DNA of 64,000 bases from Hysterangium stoloniferum (taxonomy: Eukaryota; Basidiomycota; Agaricomycetes; Hysterangiales; Hysterangiaceae). The stretch lies in assembly GCA_015178975.1 (NCBI GenBank), contig WHVD01000024.1, positions 620,001 through 684,000 of the forward strand. The letters are read 5' to 3'. The translations under genes and the position numbers were made by a program. Positions 1 through 64,000 of this stretch are shown here, piece after piece (positions within the stretch are counted from its first letter, which is position 1; each line of letters opens with the position of its first letter). The notes beneath the pieces were generated by a model that saw only the letters and a list, made by a program, of their open reading frames with translations, did not search any database and was not told the DNA's origin.

Positions 1-955
1 ATCTTGTCATCTTCCCAGGATGTCTCAGATGAGTTCCAATTTTGTTCTGACAGTACTACTTCCTTTTTTGAGCCATTGCCGGAGTTTGACATACTCGACT
101 CATTGGATCTGAGGAGTATTAGAGAGCCATTCACTCTATCAAAGCTCATTAGCATCAGTAAAGTGGTATTTGTCCCAGATGGCTCCTGGAGGAGATCCCC
201 CCATTCTAGGAAGCTCCTGGACGTTGTGGAGCATGTGGAGCATCCCAGAATGGGGGTACCTCCTCCCAGCATTTAATACCATTTTACTGATGCTACTTTG
301 GTCAAAGTCGTCCACCTTCAAGCCATCAACTACACCGTAATACCGAACCAATGCTATTGGTTCACTGCATGTATTTATCATGCTATTCAATCACACACAC
401 ATGTCAGAGCTGTTGTTAAGAGGAAGTTGGGTACCCCCCAACTTACTATTTTGCCTGATTTCCAAATGATCCCCATGGGCAGACAAGCCCACAAGCCTAA
501 GGAAGTATTACAACCGTTTCAAAAAGCATAGGTGGCGGGAAATGCAAGAATTCGGAAATACAAGGAGCACAAATCTTTAGTGGTAGTGAGTATCGGGGAA
601 CAGTCTCAAATAATCAAGTACTTATCTCATCATGTATCCAAGAAGCAATAAAGAAATCCGAAGAGAGAAGGAAAGAGAACGAGAGGCTCGAGGAGGAGAA
701 AAAGAGGCTCGAGGATGTACGTATTGAAACACACTGTTGGATAATCGATGACTCATCCGAGAAGATAGCCGGGAATGAATGGAAGGATCAGAAGAGACTT
801 GAAGGGGTACGTATTGTGAGATATTGTTGGATAACGATGACTTATTCCAGTAGATAGCCGAGAATGAAAGGGAGAAGAAGAAGAGGATCGAAGAGGAATA
901 CGTCGCACTTAAAATGGCTTACGAAGAAGAAAGGAATAATAACAAAAGTCATTGA
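1..955 (+). pseudogene. beta-1: decayed copy of a multicopy fungal gene (NQCYWF motif, coiled-coil tail)
   Basis: The stretch runs off the left window edge. It encodes an acidic segment (SSSQDVSDEFQF), then a hydrophobic Cys/Trp/Phe motif (PNQCYWFTACIYHAIQ), then Lys/Glu-rich coiled-coil segments ending near 955. The same order occurs in beta-2 at 33,649-34,780, at clearly recognisable nucleotide identity, so this is a duplicated gene and not chance coding. Two consecutive intron-plus-coiled-coil units (each starting gaGTACGTATTG and ending before atagccgagaatgaa-type sequence) resemble one another, suggesting an internal exon duplication. Frame breaks, including a stop after FQKA near 530, and a MITE in the 5' half make this copy a probable pseudogene. 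Function unknown. A Cys-Trp-Phe motif of this kind recurs in Agaricomycete hypothetical proteins; that is recollection, not a search result. Confidence 0.5.
152..293. mobile_element. 142-bp MITE with TA target-site duplication
   Basis: The ends are inverted repeats: GCATCAGTAAAGTGGTATT at the left matches the reverse complement of AATACCATTTTACTGATGC at the right with one mismatch. The repeat continues inward (GGAGGAGATCCCCCCATTCT against AGAATGGGGGTACCTCCTCC), so the whole unit can fold into one long hairpin. TA flanks it on both sides (150-151 and 294-295). The paralogous locus at about 34,075-34,090 lacks the insert and carries one TA-like site, so the empty site is visible in this window. 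A TA duplication fits the Tc1/mariner superfamily. There is no coding capacity. Confidence 0.85.
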
Positions 956-1547
956 GGATATTCCTGTGCACGCTCTTGTGCGTAGGTTGTCATCGAATAG
1001 AGCCCTCGTATTGACCTACAGCTCAGGTTGATTTCCCCATGGTCATTTTCCATTATGACATCATGCTTCCTATGCTGTTTTCGATTTTATGGGCTCAGTC
1101 CTTCACCCTTGTCTACAAACGCCCCTCTCCATTGGTAGGCTGGCACTGGCCGTTACTTAGTACGCAGGTTGTACATCTGGTTTATCTGGAACTTGTAAAT
1201 CTATATCCATCGTCTGCTAAAAAGGAGGGGTGCCAGCGTTCATCTCAATCGTTCGCTGTTCGTCCTGGAAACCAAAATGATGCAACAGATTTGCCACGTA
1301 AGTAACTCAAAGGCAGCTCGCATCCAAGTTGGTTCTCGTCAAGTTTATTTTCATCCTACAAAGTGCATATCAGTGGCATAGACTAACCATAATTCATTGC
1401 TTTACAGAGGATTCTAGGTAATCTACATACCTGAACCATCTACAATGGTCATAGATCTCCAAATGTCTGATGTGCAAGTCTAGAAATCATCGTTGTAGCC
1501 TTTGTTTAAATCACTTTTCCACTGTTAAAACTGTACAGAAAAATATA

Positions 1548-2764
1548 TTTCGCGAGGGACATCGTGGGTGATATTTACACAATTTTTTATTTATTCAGGT
1601 GTCGCCTTATCAGACCGTGTCAAGTTGCATTGAATTATTCATAAATTACATATAGTACATTTTATGCTCCAAGCACGATAAGCTTGATGGTCTGAGAGCA
1701 GTCGGCAGCAGAGCAAGTGGCAAGTAATCGGAACCAAACCCAAAAGAAATAGAACAAAAAATGATGCAATCAGAGAAAGTCAACAAAAAGAATGAAAATA
1801 TTTGGTTTGGACAAGGGTGAAACGCGGCTTCGTTCAACTCGTTCACTTCAAGAACATCCCTGGATGTAAAGGTCTGTTTGTTAGTACTTATGTGTCATCT
1901 AAACAAGATTTCAAAATGCAGTCACAAAACGTTTATCATGAACGGAAGCTTACCAGAGTTTCGGTAGGGCTGATAACCATGCTACACTCTGAGACGGCCA
2001 CAGAAGGGGAGTGCTGGCGATGGACAACCAAACCGTTAGTTGGGACCGCTGCAGATCGGATGAGCTCAGGACGAAATAATGACTGCACGGGACTGAGAGG
2101 AACTTACAGTTACATCGTTTCAGGGCCGCCATTCGCCGGATTTTACGCATCCTAGCTGATACAGTCCGAGGTAGGCGGCTAACAGAGCTGTCGCGGGAGG
2201 GCGGGGTCGAAGCCAAGAAAGCCCTACGAGATCGGAGTTAGTAACCCGATATTGACTTCCTGCAAAGAAATATATAGATGTATAGAGGTGTTAGTGTCTA
2301 ACTTACGCAATATATAGGATAATAGACAACTCACTGGGTGTTAACTTTGAACATTGCCGAAGGTCCACCAGTCAATCTTGAGTCGGCTCAGTACTATGTC
2401 GAATTGGCAGAAGTGGGTGCTGGCGCAGTCGTGCCTCGGTTACGGTACTGAAACAGTTGCGTTAGACGAGACCAAAACAAATGAAATGCTACGTACTTCA
2501 GCAGTCAGGAATTGAAAGCAAGGCCTTGCGTGGATGCCCCGCTACCAAGCCCCTGAAAGACAAAGAAAGAGGGAAGATAAAATTAGAAAGGACTACGACG
2601 GTTTAAGAGATGGACGTACGTTTAATTATCCACCGCGCAGCACCTCCTCAGTGACTCTGAAGTGCTTGCACAGCAGGTATTCGGCCTAGGAAACTCTGAA
2701 GACACAATACTCACAAAAAGACACAGCTGAACGATAATGAATGGGTCAGCATGTCGAGAAAGGT
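1548..2764. other. No recognised gene
   Basis: No protein family is recognisable on either strand. The minus strand between about 2,230 and 1,950 reads as a short basic segment followed by a GTAAGT-like donor, so a small exon is possible. The purine-rich tract around 2,850-2,900 is low complexity. Confidence 0.3.
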
Positions 2765-2842
2765 TATAAAACAACGCACCCCGTTCTCAAGGATTCGAGC
2801 CAGAACCAACCGAGTGACCACACTAGCCCATGAACCAGAGAA
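2765..2842 (-). repeat. tRNA-derived, SINE-like promoter stretch
   Basis: On the minus strand there is an A-box-like TGGGCTAGTGTGGTCA followed about 20 nt later by a B-box-like GGCTCGAATCC. This is the order and approximate spacing of an internal RNA polymerase III promoter. No full cloverleaf can be drawn, so it is not called a tRNA gene. It could be a SINE head or a chance match. Confidence 0.35.
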
Positions 2843-2940
2843 ATGGGTGAAAAGAAAGAAGTAGAAATATCAAAAGAAAGAAGGAGAATGAGGAGAACAC
2901 GAAAAGAAGGAATTATGTCTGGCCGCTGCCACTGCCCCTC

Positions 2941-3020
2941 GTCCGCCGCTGCTCCTACTATTCGTCCGCCGCTGCTCCTACTATTCGTCCGCCGCTGCTC
3001 CTACTATTCGTCCGCCGCTA
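2941..3020. repeat. 23-bp minisatellite, about 3.5 copies
   Basis: The unit GTCCGCCGCTGCTCCTACTATTC starts at 2,941, 2,964 and 2,987, followed by a partial copy at 3,010. Copies are identical, so the expansion is recent. A 23-bp period does not preserve a reading frame, which argues against selection as protein. Confidence 0.9.
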
Positions 3021-3481
3021 CCCCTCTTCCCTCTGCTCTCGCTTCTGCCCCTGTTTAATCGGCTTGCTTCTCCTTCCGTAGTCGGTTACATTGTTGTGGA
3101 GGCGCAGCCAGAGGCAATGGTTCCATCCGAGCAGCTAGAGGTCCGCCAAGTGTCTTTGCCGAATGTTGCGATGGGTGGTTGGACATACGGGACTGGTTTT
3201 CCAACCTGTTGCCACCTCAGTTCAGGCGTAGGTGCTGTCGCACTGAGACATTAGCCACTTGCCTAGATGGTAACAGGTAAGTATAATCGCCAAGATTAAT
3301 GACACGAAATCATACTTGTCTAACCGTGTTGGCGGTTCTCCTCTGTTATTAAAGGCCTTGTCTCGCCTCGCCTTTCTCTTTCCATCGTAATTGTGCTGAG
3401 CTGTTAATGAATTATGTTTGAAACGCTTTTTTCTGCTAAGAAGTCAATGTTAGTTGGTGTCAGAAATATAGCCGACGGGAT
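3021..3481. other. No clear gene; possible short exon
   Basis: The plus strand at about 3,070-3,250 reads open (VVGYIVVEAQPEAMVP) and is followed by a GTAAGT at about 3,277, which would suit an exon, but no start or partner exon is evident. Nothing else was recognised. Confidence 0.25.
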
Positions 3482-3890
3482 TCACCTGCAATCTGAAGAC
3501 GTTCCCGCCCCGGAGGACGGATTGTTTGAGACATGCGAACTATCACCATGTCCTTTATACCGGCTCTGGTTCTTATGGTTGTGAATTGATGCAGGGGACC
3601 CGTCAGATTCGGGTTCGTCCCGGTAAGGACGCCAGGGATGTCCATCAGTCGGAGACCTTGTGCTTGGTGTCACTTTAGGAGCTGCGACCGCTAGGGTGGT
3701 CGTCACTTTTGTGTTTCATGTGGTATTAAAATAAGTCACAACTAACAAGGTATTTCGTGATATTTGAAGTCAGGGAAGTCAGGAGGTGAAGACCTTGGCT
3801 TCGGCACAGGATCTGGGCTGCTCAGAAGCTCGTCCGGCAAGCGCACTGTGCCAAGTACGGTCGTGTGAGGGCAGTTCCTGAATTTAATGA
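3482..3890 (-). CDS. Possible terminal exons of gamma-1 or of a separate small gene
   Basis: Reading the minus strand, an open Pro-rich segment (ending PDFPDFKYHEIP) is followed by a 42-nt GT...AG intron (GTTAGTTG to CACAAAAG), then a second open segment rich in Ser, Pro and Asn ending in a TGA at 3,482-3,484. Both segments look disordered and hydrophilic. They lie 3' of the gamma exon array on the same strand, so they may be its last exons, but the gamma frame may already close near 4,432. No family recognised. Confidence 0.35.
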
Positions 3891-4431
3891 AAGTTAAGGA
3901 CGTATGAGAGAAAAGAGTGGTGCAACGTACTGCGTACTAGATGATGAGCCGCCCCAGATGCCCCTAGACGACGTGTCTGCATAGACTTCTATACTATATT
4001 TGCACAAAATATCAATTTAATCAATGACACATTAGAATTAAGGAGTCACTACCTTGTCCGTATCCATGACTATTGATCCCTTCACTGACCATCGCGGTGT
4101 GGGTAGCGCTAGCGTGCGGTGGGTCGAGCTGGCAAGACACAGTATGGTGAACGAATGGGACAACCGGGAGCAAGGCTGTTACAGGCATATCGGCAATTAT
4201 CGCGGATTTTGATGAGTTTTTATAGATCCGTGCAAAGGGATGAAGTGTACGAACCAAATGCTGGAGACAAGTCTGTCTGCGTGATCGTACTGGCCAACCC
4301 TTTCTGATCAGTGACTTCATCGTCGTGGTGGATCAGGGAAGATTCTGTGAATAGTAGGATAGTTAAGTAAAATATTATGAAAAGTAAAAATAAACCACAC
4401 GAACCCGGTACCATATACTCCGATCCATCAT

Positions 4432-6170
4432 CACCGGCAGTTTGTGACTTGGGGTGTATTAGTCTTGGGACTGATGTGGGGATGGAGCGTCTCATCGTTG
4501 GGTCCTGCTAAAATTAAGTCAAATAAATATACGATGACATTAATTAAACGACGTCGGACAAACCTTGCACAATGCGCTGGGCAAATGATCCCATGAACAA
4601 CGATCCATCCAGCATGAGAGGGCCATACTCTCTAAGGTCAACCTTCCCTTTGTCTTCCCACGAGATACGTGGGGTATAGTCCAGATCTTCATCGGAGCCT
4701 TTGATGTGACCGTCATCCACATCCACAATCTCATGACCGGCAGTTTGTGACTTCGGGCGGATGGTGGTATTCGCGTTGGCAACGATGTAGGGATGGAACG
4801 TCCCAGCATTGGGTCCTGCTCAAATTAAGTCAAGTCAGTATATGATGACATTGATTACATGACGTGGGACAAACCTTGCACAATGCTCTGGGCAAATGAT
4901 CCCGTGAACAGTGATCCATCCAGCATGAGAGGGCCATACTCTCTAAGATCAACCCCCTTCCCTTTGTCTTCCCACGAGATACGTGGGGTATAGTCCGGGT
5001 CTTCATCGGCGCCTTTGACGTTACTGTCATCCAAATCCGCAATATCATGACCGGCAGTTTGTGACTTGGGGCGGATGGTGGTATTCACCTTGGGAACGAT
5101 GTGGGGATGGAATGTCCCAGAATTGGGTCCTGCTCAAATTGAGTCAAGTCAGTATATTATGACATTAAGTACACGACGTGGGACAAACCTTGCAAATTGC
5201 GCTGGGAAAATGATCCTGTGAACAGCGATCCATTCAGCACGAGTGGGCCATGTTCTCTAACATTCCCGTCATCCACAGTGGGTGGGTGATCAGCCGGGTA
5301 GATGGCCTCAACATTCCCGTTATCCACCGCCAGTGTGTGATCAGCCGCATGCTCAGGTCTGACGTGCGCGTTTTGAAGACGAGAGTGTATGAAGTACACG
5401 ATAGCTCTGAACAGCGTAAATACCAGAGCGATGTATATCAAGGCAATACACGCATTGCCGATCACCGCCGCATGTCTATGAAAATAATTGTCAAGTATCT
5501 CACTATTAATCGCTGTATATAACACTGACCGTTGCTTGAGCTCACGACAGATCGTCTCCTGGATGTGGTCACGCAACGCGTGTGGCAGATGCACGACGCT
5601 GCTGGGTCCGCCTTTGAATGGCTTGCTCATCAACATCGTCACAAGGCTGCCTTTGGAGAATGTATGCAATCTAACGGGAACACAACCGGTAAGTGACAAC
5701 ATCACAGGCAACAAATAATAATACCCCCCCCCCCACTCACACATCGGTGTAGCAAACCGAATATATGGAGCGTTTTATATCACTCACTGGAAGCAAACCG
5801 AACAATCTTGCACCCTGCTCCAGGTTCAAGTCGATATTTGCCAATAGCTTTAATCCTGTGACGGCAGCCGTGAAGGGACTAAAACGTCAGTTGAAACACG
5901 GGAGCTGGTAGCCAAGTAATATGGCCATATCCATCAGTATATCCAACACCTTGAACTGCGTATCCGAGACGCAGTGGTGAAGGATGATTGATAATATTCT
6001 TTGCGAGGCGGTGTTGACATTGGTGCTGTGGCAGTAATTTGAGTCTGGTGCAATGCGAGAAAGACGGGTAGATACACGTACTAACACAGGAACATGGATA
6101 GGAGTGTCACAGCTGTCAGAGTGATCCCGCTTCGGACCACAGTAGGTTTGGCGAAGCTAAGGGGCTTCAT
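4432..6170 (-). pseudogene. gamma-1: two-TM fungal protein with tandemly repeated exons (one internal stop)
   Basis: The likely start is the ATG at 6,170 (MKPLSFAKP, followed by a hydrophobic run ITLTAVTLLSMFL). After a roughly 60-nt intron come TNVNTASQRILS and GYQLPCFN segments, a second membrane segment (GNACIALIYIALVFTLF), then a C-terminal array of near-identical exons with the core REYGPLMLDGSLFTGSFAQ. A paralogue, gamma-2, lies inverted at 22.6-23.4 kb. Gamma-1 has TGA at 5,887-5,889 where gamma-2 has CGA, so it is probably a pseudogene, or one with recoding or a sequencing error. The fourth unit of the array has lost 8 nt and closes at 4,432-4,434. It is likely a membrane protein with a repeated soluble tail; function unknown. 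Confidence 0.5.
4500..5262 (-). repeat. Tandem exon array: 311-314 bp units, symmetric exons, 59-nt introns
   Basis: Units begin at the conserved acceptor context gggtcctgct at 4,500, 4,811 and 5,125. Exons at 4,564-4,815 (252 bp) and 4,875-5,129 (255 bp) are multiples of three and both begin in phase 1, so any number of copies keeps the frame. The introns at 4,505-4,563, 4,816-4,874 and 5,130-5,188 are each exactly 59 nt, with GTTTGTCC donors and GCAG-type acceptors. The repeat encodes GPNxxTFHPxI, then TIRPKSQTAGH, an acidic patch, YTPRISWEDKGK and LREYGPLML. Confidence 0.85.
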
Positions 6171-7379
6171 CGACGTTGTAGAAGTGATGATTTTATTCTC
6201 AAGTGCTTCGATTCGGTTGTAGTGCAGAGTAAACCTGGGGTGGTAAGGAACGAGGTTATACCAATGGACAATATTAAAGCGCCAAAAATATCAATCGATA
6301 GCATTAGGAACCATGCATCCAAACTTGGAACATCAAGAAATGCTAGGCAGTTTGTATACATATTTATTAAGATGAATAGTGATTGTCAAGTGTCCCGCAC
6401 AGCTTGACGCGTTTTCTTAAGATAGATCCAGCTATAAAATTCCATTTATTATGTCTTAAAAAAAGTATGGGTTGGCTTAATGTCAATGCAGAAACTACAA
6501 TGCTTGTAATGAAGTACTGGTACCAATCAATGTGTCAGTCAGTGAATCACCTTCTGACATGATAGGTTTGGTGATAGTTTGGGTATACGTGTGTTAAATC
6601 AGGCAGCCCACTGAGCATGGTCAAAGTACAAATCGGTAAACTATTTTTTTTTCATTTTGACATCAGCGGAAGGACGATAATTCAGAATTATTTATGGACA
6701 AAAATAAGAGTATTTATCTTTATTGTTTTAGATATAATGAAACCATATAGGCCGACACCCTACACAACCTCTATTTGCCAAAAGACGCAGAAAGACCAGA
6801 CGGTTGAGAAACGAAGCATCGATGTGTGATCGGGATCGCCTGTGTTACGCGGTGGAAGGATGCTTCTCAATGGCGCTTAATCTGACATGCAAGTCGCTAA
6901 AGTTCATGTCGGTCATGGGAGGCCGTGGGCTGTGGTACGTGACTCGTGTATAGTATTTAAGCCGATTTTCGGACGTCTCGGAGATCAAATTATTTTATTT
7001 ACCCCTGCTTTTTGAATTGTGGATATGGAGACATCGTCTCTATTTTTAGCTTGGCTTCTTTCTCGACCAACCAGTCGCCACACTGGTCACAATCACACTA
7101 GGCTTGGAGCACCCATCAAATGGTGGAGGATCGCTAGGAAGGCTGAAACAGCCGAAATACACGGCTCAAGTGTGGAGACTGTATAATGTATTGGTGTTTA
7201 TATCTGGGGAGGCCGAGTTAAACTCGTTGACTACCTGCCCTCCTTCTTGACTGGGGTAGTCGTAGTCGGTAGTGCATTGTCTTGGTATACATTAAACCTG
7301 TGACACGACATCAGGTGGGGCTAAAGATTGCACGGGGTGAATGCTAGCATGGTGGGGGCGATCCCGGCGGAAGCCCTTC
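5278..7379 (-). repeat. Inverted duplication, arm 1
   Basis: This stretch is the reverse complement, with scattered differences, of 16,848-17,070 joined to 21,561-23,429. It includes gamma-1's 5' half, the AT-rich spacer 6,420-6,830 and the 6,890-7,379 block. It stops at 7,379, exactly where a Copia LTR sequence begins, and at about 5,278, the counterpart of the Gypsy boundary in arm 2. Arm 1 lacks the YR element found in arm 2. Confidence 0.8.
6420..7379. other. Non-coding spacer and empty insertion site
   Basis: No gene is recognised. The stretch contains AT-rich sequence and, at 7,162-7,166 (CGGCT), the position that corresponds to the YR-element insertion point of arm 2. The block 7,127-7,379 recurs, shortened, at 8,623-8,795. 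Confidence 0.6.
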
Positions 7380-7448
7380 TGTTGTGAAATGAGGGCTTAC
7401 GCATGCTCTAAGACGTAATACAATTGGGAGTCAGTGAGAAGCACGTGA
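7380..7448 (+). repeat. Partial Copia LTR (first 69 bp)
   Basis: TGTTGTGAAATGAGGGCTTA and the following bases match the start of the LTRs at 8,796 and 12,796, then the match ends where the LINE-like coding sequence begins. It is a fragment of the same LTR family. Confidence 0.75.
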
Positions 7449-8622
7449 CATGGCTGGGTTACTCTCGCTCCCACCACCTGCCTCCGTGGCTACCTCACAC
7501 AACCTCGACTCTGGCTCCATCAGTGCTCTTGTGGACCCCACGCTTGAAGACCCTGGACCTCAGTCCCCTCCTCACCCTCCCACCAATAGAAAACCGGCTG
7601 CAGCTACCCCCAATACGGAAGGTCGCTTCGAACCACGCCCTCGCACCTCCCCATCTCCCTCCCCGTCCCCCAACTGCTTGGATATCGTCGTTGACTGTCC
7701 CCCCCACTGGCCGACCCTGTCCTCAGCCTCATATCCAGAATGTAGGCGTTATCCTCCAATTGGGAAGAAGAAACCCTCTACCAGACCCCATCCCCCACTC
7801 ATGTCACCTCCAGTCTCATCACTGTGCTTGTTGAAACGTTCTCTGCCGCCATTCATGGCCCCGATGAAGCCTCACGTGATGCCCTCACCTCCATCGCTGG
7901 TTTTCGCGACCTCCCTACTCGCATCCAGGGCCTCGATGAACGCAGCCTCCCCCGTCCGACCCATCCCTCTCCCCATCCGGACAGTACCCCCTCTCCACAC
8001 AGCAACCCTCTGGATGGCGGCGGCACTCTCGAGGGGCCCGGTGCGGATGCTCACGATGCTTTAGGCCTGCGGACTACCGACCATATCCCCCGTCCCATCG
8101 CCGATTTTCTAGCGAAGTCCATGCTGGACATCCGGCAGTCCATCACCTCCCAACTCACTCGTCTCGAACAGCGTCTTGACACGCGCCTTGCCCAATCCCA
8201 ACTCGGAACCAAGCCCCAAACCCAAGTCACGCGCCCAGTGCCTGACTCAGCAGGCTCTCATACATTGTCATACACAGCTGTTGCCTCCACCGCCCCACCC
8301 TCTAGCTCCCAACCTCAGGCCATAGGCCCTCATACACCCCGGGCCCAAACTCCCAAAGGCCCCTCGCCAAGTGAGCCCCCTCGCTTCATTGTTCGCTTCC
8401 GTGGTGCCCCTCCTCCTGTGTCTGAGCGGCAGGACGCTTTGGCAATTTCGCGGAATGTTAACAGAGCCCTATCGCTTGTTCCAACAGCTAAGGGTCTCCA
8501 TGTCCTGGGTTCCCATTGGAACACCTTGCACAACATTGTTCTCTCTTTCCCACCGCGCACGTCGGCCACCCTCATCGAAGACCACCTTCCAACCATCCGC
8601 TCGGCTCTAGGCCTACCCCCTG
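7449..8622 (+). mobile_element. LINE (non-LTR retrotransposon) ORF1-like fragment
   Basis: This is a C-rich, codon-biased segment unlike its AT-richer neighbours. It encodes a Pro/Ser-rich N-terminal part, a helical segment (MLDIRQSITSQLTRLEQRL) and a globular end (RFIVRFRGAPPP, then NVNRALSLVP, then HWNTLHNIVLSFPP). This resembles the ORF1 or pre-RT segment of Tad1-like LINEs in Agaricomycetes, where an RNA-binding fold precedes zinc knuckles and reverse transcriptase. The frame changes once near 7,800, so the protein is split over two frames. No knuckles, endonuclease or RT follow: the copy is cut at about 8,622 and joins a second copy of the 7,127-7,379 block. Identification is by pattern only. 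Confidence 0.55.
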
Positions 8623-8795
8623 GCAGATCGCTAGGAGGGCTGAAACAGCCGAAATACACGGCTCAAGAGTGTCTATGGCACCGGTAGTGCATTGTCTTGG
8701 TATACATTAAACCTGTGACATGACATCAGGTGCGGCTAAAGATTGCACGGGGGTGAATGCTAGCATGGTGGGGGCGATCCCGGCGGAAGCCCTTC
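8623..8795 (+). repeat. Shortened tandem copy of the 7,127-7,379 block
   Basis: It begins gatcgctaggagggctgaaa, as at 7,127, lacks the middle of that block, and resumes at ggtagtgcattgtcttggta. It ends at the same base next to an LTR start, so block-plus-LTR is present twice around the LINE fragment. Confidence 0.8.
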
Positions 8796-9112
8796 TGTTG
8801 TGAAATGAGGGCTTACGCATACTCTAAGACGTAATACAATTGGGAGTCAGTGATAAGCACGTGATTTACGGGTATCTCCGTCCCTTTTGTTCTGAAGTCA
8901 CGTATAAATACACCCAAACTACCAAGAGCTACCTCAGTCGATTCCTATCTATCCGTGACTGGGGTACGCTTTCTTTGTCTCTTACCGTCAGAACTAGATA
9001 CTCATTACACTTAGATATAATTATTGTTATAGGTAAATACTGAAATATCAGTCGATTCCTATCTACCCGTCGACTGAGATATAATTATTGTTATAGGGTC
9101 TCCATTGATAAT
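8796..9112 (+). repeat. Copia 5' LTR
   Basis: It starts TGTTGTGAAATGAGG and ends near GGGTCTCCATTGATAATA. It contains a partial internal duplication of the CAGTCGATTCCTATCTA...TTATTGTTATAG segment that the 3' LTR lacks, making it about 110 bp longer. Confidence 0.75.
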
Positions 9113-11209
9113 AGGTTATGAGCCCCGTCCCAAGTTGCTGAACAGATATTGATAACATGATACAAGGATCCCGAACCTATCAACCCCGATCTACATACAA
9201 AACTGACCCCAGCCGATCACTGAAGTAAACTATCTTGAGCCTGATCCATGACCCAAGTTACTAAACAACAAATCGAGAGAACCCGAACGCTGACCTCTGA
9301 ATTGATCCCTGATCCAACCATCACACCGACTATTGTCCCCCGACCGCGCTACCCTAATCCGACTATAACGAACCCGAACCGACTCAGCTACGATCAAGGA
9401 GCTGATCCCGAACCCGAACTGACCCTGTGTGCGAACCAAACGTACTGAACCCCAATCTGAATATTGGCCCCGACCGCGCTGACCCCGACCCGATCATAAC
9501 GAACTCCAATCTGACTATACCTGACACCTAAACATGCCAACACAACCATCGTTGTTCCAACTTCTTACCGATGAGCGTTTCGATGGAAACACGTGGTACT
9601 CTTGGAAAGAAACCATCCTATCCGCAGCTAATGCAAGGGGAGTCCATGGTACCTATATGGAAGTATCATTAAACCCACACTGACCCCTGAATGTTCCAAC
9701 ACCAACGTCGACGAGGTATTGGGGATCCCCAACACCAACACTGGACGAATGGCCACAGTGCGATGCGTACGCAAGGAGCATGATTGTCCTCAATGTTAAG
9801 CATCCACTCGGTTTTGGAATAAAATCAACCCAAATTACAGCAGAGGCATGGAACGCACTTACTATAACAAAGACATACCGACGGTGCTGATATACAGTAA
9901 CAGCGCATTTTGCAGTCCTTAGAGAAGCTTGGAAAAAGGCGATTGGACAGGGTAGCAAGATTGACGGCCTTGAGTTTTCGCACCATCATTTTAGGATCAA
10001 TGCCGGGGGAGTGGTCTATATAAATTAGCACACTATACCGTCAGAAGACATCGGCGGCGGTTATAGCGAGACTCACAATGCACGACGCGACGCTAGCGAT
10101 ATAGAGGGCCAGCCGTCCAAAAAAGCCAGGCACTAGTGACAATGTAACACAAAGCAACCCGAAGTTCATTAGTCTGGTCGAATCCCGTATGCCGAACGAC
10201 CGGATATATCATCGATAAGTGTTTTAAGCCTGGGGGAGACATGAGGGCCAGTTCACAGACTGGTGGAACAGAAAAGGGAATGCCAATGGACAATTTACCC
10301 CAAAATCAGAGCCACAGACACCTACCGCCGAAATTGCTCTCGTCCATACAAAATCCGTAGCATCTACATCTGGGGACAACTTTTACGCTCTCATGACTCA
10401 AGCAACTAAGTCCATCCAACACCGTAACCTCACACACGCTGATTCGACAGCCAGCGACCATTGTTTTGTAAACATTGGTGACTTCCTATCTTACACATCA
10501 TTTAACGGGAAACAAGGAACAACAGCCACTGCGGGAGGAACTTTCCAAATACATGGTGTTGGCACAGTCACTAAAAGGGTAATTTTCGATGGTAAATCTA
10601 TTAATATTAGCTTCCTGAACGTTTTGCATACTCCTGGATTTTCACACAATCTCCTATCGATCGGACCTTTTGACAAAGCTGGATGCTACCCCATATTCGG
10701 AGGGGGGATCGTTGTTTTTATCGACAAAGAAAACAAGCCCCTTGTGCGTGGAACAGGCGTTGGAACCATCGCTGACCCGGTCACTCCAATTGATATCGAC
10801 ATGGAGTCATCTCTCCCACCATTCAGCATTTCTTTGGCCAATTCCACGTCTGAATGCAATTACTTCTGCTCTGTTCTCTCATCGCTACCGTATATATTGC
10901 ATATGTGTTCAACATCATTGACACTGTCCATTGTGATGTGGAACAGTTACCTTACCCTGACCTCTGCATGCAATTTCCCCCAATGTCTGATACGTTTGCA
11001 ACGCGTTCTTTGTACCCAAACCGAGTCAAGCGTATTCTGAACTTTCAAACCCTAACTCAAAAGTATAACCTAGCTTGAAGGGCATTATCAAGCAACACCG
11101 AGTGGGGCTGAAACCACTAGACTTGCACGGCTTTGACTAGCCGCTCACTTTATCGTCGCAGACACTCACGCCACGAAGTCGACCTGAACCAAACTCAAAC
11201 CTGTGCACG

Positions 11210-11420
11210 CCTCGTTGAAAACCGTGTGCCGCACCGAATCCGAATCCGAACCTGTGGACGCCTCATTGAAAAGCGTTGCACGCCGAACCCGAACCCGAAT
11301 CCGTGGATGCCTTGTTGAAAAGTGTCGCACAACGAACTGAACTGTCAGCCATGCCTTGTTGAACAGTGTGCACTGAACCTGAACCCAAACAGTGGATGCC
11401 TTGTTGAAAACCACATACTG
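11210..11420. repeat. Degenerate tandem repeats (GTGGATGCCTTGTTGAAAA units)
   Basis: The phrase TGGATGCCTTGTTGAAAA and its variants recurs several times here and again around 12,020-12,130, separated by runs of CCGAACC-type sequence. It lies inside the Copia internal region and has no coding potential that I can support. Confidence 0.6.
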
Positions 11421-11426
11421 ACCCCA

Positions 11427-11599
11427 ACTCAGATAGAAACTGAGTATAAACAAATACCGACTAACTCAGATACAAACTGAGTATAAACAAATACCGACCT
11501 GACTCAGATACAAACTGAGTATAAACAAATACCGACCCAACTCAGATACAAATTGAGTATAAACAAATACCGACCCAACTCAGATATACACTGAGTATA
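11427..11599. repeat. 38-bp minisatellite with palindromic core
   Basis: Unit starts are at 11,427, 11,464, 11,502, 11,540 and 11,578. Each unit carries ACTCAG-N7-CTGAGT, a perfect 6-bp inverted repeat, followed by ATAAACAAATACCGACC. The units are contiguous with no unique spacers. Confidence 0.85.
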
Positions 11600-12139
11600 A
11601 ATGATCCCTGAACCTGCTGAACCTGAATTCTTTGAACTCACCCTGGCCCAGATATACACTGAGTATAGATGAACTGCACCTCACCCGTATCAAATCACAA
11701 ACCATTGTCATTGAGCAGTGATGACTCCCACACATGTGAGGGAGCTCATTTACTGTTGTCCATGCTGAGGAGGAGTGATGGAATGGATACATCATGAACA
11801 ACAGTTTTTCGAGACCGGGTTCACCATACACCATACCAATGGTGGACATAGGGCTACCTGCCAACTACACAGATGATGTCAACTGTACAGTGGCTATGGA
11901 GAACTTGGACAGAAATCCAGGTTGCGGCACACATCTGCCAATTTTACAAGGCCAATCAATTTTTTTTATCCCACCAGACGGAGCACATCGCACACTGAAC
12001 CCTGAACCCGAACCTGAATTTGTGGACACCCCATTGAGAGGTGTCGCACACTGAACCGAACCGTCGCCATGCCTCATTGAAAAGTGTGTGCTACACTGGA
12101 CCCAAACCAAACCGAACCTGCATGCCTTGTCGAACAGTG

Positions 12140-12795
12140 TTGCATACCAAACTGACCGAAAAAGTCACGCCTGTCCAAAAAGCATGCTATGCCTATCCGA
12201 AAGCATGCCGAACTGAACTCGACGCGAAAATGAACCATGCCATGTTTGAATCGAATCGAACTGAACTTGTCCCATTGAGGTTGAAGTCGATGATATACGC
12301 GGCGTCGAGACCGAAATTGAATGCCGACTTGTCACTCGTACGCCACCAGATTGGGGGCCAACCCCATATTTTCTTTTGCACCAGGAATTAGAGCATATTT
12401 AATCCAAACGGATGGTCTGTTAGCGATTGCTGCTGTGTCTTATGGATGTGCATGAGCTCAGGCCACACAAAGGCTGTTATTTGAGACCAATGAGAGGTGA
12501 AAGGCAAATGAACGCACAGAAGAATTCGAAAGGGAGGTCACACATTTTGTCATCCAAGATCCCCAAGAAGAAAATGACAGGTTATTAAACCTGAGCTTGG
12601 TCCCTTTCTCCGACAGCATCTAGCCCACACTCGATTGTTATTGCAGCATCTGACGGGACCTCAACAACTGGCACTCATGTTCTGGACGTGTGTGCATCCA
12701 AGCCAGGGGACCGACAGTGCAGGGTACTGACCCCAATGTTTATGGATGTGCTTTGTGACTCCATGACATCCCCGAGCCTGCTTAGCCAGGAGGAG
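12140..12795. other. Copia 3' non-coding remainder
   Basis: No coding segment is recognised. The only landmark is the purine tract immediately before the 3' LTR. Confidence 0.5.
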
Positions 12796-12999
12796 TGTTG
12801 TGAAATGAGGGCTTATGCATGCTCTAAGACGGCATACAATTGGGAGCCAGTGAGAAGCACATGATTTACAGGTATCTCCGTCCCTTTTCTTCTGAAGTCA
12901 CGTATAAATACACCCAAACTACCAAGAGCTACCTCAGTCGATTCCTATCTATCCATCAACTGAGATATAATTATTGTTATAGGGTCTCCATTTATAATA
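12796..12999 (+). repeat. Copia 3' LTR
   Basis: It matches the 5' LTR from TGTTGTGAAATGAGG to TATAATA. The next base starts a family-alpha sequence (TATGAGATGATCAAAGTC), which matches 55,125 onward, so this end sits inside an alpha gene. Confidence 0.8.
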
Positions 13000-15002
13000 G
13001 TATGAGATGATCAAAGTCTGATACCTAACCATATGACAAATACTGATGCAACCTCATCCAAGTTGGTGTGCAATGGCAACTTGACTAAAACATTGTAAAG
13101 TGATGACGTAATCTCATTTGGCCTGTCTCTATCTGACCAATACACCCCAGGACACCATATGAAGGCCGTACCCAAAGAGGTCATGATGTTCCTCTGCTGT
13201 CTACAAGGGTAAACCGCGACCACATTTAAAACCATCCCCAGTCATTTCTGAATCAGTCGTGGATGTGGGTCTACAACTTCAGACATGAGTATTTCCAGTG
13301 TATTCAAGGTTGACGCGAGTTATCCCTACCTCACTAAATCAAAACACTCTTGATGTGACAAAGCATAACCCATAACGGGAAACGGAGCGGGAGCAGAGTC
13401 CTAAATCGTGAAAGGTCATTTGACTAAAACGGGAATGGGGCTCGATTAGAGCGGTGATGGGATTCTAAGCGGGGTCCAGTGACTGGTGCATGGGATGAAG
13501 ACGGACATAGACAGAGACGGAGTCCAGGGGAATTCCGGTGACTGACATGTGTCATATTGAGGTTGAACGTAACTAGTCTTGACGTAACGGAGTCTGGGCG
13601 GGAAATCCTATAAACAGACGATTGGTGCTTGTAGCGCGTGGGGGCGTACGGGTTAGTGCCCGGAGTCCGGCGGGATTGTCCAGTCGTAACAGTATCCTCC
13701 CCCGGCGCATCTATCTCTCTCAACCAACCCGACTTACGACCCATGACCTCCGACCTACGACCCACAACCCCCGACTTACGACCTACGACCCACAAACCCC
13801 GCCCGGACTCCCCGGGATCCCCATCCATCCGTTTGAAATTGGACAACACAATCTAGCGAGGGTGCAGCCTATAAGCTGAAGCCAAGTCCTACCGGATATC
13901 CCGTGGGTTTCTCCGGAAACCCGGCCTGTGTGTGTATCCTAACAGTATTTTCTGACTGGATTGTATGTACAACATCTGCCAGTTTATATAGACCATGGAG
14001 CGAATGACATACCAAATCCAGTAATGGCGAAACAAAACTAACAAAACATGAAACGGGAATAGTAAACACCAAATTGGTGTTAGGAATGGAACAGAATGGA
14101 GCGTAGTCCGAATCGTGACAAAGCATAACCCATAATGGGAAATGGAGCGGGAGTGGAGTCCTAAATCGTGACAGGTCATTTGACTAAAACGGGAACAGGG
14201 CTTGATTAGAGTGGTGACGGGATTCTAAGTGGGGTCCGGTGACTGGTGCGTGGGATGAAGATGGACATAGACAGAGACGGAGTCCGGGGGAAGTCCGGTG
14301 ACTGATATGTGTCATATTGAGGTTGAATGTAACTAGTCTTGACGTAACGGAGTCCGGGCGGGAAATCCTATAAACAGACGATTGGTGCTTGTAGCACGTG
14401 GGGGCGTACAGGTTAGTGCCCGGAGTCCGGCGGGATTGTCTGGTCGTAACAAGGACTTTCATCCCAACCCTTTCCAAACCGACTCCACAGTAGTACCTGG
14501 GGCCAATTTCAACTGTTGAAGATGTCCCGACATAATCTGAGGCCATTCCCCAGTCCTCGGCATGACTGCGATATGTGCTGAGGTTGGTTGTCGTGTTGTG
14601 GGATATCCAATACATGTAAACAACACTTGGCGGGTCATGGTAGGTTGTTTCTACTTGCCACTGAAATGTGCAGGACGTGGAAGAAATCACATGGAAATGG
14701 AATCATACTGTACTCACTAACTCCTCAACCCAAGCCTCTATATGGTTTCCAGACAGTTGTATGTGCTGCTCTTCCTCAGGGAGCCGATAACATAAATCAT
14801 GTCCTGGTTCGTTACAGCTCCATCCTTTTTTGAGCTTCAACAGGAATCTTTTCCTCATACCCATCTCAAGAATCTGGTCCTGTTGTGCTGAGCTCAATCC
14901 ACCTGGGGAAACTAAGGATGGCAGTTCCTCAACGCCTTCAAGTTGCGACTCAGCCGTTGCCAAATTGTGATTCCTCAGCGTCATCTTGTTGAAAGTAGAC
15001 AT
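13000..15002 (-). pseudogene. alpha-1: family-alpha gene interrupted by Gypsy LTR pieces and cut by Copia
   Basis: Exon 1 (15,002 down to about 14,709) begins MSTFNKMTLRNHN and holds the family signature WSCNEPGHDLCYR and HIEAWVEEL. A GTGAGT intron leads to exon 2 (to 14,452: TTYHDPPSVVYMYWISHN, CGVGLERVGMKVL). The gene is then split by 13,355-14,451 and resumes at 13,354-13,000 with part of exon 3 (ITSSLYNVLVKLPLHTNLDE). The rest is lost at the Copia LTR. It is closest to alpha-6 in sequence. Not functional as it stands. Confidence 0.75.
13355..14451. mobile_element. Mosaic of three Gypsy LTR pieces in alternating orientation
   Basis: Pieces of the LTR seen whole at 46,411-47,243: 13,355-13,690 (minus, 5' part), 13,691-13,945 (plus, 3' part ending TATCCTAACA) and 13,946-14,451 (minus, 5' part ending GTCGTAACA). 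Together they look like an LTR inserted into alpha-1 and then rearranged by a second insertion or inversion. The plus piece carries the CGACTTACGACC micro-repeats typical of this LTR. Confidence 0.75.
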
Positions 15003-15430
15003 TGGTGGGTAGCAGTCGTACTTAGACTCAAAGGGGGTGTCATGCTTTTATTGTGCAGACAGTCGGAGAGTTAATTCCATCAATGTACAGCTTGGGGCCG
15101 TGATTAGACAGCACTCACATCAATTAATCCCTGCCGTCCTTGTCCCATCATCTTATTTGAACCATATAGGCACCAGTGTACTAAGTTACCTCAGTACTTT
15201 CTTCCGCCTCCCACTGAAGTTACACAGCATCTAATAATAGTTTAGTGGATTGTCATCCCATAGTATAGTATTTTTACTGTTCTTGAGAATCATAGATGAA
15301 AGCAATACAAATTTTCTGACATTTGAGAAGTGACATTGCCATGGATAATATAAATGCAATCAAGAGCGATGCTTCCCGGCTGCTGCCTTCAAGTTGGCAC
15401 TGTGAACTTTAAACATTATCAGGCAAGATT
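15003..15430 (-). promoter_or_regulatory. Upstream region shared by alpha-1, alpha-5 and alpha-7
   Basis: Blocks such as AGTATAGTATTT, CCATGGATAATATA and GAGCGATGCTTCC lie in the same order 5' of alpha-5 (52,990-53,345) and, inverted, 5' of alpha-7 (57,990-58,330). Conservation of non-coding sequence upstream of the gene start suggests the promoter was copied with the gene; it may simply mark the extent of duplication. Confidence 0.5.
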
Positions 15431-15954
15431 GTGCGCTTCCTGTTTAATTTCCTTTCAACAGCAATGTGATTTCTTCATTCACCCTTGCCATATCAAGCAG
15501 CTGGAGCTTTGTGAAGCGTCTGAGGAAGACAAAGAGGAATACCGGACTTCTCAAGTGAGAGTTAATTTTGTTGAAATTAGTTCTCAAAGCTCATAAGAAT
15601 CATAAGGAAATATAAAGATAATTTTCAGTTGACCTCTGTGACTCGAATGAGGGAAACGCATAGCATAATTACAATAAACCTATACTACCTATATATGCCA
15701 TGGGAACACTAGCTGTGTGGCAACAAAGAATTATTCTACATTCAAACAACAAAGGGGCAACACATTGCCGGTGTAGAACCTTGTGCATGCTCCCACAGCC
15801 ATATAGCATAACAAATGTCCCTGGTTGTAGTGGGTCCATCAGTGGTTGTATGAAGTCAACACTTTCTCCTTATTATTTTTTGTCTGTCTGAGTGGAATGT
15901 TTCCCCCCAGGCTCACACTATTAATGCGTAGAGAATGCTCTTAGACGGAACTAT
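15431..15954. other. Copy of the 56,990-57,380 spacer, inverted
   Basis: ATAAACCTATACTACCTATATA, TGGCAACAAAG and GCCGGTGTAGAACC match the reverse complement of 57,190-57,300. It carries the B-box-like half of the tRNA-like stretch noted at 57,146. No gene seen. Confidence 0.5.
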
Positions 15955-16575
15955 GACACGGTAGATCAAAAGACTGTGACCCAACCAAGCTGGGTGATGT
16001 GATAGGTGAGAAGCGTGCTGTCGTCGAAGAAGGTTTTCAAGCACTCAATACTCCAAAATAGGGAATTTGATGTCCTCAAATCAATATGACGTGACAATGA
16101 TGCTATATTAATATTTGTGTCGTCCACTAAAACCGTCAATCCAGCTCCAGCAATATCCCGAAATCATGCATCTTGGTGGATGCAACACATGAAAAGCCGT
16201 ATAGGCTCTTCATACAAGTAAACTCATCTTGGGTGACATTGTCTGTTATGGTTTTGGTGGGCTGCATGAAATCATGTGATGTTGCGACGCACGGTTGTAC
16301 CCAGAATTCAGCCCAACCTCTGATCTCCCTGAGCTCCCCTACAGATAGTTGACGCATGTGGCAGATCGCTTCCACGATATGCATAAGGCGGAAAACAGGA
16401 AAGGGATGATCAAATCCTGTTGAAGAACGGGCGATGTGTACGATAAATGTTGATGCAACCTCATCAAAGTTAGTGTGCAGGGGTGAGTTGAATAAAGCGT
16501 TGTAAAGTGATGAGGTAATTGCAGGTGACGTGTCTCTATCTGACCATGTAACAGGGGCGGACCTGGTGGAGGACT
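15955..16575 (-). pseudogene. alpha-2: middle fragment of a family-alpha gene
   Basis: On the minus strand this encodes diverged pieces of alpha exon 3, including a counterpart of VEAICHVRQLSVEEL, a WVQPCVATSH segment and the HLINQ-type block near 15,990 (GGTGATGTGATAGGTGAGAAGC in the plus strand, as in alpha-5 at 51,519). Frames are disrupted and exons 1, 2 and 4 are absent. Confidence 0.65.
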
Positions 16576-16847
16576 TGGCACGGAGTGGTCTACTGCCATT
16601 GTCTCAGCAGGTAAAGAGAGGGTAGATAATTTTCCGATCATTACACTGTTTCATTCCTATTATCTGTCGTTAGGGGGTTTAGTCTACGAATGCTATCATA
16701 AATAGGCAAACCCCCCAGTTACAGTAGCTTTTTTCAAATTAGAGCCTATTCCTACTCTGTGCATTCCTCTTTGTAAGAGCTTAACTGAAGGATTACGTTA
16801 TTTTCAAAGCCGAACCTTACAGACCTATCCACTTTGCATATTAAGGG
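16576..16847. other. Spacer; one hairpin
   Basis: No gene. GGGGGTTT near 16,674 and AAACCCCC near 16,718 can pair around a loop of about 38 nt. Nothing else was recognised. Confidence 0.35.
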
Positions 16848-17070
16848 CTTTCACCGGGATCACCCCCACCAGGCTAGCATCCACCCCGTGCAATCTTTAG
16901 CTCCACCTGATGTCGTGTCACAGGGTTAATGTATACCAAGTCAATGGACTACCAATGCCATAGACCCTACGACTATGCCAGTCAAGAAGGAGGGTAGGTA
17001 GTCAACAAATTTAACTCGGCCTCCCTAGATATAAATACCAATACATTATACATTCTCCACACTTGAGCCA
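16848..17070 (+). repeat. Inverted duplication, arm 2 (left part)
   Basis: This is the reverse complement of about 7,162-7,379. It begins at AAGGGCTTTCACC, the mirror of the arm-1 end, and stops at the YR-element insertion point (AGCCA, 17,066-17,070). Confidence 0.8.
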
Positions 17071-20000
17071 TGTTTTATACTTACTGAACCCACTGCGAAC
17101 AAGGAGAGCTTCGGGATCAGAAGGTGCTGACAAAGGTGGAAACAAGGCACCTACTTCAGACAACATACTACCTACTCGTCTGCTCAAGTAGAATCTTTTA
17201 TTAGTGGTCTATCGATGGCAGTTCGTGTTTGAACTGCATATACTTCGTTTTTGGCATATATACATGGCTTCAACTCATGGAAAGAATTCAAGACCTCCCT
17301 CTGTAAGGGGGCAAGGTTTACCTCCAGCTATACCTTGGGTGGTCGACACCTCTAGTGGAGGAGCAGGTTCCCCTTCACTGCCTGGAAGGACTGGACTTGC
17401 GAATGTTGAGGAGGCACCAGTTGCCGAGAACTTCAATTCTGTCGAAAGCCTTTTCAATGCAATGCGAGACGCTATCGTCAGAGCAAATGATGAAAAACGG
17501 GACCGAAACAAGGTCCGGGCCTCACTGAGAGCAGAGGGAAGGTCAGATGTGGACGCTGATGAGGCATTGGAGGCCATGCCTTCTGAAGGAGCTTTGCGTC
17601 GTGTGGTCATGCCCACAGCAGGCAACAGGGGTATGAGTATAGAAACGGGGCAGGACCCACCTGAAAGGGGGGTCAGGTCAAGCAGCTTAGTATGTGACAC
17701 GCAGGATGTGGGATTACAGAACAGGTTAACAACAGGGATGTTGGCGGATCCCCCCCTCACTTCCCATACCAGCAGGCATTACCGCACCTCTAATGGCTGC
17801 CATCAACAAGGGCGGACCTGACTTGTTGTTAGCATTGGCTAATGCATCTTCTTCGACATCTAGTAAATATCGGACTGTGGATTATTCAAAAGCACTCCCA
17901 ATTTACAACTTTGATGAAATCCGGCATAACAAGCTGGAATTGGATCCGGCATCCATTCCCAACCAGATCTTACATATGGCTTTCAAGAAGGTATATATTC
18001 CTTTGTCTATGTTAGCTACAAGATCCTTGCAGTGGGTTCGTGGAAATGTTGATCTTAAGTATTCTAGAATCTCGGTTGGGAATGGGGCAGGCGAATATTT
18101 CCTCGATACTGCATCTTTTCCTTCAGAGGCATCACTTACCGCTGTGGATTTCTTATAAGCCTATGCCAATTGGTTATCCATTATACGAGATACGTGTGGT
18201 GACAGGCCGGCTGCTCAAGGTTGGTACAAACATTGTGACAAAATGCAGGCAGACCGCAACTTTGCATTGTGGTTTCCTGCTTGGTTTGAGATGGACAAAG
18301 CATTGCGTATTCAGTGGAATTCAATGTCATCTACGGTGCCTGATCCCTCTGACATGTTCTATATTTTGTCTTTTGAGTGGCAGCATGCATGCCAAGGCCT
18401 TCCTGCCCAGCCTGGTGATACCCCTTGGTCTGATTGCCAAGCCTGGGTCAACAAATTTGCAGATGATTCGTCATCTTAGCAAGAAATATTCTTCGGGTTA
18501 TTCAACTAACTCGTGGATTAATGCAGTTGATTGGCCTACTAAGTGGTACACTGCAGCAGCAGTTGCACAATATGTAAGCTCTTCTTATCTTCTCATTGTC
18601 TTCATTTGTACACTTTCTCGTTGGAGCTGTTATTGCTATGTTGGTGTTGAGCCAACGTGGGCACGTTGATGTTGAGCCAATATGGGCACATTGATGTTGA
18701 GCCTATCTGGGCACATTGATGTTGAGCCACTATGGGCATGTTGATGTTGAGCCACTATGGGCACATTGATGTTGAGCCACTATGGGCACGTTGATGTTGC
18801 CATTGGGTCTTCATGGCGGCATTACCCTTGCATGTGATACATTATACTCACAAGTGTCAGGTTTCTACGTGTTCACCAGGCACAGAAGGCACTGCCCTGG
18901 ATGTTAGGGATGCTTTTCACAACTCTCCTATTCTTCCCACCCACAAATGTTACATTGCATGCATGTTTGACAATGCTATTTATATTGACCATTGCACACC
19001 ATTCGGTCTCACTTCTGCAACGGGCATTCAGGGCAAGGTTGCCGATGCCACTTGTGATCTGCTCCTGTGCTATTTTCTGGCCTTCGTGGAAAAGTGGGTG
19101 GATGATTTCGCCCTTTTTAGGGAGCCCTCACACTCCTTATCCCACCCAAATGGCATATCCTATGTATTTCAGCACTCACTTGCCGATATTTTGTCCTATA
19201 CCCAATCACTGGGTATCCCTTTCCATGATATCCAATCCAAGGGCCAGGATTTTGCTTCGACTGTGACTTATGCTGGCTTTGTGTGGGACTTGCAGAACCA
19301 CACAGTTTCTCTCCCTGAGAACAAATGTCTTAAGCATCAGGCAAAGCTTGAACAGTTTTTGCTGGCCGCTAACATGACGGTTACTCGACCACAGGTGACT
19401 TCCCTCCACAGTTCCTTGCAGCATCTTACCTTTATTTTCACCACTGGCCGCTCATATCTTGTTACATTGACCTCCTTCATCTCTCGCTTTCCAAATAATT
19501 TTGCCTGTCATCATGTGTCACCGTCTTTAATTGCTGATTTGCACTGGTGGCGTAATGCGCTCACAAGTCCAGCCCTGACACATTCCCTCTTACCTCGTGT
19601 GGTCTGGACTTGCATATTTATGTCGATGCTTCCACTTCTTGGGGTGTTGGCCTCGTTGTGGGCTCAAAATGGGCAGCCTTGCATTTGCAGGAGGGTTGGG
19701 GCTCACATGGGTGGGACATTGGTTGGGCAGAATGCATTGCGCTAGAACTTGCTCTCCACTGGCTGGATCACCTGTCTTACACTAACACTGAATTTAGTAT
19801 TCATAGTGATAACACTGGTGTTATCGGGGCTTTCTACCAGGGTCATTCATGCAATCTGCATGTCAGACGTATGGCAGCTTCTCTTGTCCCCGCGAATAAC
19901 ACTATCTCCCCTCTCTATGTTCCCTCTACTGACAATTTGGCTGACCTGATTTCCCACGGCATTTTCGGTTCGCAAGTTGAGAGGTTGCATCCTCAATTTC

Positions 20001-21560
20001 AGCTCCCACCAGAGCTAGCCCCTTACCTCCTTTATGTCTAGTTCCATTGCTGGTGCACGTGTGTGTGCACGTGCTGCAACATCTGAGACGGAGGGAGTTG
20101 GGGCCACTCCCTCCTTGCCACACTCACTTGTTCGCTTTCGACGGCCCCGATATTCCACTGATCCCTTCTCAATGATCTCTCCTTCAATTCTTCACCTACA
20201 TGTCCTTGCCAAAGATCGGTTTCTGACATGGCTCACACCTTTCGCAATCACACATCATGCTCATCTCTCCACACGTTTTTCTACAGCTTTGATTGCACAG
20301 CGGGATTCAGTCATGTTGTCATCCTTAACAGATGATTCCCTCGCTGGCTATGCGGCGGGTTTGCTTCACTTCACAAATTTTTGCAATAAAGCTGGCATCT
20401 CCGAGACTGATCAAATGCTAGCTTCTGAGGATCTCCTTTCCCTTTTTGTTACATCCCGTGGGGCTGGCTTAGTTGGGGGTGGTACGGTCAAAAAGTGGCT
20501 GCAAGGGATTCACTTTTGGCACATCCTCAATGGGGCCCCTTGGTTGGGTGGTGCTTTGTTAACCCGAACTATCAAAGGCATTACACGTCTCGCTCCAGAT
20601 TCCGCCTTCTTACCCAAACATGAAGCTCTGACCATCGCACATGTGCGGGCTCTGGCCCATCATTTAGATCTTCGTGATTCATTTGATGTTGCTGTGTTTG
20701 CTGTAGCATATGTTGCATTCTGGTCTTCCTATCGCCTTGGTGAACTCACAATTAAGGCCATGGGGAATTTTGACCCTATCTTTCACATCTCTCACAGTGT
20801 TCCTTTTTCTATGGGGGTTACTTCCATGAACATTGCTTTCGCAAAATTTCATATTCCATGGTCCAAAACTCACCTTCGCCGTGGTGATGATATTAACATT
20901 ACTGATACTGGTGACGATACTAGTCCCTACCGTGCTCTCCTTGTACATTTTCATGTCAATAATGACATTCCAACCGATGCCCCCCTTTTGCATGGAAAAC
21001 TCCCACTGGCTACGTGCCAATGTGCAAATCATGGTTTTTGGAACATTGTTATGAAATCTGGACACTCGTTGGTTTGCCCCTATGCAAGGGTCATGCATTT
21101 CACATTGGAGGCACTACTCATCTCCTTCTGATGGGTGTTGACCCTTTTATTGTAATGTCAATAGGCCAATGGACTTCTTCTGCCTTTTTAGCTTATTGGC
21201 AGCATTGTGACGAGATTCTTGCTTCCTTTGTCGGTGTTTCCTTGCAAGACCAACAGTCATTACACTCTGCCATGGCTACTTTCCGTACTGCAATGTTGCC
21301 GTGATGTAGTTTTTAAACTCATTCCTTTATCTTCCTGCTTCTGCTTATGCTATCACCGTTATGTTTATTTATTTTGGGAGAGTCGGCATGGAGGTAGGAA
21401 CAAGCCGACTGTTTGTGGTAGGTGGGAAGTGGCATGTTCCTCCATCTCACACTCGGGCTGTTTGTCTGCTGGTGAGTGGACAGGCAATCCTCCTCCTCCC
21501 CCCCGTCATACATTAAGGTTTGATTGCAAGTTATAGGTCATGGCACCAATTAGTCAGCCA
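17071..21560 (+). mobile_element. YR retrotransposon (DIRS/Ngaro-like), broken
   Basis: Parts in order: a Gag-like region (about 17,275-18,475), reverse transcriptase (about 18,890-19,600, with VDDF at the catalytic position), RNase H (19,610-20,041, opening IYVDAS and including HSDNTG), and a tyrosine recombinase (20,034-21,304, ending with HIGGTTH and SIGQWTS boxes typical of YR box II). Order and content match YR retrotransposons of Agaricomycetes. No LTRs are seen. AGCCA occurs at both edges (17,066-17,070 and 21,556-21,560), while arm 1 keeps one comparable CGGCT site; this fits site-specific recombination and not a staggered-cut insertion. The copy is broken in several places and is not extremely old, since long stretches remain open. 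Confidence 0.8.
18641..18797. repeat. 25-bp minisatellite inside the YR element
   Basis: Six contiguous units of the type TTGATGTTGAGCCACTATGGG start at 18,641, 18,666, 18,691, 18,716, 18,741 and 18,766. Units differ at a few positions. Confidence 0.9.
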
Positions 21561-23429
21561 GGTATTTCAGCCCTCCTGGCGATCCTCCATCATTTGATGG
21601 GTGCTCCGGGCCTCGTGCGATTGTGACCAGTGTGACGACTGGTTGTAGAGAAAGAAGCCAAGCTAAAATAGAGACGATGTCTCCATATTAAATCCACAAT
21701 TCAAAAAGCAGGGGTAAATAAAGAATTTCATCCCCGAGATGTCTGAAAATCGGCTCAAATACCATACACAAGTCACATATCACAGCCGACGGCCTCCCAT
21801 GACTGACATTAACACTAGCGACTTGCCTATCATGGGTCCCAAGGGCACCCATGTCAGATTAAGCGGCATCAAGAAGAATCATTCTAATGCTTAAAACAGG
21901 TGATCCTGATCACACATCGATGCATCGTTTCTCAACCGTCTGGTCTTTCTGCATCTTTTGCCAAATAGAGGTTGTGTAGGGAATCATGGTTTCATTACAT
22001 CCAAAACAATAAAGATAAATACTCTTATTTTTGTCCATAAATAATTCAGAATTATCATCATTCCGCTGATGTCAAAATGAAAACAAAATAGTTTACCGAT
22101 TTGTACTTTGACCAAGCTCAGTGGGCTGATGCCTGATTTAACCCATGTATACCCAAACTATCATCAAACCTATCATGTCAGAAGGTGATTCACTGACTGA
22201 CACATTTATTAGTACAAGTACTTCATTACAAGCTTATTGAAGCATTGTAGTTTGTGTATTGACATTAAGCCAACCCATACTTTCTTTTTAATACATAATA
22301 AATAGAATTTTATAGCTTGATCTATCTTAAGAAAACGCGTCAGGCTGTGTGGGACACTTGACAATCACTATTCATCACCTAATAAATATCCATACAAACA
22401 AACTGCCCAGCATTGCTTGATCTTTCAAGTTTGGATGCATGGTTCCTAATGCTATTGATTGATATTTTTGGCGCTCTAATATTGCCCATTGGTATAGCCT
22501 TGTTCCTTACCACCCCAGGTTTACTCTGCACTACCACCAAATCCAAGCACTTGGGAATAAAATCGACACTTCTACAACGACATGAAGCCCCTTGGTTTCA
22601 TCAAACCTATTGTGGTCTGGAGTGGGATCACTCTGATGGCCATGATACTCCTATCAATGTTCTTGTGTTAGTATGTGTATCTGCCCTTCTTTCTCACATT
22701 GCACCATACTCATATTACTTCCACAGCACCAATGTCAACACCGCCTCCCAACGAATATTATCAATGATCCTTCACCACTGCATCTCGTATACGCAGTTCA
22801 AGGTGTTGGATATACTGACAGATATGTCCATCTTACTTGGCTACCAGCTCCCGTGTTTCAACCGAGGTTTCAGTCTCTTTGCAGCTGCCGTCACAGGATT
22901 CAAGCTATTGGCAAACATCAAGTTGAACCTGGAGCAGGCTGCAAGATTGTTTGGTTTGCTACAACGATGTGTGAGTGGCAGTGGCTATTATTTGTTGCCT
23001 GTGATGTTTTCACTTACCGGTTGCGTTCCCGTTAGATTGCATCCATTCTCAAAAGGCAGCCTTGCGATGGTATTGATGAGCAAGCCATTCAAAGGCGGAC
23101 CCAGCAGCGTCGCGCACCTCCCACATGCGCTGCGTGTACACATCAAGGAGACGATCTGTCGTGAGCTCAAGCAACGGTCAGTGTTATATGCAGCGATGAA
23201 TAGTGAGATACTTGACAATAATTTTCATAGACAGGCTGTGGTGATCGGCAATGCGTGTATTGCCTTGATATACATCGCTCTGGTATTCACACTGTTTGGT
23301 GCCATCGTGTACGTCCTACACTCTCGTCTTCAAAACACACATGTCAGACCTGAGTGTGCGGCTGATCGTGCACCGGCGGTGGATGACGGGAATGTTGAGG
23401 TCTTCGACCCGGCTGATCACCCACCCTTA
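21561..23429 (+). repeat. Inverted duplication, arm 2 (right part)
   Basis: This is the reverse complement of about 5,278-7,161. It covers the spacer 21,561-22,400 and gamma-2, and ends at 23,429 where Gypsy integrase sequence (minus strand) begins. Confidence 0.8.
22582..23429 (+). pseudogene. gamma-2: 3'-truncated paralogue of gamma-1
   Basis: The start matches gamma-1 (MKPLGFIKP and a hydrophobic run ITLMAMILLSMFL). It continues TNVNTASQRIL, GYQLPCFNRGF, a segment NIKLNLEQAARL, then MSKPFKGGPSSV and the second membrane segment (GNACIALIYIALVFTLF). A GTGAGT...CCGTTAG intron of about 70 nt lies near 22,970-23,036, although the exon frame also reads through it. Unlike gamma-1 there is no stop after CFN. 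The gene is cut at 23,429 by a Gypsy element, so the repeated exon array is missing. Confidence 0.55.
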
Positions 23430-26400
23430 GTAAACAGTGAGTCTCTGTCACTTATAATCCTTACCAGTAATCCATGCAACTTATAAACATGTTCAAATAC
23501 TACTTCTGCCATGTGACTAGCAGTATAGTTGGTATGTGTGGGCACCAAATTGACCATACATGTTAAATGGACAATTATAATTCAAATGCTGTCAAACTCC
23601 CCAAGGTGATTTTTGGACACTGGCAATGGACCAATGAAATCAATGCCAATTGCCTCCCATGGCTGTGAAGGCACTTCCAAACTGCGGAGGAAGCCCTGCA
23701 ATTTCTGTGTCTCTGATTTTGATGTGGCACAAAGACTACATGAGTTTCAGAACAACTCAACATCCTTCGTCATTGATGGCCACCACACCGTGGATCACAA
23801 ATATGTGGCAGTTTTCCATGCCCCTAAATGGGCCAAAATTGAATGTGCCTGTGAGATTTCCATTTCTCGCATGCGTCTGTTGCCCACAGTAAGGTCAGGT
23901 ATACAAACGAGTTTGGTCCTGGCCATATTGAAGAACAAAAGGCTGTCCTGCAACTCAAAACCTTTATACTCCTCTAGTGTGACCAGTATTTTTGAAAAGA
24001 AGTGGTTAGTACCATACCTTCCCTGAAATATGTTGGGAATGTCCAGCCCTGGATTAGTGTCTGAAACAATATCTGCTAGAAAAAGATTGGACAGCAATCC
24101 TTCTTGTGACTGATGCCTCTCACCCTCCATTGTCGCCAATGGTCGATCAGTTTCTGCAGAAAGTCTGGGCCCTTCGGAACAGGTGTACTGACCCTTATCT
24201 CCTGCATTGGATCCTCTGGGGAACGACTGCAGGCACCTTCCATGGCGAGATCCATGGTACTTCCTCCTGGTGTCACGTGACATTGTGTATGATGGACGCA
24301 GATGATTGTCCCACCTACGTGACCACCTTGTTGGTTCATTGGCCACCAATACAGATACAGTAGACCCTGTATACAAGGGTGTTGATACACCAATGCCCCA
24401 TACCCTCGGAACTGACTTCGCTCCCTTCTCATCATCATCCAGACATGGGGCATCAGTTACATACTCTGATTCTGCCCACACAATCCCCAACAGCTCATTA
24501 CTGTATATATGCAATAGCACATCGGCAAGTGTATTCGACTCCCCAGTGATAAAGTGAATATCGAAGTCAAACTCATTCAAAAGGTCCAGCCAACGTGTCT
24601 GCCTTGGAGATAGGCTCTTCTGTGTAAGGATATACTTTATACCTTTATGGTCAGTACACACTCTAAATTTGACTCCTAGTAACTGAGGACGAAACCGCTT
24701 CAAGGACTTGACAATTGCCAACAACTCTTGCTCATGCACAGGATAGTTCTGCTGAGCCAAGTTGAACTTCCCGGACCAGAAGGATACAAGTCCTTTACAT
24801 ATATCCTCTAACAAATAACCTGATTTACCATTATATATATTTAAGGCCTGTCCATCTTAGGTTCTCACAGATACTAGTTGTTACAACCCATGCACTCGGC
24901 ACACTGTCAGACCAACTGTTGGTATCCCGACTAACCCCATTAAGCACCTTCATTGTTCCTGATTGGTATTTCTGTCTGCCCCTTATCCTATACAACCAGT
25001 TTATGCCTTTTCCACCCCCGTAGTAGTCTATGTCCAGATTTATAATGTTCTGTCTATCGGTCTCCATTTTTGCACCACTCTATATGTAGTTCCATCTTCT
25101 CCATTAGGACTTTCCTTTGTTCTGTTTTCATTCAGATAAGTGCCATATTTCCATATAGGAGGGTGTTTATAATTACTATAATCTCAAATATTTACTAATA
25201 AAAGTCTTATTTTTACAAAATTCCATCTTTAAATAGTGATATCTATTCTGAAACAATTGTATCATCAAAAAACAACCATCAGAAATAGTTCTCCATATTA
25301 CATCTTATACAACCCATAATTATTTAACAAATTCCATTGTATATAATTTCCTTCCTTTTACAGATGCCTACTAATACTTTTATTAGTACTTTGTTTATTA
25401 AAAGTTGTAATGTAGTTATTTCCTTGTAAAATATGTAAAATATTATTGGAAAATTTTCATACCACAGTTGTCTTTACTGCCACTGTACTTACATTGTCAC
25501 CTTGACTCAAAATACTGCTGGTGCCAGTTAAGCATGCATCTGTAACCAGGTTGATAGTTGGGTGACCTGGTGAGTAGTTCAAAGCAATCTGATACTGATG
25601 ATGAGTGTGAACGATATGCTTGACATCCTCAAAAGCATGTTGTTCGGTTGCACCCCATTGCCATGCCTTGTTGACACTGGTAAGTGTGGCCAGATTGGCC
25701 ATGGGAATTTGAATGCCCTTGCAGTTATTAGCCAGATAGCCAACTGCCCCCAGAAAACCAGCCAAGAGGGCCTTATTTGTAGGTACCCTCCAGTTGGCTA
25801 CCATATCTACCTTATGTGGGTCCATCTTTATTCCTTTATCATTTATCACATGCCCTAATATGTTCAGTTCTGAGGTGAACAAATGCATCTTGTTGACTGC
25901 TAGGTATAGTTTCTCCCGATGGAGCACCTTGAAGATGGTTTGGAGGTGCTTTACGTGATCTTCAATGGAATCCGAATATACCACGATGTCATCAAGGTAT
26001 ACATCCATAAACACCCCAATGTATGATGCAAAAATATGGTTCATGAGAGTCTGATATGTGGATGGTCTATTGCAGTCACCAATCTGTAACGTCAAACTTT
26101 CCATGGTCCCATCAGGGGAAGTGAACAATGTGTGGTGAACATGCTCAGGTACCACTCGGATTTGCTTGTATGCATCTTTGCCGTCAATGAGGCTATGGTA
26201 CTTATGACACACAATGTTCCACAGGATGGCCTCAATATCCAGCAAGGGTGTCGCTAACTTATAGGGATTGGCATTCCATTCATGCTTGTCGACCACTGTG
26301 CGTATCTGTAAAGTTCCGTCAGCCTTTGGTGGTTTAGGGATGATAAGCATTGGACATGCATTTGTACCCATCACTACCCTCCACCGACCATTTCGTAAGT

Positions 26401-29345
26401 AGGCATTCTTCTTGTCCTGCCACAGCTGACGCATAGCTTCAGGTCATTTGGATGGTCGCCATGAGTATACTTTTGCCTCATCGATCAGCAGAATACTATG
26501 GTTGACTGCCCACAAGGGGGGTAGTCGTGTGGATGCTGTATCAGGGTCCAGATCAGCTGCTTCAGCCCACAAGTCAGCCCTTAACCTTTCCAACTCATCT
26601 TCAAAAATTTCCACCACTGCTGAGTGTAGTACTGCTACAGTGTTCCCTTTGAGGGGAAGTGGTAGGTTTGACCCAATATTAACTCATGTAGGATTCAACC
26701 CAAGCATAACTCAGTGTTGAAAAATAAATGGAGTTCCTAATATCAGGTCATAGGAATTAAGGTTAACCACATCAAAATGGTGAGAGCAATTTATACCCTG
26801 ATAAGTACACTTAGCCATTGCGGAAAATTTGATTTTTGACCATGATCCATGTACAGCCAACTGAAGGGTCAGTGGTTTTACCAGTGGTTCTTTAATGACC
26901 TGCAGCTGATCAACCAAGGCCATTGACATAAAATCTGCCAGTGACCAGCTATCAATTAGAGCCTTCACTGGTCAACCATTAATGAAGTCTTCAATGACAA
27001 CTGGTTTTGGCAACCAGCGAGTAAAATCCTTGGGTTGCATTGAGGTATGCTTGACTGTTTTGAGACCTCCATAGCGCAATTGATCATGTTTTTTTTCAGC
27101 TGGCTTCCCCTTAGGGATATGGACAGCATTTACAAAAATGTTAGCCTCAGACAAATCCCCCGTGGTTGCCTGGTGAGCTAGTATCTGAGGAATGCTCCAC
27201 TCCTCACGTTGTAGGTGGTCTGGAGTCACTATGTACTTAACAGCCAACTCCCAATCATGAATCTCATATCGTCCAGCAGTACAACAGACTCAGAACCACT
27301 GTCTTTCTACACCATAGACATCTCGACAGATACTCATCGTATAATATACGCGGAAGCGAAGCTCCAACAACTGGCACATAGCATCTCGACAGTATCTTCT
27401 AAAGGCGGGCATATCGCGGGAGAACCCAGGTATGTGTTCCTCATATACTGCCTGTATTTTATCTTCAAAGTCCTCATCAAGCCTTACAACTGACCAAGGC
27501 ATAAATAATGGGAGGTCAGTATTGGCCTCATCCCAGATACGGAGTCCTTCTTCTTCTGTATAAACCCTAAAGCACATATCAGGGGAAATGCCTTCCTGCA
27601 ATGCTTCTTCTGGCAGGAAGTACTCCTTCAAAGCCCCCAGAAGCTGTTGTCCTGATGCCTGCTCCCCTAAACTTGGTGAGTCATCATCCTCAGGTAATGC
27701 TTCCTGCTCTGTTGATCCTTCCAAGATTATAGCAGCACTAACCACTTGTGAAATGGCCCAGTCACCGTGGAAGAGGGCTGGTTTGATGATCGCCATGTAT
27801 AATTGGGGTTGAAGGCAGTCAATAATCTCGTATGTCCAGTATGACTGATCAAACAATACCTGAAAATGCTCAGTGTGTCATATTCCAGCTGCAACTGAAT
27901 CAGAATTTCGAGAAGTGCACACAGCAACGCTGCTGTATAATTGATGCAACCTTAGCTCGGTCAGGGCTTTGAGCAGTGAGCCGTTTCGCAGCCCATTGCT
28001 CATTATCTACTATACTTTGGGCCACTCGATACCCAGGCTCCCTACAATCTCTCTTTCCAATTCGCAGGAGAGTTCCGGGTAACACATTATCCTTCACCAG
28101 AAGAGCCACAAGTGAATAGGTAACCTCAAACCGTGTCAACGGATTATGTCCCTCAGCTATGGCTGTGTCTGGCCCGAAGAATTCGGTAATTGACTTCTGC
28201 AGCCAGGCAGCATAAATGTGATCGTGCAAAGTATCAAATTCCTGCTGGACCTCCGCGGTGCTCATTCCGAAGGAGGCCATTCGAAGAGGTATGTCAACCT
28301 GCTCCTTCTTCTTTTCCAATTTGGCAAGTCGTTGCACCCTCACAGACCCAGCTGACACATGGTTTCCCCATTTTGGAGCAGGCACAACCTTCCCCTGAGG
28401 GCAATTTCAGGCTTCATGTCCTTCTTTCTTACACATGAAACACCTCCCCTCTGCCTGAAACTGGTTCATTTCCATTCGACTGAGTTTTTGCTGCTGCACT
28501 TTTGTCGTGGTTCCTGTTACACCTGACCCTGAGGAAGTGGTAGGATGAAAAGTATTTCACATACTGTCAGTCTGACCTGCTGTCTTTTTGGCCTGCTCAT
28601 TCTGTCATCGCCAGGATCGGGTTGATCCAGTCGAAGGGGTCTCTCATCGTCCTTTCTCTGCCTGACGAAATTCCTGAGCAGCTTCAAATCATGTTGCTGT
28701 TTTGATGAGTCGCTTCCACGAGGTATTGTCTGGATTTAAACCATTATCTAACCACTTTTCTTTGATATAGTGGTGCGCCCCATCCCACACAATTTGTTTA
28801 AGCTGACCCTCTTGCATATCAGGGAAACACATAGCACTGTTCTCCACATCTCATGCAAAATCACAGAAACAATTTCCACCCTGCCGGGCTGAGGTCAATC
28901 GTTTCCACAACCTCAGCTTATAATCTGCAGGAAAACAATAATCAAAAAGTCTGTCATAAATGGCTTTTAGTGTCCATTGTTTCCGGCTCAAGGCCACATG
29001 TTTCATATAGAATGTGCTGGCCTTGCCATCCAAGAAGTAAATTATTGACTTCACAGCCCATTTCCGATCTAACCCATTGATTTCTGTCCACAGATCATAG
29101 GCGTATACAAAGGCTTCCAGGACATCAAGGTCAGCCATGCCGGTGTACACCACAGCTTGCTTTGTCTTGACTCCCACTAAAAGTTTCTTAGTCCACTTGG
29201 CGTCAGCTGTGGACTGCTTGCGTCTTTCGGATTTTATCCGTTGAGAACTGGGTGAGTTTTTCTTTGTATTCTTCTTCTGGCCTGCTTTCGATGGGCCTCC
29301 AATATTGTCCTCTGACTCTGACCCAGAATTAGGTGAGTCTGCACT
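23430..29345 (-). mobile_element. Ty3/Gypsy element G1, 3' portion (rest at 47,244-48,400)
   Basis: Parts on the minus strand: Gag and zinc-knuckle region (26,972-29,345), aspartic protease (26,711-26,968, with ALIDSWSLADF and a LILGTPF motif), reverse transcriptase (25,457-26,434, with YLDDIVVYS), RNase H (about 24,560-24,785, CTDHKGIKYIL) and integrase (23,430-24,100, HSILAHLG and IGIDFIGPLP). It ends abruptly at 23,430 within the integrase next to gamma-2, so no 3' LTR is seen. A foreign AT-rich segment lies between RT and RNase H, and a chromovirus interrupts Gag at 29,346. It has many breaks and is an old copy. Confidence 0.8.
24786..25456. other. AT-rich foreign insert inside Gypsy G1
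   Basis: About 670 bp of strikingly AT-rich DNA lies between the RT and RNase H parts of G1, whose own sequence is much less AT-rich. The minus strand holds a 78-codon open frame (METDRQNIINLDIDYYGG..., 24,831-25,067) and, just upstream in another frame, an open stretch reading HPPIWKYGTYLNENRTKES. Base composition and asparagine/isoleucine/tyrosine-rich coding resemble fungal mitochondrial intron or plasmid DNA, but no group I/II core or LAGLIDADG motif is seen. A nuclear AT-rich transposon is an alternative. Confidence 0.45.
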
Positions 29346-31000
29346 TGTTACGACCGGACAATCCCGCCGGACTCTGGGCACTAACCCATATGCCCCCACA
29401 CGCTACAAGCACCAATCGTCTGTTTATAGGATTTCCCGCCCGGACTCCGTTATGTCAAGACTAGTTAAGTTCACCTCATTAAGACACATATCAGTCACCG
29501 GACTCCATCTCTGTCTATATCCATCTTCGTCCCACGCATCAGTCACCAGACTCTGCTCAGAATCCTGTCACCGCTCTAATCGAGCCCCATTCCCATTTTA
29601 GTCAAATGACCTGTCACGATTTAGGACTCTGCTCCCACTTGTTAGGATACACACTCAGGCCGGGTTTCCGGAGAAACCCGCGGGATATCCAGTAGGCCTT
29701 GGCTTCAGCTTATAGGCTGCGCCCTCGCTAGATCATGTTGTCCAATTTCAGACAGGCGGACGGGAATCCCGGGGAGTCCGGGCAGGGGTTCGTGGGTCGT
29801 GAGTCGTAGGTCGTGAGTCGAGAGTCGTGAATCGAGATAGTCGAGAGAGATAGATGCGCCGGAGCCCGTGGGCTCCGACTAGTGCGAGCGGTCTGATAAG
29901 AGTAGGGTTTTAGAGAGGAAAATGTATTAGATTACTGGGGGGAATCTAAGCTAATTTTCTGACTGGATTGTATGTACAACATCTGCCAGTTTATATAGAC
30001 CGTGGAATGCATGACATACCGAATCCAGTAATAATGAGACGAAACGAGCAAAACATAGAACGGGAATAGTAAACACCAAATTGGTGTTAGGAACGGGACG
30101 GAACGGAGCGGAGTCCGAATCGTGACAAAGCATAACCCATAACGGGAAATGGAGCGGGAGCGGAGTCCTAAATCGTGACAGGTCATTTGACTAAAACAGG
30201 AACGGGGCTCGATTAGAGCGGTGACGGGATTCTAAGCGGGTCCGGTGACTGATGCGTGGGACGAAGACGGACATAGACAGAGACGGGGTCCGGGGGAAGT
30301 CCGGTGACTGATATGTGTCTTAATGAGGTCGAACGTAACGAGTCTTGACGTAACGGAGTCCGGGCGGGAAATCCTATAAACAGACGATTGGTGCTTGTAG
30401 CGCGTGGGGGCGTACGAGTTAGTGCCCGGAGTCCGGCGGGATTTGTCCGGTCGTAACACCACTCCATTTCCCGTTATGGGTTATGCTTTGTCACATTTCG
30501 GACTCTGCTCCATTCCATTCCGTTCCATTCCTAACACCAATTTGGTATTTACTATTCCCATTTCATGTTTTGTTAGTTTCGTTTTGCCATTACTGGATTT
30601 GGTATGTCATTTACTCCATTGTCTATATAAACTGGCAGATGTTGTACATACAATCCAGTCAGAAAATTAGCTTAGATTCCCCCCAGTAATCTAATAACAT
30701 TTTCCACTCTAAAACCTTACTTGATTCACATTGCTCGCACTAGTCGGAGCCCACGGGCTCCAGCGCATCGATCTCTCAACTATCTCGACTTACGATCCAC
30801 GACCTCCAACTTACAACCCACGACCCCCGACTTATATCCTACGACCCACGACCCCCGCCTGGGCTCCCCGGGATTCCCGTCCACCTGTCTGAAATTGGAC
30901 AACACGATCTAGCGAGGGCGCAGCCTATAAGCTGAAGCCAAGTCCTACCAGATATCCCACGGGTTTCTCCAGAAACCCGGCCTGTGTGTGTATCCTAACA
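29346..31000 (+). repeat. Chromovirus 5' LTR split by a nested LTR
   Basis: 29,346-29,639 plus 30,459-31,000 together correspond to the 3' LTR at 46,411-47,243. The split is caused by the solo LTR below. Confidence 0.85.
29640..30458 (-). mobile_element. Solo LTR nested in an LTR of the same family
   Basis: A complete 819-bp LTR in opposite orientation (reads TGTTAGGATACAC...GTCGTAACA on the plus strand), flanked by CCACT at 29,635-29,639 and 30,459-30,463. The duplication is perfect, so it arrived as an element and later collapsed to a solo LTR. Confidence 0.9.
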
Positions 31001-31792
31001 ACTACATCGTCCAATTCAATAATCTCGCAGCTCATTGTCAGTGGGGCAATCCCACTCTCCGCCACCAATTCTACGCCAGTCTGCCATCCCACCTTAAAGA
31101 CGAAGTCTCGAAAGGAGAAGATGGCAAGCCAAAAAACCTGTCCCATATGCACCTCAAAGCTCAAAACGCGGATGCATGTTATTGGGAACATTGTGTGGAA
31201 GTTGCCCGTGAGACCTCCGTGGACAAAGTAAACAAGTCCAAGGACAATAAAAACAATAACAATAATTCATCAACCAGCAACCAGAACTCCACGCAATCCG
31301 ACAAGAAGAACAATAAAAAGTCTTCAAACAACAACAACAATAAGGACAATAAGGACAACAACAAGGGTCAACAGTCCAGCAAGCAAGCCAGAAAACCCGA
31401 CCTCTCAGGCAAACTCGGACCCGATGGCAAATTGACTCCACAGGAAAGACAATGTCGTATGGACAACAACCTCTGTCTCTTGTGCGGGAAACCCGGTCAT
31501 TGAGTCCCGGAATGTCCACTGGCAAAAGCAAACTCTTCAAAGGGTCAATCAGCCAAAGCCTCCACGGAAACCCCGTCAAAGGACAAACCGGCTGCCGATT
31601 CGAAAAAAGAGTAAGCAACCCCATGGACTCCGCGCGGGTTAGGGGTTGCGTTGCCTCTCCGTGCATTCAAGAGTTCACTCACCTCAACGCATCCACTCTT
31701 TCACATTCTGATTCATTTTTCGTTAAACTTATGTCTAATATGATTCTGAAATTCGTTTTTTCAGCTCTTATAGATTCCGGCTCGACTCACTA
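31001..31792 (+). mobile_element. Chromovirus Gag part
   Basis: It encodes a capsid-like segment (YIVQFNNLAAHCQWG, LRHQFYASLPSHLKDE), a long Lys/Asn linker and a CCHC knuckle beginning CLLCGKPGH, then the first protease residues (LIDSGSTH). This is the standard Ty3/Gypsy order. It belongs to the element at 29,346-47,243. Confidence 0.8.
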
Positions 31793-32757
31793 AAAGTGGT
31801 TTTCCATTCGTCACCCGCGGCAATCCGGACCAAATGATAGGCATGCTTGAGATCTATTTTGGTGTAAATCCGGGCATTCCGTGGAGCATCGAGCAGGTCA
31901 GATATAAGTGGGAGTGGATATTTATCCTTTTTAGTGACAGCATTGAGTCCTCTAAAATCAACACATAGTTGAAGGGATCCATCCTTTTTTCTGACAAACA
32001 GAGCAGGTGCTCCAAAGGGAGACTTTGAGGGTCGGATAAAACCTATGGACAAATGTTCATCCAGGAAATCACGGATTGCGGATAGTTCCGTGGACGAAAG
32101 CGGGTAAATATGTCCTAGGGGTGGCTGGGCGCCATCTTCAAGATCGATTTTTAAGTCGTATTCTCTGTGAGGCGGAAGCCAGTCAGCTTTTCGCTTGCTA
32201 AAAACATCCACAAAGTCATGATATTTCTCCGGGATGCCTTCTAGGTCAGCAGCTTGCTCAGATTCAGATACCGGGGTTGAAAAACATCCAGTTGCTTCAT
32301 CAATTTTTAAGTTGATAGTGAATGCCTGGGAACCATCCATTTTTGAAGCCCTAATAAAACCTGCAGCATTAATCAGAGAAATGGACGGAGGTGCCGTGGG
32401 TTCCGGGGAAGCTATGGGTGCCGTAGGGATCACAGGAGTCCTCAAGACTGCAGGTACCAGGAAGGCCATGGGTGCCGTGGAGGCCGAGACAGGCGCAGTT
32501 TCCTCGGCTGCTGTGGGAGTCCGGCATGTCATACTGTTAGCTATCCAGTCAATCAACGGATTGTAGCGGGTAAGCCAGTTATGTCCTAGGACCACCGAGC
32601 AACTTGAGTCTAACTGGGTCACATAGAAAGTGACCAATTGAGATCTTCCACAAGGGAAATTGATGGGTAAATCACAAGCTTGGGTAACAACCAAATTACT
32701 TGTGCCATCGAAGAGGTGGAGTGCGACGGGATTTATTGAATAAGTTGACAAAGAATT
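31793..32757 (-). mobile_element. Chromovirus protease/RT-fingers part, inverted
   Basis: On the minus strand: a protease core (SVVLGHNWLTRYNPLIDW), a Pro/Ala linker, then the RT start (HREYDLKIDLEDGA, SPFGAPALFVRKKDG, LCVDFRGLNAVTKKD). This part is in opposite orientation to the Gag and RT-palm parts that flank it in the element, so a segment has been inverted. Confidence 0.8.
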
Positions 32758-33249
32758 TTTTTACGTGAATTTTGTATCTAAAAAACAATGAGAAAAGGTT
32801 TGCATATATGCAATTTCCCTTAATGGTAGTCACACAACACCTTGCCTGTTCGCATCGGCATTTCATGTCACAAAATTAAGGTAACAGTGTAACAAAGGGG
32901 CGTTGATGAAGAGGGACATTCCTGAGCCTGCCCTGGAATGGCTTCCTGGAACAGAATGCACGTGGAGAAAATAAAATTGCTTAATGGGGCACTTAGCTTG
33001 AGGTATCTGAGAGAGGTCTGAGTGGAACATGTATTAATTATGAGATCCGACGGATAGATATCTGAGAGCATTCGATTATAGGTACTTTCGGAACGGTGAT
33101 CATGAGAGAAGCGGAAGAAGAATTGCCGCGGATTGAACCTATATCCATAATGTATACTCTAATCTACGATCTGGTTTGGTAAATGTGATTGACATCCCTA
33201 TTTCTAGAAAATTCTCATGTCCGATAACCTTCTGAATACGGGCGCGACT
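32758..33249. other. No recognised gene
   Basis: Moderately AT-rich sequence between the inverted chromovirus part and the small gene. No repeat partner elsewhere in the window was noticed. Confidence 0.3.
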
Positions 33250-33568
33250 CGAAAGGACGTGCCGTTGTGTCATAAAGAGAGGCAACGGTAGGACACTTGA
33301 AGAGAATGGGGTGAAAATGCTGACATTGGTGTTCCAGACGACTCCTCATAGTCTAATGGGGTTATAGCAAGAGTATAGCGAGGCAGGAAACACCTTACCT
33401 TTCGAATATGAGCGCATCTCACATGGGTCAAAAGGGGGAGCGAGTATATGCGCTATTGGGTTGAAGTGTGAGAGGATGTAAAGCGCAGTCGGAGTGGATA
33501 GGGTGGTGGGAGGAAGACCGGGGATGGGGATGGAGTGGGAGTGGGAGGCTCGTGTCCTAGAGTTCATG
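33250..33568 (-). CDS. Small two-exon hypothetical gene
   Basis: On the minus strand an ATG at 33,568 opens MNSRTRASHSHSIPIPGLPP and runs about 58 codons to a GTAAGGTG donor. A 45-47 nt intron ends in CATTAG, and exon 2 continues RSRLEHQCQHFHPILFKC and FESRPYSEGYRT to a stop near 33,215-33,230. Intron size and signals suit a basidiomycete gene of about 100 residues. No family recognised; it could be a relic. Confidence 0.35.
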
Positions 33569-33648
33569 TCATTATAGAAAAATAAAACCAAAGAGTAGTG
33601 CAACAATAACCTGATGGGATTACAGTAGAGCGCGTCGAGTTAATCACG

Positions 33649-34780
33649 ATGGTGCCTATCCAAAGCATGAATTTCTTTTATGCCATCTCGTTGAACAAAC
33701 CGAAAGCCCCCAGGAAACTCCTAGAAGGTCCTATGGCCTTGTGGAATGACTTGAGAAGGAGAAGAACGAGGAACATCGTGCGTCTAACCCTCCCAACACT
33801 GTTCCTCCTACCCCTAATTTCTCTCTTAGCTACGTTCTGGGGAAATTGCTTCCAACCCCGACATAGGATCCATGAAAACGAGCAGAAAGTCTCCATCTCG
33901 TTCTTTGACCGATATATCCGTCGACATTTCCATCTTGTCGTCTTCCCAGGACGTCTCAGACGAGTTCCAATTTTGTTCTGACGGTACTACTGCCTTCCTT
34001 GAGCCATTGCCTGAGTTTGACATGATCGAATCATTAAATCTGAGGAGTATTAGAGAGCCATTCACTCTATCAAAGCTTGTTACTTAGGTCAAAGTCGTCC
34101 GCCTTCAAGCCGTCGACTACACCATAATACCTAACAAATGCTATTGGTTCGCGTATGTGCTTATCGTGCCATTCAATCGCACACACATGTCAGAGCTGTT
34201 GTCAAACCTGAGAAGAGGAAGCTGGGTACTTGTTAACTTACTATTTTTCCTTATTGCCAAACGATCCCCATGGGCACACAAGGCCGCAAGCCTGAGGACA
34301 TGTTACAACCATTTGAAAAAGCGTGGATGGCGGGAAACGCAACAATTCGGCAATACAACGAGCACAAATATGTAGTGGTGGTGAGCATTGGGGAACGGTC
34401 TCGAATAATCAAGTACTCATCTCATCATGTATCCAGGAAGCAATAAAGAAGTCCGAAGAGAGAATGAAAGAGACCGAGAGGCTCAGGGAGGAGCAAAAGA
34501 TGGTCAAGGAGGTACATATTGTAATACACTGTTGGATAATCGATGACTTATCCAAGAAGATAGCCAAGAATGAAAGGAAGCATAAGAAGAAGCTTGAAGA
34601 GGTACATTTTGTGAGATATAGTTGGATAACGATGACTTATTCCGGTAGATAGCCGAGAATGAAAGGGAGAAGAAGAGGAGGATCGAAGAGGAATACATCA
34701 CATTTAAAATGGCTTACGAAGAAGAAAGGAATAATAACCAAAGTCATCGAGGATATTCCTGTGCACGCTCTTGTGCGTAG
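33649..34780 (+). CDS. beta-2: multicopy fungal gene with N-terminal TM and coiled-coil tail
   Basis: It opens near 33,649 with a short N-terminal part containing one membrane segment (LTLPTLFLLPLISLLATFW), then an acidic segment (SSSQDVSDEFQFCSDG, LRSIREPFTL), the motif PNKCYWFAYV, and after an intron-like stretch (GTACTTGTTAAC to CACAAG) the block FEKAWMAGNATIRQYNEHKY. The 3' part encodes Glu/Lys/Arg heptad-like coiled coil (EEAIKKSEERMKETERLREE), carried on duplicated short exons separated by GTACAT...AG introns, ending at 34,780 (SCARSCA). It lacks the MITE of beta-1 and reaches further upstream. Exon borders are uncertain, so coding status is not proven. Function unknown. Confidence 0.45.
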
Positions 34781-35346
34781 GCTGTGATCGACTGGAACTC
34801 TCATATTTACTTGTAGCTCATTTTGATTTCCCTATGGTCGCTTTCCATTATAACGTCATGCTTCCTATGCTGTTTTCGCTTTCATAGGATCCGTCCTTTA
34901 CCCCTGCCTACAAACGCCCCTCTCCATTGGTAGGCTGGCCGTCACTTAGTACGCAGGTTGTCCATCGGGTGTATCTGGGACTCGTAAATCTAGATTCATC
35001 GTCTGCTAAATAGAAGGGGTGCCAGAGTTCATCTCAATCGTTCGCTGTTCGTTCGGGAAACCAAAATGATGCGACAGATTTGCCACGTAAGTAAATCAAA
35101 GGCAGCTCGCATCCAAGTTGTTTCCCTTCATGTTTATTGTAATCCCACATAGCGCATATCAGTGGCATAGACTGACCATAATTCATTGCTTTACAGAGGA
35201 TTCTAGGTAATCTACATACCTGAACCATCTACAATGGTCATAGATCTCCAGATTTCTGATGTGCAAGTCTAGAAATGATCGTTGGGGCCTTTGTTTAAAT
35301 CCCTCCTCCACTGTTAAAACTGTGCACAAAAACGTACATTGCCTCG
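33930..35346 (+). repeat. Dispersed direct repeat, copy 2 (beta unit)
   Basis: This is the counterpart of 1-1,547, minus the MITE. The shared sequence extends well past the coding end at 34,780. Confidence 0.8.
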
Positions 35347-36216
35347 AGCTCCCAACCTTGATCAAACAGATTCATATAACCCCAGAGGTAGACGGAGGTC
35401 ATCGGGGATTGAAAATTTGTAATAGTTGATCATGGTTATTTAGTAGTTTATCTGCCTGACCGGCTTGTTGGCATTGGGTAGTCGCCTACATGGCCACCAT
35501 CAACGGGATGGTTCAAAGGGGCCAGAGGAAGTTTGAGGTCTAGTGAGAGGTAGGATATGTTGTTAACACTTAACAGAACAAGACGTGGTAAAGAAAATAA
35601 CTGTTTGAGACCGGGGCAACTGCAAATATCTCATGTATGAGTAGAGATCCTCGATGGAGAGGATATGGTGTTTTCCGAGACCAGCCTAGATCCTGGCGTT
35701 ATCGAAGGGGATACGATACGTTGCTTGTCAACCTTTTCATAGCCACGCTTGGAAACGAGGATGCGGACAGATAGGGGGTTTCATACGCTGGGGGTAATAT
35801 ATTAGTCACAGATAGCGGCTGGAGATTAGATCAGTCGAGGAAGAAGCATAAGCGAAAGAAACACGCACCCACATGTGACGTACGGGACTAAGAAACCGTT
35901 GGGAATCCGGAGGGTATGTTTTGCATGATTTAAGGACTCCGTTGATACTGCTAAAAATATGCAGCGTCACGATCAGCCATCAATCTAAGCAATTAACTAT
36001 GTACTCACCTCGCAATACGGACAACGAAATATATATTTGATTTTGTGAGAGCGTAGGGAGCGCTAGCGCTGTCTGTAATGGCATGCTTCAGACGCATGTC
36101 CTCACTCTTTGTCCACCCCCTCACGAAGGTCCTATCGGCTCGGACCTCCCGTTTTGACCATGTGAAACTGGGTGATAGAGTCTTTAGCGTACATTTTTAT
36201 ATACATAAATTATGAC

Positions 36217-36219
<3 letters not shown>
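35347..36219. other. No firm gene; possible first exon on the minus strand
   Basis: On the minus strand near 36,095-36,010 an ATG-led open stretch (MRLKHAITDSASAPYALTK) runs into a good GTGAGTACATAG donor at about 36,007. No second exon could be followed. The rest shows nothing recognisable. Confidence 0.25.

Positions 36220-36258
<39 letters not shown>
36220..36258. repeat. (AG)n microsatellite
   Basis: A run of nearly 20 AG dinucleotides, perfect except at its ends. Confidence 0.95.
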
Positions 36259-36261
<3 letters not shown>

Positions 36262-36369
36262 ATCAGTCCCGAAAGATGGGGAATTGAAAGGTAACATAGA
36301 CTCCCTAGAGTAACAAAACCAACCATCACACAATTCTGCATCAGAGGCTCGAAGAATCTTCCACGTAGA

Positions 36370-37137
36370 AACGGGTAGCTTTATTGTCAATTTTTCAATG
36401 GAAGAGAATTATTTTGGGGAATTTTCACAACACAGTGGCTTACACGGTGTGACGGCCCTCGGGTTTAAGATCAAGAATCCTGTCTATGGAACATTGGGCT
36501 GAAGGCAAGATGAGCCTGAACGCGACATGTATCGCAGTTGTGACGGGGGAGGCCTCGTTCAGACCTTGAATGATATCTTATCTAAAGCATTGTCGTTCAT
36601 GATTCGGACGTTAGTCTAGGCACGGCTATTGCCCCGAAATGTATTAACACATGTATCAGGACAACGGCAGAGATCGCGGGGATAATGCAAAGTGGCTATG
36701 CGCTTTCTTACGTCGGCTCAAATCATATAGATATAATATCTCCAACCCCGGCAGCATAATGAGTTGAATAAAGGCCAACGCTATTGGGCTCATCCTGGTT
36801 TGGTTGAGATGTGTCGGTATTATGGAAGAGAAATGATTAGAACGTGTGTCCAAATGATGGTGTAAGACCTGTGTCAGGGGAACCATGTTCCTGCAACGCT
36901 GAGATAGGGTATTAAATAGACCCTCCCGACACACGAGTAGATGGTGCGGTGACCACGCAAAGGAAAGAACATGCGGTGAAATGTAAACCATGAAGCCAAT
37001 AAGTGATGGATCGTTCATTTCTTGCGCCGCGCATTATGTCACAATATGGAAGGAGTGAAACGAGAATGGCGATGGTATGGAGGCCGCACACTGTGGTAAA
37101 CGCAGGTTAGAGCTCGGAAGATCCAGCTATCAGACAT
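36370..37137 (-). pseudogene. alpha-3: 3' end and downstream region of a family-alpha unit
   Basis: Sequence from 36,370 matches 53,807-54,540 and 50,610-51,340 in order. The last 300 bp contain the start of exon 4 reading on the minus strand (counterparts of CDIMRG, LDFTV and TPSTR seen in alpha-5). It ends abruptly at about 37,137. Only the gene tail and the shared downstream block remain. Confidence 0.7.
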
Positions 37138-37174
37138 TCCTTCTGTATGTCACAAAAATAGAAAACCTCCGCTC

Positions 37175-37413
37175 AGACCTAAGCAGGCCTGAGCAGGTCA
37201 GTCAGACGCTCAGATTTGCCGACTGACGGATCAGGCCTGATTCCGTTGAAGACTTGGACATGGCCTGTCCAGGCTAGTCAGGTGACCTGCTTAGGCCTGA
37301 ACAGGTCACGTGGACTGAACAGGCCTGTTCAGGCTTGGACAGGTCATGTCAACTAAATAAAAATAAAAAAGGGTGGAGCAGGTCGGTCGGTCAAACAACC
37401 TGACAGGACCGAC
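37175..37413. repeat. Cluster of AGGCCTGA/CAGGTCA motifs with a terminal hairpin
   Basis: CAGGCCTG-type palindromes and CAGGTCA occur repeatedly (37,184, 37,232, 37,293, 37,320) in both orientations. The stretch ends with GGTCGGTC...GACCGACC (37,381-37,413), which can fold. It looks like a short structured repeat; family unknown. Confidence 0.5.
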
Positions 37414-38400
37414 CACACAACTCCCTCCCCTCTTATGTTTGTCCCAGCTTTAATTAAATCTTTGATTACTAGCTCTCATTGTGGCCGATGATTAGGCGCC
37501 CAAGAGGTACACAGAGCAAATGATATTTAATTAATTTACACAAAACACGAATCGAACACACAACCAACAAATAGCTTACATACTCACAATGATACAATAT
37601 TACAACTAGACTATAAGACCTTTACAAGCGAACATCTTGTGTGGTCTAGATAACTACCAACAATTTCTCCACTTAATATAAAACAATATCAGCTTCATTC
37701 TATGGTCACTTTTGACTTATCTACCTGAGCTCTATGTATAAATATGATAGATAGATAGATATGTTCCATTTTTATAGTTGCGTCAGGTGGCTACTCCGGT
37801 ACCTAATATTCAATTACATACAATGATAAAGGACACTCGGTTATTTTGGCCTTCGCTGATAGCTGAACGACATTTATTACTTAAATAAGGTCCACGTAGC
37901 AAATACTTGAATGGAAAATCGTCAGAGCCCACCCTTAAATCTTTCTTGATGACATCACAATCTCGAATCAAATATCTCACTTGAATATCTCTGGTTAATC
38001 TTTATTTGTACGAACACGACGATCGAATTGCCAGCACAGCATTTTGCATTGTTCAACCTGCAACTGTTGGCTCACAGACACCCGACACCACCGAAAAATT
38101 GACTGGGATTCTACCACCACGCATAATCATGGTAGATCACTTGAGGTGGTGGAGTATTTTTCCAGTGTATACACGTGTGAAAATACCCCCTGGGGGGTCC
38201 TTCCATGCCAATAGGATGGGGAACCCTGCGATGGCCATCTTGGCATATTAGTTCCCACTCTGGCAAATTATACGCAACACTTGAGACGAGGATATGCATG
38301 TTGCGAATTTGGAGAAAAGAAGTCAGTGTGTGAAGTTCCATCATCAAATCGTAAATTCGAAAGATGCCCACCTAGATTTTGGCACAAGGTACACGTGCTG
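37414..38400. other. AT-rich stretch without a recognised gene
   Basis: Contains a short GATA run (37,747-37,760). No coding stretch that I can defend. Confidence 0.35.
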
Positions 38401-38770
38401 TTATATACGAATCGTGATTACCACTATATCGACCCTAGCTCCCCCCATTTCATTCTCCAACGCTTCGGCCCAGTTGGACGCTCCATCCATAGTCCTGTAA
38501 AGTATCTTGTTAAGACGTCCGATCTCTCCATCCACGGTTGCGCCGTCTGGTAATTGGAGATAGACCCTGGCTCCAACCCACTCCATCGAATCCAAAATCC
38601 AAGGTAGCCAATGCGAGCCTTCTGAAAACACCCTTGGACGGCGAATAGCCACACATGTAATGTATCCCATCCCTCACCCGCCATGATAAGGCAAAATCGC
38701 ACATCAACGCCATGGTCGACAATCCACCGAAACCGACCAGCCGTTCCGTTCCATCTCAACAACACCTCTC
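38401..38770 (-). CDS. Possible small hypothetical coding segment
   Basis: The minus strand is open over 38,401-38,670 (LPWILDSMEWVGARVYLQLPDG, GEIGRLNKILYRTM) with protein-like composition, and another frame is open 5' of it. It lies directly 3' of the casein kinase on the same strand and may be its 3' UTR or a separate exon. No family recognised. Confidence 0.25.
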
Positions 38771-38874
38771 ACCGTCTGGTCCATTCCCCCACCCAACCCT
38801 CACCTCCCCTATCCCTACCTACCGCACAACCCCACCGCACAACCCCACTGCACAACCCACAACCCCACAACCCC

Positions 38875-40736
38875 TTACCTACAACAAAACACGTCCCAAA
38901 ATCCGCCGCGTCTCCCCCGCTCCTCCTCACCCCATCCTGGATCTGCATCACTCCCATGCCCATGCCCAGTCCCAACGCCACTACCACCCATAACACCCGC
39001 GCCGCCATCACTGCCATAATAGCCCCGCATTTGTCGCGTCTGTAGCGGAGGCTGCGTCTGTGCCTGCCCGTATTGAGGTGTCGGGATCGATGTGTAGGGG
39101 GATGAAGAGCTCGGGTGTTGGAGGGAGGGCTGCACTTGCACTTGCGCGTAGGGGTGCGTGTTAGTGGCGTTCATGTTAGGATTGGGCGTGGCGGGCTGGG
39201 AGGGCATACCCATTGGGAGGGCACTGCCGCGCCGGGATTGAGGGGGGGATGGCAATGTTGGATAATCCAGCAGCAGCGGGTTGAACACTGAGGGAATCAT
39301 GCGGCGGTTAGTTCAAAGGTGAGGATCGAGAAAATAATTTCACCTATTAGCTGTGCGTCTTTTTCCAGGTGATGCAGTCGTTGTTGGGGGTGTAGGCATC
39401 AGCGTTGGTTGGTCACGATCGCGTTCCCTCTCCCTTTCCCGCTCACGTTCCCTTTCGCGTTCGCGCTGCTCTCGATGGGCGCGATGCCGTCGCTCCCGCT
39501 CGCGTTCACGGTCTGTATCGCGGCCTGCTCCGTTCGTTCCTCCTGTTGCGTGGGCTTGTGCCAATAGGGCCGAGCTCTACAAAGAAAAGTACACGATATC
39601 ATTAGCGTCCAAGTCTATTGCCTCGAATAAAATCAACGAAGCAGAATCCACGCACACTACCAGCTTCCCACCCTTTTCCGCCATTCAACAACATCCAATC
39701 AAAGACCCCATCGTCGACGTCACTGTTGAACTTAAGGACTTTGGAGAAGATTTCGCGGAGAAAGTCGTAGTCAGGCTGTTCTTCGAAGCCGAGCTTGCGG
39801 ACATAGTTCATGTAAATTGCAAATTCGCCTACGAGAGAAGCAGAGAATGGATCAATGTTTGTTTTTTCACGAGTAGTGAACAGGAGATAAGTGGATGACT
39901 CATGAAGAAAGGGGTGTGATGCCAGGGGTTTAGGATGACACCGATATCTCGAAGGCAGCGAAGATCAATGAGCCTATAACTTACCTGGGAAGCCCTCACA
40001 AAGCTCTGCAATCGGTGTCGTTTGCTTCTTTTCCCCGATTTTCTCGTACTTCTGCTTGTTGGTCTGTGCCTTGAGACCTTGCCATGGAAGACCGCCGCGG
40101 AGGAAGTACATGAACACATGGCCGAGTCCCTCCAAGTCGTCGCGGCGTGATTGTTCTAGGGTTAGGGTAATGGGTTTGAGCTGCTATGGCGAATACATTC
40201 GAGAACTTACCTCGACCGAGATGGGTGTTTATACTCATGTATCGGGCCGTGCCTGAGAGGCTCTTCCGTTCTCGGTAGGGAATGTGTTGCCTTGTCTTTG
40301 GATCGCGGTAGTGTTTAGCCATGACAAAGTCTAGAGAAAAACGTTAGATGCGGAGACAGACGGTCAAAGTTAAGGTGCTCACCGATCACGTAGATAGTAT
40401 TTGCATTCTTCGTCCCCGGCGCACCGATGAGAAAGTTGTCGGGTTTTATGTCACGATATATAAGGCTCTTGTCGCGTATAGCTTGTACCCGCGCTAGCTG
40501 TTAACCGTATAATATGAGCACATATCCTCAAAATATACACAGTTAAATACACACCATCTGCCGCGCTAACATGCAAACACACTTGACGCTAAACTTGCGC
40601 CCGCACATGTCGAAAAGATCTTCAAGATTTGGGCCGAAGAGGTCGATGACGAGGACATTATGGAGGCCTTCCTGACCAAAATGATGGACCTGGGGGATTC
40701 CGGGTGTACCAGCGAGGGTCCTATATAGGTAATTGC
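38875..40736 (-). pseudogene. Casein kinase I (YCK type), 5'-truncated, DFG replaced by DFV
   Basis: Exons on the minus strand encode, in order: [54 protein letters not shown] (catalytic loop), [69 protein letters not shown] and FDWMLLNGGKGW, then an (Arg-Glu)n stretch and a Pro/Gln-rich tail ending FWDVFCCR. This order is diagnostic of fungal casein kinase I; the terminal Cys pair suits palmitoylation at the plasma membrane. Introns are short. Two oddities: the N-lobe (glycine loop, catalytic Lys) is missing because a Copia RT fragment abuts the first exon, and the DFG motif reads DFV across an intron junction. Probably a relic or partial duplicate of the active gene elsewhere. Confidence 0.85.
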
Positions 40737-41110
40737 CTGTGGATGGGAATTCAGGTAAGCCGCTACATAGTCGATCTGCCATGCCTCCATGTCCATGGCA
40801 GCCGCTATGGCGAGGTTCATATGTAGTGACACATACCTGACTACAGACACATGTTTTGAAGAAATCAACTCCGGGAATTTTCGTGAAGTTCCTTGCGACC
40901 AGGCGTGCTTTTTGTGCGACTAGATTACCGTCCCCATTATACTTGTTGGCAAAAGTCCAGCGTGTTTGGATTAAACGAGCACCAGCGGGGGGATCAATAA
41001 TGTCCTAAACATTGCATTCGTTCATCACTGTGAGCTCCTTTGCAATTGGACCAGCCCAGATGTTGGGACGTGTCATGACGTTGGAGTATGAGTTAGGGAG
41101 CCAGTAGTTC
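40737..41110 (-). mobile_element. Ty1/Copia reverse-transcriptase fragment
   Basis: The minus strand encodes [19 protein letters not shown] and [18 protein letters not shown], both hallmark Copia RT blocks in the right order. It directly abuts the truncated casein kinase. It is a short broken piece without LTRs. Confidence 0.8.
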
Positions 41111-41149
41111 TGTGGATCACATCAGTACAATAAATTGTCAGGTGGAGAA

Positions 41150-42200
41150 CTCACCGCCCATCTTTTCGATCAAGCTCAAATACAAATGCGCAATCGCCAC
41201 CTTTAGGCGATTGTTTGGAAGCACCTGAATCCCCGGCCATGCCCTGAACATAAATATCGTATGGCCCACAGTGGAAAACCAATCGCTGCAGGCTTGTCAC
41301 GACCATCCCCGCTCCACTCTTGATGAGGGCCCAATAGCAGAAGGGGCGAACTATTTATCTTTCTTGCACTTGGTTGTCTGATCGCGAAATTGGTTGGGTC
41401 TTGAAGCCGCATAGTTTGTGTAATAAAACTTCTAGAAAGAATTATTAAAAAATGCAGTGCGCTGCAATGCACACACATACCGTGTTAAGTTAACCCCAGT
41501 CCCTGCAGCAATGGCTTCCTTCACTACCCGTGGTCCTTGTTGGCTTGTGGGATCCTGAGCCATTTGGTCAAGAACGAGTTGCCGCTTCATAGTATTCGGG
41601 AGACTCTTCATTGTAGCGCCGCTGCCTTGTAATCCAAGCTGCCTGCGACGGCGAGCAATAGTTGCTTCGCTAATAAAAGAAACAAGTGAGGTTGAATGTC
41701 TAGCGAGCGATATGAGTCGTACCTCATCTGGATCCCATGCTTTGCAAGAAGTAGCTTGCTGAGTACCTTACGGTTGGCAATGCCACGTCGGTGGTATTCA
41801 ATGAGAAGTTGCTTTATGTTTTCGTCTTTAGAAGGCGCAATGAATGGTTATTCTAAAACCTGTTAACAATAATTATATGAGACAGTGGAAGATTACTCAC
41901 GGCAGTGCTTGTATTGATCGGACCCTGAAGGATTCCGATACTGCATATTTAGCTAATGCTACCATCCTTTTATTGTCTCATCCTTCACAACACCTCAAGA
42001 GGAAACGGTTGTAGTTTCAGTATCCCGTTTTGTAACCTGCTCGGTCGAATGCCATTCCTGCACCTTCTGAAACGCTGTCTTGTGAATCGGGAGCGGGAGC
42101 GCATACACGTGTGTCATTGTGAGGGCTTCGACACGAATGGGGAGTTAGAGAGGACTCTGGAGACAATGGTGATGATGGCGACGCAGGCATGTCTCTGTCT
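41150..42200 (-). pseudogene. Integrase-core (DDE)-like fungal gene, N-terminal half
   Basis: The minus strand encodes a helix-turn-helix-like N-terminus (ENIKQLLIEYHRRGIANRKV, LLAKHGIQM, then TIARRRRQLGL), a linker (LPNTMKRQLVLDQMAQDP, GPRVVKEAIAAGTG) and the start of an RNase-H-fold core (GPHQEWSGDGRDKPAAIGFP). This matches the layout of an abundant Agaricomycete family of integrase-core proteins with no flanking LTRs, often considered domesticated or orphan transposase genes (from memory). A Ser/Pro-rich segment near 42,180-42,050 may be exon 1. The 3' half is missing where the Copia fragment starts. Confidence 0.6.
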
Positions 42201-42487
42201 ATTTGGTTAAGATTAGTGACAAGAAAAACACATTGAGTGGCTCAGTGCAATAGTACCCTGTACACATGCACTCATCGAAGCTTGAGCCCCCCACCTCTCC
42301 TCGCAAGAATGGTCATGAGAGGATTCCCCTACACATCTGGGCACCACGCCTCCACAAGACCTACAGCGCTCAACACATTCGATGCATTTCTTCTGACAAC
42401 ATTTGCAAGGCCACCTGTGAAAAAAAAAATAAAGTGTGAATATGCCAACGAGGCAAACTGAACGCGGAAACGAAACGCACTCAACGT
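42201..42487. other. Spacer up to the chromovirus
   Basis: No gene recognised. It ends at 42,487 where chromovirus RT sequence begins. Confidence 0.4.
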
Positions 42488-45030
42488 GAACCCATTATGG
42501 GGCCTTCGAGTGGTTGGTCATCCCCTTTGGACTCACCAATGCTCCGTCTGTTTTTCAGCGTTTTATCAATGACATTTTCTCCAACATGCTCGATGTATGC
42601 ATCATTGTTTACTTGGACGACATTCTTATCTACTCTGAGAATCCCGCGGAACACAACAAACAAGTCCGTGAAGTTCTCCGGAGGCTCAGACAACATGGTT
42701 TATTCGCAAATGGTAAAAAATGTACTTTTGACACAGACTCCGTGGAATACCTAGGTTTTATGGTGGGACCCGATGGACTCCACATGGACGAACCTAAAAT
42801 ACAACTCATCAAAGATTGGCCCAAACCCCGAAAAGTTAAAGACATACAATCTTTCCTCGGCTTTGCCAATTTTTACAGACATTTTATCCGTGGATATTCT
42901 GACATCACGGTACCCCTTACCTGTCTTACACGTAAGGGTACTCCGTGGAATTTTAATGATAAGTGTCAAAAAGCTTTCAATCTTTTAAAAAATTCTTTTT
43001 CTACAGCTCCTATTCTGTTGCATTGGAAACTGGACTTCCCACTCATTGTTGAAATGGACACCTCCGACTATGCACTTGGAGCCATTCTGTCTATCCAGGA
43101 CTCCGACAGAGAAGTCCACCCCGTGGCTTTTCTGTCCCAGACTTTTACTGGAGCAGAGCTCAACTACGACGTTTATGATAAAGAACTTCTGGCAATCTTT
43201 TCAGCTTTCAAAGTGTGGCGACACTATTTGGAAGGTTCAGGAGCTCCTATTGACATTGTAACAGATCACAAAAACCTGGAATACTTTTCTACCACAAAAC
43301 CTTTGACCCACCGGCAGGCCCACTGGGCTGAATATCTATCTGCCTTCAACATGATTATCTGCTTTCGACCTGGCCATCTCGGTGGCAAACCTGACGCTTT
43401 AACTAGACGATGGCACATCTATCCTAAAGAGGGGAGCAATGACTATGCAATGGTAAATCCGCACAACCTGAAACCTATTTTCATGAATCAACAGCTTACC
43501 GCATCGGTCCGTGCAACTTTCCTCATCAATCCCATTGTCCGTGGAATTATCATTATGGATATTGAGAAGTTACATCAAGATATTCTATCGGCAATTCTGC
43601 TAGACCAGTTACTAAAGCTCATCTGGACAATCCCGTGGACCCCGATCAACCTCAGTGGTCTCTTGATCAACATGGTTTCATTAGACTTGACGATCGTATC
43701 TATGTACCGGACTCTGACGGCCTCAGGATCCTTCAATACAAACATGATCATCCACTCCCAGGACATTTCTGGCACAACAAAACTCTATCATTAATAAGAA
43801 GAGAATATACTTGGCCCGGACTCCGTGGATTCGTTAAGCACTATTGTAAATCTTGCACTACTTGTCCCCACTTGAAATCTCAGCGACACAAGCCATACGG
43901 CCTTTTGAAACAACTCCCAGTACTGGACCACCTGTGGAATTCTATCTCTATGGATTTCATTGAACACCTACCGGATTCCGAAGGCTTTTCTGCTATTCTA
44001 GTCATTGTTGACAGATTCTCAAAACAAGGTATATTCATCCCTACTTATGATACAATTACGTCCGTGCAGTTAGCGGAACTTTTTATTATCCACATATTTT
44101 CCAAGCACGGAGTTCTGTCCCACGTGACTTCCGATAGAGGATCAGAGTTCGTGTCTCACTTCTTTAGATCCTTCGGAAAATCCTTGGACATGACATTACA
44201 TTTCATGTCTGGACATCACCCGGAAGGCGACAGACAAACCAAACATGTCAACCAGACATTGGAACAATACCTCCATGTATATTGCAACTACCAACAGGAC
44301 AATTGGAAGACCTTGTTACCACTTGCAGAGTTTGCTTACAACAATGCACCTTCAGCCACTACTGGTGTTTCCCCGTTCTTTGCAAATAAAGGATATAATC
44401 CAAATATTACAGTACATCCAGAACGAAATCTCGCCTCTGTTCACGCTCAAGAGTTCACCATGGACCTCCACAAGCTCCACAAGGAACTCCAGACTGCAAT
44501 ATTGTCCACCCAAGAGCAATACCAACATTCAGCAGACAAACACCGGATCCCACCACCAAACTTCAAGATTGGTGACCGTGTTTATGTCAAAGCTCAATTC
44601 TTCCGGACTACCCGTCCATCAAAGAAGCTTGCTGAAAAATATTTAGGCCCATTTGAAATTATTGCACAAGTACGTTCAGTCTCTTGGACTCTACGGCTTC
44701 CAGATAGCATGCGCGCGGTACACCCGGTATTTCATGTTTCTATGCTTGAACCTTGTACTGCTAACACTATCCCGGATCGCATGCAATCTCTGCCTCCTCC
44801 TGTCATCATTGATGGAGAACCCGAGTTTGAAATCTCACAGATTTTAGATTCAAACATTGATAAGCGTTGACGCACTTGTAAACTGCTTTACTTGGTCAAG
44901 TGGGCGGGTTACGAGGGCACCGATGAAGAGACCTCATGGATTTTGGCCACAGAACTCGGTAATGCCACAGAAATCGTTACTGACTTTCATACAGCTTACC
45001 CACTCAAACCTGGACCATTATCTTCTCTCT
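42488..45030 (+). mobile_element. Chromovirus RT-RNase H-integrase-chromodomain part
   Basis: RT palm (FGLTNAPSVFQRFIND, YLDDILIYS), RNase H (MDTSDYALGAIL, TDHKNLEYF), integrase zinc finger and core (PGHFWHNKT, CKSCTTCPHLKSQ, MDFIEHLPDSEGFSAILVI, SDRGSEFVSHFF), a GPY-like module (KKLAEKYLGPFEII) and a chromodomain (LYLVKWAGYEGTDEETSWI). The chromodomain places it among chromoviruses. Part of the 29,346-47,243 element; broken, but most domains are still readable. Confidence 0.9.
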
Positions 45031-45228
45031 AACCACACTCCGCGGACCCAGTGTTACGTTTGGACTCATTTTCATTATTCCCTGTCGCCCTATGTCTCTC
45101 TTTGCTTTTACAGGTTCTAACATGTCTTGTCAAGTCTTTAAGCGGACTCTCCACGGACTTTGGCTTTGACTCTTATTTTTTATGTTTTTCACGCTACTTT
45201 TAAGTTCAAATTATCAAGTTCTATTATT

Positions 45229-46200
45229 TCATTCATCTATTTCTATGGGGCTGTGCCTTTTTCCCGCCACCTCAGCTACCTCCTCAGGAAGCTCCGTGAC
45301 CTCCACAGCAACCCCGTCCTCATCCGATCCGGCATCCTTGGAACTCCTGACTTGCGGCTCCTCATATACATAGCTGCCATACTCCGCCAGGAACTTCCAA
45401 AATTCCTCAGGGAGTCTGCACAGTTCCTTCGCCACCACTATGTGGACCTTGTTGCTCTTCCGGAGCAACTCGTTTTGGGCCTCGATGCCCTCGGCGATCC
45501 ATCCAACCCGGAAAGCCCGTCTGACCTGCTTATGTCTCGTGCCTCGGACCCCGTGGCCTGCTCGTAAACAAGCGAGCACCTCACCTTGAGGTGCGTGCAT
45601 TGATAACACCCCGGACCCCAGCCGGACTTTTGGTTGCATTGCGTGTTCCGGTCATTACAATCGGAACACCGCGGCTCGTTCCGCATTGGAAGACAGACTG
45701 GTGCCGCCTTCCTTGCCTTCTGTTGATACGGTCAGTTCCACGGTTATCCCACAGACATGAGGCTTACCTTTTGGGGGCTCTCTGGCTCCCCCTCAAACTC
45801 GGACTCCACCTCTGTCGCCTTGCGCTGAAAAATACAAGTCAGCAAAATTCGACAAGTTGAATATTGGGACTTGCCTTTCCCGCAACAATTGCGGCCCTGT
45901 CCGCGGCCAACCAGGCTGTCTCCGCAGCCACCCGTGCATTCTCCACCGCCACCCGCACAGCCTCCTCTGCTTCACGCTCCCTCTCCTTTGTGGCCTCTTC
46001 CTCCACGGCCAATGCTGCCTGGTACTCCTTGTCCAGGGCCTCCTCGGCCTCCCTCGCCTCCCTCTCTGCTTCTTCACGAAGTCAGCGCTGCTCTTCTCGC
46101 CGCGCCAACAATTGGGCTGCACTCCAAGGCGCCCGATACAGAGTGCCTGTGGAGGACCCCGCGGTTGGCATCGCTCGTTTAGGCGTTGGTTTTGGTCCCA
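45229..46200 (-). mobile_element. Antisense accessory coding region in the chromovirus (Ala-rich coiled coil plus Cys cluster)
   Basis: Between the chromodomain and the 3' LTR, the opposite strand encodes a long Ala/Glu/Arg coiled-coil-like segment (EREAREAEEALDKEYQAAL type), two short introns with GT...CAG ends, and a Cys-rich block CSDCNDRNTQC followed by GCYQCTHLKVRCS, spaced like a binuclear zinc cluster. An acidic C-terminal part follows. It is read in the opposite direction to the element's own genes and could bind nucleic acid. It may be a captured host gene or an element-borne regulator. Whether it was ever expressed is unknown. Confidence 0.55.
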
Positions 46201-46410
46201 TGTTTTCAAAGATGGGGGTAATAAAGAAGAAGAAATTTCTATTTTTTCAAATTTATATATAGGCTCATCGTGTTTGAACCTTACCTTCCAGATCACATGA
46301 CTCTTTGACACATATGTGTAACTGACATGACTTTTGACACATGCATGTAGCTGACAAGAACCTTATCCAGGTCAGAGCCTCTTTGGGACTTCGGCATAAA
46401 GGGAGGATAC

Positions 46411-47243
46411 TGTTACAACCGGACAATCCTGCCAGACTCTGGGCACTAACCTGTATGCCCCCACACGCTACAAGCACCAATCGTCTGTTTATAGGATGTC
46501 CCGCCCGGACTCCGTTACGTCAAGACTAATTACGTTCGACCTCATTAAGACACATATCAGTCACCGGACTTCCCCCGGACTCCATCTCTGTCTATGTCCG
46601 TCTTCGTCCCACCCATCAGTCACCGGACCCCGCTCAGAATCCCGTCACCGCTCTAATTGAGCCCTGTTCCCGTTTTAGTCAAATGACCTGTCACAATTTA
46701 GGACTCCGCTCCCACTCCATTTCCCATTATGGGTTATGCTTTATCACGATTCGGACTCCACTCTGTTCCGTTCCTAACACCAATTTGGTGTTTACTATTC
46801 CTGTTTCATATTTTGTTAGTTTTGTTTTGCCATTACTGGATTTGGTATGTCATTTACTCCATGGTCTATATAAACTGGCAGATGTTGTACATACAATCCA
46901 GTCAGAAAATTAGCTTAGATTCCCCCCAGTAATCTAATAACATTTTCCACTCTAAAGCCTTACTTGATTCACATTGCTCGCACTAGTTGGAGCCCACAGG
47001 CTCCGGCGCATGTATCTCTCAACTATCTCGACTCACGATCCACGACCTCCGACTTACGACCCACGACCCCCAACTTACGACCTATGACCCATGACCCCCA
47101 CCTGGGCTCCCCGGGATTCCCGTCCACCTGTCTGAAATTGGACAACACAATCTAGCGAGGGCGCAGCCTATAAGCTGAAGCCAAGTCCTACCGGATATCC
47201 CGCGGGTTTCTCCGGAAACCCGGCCTGTGTGTGTATCCTAACA
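46411..47243 (+). repeat. Chromovirus 3' LTR
   Basis: 833 bp, from TGTTACAACCGG to TATCCTAACA, preceded by a purine tract (AAAGGGAGGA) as expected for plus-strand priming. It carries a TATATAAACTGG box near 46,865 that may be the promoter, and CGACTTACGACC micro-repeats near 47,040-47,100. Confidence 0.9.
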
Positions 47244-48400
47244 GCACTCCTATTAGCTGACCATTCAGTTGTAGTGCTACTTGATGATTCCTCTGACTCA
47301 TCGCTACTGGAGGAACTGCTCAAATCAGAGGGTGGTCCGAATTCTCCTTGCCCTTTGATGGCGAAGTATCCACCCTCAGGCACTTGCGAAAACTCTCACA
47401 TATCGGCTAGTCACCCTATTGGACTGTGGAGCCCTCAAAGACTTGCTATTCTGCCTCTCACTCTGGGCAGTAGAGTGTGGGCATGAATTTGCTTTATACT
47501 GGTCCCCCAGGATATTCTCGCCCTCCATTCACGCCTTCCCCTTACTGAATAGAGATGACCCTTCTGGTCTTGTTCCTTCAGCGCGTACAGGCTCCAATAC
47601 TTCAGATGGAGGTTCGGTATCTTGTACCTCAATGACAATGGCATTTAGGGTTACTGATGGCTTAGGTCTTGCTGCCAAAAATTTGGACCCTTGAATCTCC
47701 CATGGATGCACAGTGTTGGGTAGGGTCCATGACCTGGGCAGCAGCCCCAATGGATCCTCATCAGAATCAGAGCTATCTGCCGATCTAAACTCTGGAGCTG
47801 AGCGGTGGTCCAGAACCGTTATCTCAGCTTCCTCCTGCCTGCTTTCGTCTTTACTACTGCCACCCCCCACCTCAAACAACTTTGGGAAGTAAAGTGACTG
47901 CATTTGTAGAAGACGTTTTGCGGCTTGATGCTTCATTCAGAAAGTCTTTTGCGGAGAGGCAATCTCTTCAGGGTGCAGAAGACCATACTGCTGAGTCCAG
48001 TTATGGAGGGAGATCTGAGTACTCGAATACTCATTGTAAGTAGGAAAAGGGGTTGTCTTCTCCTCATTACATATTGACTCTTTTCTCGAGGTGTCACCCT
48101 TAGTCCACTTAGAGTGTGCATTGAGGAATCAGAGGTGTATAGTGATACCCCTTCCATCTCAGCATCACGGTCCATCCTCCCCCCCCCCCCCCCTTCCCTG
48201 CTAGTGCAGAGCTAAGAGGTTCGGGGCCCATGGCCTGCACAGGAGAAGAAGTATGACTTACAGAATCAAGAGCCATATTATCAACCTTATCAACATCTGC
48301 CCGTCATCAAGCAACTCTCTTTCTCCAAAAGGGGATCGCACTTCGGACTGTGCCTCGTTGAGTGATTGGTTGATTGATTTCGGACATCTTGAGGGAAGTA
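47244..48400 (-). mobile_element. Gypsy G1, 5' Gag portion
   Basis: This is the other side of the G1 Gag region, separated from 29,345 by the chromovirus. The minus strand starts near 48,390 (MSEINQPITQRGTV) and encodes acidic Ser-rich Gag sequence (SSSSSSDESEESSSS) up to the GCACT duplication. A poly-C run lies at 48,180-48,193. Confidence 0.7.
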
Positions 48401-48802
48401 TTTATGTTGAATTACAGGTGTGTTTGTAGCAAAAAAACCTAGTGGGTGATCAGTCCACTAGTAGTGTTAATAAAGAATGTTAAATAGGACTCAATATACT
48501 CAAAAAGTGTAAGGGTTCCGCTATGAAGATGTAGCGTAATCCCTCAGAGAGCTCTTGCAAAAGGGAACGAAATGAGTAGGACTAGGTTCCTATTCAAAAG
48601 AGACTATCGTAACCATACAAGATATCTACCTATTTATGATAATAGTAGTAGGGCCCCGGGCAACAAGTCAAAACCCCATGAAACAAACACAATAGTAAGA
48701 CACCTCCGGTCATGCGGGCCAAACAGCCCGATACCAAGTCCTCCCTAACCCAAGTCCACTACCGTTACAGGTTCATTGTCTCACCACGATATTAATGGAA
48801 TA
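48401..48802. other. Probable G1 leader or LTR remnant
   Basis: No coding sequence. By position it should hold the G1 leader and 5' LTR, but without a 3' LTR in the window the borders cannot be set. Confidence 0.35.
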
Positions 48803-49480
48803 TCACCATGTCCCAAAAGTGCATGACTGAAAAGAGTTAGCAACCGCGAGTGGTCTTAACCATTTTCCACACAAATACCAACAAGTTCTGACAGGAATCG
48901 TGTTACATTGATAGTGCAAACCCCCCACCGGGGCAACCATTTTCCTCTTATACCTATCCGGGATTAGAATGAAACGTGATTGACGTGGAAGGTAGACAGC
49001 GTGGCATATGGTTTCCACGATATATGCAAAGCCGGCCAATGACTGAAGTGTCTTGACTATCAAAGGATGATAAATTTACAGCAACTTTTACCATAAATTT
49101 TGATACAATATCATCAACGGTAGTGTGCACCATAAGAAGGTATCACCCAATATGCCAGAAGGCTGGCAATGTGGCCACATAGAGGATTAACACCACCGGA
49201 AAAGGCGTAATATAATAACGGTCGCTCCCGAATTTGAGGGAGTCCGTGGATGTACGAAGACGTGAGTATTTAGATGTATTAAAATATTGACACTAAGCAA
49301 TCCCAACCCCATTAAATCAATGCTCCCGTGAATTACTGTACTTAGTCTTTCCAGAGTTAAATTCTTGTGGAGGAACGTGTAATACTATGCTGTGAGACCA
49401 TTCCCCAGTCCGCGGGATGACGGCGATATGTACTGGGGTAGGATGTGGCTTTGGTAAACCTCCCTATCCAGGTCGTCGAG
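48803..49480 (-). pseudogene. alpha-4: strongly decayed family-alpha copy
   Basis: Ordered short matches to alpha exons 3 and 2 remain on the minus strand: a counterpart of IVEAVCHVRQLS near 49,020, the intron/exon stretch GTGGATGTACGAAGACGTGAGT near 49,250, and the CCATTCCCCAGTCC block near 49,408 (alpha-5: 52,509). Frames are lost. It is the most diverged copy. Confidence 0.6.
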
Positions 49481-49554
49481 GGGCCCGGGCACAAAATTGT
49501 GCCCGGGTTCGGCACAGTCCTATCGTCCTCGAAGCTTCGCCCAGAATATGCCTC

Positions 49555-51130
49555 TCATTCTCTACTTCGACGTGCACATATGACAGCTAAGAGTAGTTTG
49601 GTGAATTTTCACCGCATAATATAGCAGCTTTAGAGTTCTTGAGGTTATATTTCAGCGTCATACAGTTTTTCTGTACATTCTCAGCAGGAGGGCATGCTGC
49701 ACCGGTATGACGCAGGAAGATGTAGAGTTAAGGTCTAGGTATAATTTTGGCACTGTGATTGCAGACGATATCAGGGTCGTATTAGTAAACCGCGCATTTA
49801 ATTCTTCATGCTTGGGACACATAGTAAAACGATTAAGTCGTATTATTGTCTGTCTTGTTCAGACTCGAAATGAACTAATTCGAAATGTCAATTGGTGGAA
49901 TTATCTCCAGTCAACTGAAATGGGAGGAGTAGGGGAAATGTTTGGATAGCGAGTAAAATAAAATTTCCTCGCGTGTCGTGTGAGGCGAACGACTGGAATA
50001 TCGAGACACAACATAAACGGGATTTCCTGTGGATTGGCACCTCCATGGGGCCGGTCACCGTGGATATTTTTCAGGGCTTATTTGATTGGAACTACGAGCT
50101 ACCTTTCTCTCGTCCAATGTGAAAAGTCATGACTGATGAGAAGTGCAGGTATTTTGATCATCGTGTTGTCCAATGGCTTGGCCCGGGTTCCTGTTCCCGC
50201 AAGGAAACAACACAAGAATCCAGGTGGCACGGCCTCTTTTGACCACCCGTCCTAGTGGTATACGATTGAAATTTTTATCACTAGTAAATCCGATATGACT
50301 ACAGCTACGGTCAGTGCTCGCAAGATATTCAAAACCAGTCTAGAGAACCTCGCAGCGATCGTTACAAGTGACTATATTCACCTTTGAATCGAGTCAAATT
50401 ATGTAGCTTCATTCAACTGTCAAATCCACGTTCTGTTTGAAATGATTGTCTTTTATAAATCGGATGACAGTCTAGACACCGGTGGTGTCCGCAAGTGTAT
50501 TGCACGGATGTATGGCATAAACGCCTAAGCTCGCGGCGAGGGTGAAAAGCGATTTTATGCGCTGTGATACGTCGCGACCCATGGCAGCTTTGCTTTCAAG
50601 TATTCAATGAAGTAGAATTAGCTTAAGGAATTCACCCAACAGTGCCTCGCACAGTGTGAAGGACGTCGGTTCTAAGATCATGGATCCTGTCGATTCAAAA
50701 CTGGGGTGAAGGGAACATGAGCTTGAAGGAGACATGCATCGAAATGGAGACGTGGGAGGCTTTTTTCAGACCATCTACAATATCTTATTTAAATCACATG
50801 TCGCTTATTCGGAGGTTAGTCCAAGCATGACTAGTCCGCTCAAATGTATTTAACACGTGTATGGGGACAACAGCAGAAGTCCCGGAGATGATACAAAGTG
50901 ACTATATGCGTTCTTATATCGGCTCAAATAATATACCTTTATAACATCTGCAACCCCGGCTGCAAAGTGGGTCGAATAAAGGGCGACGCAATTGGGCTGC
51001 TCTTGACTTGGTTGAGATGTGTCACATTATCGAAGAGAAATGAGTAGCAAGTGCATCGAATCGATGGTGCAGTACCTTCGTCAGGGCAGCCGTGCTTCCC
51101 CAAAACTCATATCGGCATCTAATTAGACCC
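49555..51130 (-). repeat. Downstream block D of family alpha, copy D1
   Basis: Non-coding sequence 3' of alpha-5. Landmarks (ACAAGTGACTAT, AATTATGTAGCTTCAT, GAAATGATTGTC, CTCGCACAGTGTGAAG) recur in the same order in D2 (53,400-54,322) and inverted in D3 (56,260-56,900) and D4 (60,180-61,730). It is long, and I see no coding sequence in it. Confidence 0.7.
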
Positions 51131-51133
51131 TAC

Positions 51134-52948
51134 CTACCCACGAGTGGAAGGTGTCGCGACGACACAAAGGAAGGAACGCACGGTGAAATCCAAACACTCA
51201 AGGCAGAAACGGATGTCCTCGTCATTGGTAGAGCCGCGCATTATGTCACAATGTGGAAGGAGTAAAATGAGAATGGCGATGGGACCGAGGCTGCGCACCG
51301 TAGTACACGCAGATTCGGGGTCGGAAGATCCAGCTATCAGCTTCAGAGTCAACGCGATTATGTGCTCCCCACTCCAGAGGAGATCCCAATTTGGAATCAT
51401 GTGCGTCACAATAAGGCTGTAGGAAGTGTCGTAGGCGGATGTAAGACGGTGCTGGAAAGTCAAATATTGTGAACGTACCGCACGATGGGCCCAATTAACG
51501 ATGAAACCATATTCAGCTGGTTGATGTGATCGGAGAGAAGCGTGCTGTCGTCGAAGAAGGTTTTCAAGCACACAATACTCCAAAATAGGGAATGTAATGT
51601 CCTCAAACCGACATGATGTGACAATAACGCTATATTCATATTTGTGTCGTCCACTAACACCTTCAATACAGGTCCAGCAATATCTCGAAACCATGCATCT
51701 TGGTGGATGCAACACACGAGAAGCCGTATAGGATCGTCATAATGGAGAGATAGTTGCCGGTGACTCTGTTTGTTATGGCTCTGGCTGGATGACATGATGT
51801 GTGATGTCGAGACGCACGGTTGTAACCACCTTTCAATGTAACCTCTGATCGCTGTGAGCTCCTCTACAGATAGTTGGCGCACGTGGCAGACCGCTTCCAC
51901 GATATACGGAAGGTCGCTCATTTGTAACGGATTATGATAGGTTAAAGAACCGGCAAGGTTTATGATAAATGTTGATGAAACCTTATCTAAGTTGGTGTGT
52001 AGCGGCGACTTGATTAAAGTGTTGTACAGTGATGACGTGATTGCAGTTGACGCTGAACCTAACAAAACACCGGGACACCCTAAGAAGGCCGAACCCAAAG
52101 ATGCCATAAGCTGGGTCGTGTGAACGTTCCTCCTCCACGATAAATACCCCTCCAACGTCACTAAAATACTCGCCGCTCTGCGCCGAATTTGAGGTGGATA
52201 TGTGGGTCTACGAAGACGTCTGTATTTCGTATTCAAGATTGATGGTGAATTATCCCTACCTCAATAAGTCAACACTGTCTTGAACCACTCTTCCCAGTCT
52301 TGGAGGCGTGAGATGCTGGTGTAGACCCTTTCTAATGTCGTCTTGACCCAATAGACTCGCGATGTGCTGGTATATTGTCAGCTTCGCAATTAGCGAAGCT
52401 ATCTTGGCAATGTGAAGGAATTTCATTCCAACCCTTTCCAAACCGACTCCACAGAAATACCCGGGCCCGATGTCAATCATTGAAGTTGTCCCGACATACT
52501 GTGAGGCCATTCCCCAGTCCTTGGCATGACTGCGATATGGGCTGAGGATGGTTGTCGTGTTGTGGGATATCCAAGACATCTTAACAACAGTCGGTGGGTC
52601 ATGGTAGGTCGTTTCCCCTTGCCACTGCAATGTCCAGGATGCGATAAAAATAACATGGAAATGGCATCATACTTTACTCACTAACTCCTCAACCCAAGCC
52701 TCTATATGTTTTGCAGACAGTTGTATGTGCTGCTCTCCATCGGGGGGCCGGTAACATAAATCATGTCCAGCTTCATTACAGCTCCAACGTTCCTTGAGCT
52801 TCAACTGGAATCTTTTCCTCATCCCCATCTCAAGCATCTGGTCCTGTTGCGCTGAGCTCAATACACCCGGGGAAAGTAAGGGTGGTAGTTCCTCAACGCC
52901 TTCAAGGCACGACTCAGCCGTTCCCAAATCGTCATTCATCAGCTTCAT
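51134..52948 (-). CDS. alpha-5: intact four-exon gene, 547 aa, family unknown
   Basis: Exons 52,682-52,948, 52,260-52,624, 51,479-52,207 and 51,134-51,416; introns of 57, 52 and 62 nt with GTGAGT/GTAGGG/GTACGT donors and AG acceptors. The lengths sum to 548 codons including the stop, with no internal break. The start is the ATG at 52,948 (MKLMNDDLGTAES). Exon 1 holds a Cys/His cluster (RWSCNEAGHDLCYR) and LSAKHIEAWVEEL; exon 2 holds TTYHDPPTVVKMSWISHN and GPGYFCGVGLERVGMKFL; exons 3-4 are helical, Leu-rich and possibly repeat-like (SPLHTNLDKVSSTFIINL, VCCIHQDAWFRDIAGPVL, LPHCDIMRGSTND). No signal peptide or clear membrane span. A GHDLC-type motif near HIPLT/WA-like residues recurs in Agaricomycete hypothetical proteins (recollection). 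It is the only undamaged member here and may be expressed. Confidence 0.75.
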
Positions 52949-52989
52949 CTCGTTGAAAATAGAATTTGTGGGTAGCAGTCGTACTTAGA

Positions 52990-53345
52990 CTCGAAGGGGG
53001 TGTCGCGCTTTTATGCCGCAGTCATTTGGGGAGTTAATTCCACCAAGGTACAGCCTTGTGGCCGTGCTTACACAGGTTTCACAGCAGTTGATCCCTGCCG
53101 TCGTGGTCCCTCCATCTTCCTTGAACCATATAGGCTCCAGTGTTCTAACCTATCTCACTACTTTCTTACGCTTCCCGCTGAAGTCATACAACATCTAATA
53201 ATAGTGTCACATAGTATAGTATTTCTGGTGTTCTTGAGCATCAGAAATACGACTTTTCTGATATTGGAGAAGTGACATAGCCATGGATAATATAGATGCT
53301 GTGAAGAGCGATGCTTCCTGGCTGCTGCTTCAAGTTGGCGGTGTG
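52990..53345 (-). promoter_or_regulatory. alpha-5 upstream region (shared block U)
   Basis: Matches 15,003-15,430 and, inverted, 57,990-58,330. TAATAGTGTCACATAGTATAG and CCATGGATAATATAGATG are the best-kept pieces. It probably contains the promoter; no factor site is identified. Confidence 0.45.
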
Positions 53346-53399
53346 AACCTTAAACCTGATCTGGCGAGATTGGTTGGCCCAGCTTCCTGTTCTCCCAAG

Positions 53400-54322
53400 A
53401 AAATGACACGAGAATAACGATGTGACCGCCCTTTTTGAGATGTCGTAGTGGTATTCGACTGAAATTGTTATCCCTAGTATATGCAATGTGATTTCAGCGA
53501 TGGGTAGTCCTCGGAATATATTTAACACCACTCGAAAGAATCTCGTAGCGATCATTACAAGTGACTATCTTTGCTTTTACATTGTATGACATTATGTAGC
53601 TTCATACAGCTTTCAACCGGGTTCTGTTGAAATGATTGTCATTTATAAATATGATGTCAGTCTAGCCATGGGTGGTTCCCGCAAGTGTACTCAATGAAAG
53701 TATGGCATGAACGGGTGCAACATGCAGAACTCATAGTGGTGGTGAAAAATAACTATATAAACTCTTATATTGATCGACCTACGGCAAATGTAGTGTCGAG
53801 TTTTCAATCGAAGAAAATTAGTTTAAGGAATTCTCCCAACACATTGCCTCGCACGGTGTGAAGACCCGCAGCTTGAAGATTAATGGATCTTGTCAACTGA
53901 ACACTGGCCTGAAGGTATGATAAGCCTGAACGAGACATGCATCGAAATGGTGATGGGGGAAGCCTTTTTTAGACCTTCAGTGATATCGTATTTAAATCAA
54001 GTGTCGTTCATGATCCGGATGTTAGTCTAGGCACGGCTAGTGCCTTGAAAGGTATTCAACACATGTATGGGGACAACTACAGAGCTCACGGCGGTAATAC
54101 AAAGTGACTATATGCGTTCTTACATCGGTTCAAATCATGTAACTTTATAACATCTGCAACCCCCGCTGCAAAGTGAGTCGAATATAGGACGACACTATTA
54201 TGTTTCTCCTGGTTTGGTTGAGATGTGTCGGCATTATCGAAGAGAAATGATTAGGAAGTGGGTCCAATTGATGTTGCAGGACCTTTGTGAGGGGAATCAT
54301 GTTCCTCCACCACTGATATGGG
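53400..54322 (-). repeat. Downstream block D2 (3' of alpha-6)
   Basis: Second direct copy of block D, joined on its right side to alpha-6 and on its left to the alpha-5 upstream block, so alpha-5 and alpha-6 are tandem units. Confidence 0.7.
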
Positions 54323-56062
54323 GTCTAATGAGACCCTACCAACACACGAGTGGAAGGTGTAGCGACTATGCAAAGGAAAAAACGCACGGTGGAATCCAAA
54401 CGCTCAGCCCAGTAACTGATGTATTTGTCATTGGTCGAGCCGTGCATCACGTCACAATGTAGAAGGAGGGAGATGAGAATGGAGATGGTATCGAGGCTGC
54501 GCACTGTGGAACACACTGATTCGGGCTCGGAAGATCCACCTATCAGCTTCAGAGTAACCTCCATTATTGTCGCGGCAGAATATAAGAGCGGGTAATTTCG
54601 ATTAGCTTCCATCAGAACCACGTTGGCAGTACAGTGCCATGGGAGGTAGGAGGGTTTTTAAGGGAAAGATATTGTGAACGGACCTTACGATACACTCAAT
54701 GAATGAAGAAACGACATTGAGCTGGTTGATGTGATCGGTGAGAAGCGTGCTGTCGTCGAGGAAGGGTTTCAAGTAGTAAATACACCAAAACAGGGAACGT
54801 GATGTCCTCAAATCAATATGACGTGTCAATCACGCTACATGCATGTTTATGTCGTCCACTAAAACATTCAATACAGCTCCGGCAATATATCGAAACCATG
54901 CATCTTGGTGGATGCAACACATGCCAAGCTTTATAGGATGCCCACAATCGGGAGATAGTCGCCAGTGATTTTGCCTGTTATGGTTTTGTGGGGATGAAAT
55001 GATGTCATGTCGTGACGCACGGTTGTAACCACAATTGTAACCTCTGATCACCGTGACTTCCTGTCCAGATAGTTGACGTACGTGGGAGATGGCTTCTACG
55101 ATAATCGCAAGGCCCCAAAGGGGTATGAGATCAAAGTCTGATAGAGAACGAGCTAACCGTACGACAAATGCTGATACAACCTCATTTAAGTTGGTATGCA
55201 ACGGCGACTTGACTAAAACGTTGTAAAGTGATGACGTAATCTCATTTGGCCAGTCTCTATCTGACCAATACACCCCAGGACACCATATGAAGGCCGCACC
55301 CGAACAAGGTCATGATGTTCCTCCGCTGTCTACAAGGGTAAACCGCGACCACATTTAAAACCATCCCCAGTCGTTTCCGAATTTCAGTCGTGTATGTGGG
55401 TCTACGACTTCAGACATGAGTATTTCCAGTGTATTCAAGGTTGACGCGAGTTATCCCTACTTCACTAAATCAACATACTCTTGAACTACCCTTCCAAGTC
55501 TTGGCAATGTGAAGGACTTTCATCCCAACCCTTTCCAAACCGACTCCACAGTAGTACCCGGGGCCAATTTCAACTGTTGAAGATGTTCCGACATAATCTG
55601 AGGCCATTCCCCAGTCCTCGGCATGACTGCGATATGTGCTGAGGTTGGTTGTCGTATTGTGGGATATCCAAGACATGTAAACAACACTCGGAGGGTCATG
55701 GTAGGTTGTTTCTCCTTGCCACTGAAATGTGCAGGACGTGGAATAAATCACATGGAAATGGCATCATACTGTACTCACTAACTCCTCAACCCAAGCCTCT
55801 ATATGGTTTCCAGACAGTTGTATGTGCTGCTCTTCATCGGAGCCCGATAACATAAATCATGTCCTGGTTCGTTACAGCTCCATCCTTTTTTGAGATTCAA
55901 CAGGAATCTTTTCCTCATCCCCATCTCAAGCATATGGTCCTGTTGCGCTGAGCTCAATGCACCTGGGGAAACTAAGGATGGCAGTTCCTCAACGCCTTCA
56001 AGTTGCGACTCAGCCGTTGCCAAATTGTGATTCCTCAGCGTCATCTTGTTGAAAGTAGACAC
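54323..56062 (-). pseudogene. alpha-6: family-alpha pseudogene, sister of alpha-1
   Basis: Exon 1 begins at 56,062 (MSTFNKMTLRNHN, as alpha-1) but shifts frame after DLCYRAP (about 55,845; one base short of the other copies). Exon 2 keeps CGVGLERVGMKVL but then lacks the IASLIAKLTIYQ segment and jumps to the exon end. Exon 3 shifts frame near 55,290 and resumes YWSDRDWPNEITSSLYNVLV. Exon 4 reads SSEPESVCSTVRSLDTISIL and LDSTVRFFLCIVATPSTR. All four exons are therefore present but not translatable as one protein. Confidence 0.75.
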
Positions 56063-56259
56063 TGGTGGGTAGCAGTCGTACTTAGACTCGAAGAGGGTGT
56101 CATGCTTTTATTGCGCAGCCAGTCGGAGAGTTAATTCCACCAATGTACAGCTTGGGGCCGTGATTAGACAGCACTCACATCAATTAATCCCTGCCTTCCT
56201 CGTCCCCTCATCTTCTTTGAACCATATAGGCACCAGGGTACTACGTTACCTCTCAAACC

Positions 56260-56900
56260 GAACGTGGATTTGAGAGTTTTATGAAGCTACATAATTTGAG
56301 TTCATTTCAAGGAAAAGATAGTCACTTGTAATGAACGCTGCAAGGTTCTCTCGAATGATGTTGATTGAATATATTGTGAGCACTGACCGTGGCTGGAGTC
56401 ACATCGGAGTAACTAGCGATGACAATGTCAATGGCATACCAATACGTGTAAAAGGCGGCGATTCCACCTTTATTCCTGTGTTATTCATTTGGGAGACCAG
56501 GTGAGGTCATTGGACAACACGATAATCAAATTACGAGCACTTCTCATCAGTCATGACCTTTCACATTGAACGAGAGAACGGTCGCTCGTGGTTCCTATCA
56601 AATAAGAGCTCACAAATAGTCACGACGACCCGCCTCATCGAGCAGCCAATGCACGGGAAATCTCGTTTATGTTGTGTCTCAATATTCGTACGCGTCACAC
56701 GACGCGCAAGGACAATTTATTGTCCCCGGTATCCGGATATATCGCCTATAATACCCCTTAATCGTTTCATTATTTGTACCCAAATATGAAGGATTAGACT
56801 CGCGGTCTACTAATACGACACTGACAGCTACGCATCACGAAGGGTATTCAAGTTCGACCCCTCGAGAAAGAGTCTGAAATCCTCTTGTATAATGGCAGAC
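56260..56900 (+). repeat. Downstream block D3 (inverted)
   Basis: Reads like D4 (60,790-61,780): CGTGGATTTGAGAGTT, AGTCACTTGTAATGA, GGACAATTTATT, ATATGAAGGATTAGA. It is not attached to a gene copy here; it abuts the truncated alpha-6 upstream block. Confidence 0.65.
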
Positions 56901-57145
56901 AAAAGGCACGTATACGCATAGCACACCATGGTGAATCTTGACATAACGGAAGAGCTCTGCCTGGGACACAATCATTCGTCTAACTTGTCATTTGAGTTCG
57001 AAGAGCATTCTCCGCGCATCAATAGTGTGATGCTGGTGGGAAACATTCCAATCAGACAGAGAGATAATAATAAGGCGATCTGCTAGAAAGGATTGAATTA
57101 ATACAAATTGTGATCGACACGCCACAACAAGAAAAATTTAACTCC

Positions 57146-57210
57146 GACACTTGCGTAGCTCAATGTGTTAGAATATCGGGCTGTGCACGAGGTTCTACAC
57201 CGGCAATGTC
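57146..57210 (+). ncRNA. Degenerate tRNA-like stretch
   Basis: GACACTTG at the start can pair with CAATGTC at the end. An A-box-like TAGCTCAATGTGTTAGA and a B-box-like GGTTCTACACC lie at tRNA spacing. The D and T stems pair poorly and the whole is about 65 nt, so it is a tRNA relic or SINE head and not a working tRNA. The B-box half recurs, inverted, near 15,775. Confidence 0.3.
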
Positions 57211-57989
57211 CCGCCCCATTGTTCTTTGATTTTAGCATAACCCTTTGTTGCCACACGGGGACTATTCTCAAGGCGTATATAGGTAGTATAGGTTTCTTGT
57301 AATGACACTACCTATTGCCTCCTACGACAGGCAGAGCTCAAACGGAAATTATATTTATCTTGCCTCATGATTCTGTCAACTTTTTCGGCGAAAATATAAC
57401 CAGACCGATCGAGGACGAGCGCAATACTGTCTGAGTGATATTGTTGGTTATAAACGCATGGCGGGTTTCATGCGTAATTACGGTTATATATACTAACAAC
57501 GAGAGCGGTAATGAATGTGGGTATTGACGACCCCGGTCACTATATGACTCCGACTGCTCGCTTTACCCCAAAAATCTAACAGATTCTTATGAGGTTCGAG
57601 AACTCATTTCAACACAATGAAACCCACAATGAAACCTACCTTGAGAACTCTGGGATTCCTCTCTGTATGCCTCAGGGGTTCCACAAAATTCAAGCCGCTT
57701 AGCATGGCAAGGGTGAATGAGGAAATTGTTGAGATTATTTCCGCAGTTCTAAATAATACTCTCAGTGAGTGATAAACCTTCACTGAGAGGCTACGCGAGC
57801 GGTCTCTGTGCTAATATAGTATCTATAAGCGTAATGTAACCATACAGTTACCCTACACTGCGTTCCAGCTTACCAAAGGTAGCTTACATAATGCTAATAT
57901 TTCAACAGAAATCACATTGTCTACAATGAACCCGAAATAAACCCGACTAGACTATCACGTGACCTGGGTTTCTCCTTATTGAAAGTTGG
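57211..57989. other. Spacer without a recognised gene
   Basis: AT-rich with scattered similarity to 15,600-15,945 (near 57,240-57,380) and weak similarity of 57,600-57,740 to 63,850-63,970. No gene. Confidence 0.35.
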
Positions 57990-58333
57990 ATAAAATCAAA
58001 CAGGAAGCGCTCAATCTTCCCTGATAAGGTTTAAGGTTCACAGCTTGAATGCAGAAGCCGGAAAGCATCGCTCTTAACAGCATTTATGGCAATGTCACTT
58101 TTCGAATATCAGAAAAGTCGTACTGCTTTGAACTCTGATGCTTAAGAACCAGAAATACTATGCTATCGGGTGACAATCGACTTCACTATTATTAGATGCT
58201 GTGTGACTTAAGCGAGAGGCGTAAGAACGTAGTGGGGTAACTTAATACACTGCATTTTATATGGCTCATGGCGGTGACGCGATATCCCATTCGAGCGTAA
58301 ATACGACTACTACCCACCTCTACGTTCAACGAG
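57990..58333 (+). promoter_or_regulatory. alpha-7 upstream region (shared block U, inverted)
   Basis: Mirror of 52,990-53,345: GGAAAGCATCGCTCTTAACAG, then CAGAAATACTATGCTATCGG, then TAATTAGATGCTG-like text before the alpha-7 start at 58,334. Confidence 0.45.
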
Positions 58334-60173
58334 ATGACCCTGGGGAATCACGATTTTGAAACGGCTGAGTCGCACCTTGAAGGCGTTGAGGAACTACCAC
58401 CCTTAGTTTCTCCCGCTGTATTGACCTCCGCGCAACAGGACAAGGTCAATGAGGCATGGATGAGGAAAAGATTCCGGTTGAAGCTCAGGGAGCGATGGAG
58501 CTGCAATGAACCAGGTCATGATCTATGTTATCGGGCCCCCGATAACGAGCAGCACTTACAGCTGTCTGCAAACCATATAGAGGTTTGGGTTGACGAGTTG
58601 GTGAGTCAAGTATAATGCTATTTCCATGGGATCTGTGTCACATCGACCACATTTCAGTGTCAAGTAGAAACGAGCTACCATGACCCACCAACTGGTGTTA
58701 AGATATCCATCAACAAGAAATCCAACCTCAGCCCATATCCCAGTCATTCCAGGGACTGGGGAATGATCTCACGGTATCTTGAGACATCTTCAAGTGTTGA
58801 AATTAGCCCCGGGTATTTCTGTGGAGTCGGTATGGAGAGGGTCGGGATGAAAGTTCTTCACAGTGCCAAGATAGCTTCGCTGATGGTAAAGCTGACAATA
58901 TACAAGGAAATCATAAGTCGACTGCATCGAGAAGACGGGGCCTTTAACAAGTTTGTAAAGACGTATTTGACACTGACAAGACTGGGAATACTAGTTCAAG
59001 AGAGTGTTGATTTAGTGAGGTAGGGATAACAAAGCGTCATGCTCGAAATACTCATGTCTGAGGCCGTAGACCCACATACCCGGCTCAAATTCGGAAACGA
59101 GCGATAATGGTTTTGCACAGCTTCTCAATCCCTACACAGCGGAGGAAGAAATGTGCCACTACCCAGGTTATGACATCTTTGGCTGAGGCCTTCGGAATGT
59201 GTCCCGGCGTTTATTGGTCACATAGAGACGCGTCAACTGCGATTACGTCATCACTTTACAACGTTTTAGTCAAGTCGCCGCTGCACACCAATTTTGATGA
59301 GGTTGCATCGACATTTATTATACACATTTCCGGTTATCTAAAAGGATTTAATTATCCCTCACTCCTTTTGCACCTTGTGTATATCGTGGAAGCGATCTGC
59401 GACGTGCGTCAACTATCTGCAGAGGAGCTCACAGCGATCAGAGGTTACATTGAATTCTGGTTACAACCGTGCGTCGCGACATCACATAATTTCATCTAGC
59501 GACCCACCAAAACCATAACAGACAGAGTCACCGGCAACTATCGCTCCGTTATGACAATCCTATACGGCTTCTCGTGTGTTGCATCCACCAAGATGCATGG
59601 TTTCGAGATATTGCTGGAGCTGTATTGAGGGTTATACTGGACGACATAAACACGCATATAGCGTCAATGACACGTCATATTGATGGACAGGCATCAGATT
59701 CCCTATTTTGGAGTATTTACTGCTTGGAAACCTTCTTCGACGACAGCACGCTTCTCTCCGATCACATCAACCAGTTGAATATGGTTTCTCCGTTCATTGG
59801 GCCCATCGTGCGGTACGTTCACAATATTTGACTTTCCAACACCGTCTTATCCCCGCCTACGACACTTTCCTACAGCCTGATTCTGACGCACATGATTCCA
59901 AATTGGAAACTCCTCTGGTGTGGGGAGCAGATAATCGCGTTGACTCTGAAGCTGATAGCTGGATCTTCCGACCCCGAATACGCGTGTACTACGGTGCGCA
60001 GCCTCGATCCCATCGCCATTCTCATCTTACTCCTTCCACATTGTGACATAATGCGCGGCTCTACCAATGACGAATTCATCCGTTCCCGCCTTGAGTGTTT
60101 GGATTTCACCGTGCGTTCCTTCCTTCGTGTCGTCGCGACACCTTCCACTCGTGGGTCGGTAGGTTCTGATTAG
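58334..60173 (+). pseudogene. alpha-7: nearly intact family-alpha gene with one frameshift
   Basis: Exons 58,334-58,600 (267 bp, as alpha-5), 58,658-59,019, 59,070-59,812 and 59,876-60,173, with the same splice positions as alpha-5. It begins MTLGNHDFETAES and keeps RWSCNEPGHDLCYR, ISPGYFCGVGMERVGMKVL, SPLHTNFDEVASTFIIH, and ends in VATPSTRGSVGSD. Exon 3 is 14 bp longer than in alpha-5 and shifts frame near 59,490-59,500 (a stop follows TSHNFI). Otherwise it is open. It is a recent pseudogene, or an active allele with a sequencing error. Confidence 0.75.
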
Positions 60174-60179
60174 ATGCCG

Positions 60180-61730
60180 ATATGAGTTTTGGGGAAGCAC
60201 GGCTGCCCTGACGAAGGTACTGCACCATCGATTGGATGCACTTCCTAATCATTTCTCTTCGATAATGCGACACATCTCAACAAAATCAAGAGGAGCCCAA
60301 TTGTGTCGCCTTTTATTCAACCCACTTAGCAGCTGGGGTTGCAGATGTTATAAAGATATATGATTTGAGCCGATGTAAGAACGCATATAGTCACTTTGTA
60401 TCATCGCTGAGAGTTCTGCTGTTGTCTCCATACATGTGTTAAATACATTTGAGGTGACTAGTCATGCTTGGACTAACCTCCGAATGAACGACATATGATT
60501 ATGAGCGGATGTGATTTAAATAAGGTGTTATAGAAGGCCTGACAAAAGCCTCTCCCTGCTCAATTTCCATGCATGTCTCGTTCATGCTCATGTTCTCTTC
60601 ACGCCAGTGTTGAATCGACAGGGCCATATCGAATACTTCCAAGCAAAGCTGTCATTGCTCGCGACATATAAGAGCGCATACAGTCACTTTTCACCCTCGC
60701 CGCAAGCTTAGCAGGTTCCTCGCGTTATGCCATACATCCGTGGAATACACTTGCGGACACCACCAGTCTTTACAATGTCATCCGATTTACAAAAGACAAT
60801 TATTTCAAACAGAACGTGGATTTGAGAGTTGAATTAAGCTACATAATTTGACTCGATTTAAAGGCGAATATAGTCACTTGTAATGATCGCTGCGAGGTTC
60901 TCTAGACTGGTGTTGAATATATTCCGAGCACTGACCGTAGCTGGAGTCATATCGGATTTACTAGCGATAAAAATTTCAATCGCATACCACTAGGACCTGT
61001 TGTCAAAGGAGGCCGTGCCATAGACCCCACGACCTTCACACCGTGCGAGGCACTGTTGGGTGAATTCCTTAAGGTGATTCTACTTCAACTTGATAACAAA
61101 GCTGTCATAGGTCGCGACGTATAAGAGCCCATACAATCATTTGTAATGATCGCTGTGAGGTGCTCTAGACTGGTTTTGAAGATATTGCGAGGACTTGCCG
61201 TAGCTGTAGTCATGTCGGACTTGCTAGCGATAAATATTTAAATGGAATACCACTAGGAAATAGTGTCAAAGGAGGCCGTTCCACCTTTATTATTACGTTG
61301 TTTGGAAGCCGGGCCAACCCATTGGACAACACGATGATCAAAATACCAGCACTTGTCATCAGTCATGAACTTTTACATTGGATAAGAGAAAGGTAGCTCG
61401 TGGTTCCGATCAAATAAGACCTTAAAAATAGCCACGATGACCGGTTCCATGGAGGTGCCAATCCACAGGAAATCCCGTTTATGTTGTGTCTCAAAATTTC
61501 AGTCGCTTACCTCACACGACACCCGAGGACAATTTATTTTACTCGCTATCCAGGCATTTCCCCTACCTCTCTCAAGTCAGTTGGCTGGAGATCATTCCAC
61601 CAATTGTGATTTTGAATTTTTTCATTTCGAGTCTGAACAAGACAGACAATAATACGACTTAATCGTTTCACTATTTGTATGCAAATATGAAGAATTAGAT
61701 GCGCGGTTTACTAATACGACCCTGACGACT
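60180..61730 (+). repeat. Downstream block D4 (inverted)
   Basis: Mirror of D1: it continues directly from alpha-7 as D1 does from alpha-5. It contains an internal partial duplication (the AATGATCGCTG(C/T)GAGG stretch occurs near 60,885 and 61,147). Confidence 0.7.
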
Positions 61731-62270
61731 CGGCATAACCAAGGATATTCAAACCCTCATCCACCTCGAGAAAATCCACTCGGAAATCCACTTGGATTTT
61801 CCAACCGACTCGCCAACTCCCGTGATCTTCCTTTCTTTGCTCAGATCTTCCAGAAGATGCAAGTCGCTTGATATGGGATGGGGACACGAGGAATTCAGTC
61901 CGCATTGGCGGGATAAAGAATTTTTTAAACACAATGTATTGTGGACACAATATTGATAGTATGGATGAGGTCAAGAGCAGCCGATGGGGACAGGTGAAGA
62001 TGGCATCTCTGTATTTATACTTATTATTATCTATGGCAACATGATTACTCAAATGACAGCCTGATTGACTATATAATTATAGCATTTATGAACTCTAGAG
62101 AGTCATCTCACAGACGTATGTACTATTATCTGCCACGGCTGTACGGGGATGTCACGGAGGCTACGAAATTAGTGTGATAAATTAGGAGGATGCTGTAAGA
62201 GTATCTTGGGGGCTGGAATATTTAATGAGGGTCAATGGCCACATTTAAACGTGAAGGGAATTTCATGCAG
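61731..62270. other. Extra segment interrupting block D4
   Basis: D1 reads continuously where D4 is split; the extra 540 bp starts near TCGGCATAACCAAGG. D3 carries the beginning of the same extra sequence. The minus strand has a 113-codon open frame (61,711-62,052) of unknown meaning. GGAAATCCACTTGGATTTTCC near 61,780-61,802 is an imperfect palindrome. Confidence 0.4.
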
Positions 62271-62500
62271 TATATCCTCTGCAAGCACAGTCCCAGCATT
62301 CTAGCTGGAAATTGACTCCCTCTGCCTGAATCATGAAAGTGCAGCATGCCCTCCTGCTGAGAATGTACAGAGAAGCTGTATTACGTTGAAATATAACCTC
62401 AAGAACTCTACAGCTGCTATATTATGCCGTGACAATTCACCAGAATACTCCTAGCTGTCATGTGTGTGCTTCAAAGTAGACGATCTCACTTGTGTAGCAG
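62271..62500 (+). repeat. Distal end of block D4
   Basis: GCAGCATGCCCTCCTGCTGAG and CTACAGCTGCTATATTATG mirror 49,690-49,555, marking the outer limit of the alpha-5/alpha-7 inverted repeat. Confidence 0.65.
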
Positions 62501-64000
62501 TAGCATCTTCTTCGAACTCCATATCAGGGTTGGAAAAGAGGGTGTTTGACCTGGCGAACGTCTTGCTCCATTACTCGACACGATTTCAAATCATGTAACG
62601 CCGACATACTGGGAACAAACTAACAGGAGATACCATCATTCCGCTTGTTTCAATCGCTTTGGAGGGAGAATAAATATTGAAGAAACCCGCAAGGTTTGAG
62701 GCAATTTGAGAGCACTTCTTCAGTGCTGAGTCCGTGACGAAAACTGCATCGATGATACCTCAGAATGCTTGTGAGATTCTTGGTTTTTGACTAATTGCTA
62801 TATATATTGTAGGATTACATGTGTACATCTCCGCGGCAACAATAATTCCTGCACCATTTTTGAGCCGAACAGAGATGAGATGCATCAGGGATTGGGGAAT
62901 TTCTCCATTTATTATGTAGAATCCCTAGCCTCCCTACACTTCCTAGATCTATAGTAAGCTTTATACCGACTAGTAACTAGGGATCTCGCGAAAGTAGTGT
63001 GTCTAGCCGTGTCTAGCTGAGCTAGCTCTCCTAGATGACTCTAGACAATATAGACGGCATACTTACTGATCTTCCCGCTTTCCTGATGTGGTAAGAAATG
63101 TTTAAACCGATCCGAGACGAGGTGTGACCATTGCCACTGTCTTCAATGGAGTTGCTGTCATTTTCGGTCTTGCCCCAGGATACTTAAGTTTCATTGGAGT
63201 CGAGAGTGATCCCAACGGTAATCTGATGAAATATTTTTATTGCTATGCTGCTTCACTGATTATTAACCCCCGATTAATTATATTATAATACGTTACCTTT
63301 GCAAGCACCGTATCCTGTACCCAGTAGGTAATGACAGTAGCCATCGATCAGCTAAGAAGTTCGCATGAACCTACAGACTTCATTATTTCCTTGATTAACA
63401 ATCGTGAGAAATCAGAAGATCGGACATTGATTGGGGGGACACACTGAGACTTGCCATGAATGACCATCATGTGGGATAGGAGAGGGACCATTACGGCGAC
63501 CCTTCTGAAGCTCAAAGTGGAGTGGGCAGCAACGAAGGGGCAGATGAGATGACAGACACAGGGCGCGTGTAAGCGCATCCGGGAATGAGGGCTCTGTTCA
63601 CATTGGAAGGACTCCGCCTACAATAGTTCAAACTACGGGTGGGTCACAATTATTGACCTACCTTGTCATCGTAGTATCAAATAATCAGATCCATGCATCG
63701 AGAGCGTGACCTTGGGGATAAATATTCCACTCAGTCTACCGGTAATGTGCTAGCGGGAAGTAAGTATTACCTGACAGGGATTATAAATGCAATTTCGTAA
63801 TAAATATTCTGATTGACGCACCATAATCGCAATAATTCCAAGTTAGACGCTCATGTACCTTAATGAATTCCACAATGAGAGATATGGTCTTACCTCATGC
63901 TGTGTCTAGCTCAGACGCTGCACAAATTCAAGCCGATTGATATGACAAGGTTAAGGAAGAAGTCACGTTGCTTACCAGTAAGTAGACTAGACTATCACTT
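62501..64000. other. No recognised gene
   Basis: A short plus-strand open stretch near 63,115-63,215 (TIATVFNGVAVIFGLAPGY) is hydrophobic and followed by GTAATC, so a membrane-protein exon is possible, but no partners were found. A minus-strand open frame at 63,348-63,578 has no recognisable features. The window ends in sequence weakly like 57,600-57,740. Confidence 0.3.

What the first reader, a model, noticed from the sequence alone, without database searches (positions are those of the whole stretch)
48803..62500. Unnamed multicopy gene family (alpha) clustered with its own flanking sequence
At least seven copies or fragments lie in one window (13.0-15.0, 15.96-16.6, 36.4-37.1, 48.8-49.5, 51.1-52.9, 54.3-56.1 and 58.3-60.2 kb). 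Copies share not only exons but an upstream block and a 1-1.5 kb downstream block, so a unit of 3-4 kb is being multiplied. One copy (alpha-5) is fully open over four exons. I see no terminal repeats or transposase, so the copying mechanism is unclear: segmental duplication, or an unrecognised mobile unit carrying a gene.
Basis: partly seen in the sequence, partly recalled or inferred. Interest (0 to 1): 0.75.

Follow-up and report, generated by a model that had tools for sequence, protein, structure and literature searches.

The report
Tandem gene family of unknown function
A stretch of what looks like a fungal genome holds a cluster of related genes of unknown function, multiplied by ordinary duplication and copy-to-copy exchange; two copies look intact and the other copies in view are broken or partial.

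Summary
The repeated family is real: all seven reported copies or fragments are confirmed, and an eighth unit's upstream block starts near 63.6 kb. Alpha-5 and alpha-7 (not alpha-5 alone) are both fully open, over five exons rather than four (529 and 536 aa, 71% identical). Their five exon gaps are all multiples of three; three of four introns differ by other lengths. Random substitution at the observed load would make about 10 stops, and none of 20,000 simulations gave zero, so the frames were kept; yet dN/dS is about 0.9 (0.68-1.19). Homology between copies stops at different places. The alpha-5/alpha-6 joint is a tandem duplication at an 8-10-bp shared word, and alpha-5 is a mosaic (exons 1-2 nearer alpha-6, later parts nearer alpha-7). 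Best reading: birth-and-death evolution by duplication, inversion and gene conversion. A mobile unit is unlikely, though a 17-nt inverted pair brackets alpha-5 inside the shared sequence. The protein has no significant match in Pfam, NCBIfam, PHROGs, PDB, prokaryote genomes or viral contigs; a low-confidence model of exons 3-4 is all-helical. Function, expression and organism remain unknown; no eukaryotic genome collection was available.

The parts
51134..52948 (-). alpha-5 gene, intact: exons 52948-52682, 52624-52260, 52207-51818, 51763-51479, 51416-51134; 529 aa
   Evidence: exon coordinates worked out by hand from the exon and intron lengths
58334..60173 (+). alpha-7 gene, intact: exons 58334-58600, 58658-59019, 59070-59468, 59528-59812, 59876-60173; 536 aa
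   Evidence: exon coordinates worked out by hand from the exon and intron lengths
54325..56044 (-). alpha-6 pseudogene: 1-nt frameshift in exon 1, deletion in exon 2, one in-frame stop in the exon 4 frame
13000..14984 (-). alpha-1 pseudogene: exon 1 and the first part of exon 2 open, then the LTR element at 13355-14451, then an exon 3 remnant
15988..16546 (-). alpha-2 fragment (exons 3-4), one in-frame stop, joined at its 3' side to the upstream block of alpha-1
36374..37133 (-). alpha-3 fragment: exon 5 with one stop, plus downstream block
48800..49460 (-). alpha-4 relic: degenerate exon 2-3 pieces
49561..51133 (-). downstream block of alpha-5 (its far end, 49561-49771, in part resembles the upstream block of alpha-1)
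52949..53372 (-). upstream block of alpha-5; ends at the duplication junction with the downstream block of alpha-6 (word AACAGGAAGC at 53382-53391)
53374..54324 (-). downstream block of alpha-6
49892..49908 (+). left arm of a 17-nt inverted pair bracketing alpha-5; the downstream block of alpha-7 has the same arm at 61587-61603
53030..53046 (-). right arm of that pair; the upstream blocks of alpha-1 (15067-15083) and alpha-6 (56127-56143) have the same arm
56253..56890 (+). piece of a plus-strand downstream block abutting the upstream side of alpha-6: inversion-type junction without evident shared word
56962..58268 (+). upstream block of alpha-7, shared in pieces with alpha-1 (15158-15983)
60174..62480 (+). 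downstream block of alpha-7 (shared parts 60174-61797 and 62272-62480)
63549..63972 (+). start of an eighth unit's upstream block at the window edge

Best explanation
A protein-coding multigene family (probably of a basidiomycete fungus, and probably lineage-restricted) undergoing birth-and-death evolution. Units of gene plus flanks of about 3-4.5 kb multiply by tandem duplication through recombination at short shared words, are rearranged by at least one inversion, exchange sequence by gene conversion (also between inverted neighbours), and then mostly decay by frameshift, deletion and LTR-element insertion. Two copies in view remain intact and encode an intracellular, largely alpha-helical protein of 529-536 aa whose amino acids change nearly as fast as silent sites. 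Shown here: the copies, the open five-exon frames, the retention of those frames, the differing limits of homology, one tandem junction and the mosaic. Inferred: that the proteins are made, that they are cytoplasmic and solenoid-like, that they bind rather than catalyse, that the family is restricted to one lineage, and that conversion rather than another exchange made the mosaic.
For: Two copies open over five homologous exons with GT..AG introns. Exon gaps 6, 9, 3, 3, 3 (5 of 5 multiples of three), intron gaps 4, 4, 10, 3, 2, 1 (1 of 6), 5' flank 5 of 9, 3' flank 0 of 1 (on the alignment). Substitution simulation: mean 10.4 new stops, 0 of 20,000 without any. Amino-acid identity 0.707 against 0.659+-0.012 at random, 0 of 1000 reaching it; changes somewhat more conservative than random (P 0.014). 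Alpha-6, alpha-2 and alpha-3 break under the same model. Tandem junction with shared word. Differing limits of homology. Mosaic: longest alpha-5=alpha-7 run 17 polymorphic sites, reached in 0 of 10,000 permutations; exons 1-2 nearer alpha-6. Intron 4 is 93.5% identical, introns 1-3 75-80% (Fisher P 0.003), so the step in identity is not due to selection on protein.
Against: dN/dS 0.90 (0.68-1.19) does not exclude neutrality on its own, and exons 2, 4 and 5 show no excess of amino-acid identity over random; in exon 5 the changes are, if anything, more radical than random (BLOSUM -1.50 against -0.66+-0.50). The splice model was chosen with both copies in view. The intron 3 acceptor (..ACAGAG|T) is the second AG after the putative branch point. 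The simulations place one substitution per site and ignore clustering. No expression data. A 17-nt inverted pair brackets alpha-5 (3 of 300 shuffles), which a plain duplication does not need. No relative outside the window was found, so the family's span is unknown.
Confidence: 0.78

Rival explanations
1. An unrecognised mobile unit that carries a gene, or its remains: an older element of about 3.15 kb with short terminal inverted repeats, since spread by duplication.
For: Fragments 14-40 kb away (alpha-1, -2, -3) in a window rich in transposable elements. A 17-nt inverted pair (16 of 17 complementary) at 49892-49908/53030-53046, present in 3 of 300 shuffles; one or the other arm is kept in the blocks of alpha-1, -6 and -7.
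Against: Homology between copies runs past both arms and stops at differing places; no target-site duplication beside the arms; the junctions read are a duplication and an inversion type. Three regions were searched for such pairs and only this one gave a near-perfect one spanning a gene. No transposase-like match.
Confidence: 0.1
2. A set of pseudogenes: alpha-5 and alpha-7 are open only by chance and no protein is made.
For: dN/dS near 1; the other copies in view are broken or partial.
Against: 0 of 20,000 simulations without a stop; 5 of 5 exon gaps in multiples of three; amino-acid identity above random.
Confidence: 0.12
3. The intact copies are under positive, diversifying selection as self/non-self or host-interaction factors (a stronger form of the best explanation).
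For: Frames kept while dN/dS is about 1; mosaic exchange between copies, a pattern known (recall) from diversifying families.
Against: No part with dN/dS clearly above 1 could be shown with two intact copies; relaxed selection gives the same value; exon 1 is at 0.51.
Confidence: 0.15

Closest known systems
Birth-and-death tandem multigene families of eukaryotes (concept recalled; tandem arrays and gene conversion are the subject of papers seen only as listings with abstract starts, e.g. PMC1855330, PMC7475035)
   Same: Neighbouring copies with flanks, pseudogenes, conversion-like mosaics.
   Different: The encoded protein has no described relative in the libraries searched; one inversion within the array.
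Alpha-helical repeat or bundle proteins (armadillo, TPR, 14-3-3)
   Same: Weak model of exons 3-4 is a row of 11 helices of 8-24 residues.
   Different: Mean pLDDT 55.9; none of 171 Foldseek matches reaches E 0.001 (best 0.99); 34 of the 50 listed titles name 14-3-3, so the armadillo idea is not singled out; no Pfam repeat model matches.

Membership tests
Birth-and-death tandem multigene family | Several related copies, adjacent, with intact and broken members | tested here: met
Birth-and-death tandem multigene family | Duplication junctions between neighbouring copies | tested here: met
   one junction read, at 53373
Birth-and-death tandem multigene family | Sequence exchange among copies | tested here: met
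Birth-and-death tandem multigene family | Copy-number difference between related species | not testable with these tools
   no genome held; no eukaryotic collection
Transposable element | Constant unit ends | tested here: not met
   limits of homology vary between copies
Transposable element | Terminal repeats | tested here: inconclusive
   no long ones; one 17-nt inverted pair lying inside the shared sequence
Transposable element | Encodes a transposase, integrase or reverse transcriptase | tested here: not met
   no Pfam match of alpha proteins or of four flank ORFs
Transposable element | Target-site duplications | tested here: inconclusive
   none beside the 17-nt arms of alpha-5 (read by eye); no constant ends to test otherwise
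Alpha-solenoid (armadillo/HEAT) protein | Helical-repeat fold | tested here: inconclusive
   all-helical low-confidence model
Alpha-solenoid (armadillo/HEAT) protein | Match to a repeat profile | tested here: not met

The most novel reading that the evidence does not exclude
An undescribed family of intracellular helical proteins in a fungus, kept open but diversifying at near-neutral or faster amino-acid rate through tandem duplication and ectopic gene conversion, acting as variable recognition proteins (for example in non-self recognition or defence against genome parasites).
Probability: 0.12. Interest if true: 0.6.

Novelty: new member of a known kind. Interest (0 to 1): 0.3.

Why it matters
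It is an example of how a gene family without any described relative at hand is multiplied, mixed and lost in a repeat-rich genome. If the two intact copies are expressed, their kept frames with weakly constrained amino acids make them a candidate for variable recognition proteins; otherwise this is ordinary gene-family turnover.

Tried and rejected
Mobile-unit reading: judged unlikely because the limits of homology differ between copies. On rechecking I found a 17-nt inverted pair around alpha-5; because of it the odds of that rival were raised from 0.06 to 0.10 and those of the best explanation lowered from 0.80 to 0.78. The alternative frame for exon 4 (VTGNY...) used was dropped: it runs into a stop in alpha-5 and alpha-7 and needs a further intron, whereas the frame RQLSL... 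runs to a GTACGT..CTACAG intron whose length difference (62/63) explains the shift seen in alpha-7. The four-exon model was rejected because reading through intron 3 shifts the frame in alpha-7. The low ti/tv of alpha comparisons (0.65-1.21 in 10 of 11; alpha-1/alpha-6 exon 3 gave 4.5) against 1.2-10.5 in seven other repeat pairs was checked; it also holds in alpha flanks, so it is not a sign of selection on protein. That call's aligner scatters small gaps, so its gap counts were not used. A target-site duplication for the LTR element inside alpha-1 was sought by eye and not found. Structure of exon 2: pLDDT 40.6, uninformative. No tRNA found. Six paper searches (one of them with no hit) showed no such family in the titles and abstract starts listed; no paper was opened. 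Organism: not identified; 'basidiomycete' rests on recalled intron sizes and element types, not on any call.

Full report
Observation. Self-comparison confirms a family of at least seven copies or fragments with shared flanks; five dinucleotide shuffles of the window give no hits at E 1e-10. The weakest, alpha-4, is a relic but exceeds all 60 shuffles (408 against a maximum of 168). An eighth upstream block begins at about 63.55-63.97 kb. No whole genome is held.

Gene model. Alpha-5 (minus) and alpha-7 (plus) share five exons of 267/267, 365/362, 390/399, 285/285 and 283/298 nt and introns of 57/57, 52/50, 54/59 and 62/63 nt, all GT..AG. Both are open from ATG to stop: 529 and 536 aa, 71% identical over 526 aligned codons. 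The last exon of alpha-7 is 15 nt longer because its stop lies further on. In the alignment the exon gaps are 6, 9, 3, 3 and 3 nt; intron gaps are 4, 4, 10, 3, 2 and 1; of nine 5'-flank gaps five are multiples of three. The same model fails in alpha-6 (frameshift, deletion, a stop), alpha-2 and alpha-3 (a stop each) and alpha-1 (LTR element). The model was chosen with both copies in view, which helps it; the failing copies are the control.

Selection. Between alpha-5 and alpha-7 dN/dS is 0.90 (bootstrap 0.68-1.19; exon 1 0.51, exons 2-5 0.98-1.04). The 272 substitutions (112 transitions, 160 transversions), placed at random, make 10.4 stops on average and never fewer than one in 20,000 trials. 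Amino-acid identity is 0.707 against 0.659+-0.012 in 1000 stop-free simulations; per exon the excess is seen in exons 1 and 3 (P 0.014 and 0.003) and not in 2, 4 and 5 (P 0.29, 0.54, 0.28). So the frames were kept, while most residues are weakly constrained or diversified; two intact copies cannot tell these apart.

How it multiplies. Alpha-6 and alpha-5 are direct tandem copies: the alpha-6 downstream block breaks off at 53374 and the alpha-5 upstream block begins, with AACAGGAAGC at the joint. In the window that ten-base word occurs only there and in the upstream blocks of alpha-1 and alpha-7; the alpha-5 downstream block has the first eight bases at the matching place (nine of ten in all), the alpha-7 downstream block the last six. 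So the shared word is 8-10 bp; no chance estimate was made for it. Alpha-7 is an inverted copy with longer shared flanks; at 56252/56253 the upstream side of alpha-6 meets a plus-strand downstream block, an inversion-type joint with no evident shared word. Limits of homology differ between copies. A 17-nt inverted pair (16 of 17) brackets alpha-5 at 49892-49908 and 53030-53046, found in 3 of 300 shuffles; its left arm recurs beside alpha-7 and its right arm beside alpha-1 and alpha-6. Since shared sequence continues past both arms and no target-site duplication is seen, I do not take it as the present unit end, but it could be the trace of an older element.

Exchange. Alpha-5 is a mosaic: over the bins that hold most of exons 1-2 it agrees more with alpha-6 (30 and 29 of 60 polymorphic sites, against 15 and 14 with alpha-7); from exon 3 on more with alpha-7, most from intron 4 through exon 5 into the 3' flank (48 and 47 of 60); the last two bins (downstream, near the end of the alpha-7 stretch used) favour alpha-6 again. 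The longest alpha-5=alpha-7 run is 17 sites (0 of 10,000 permutations); the runs for alpha-5=alpha-6 (8; 170 of 10,000) and alpha-6=alpha-7 (6; 408 of 10,000) are weaker. Intron 4 follows the exons (93.5% against 75-80% for introns 1-3), which points to gene conversion.

What the protein is. No match in Pfam up to E 5 (exon pieces up to E 1); in the PDB one chance-level hit, E 0.35; none in viral contigs, prokaryote species genomes, PHROGs or phages; in NCBIfam two weak hits of one member each, E 0.055 and 0.12. scan short conserved patterns and are not exhaustive. Apart from Pfam and the PDB these collections are prokaryotic or viral, so absence from them says little about fungi. A model of alpha-5 exons 3-4 (contiguous translation, including 18 intron-derived residues; 6 rows) is all-helical, pLDDT 55.9, pTM 0.55; none of 171 Foldseek matches reaches E 0.001 (best 0.99), and of the 50 listed, 34 titles name 14-3-3, the rest including TPR and armadillo chains. 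This fits a helical binding protein but does not show it. No signal peptide is evident by eye.

Verdict. An ordinary mechanism (tandem duplication, inversion, conversion, decay) acting on a gene family without a described relative in the libraries at hand. Kind known, member new.

Noticed in passing
49892-49908 and 53030-53046: 17-nt inverted pair (16 of 17) bracketing alpha-5, 3 of 300 shuffles; single arms recur at 61587, 56127 and 15067.
   Followed up: partly
13355-14451; related pieces 29344-31001 and 46401-47244: About 1.1 kb element with 337-bp direct terminal repeats (93% identical; 21 of 23 differences are transitions, 14 of these in CpG), lying in alpha-1 without an evident target-site duplication.
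   Followed up: partly
5280-7148 and 21565-23426: Inverted pair of about 1.9 kb (85% identical in the self-BLAST); the second copy holds most of a 366-aa ORF without Pfam match.
   Followed up: partly
17192-21304: ORFs that look by recall like a retroelement with reverse transcriptase/RNase H and tyrosine recombinase; three of them were scanned and had no convincing Pfam match (best E 0.012 and 0.19, below the curated cut-offs).
   Followed up: partly
42490-44870, 25457-26443, 31768-32760, 10228-11040: Retroelement pol pieces: RVT_1, RNase H, integrase, SH3_Tf2-1 (RVT_1 at 31768-32760 just below its cut-off); Pol_BBD at 10228-11040.
   Followed up: partly
1-1543 and 33932-35332: Direct repeat of about 1.3 kb, 87% identical over its main part, outside the alpha family.
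   Followed up: no
13000-13353 against 55123-55484: Alpha-1/alpha-6 exon 3 remnants next to the LTR element differ mostly by transitions (18 of 22), unlike other alpha comparisons; spread of cytosine methylation from the element is one possibility.
   Followed up: no
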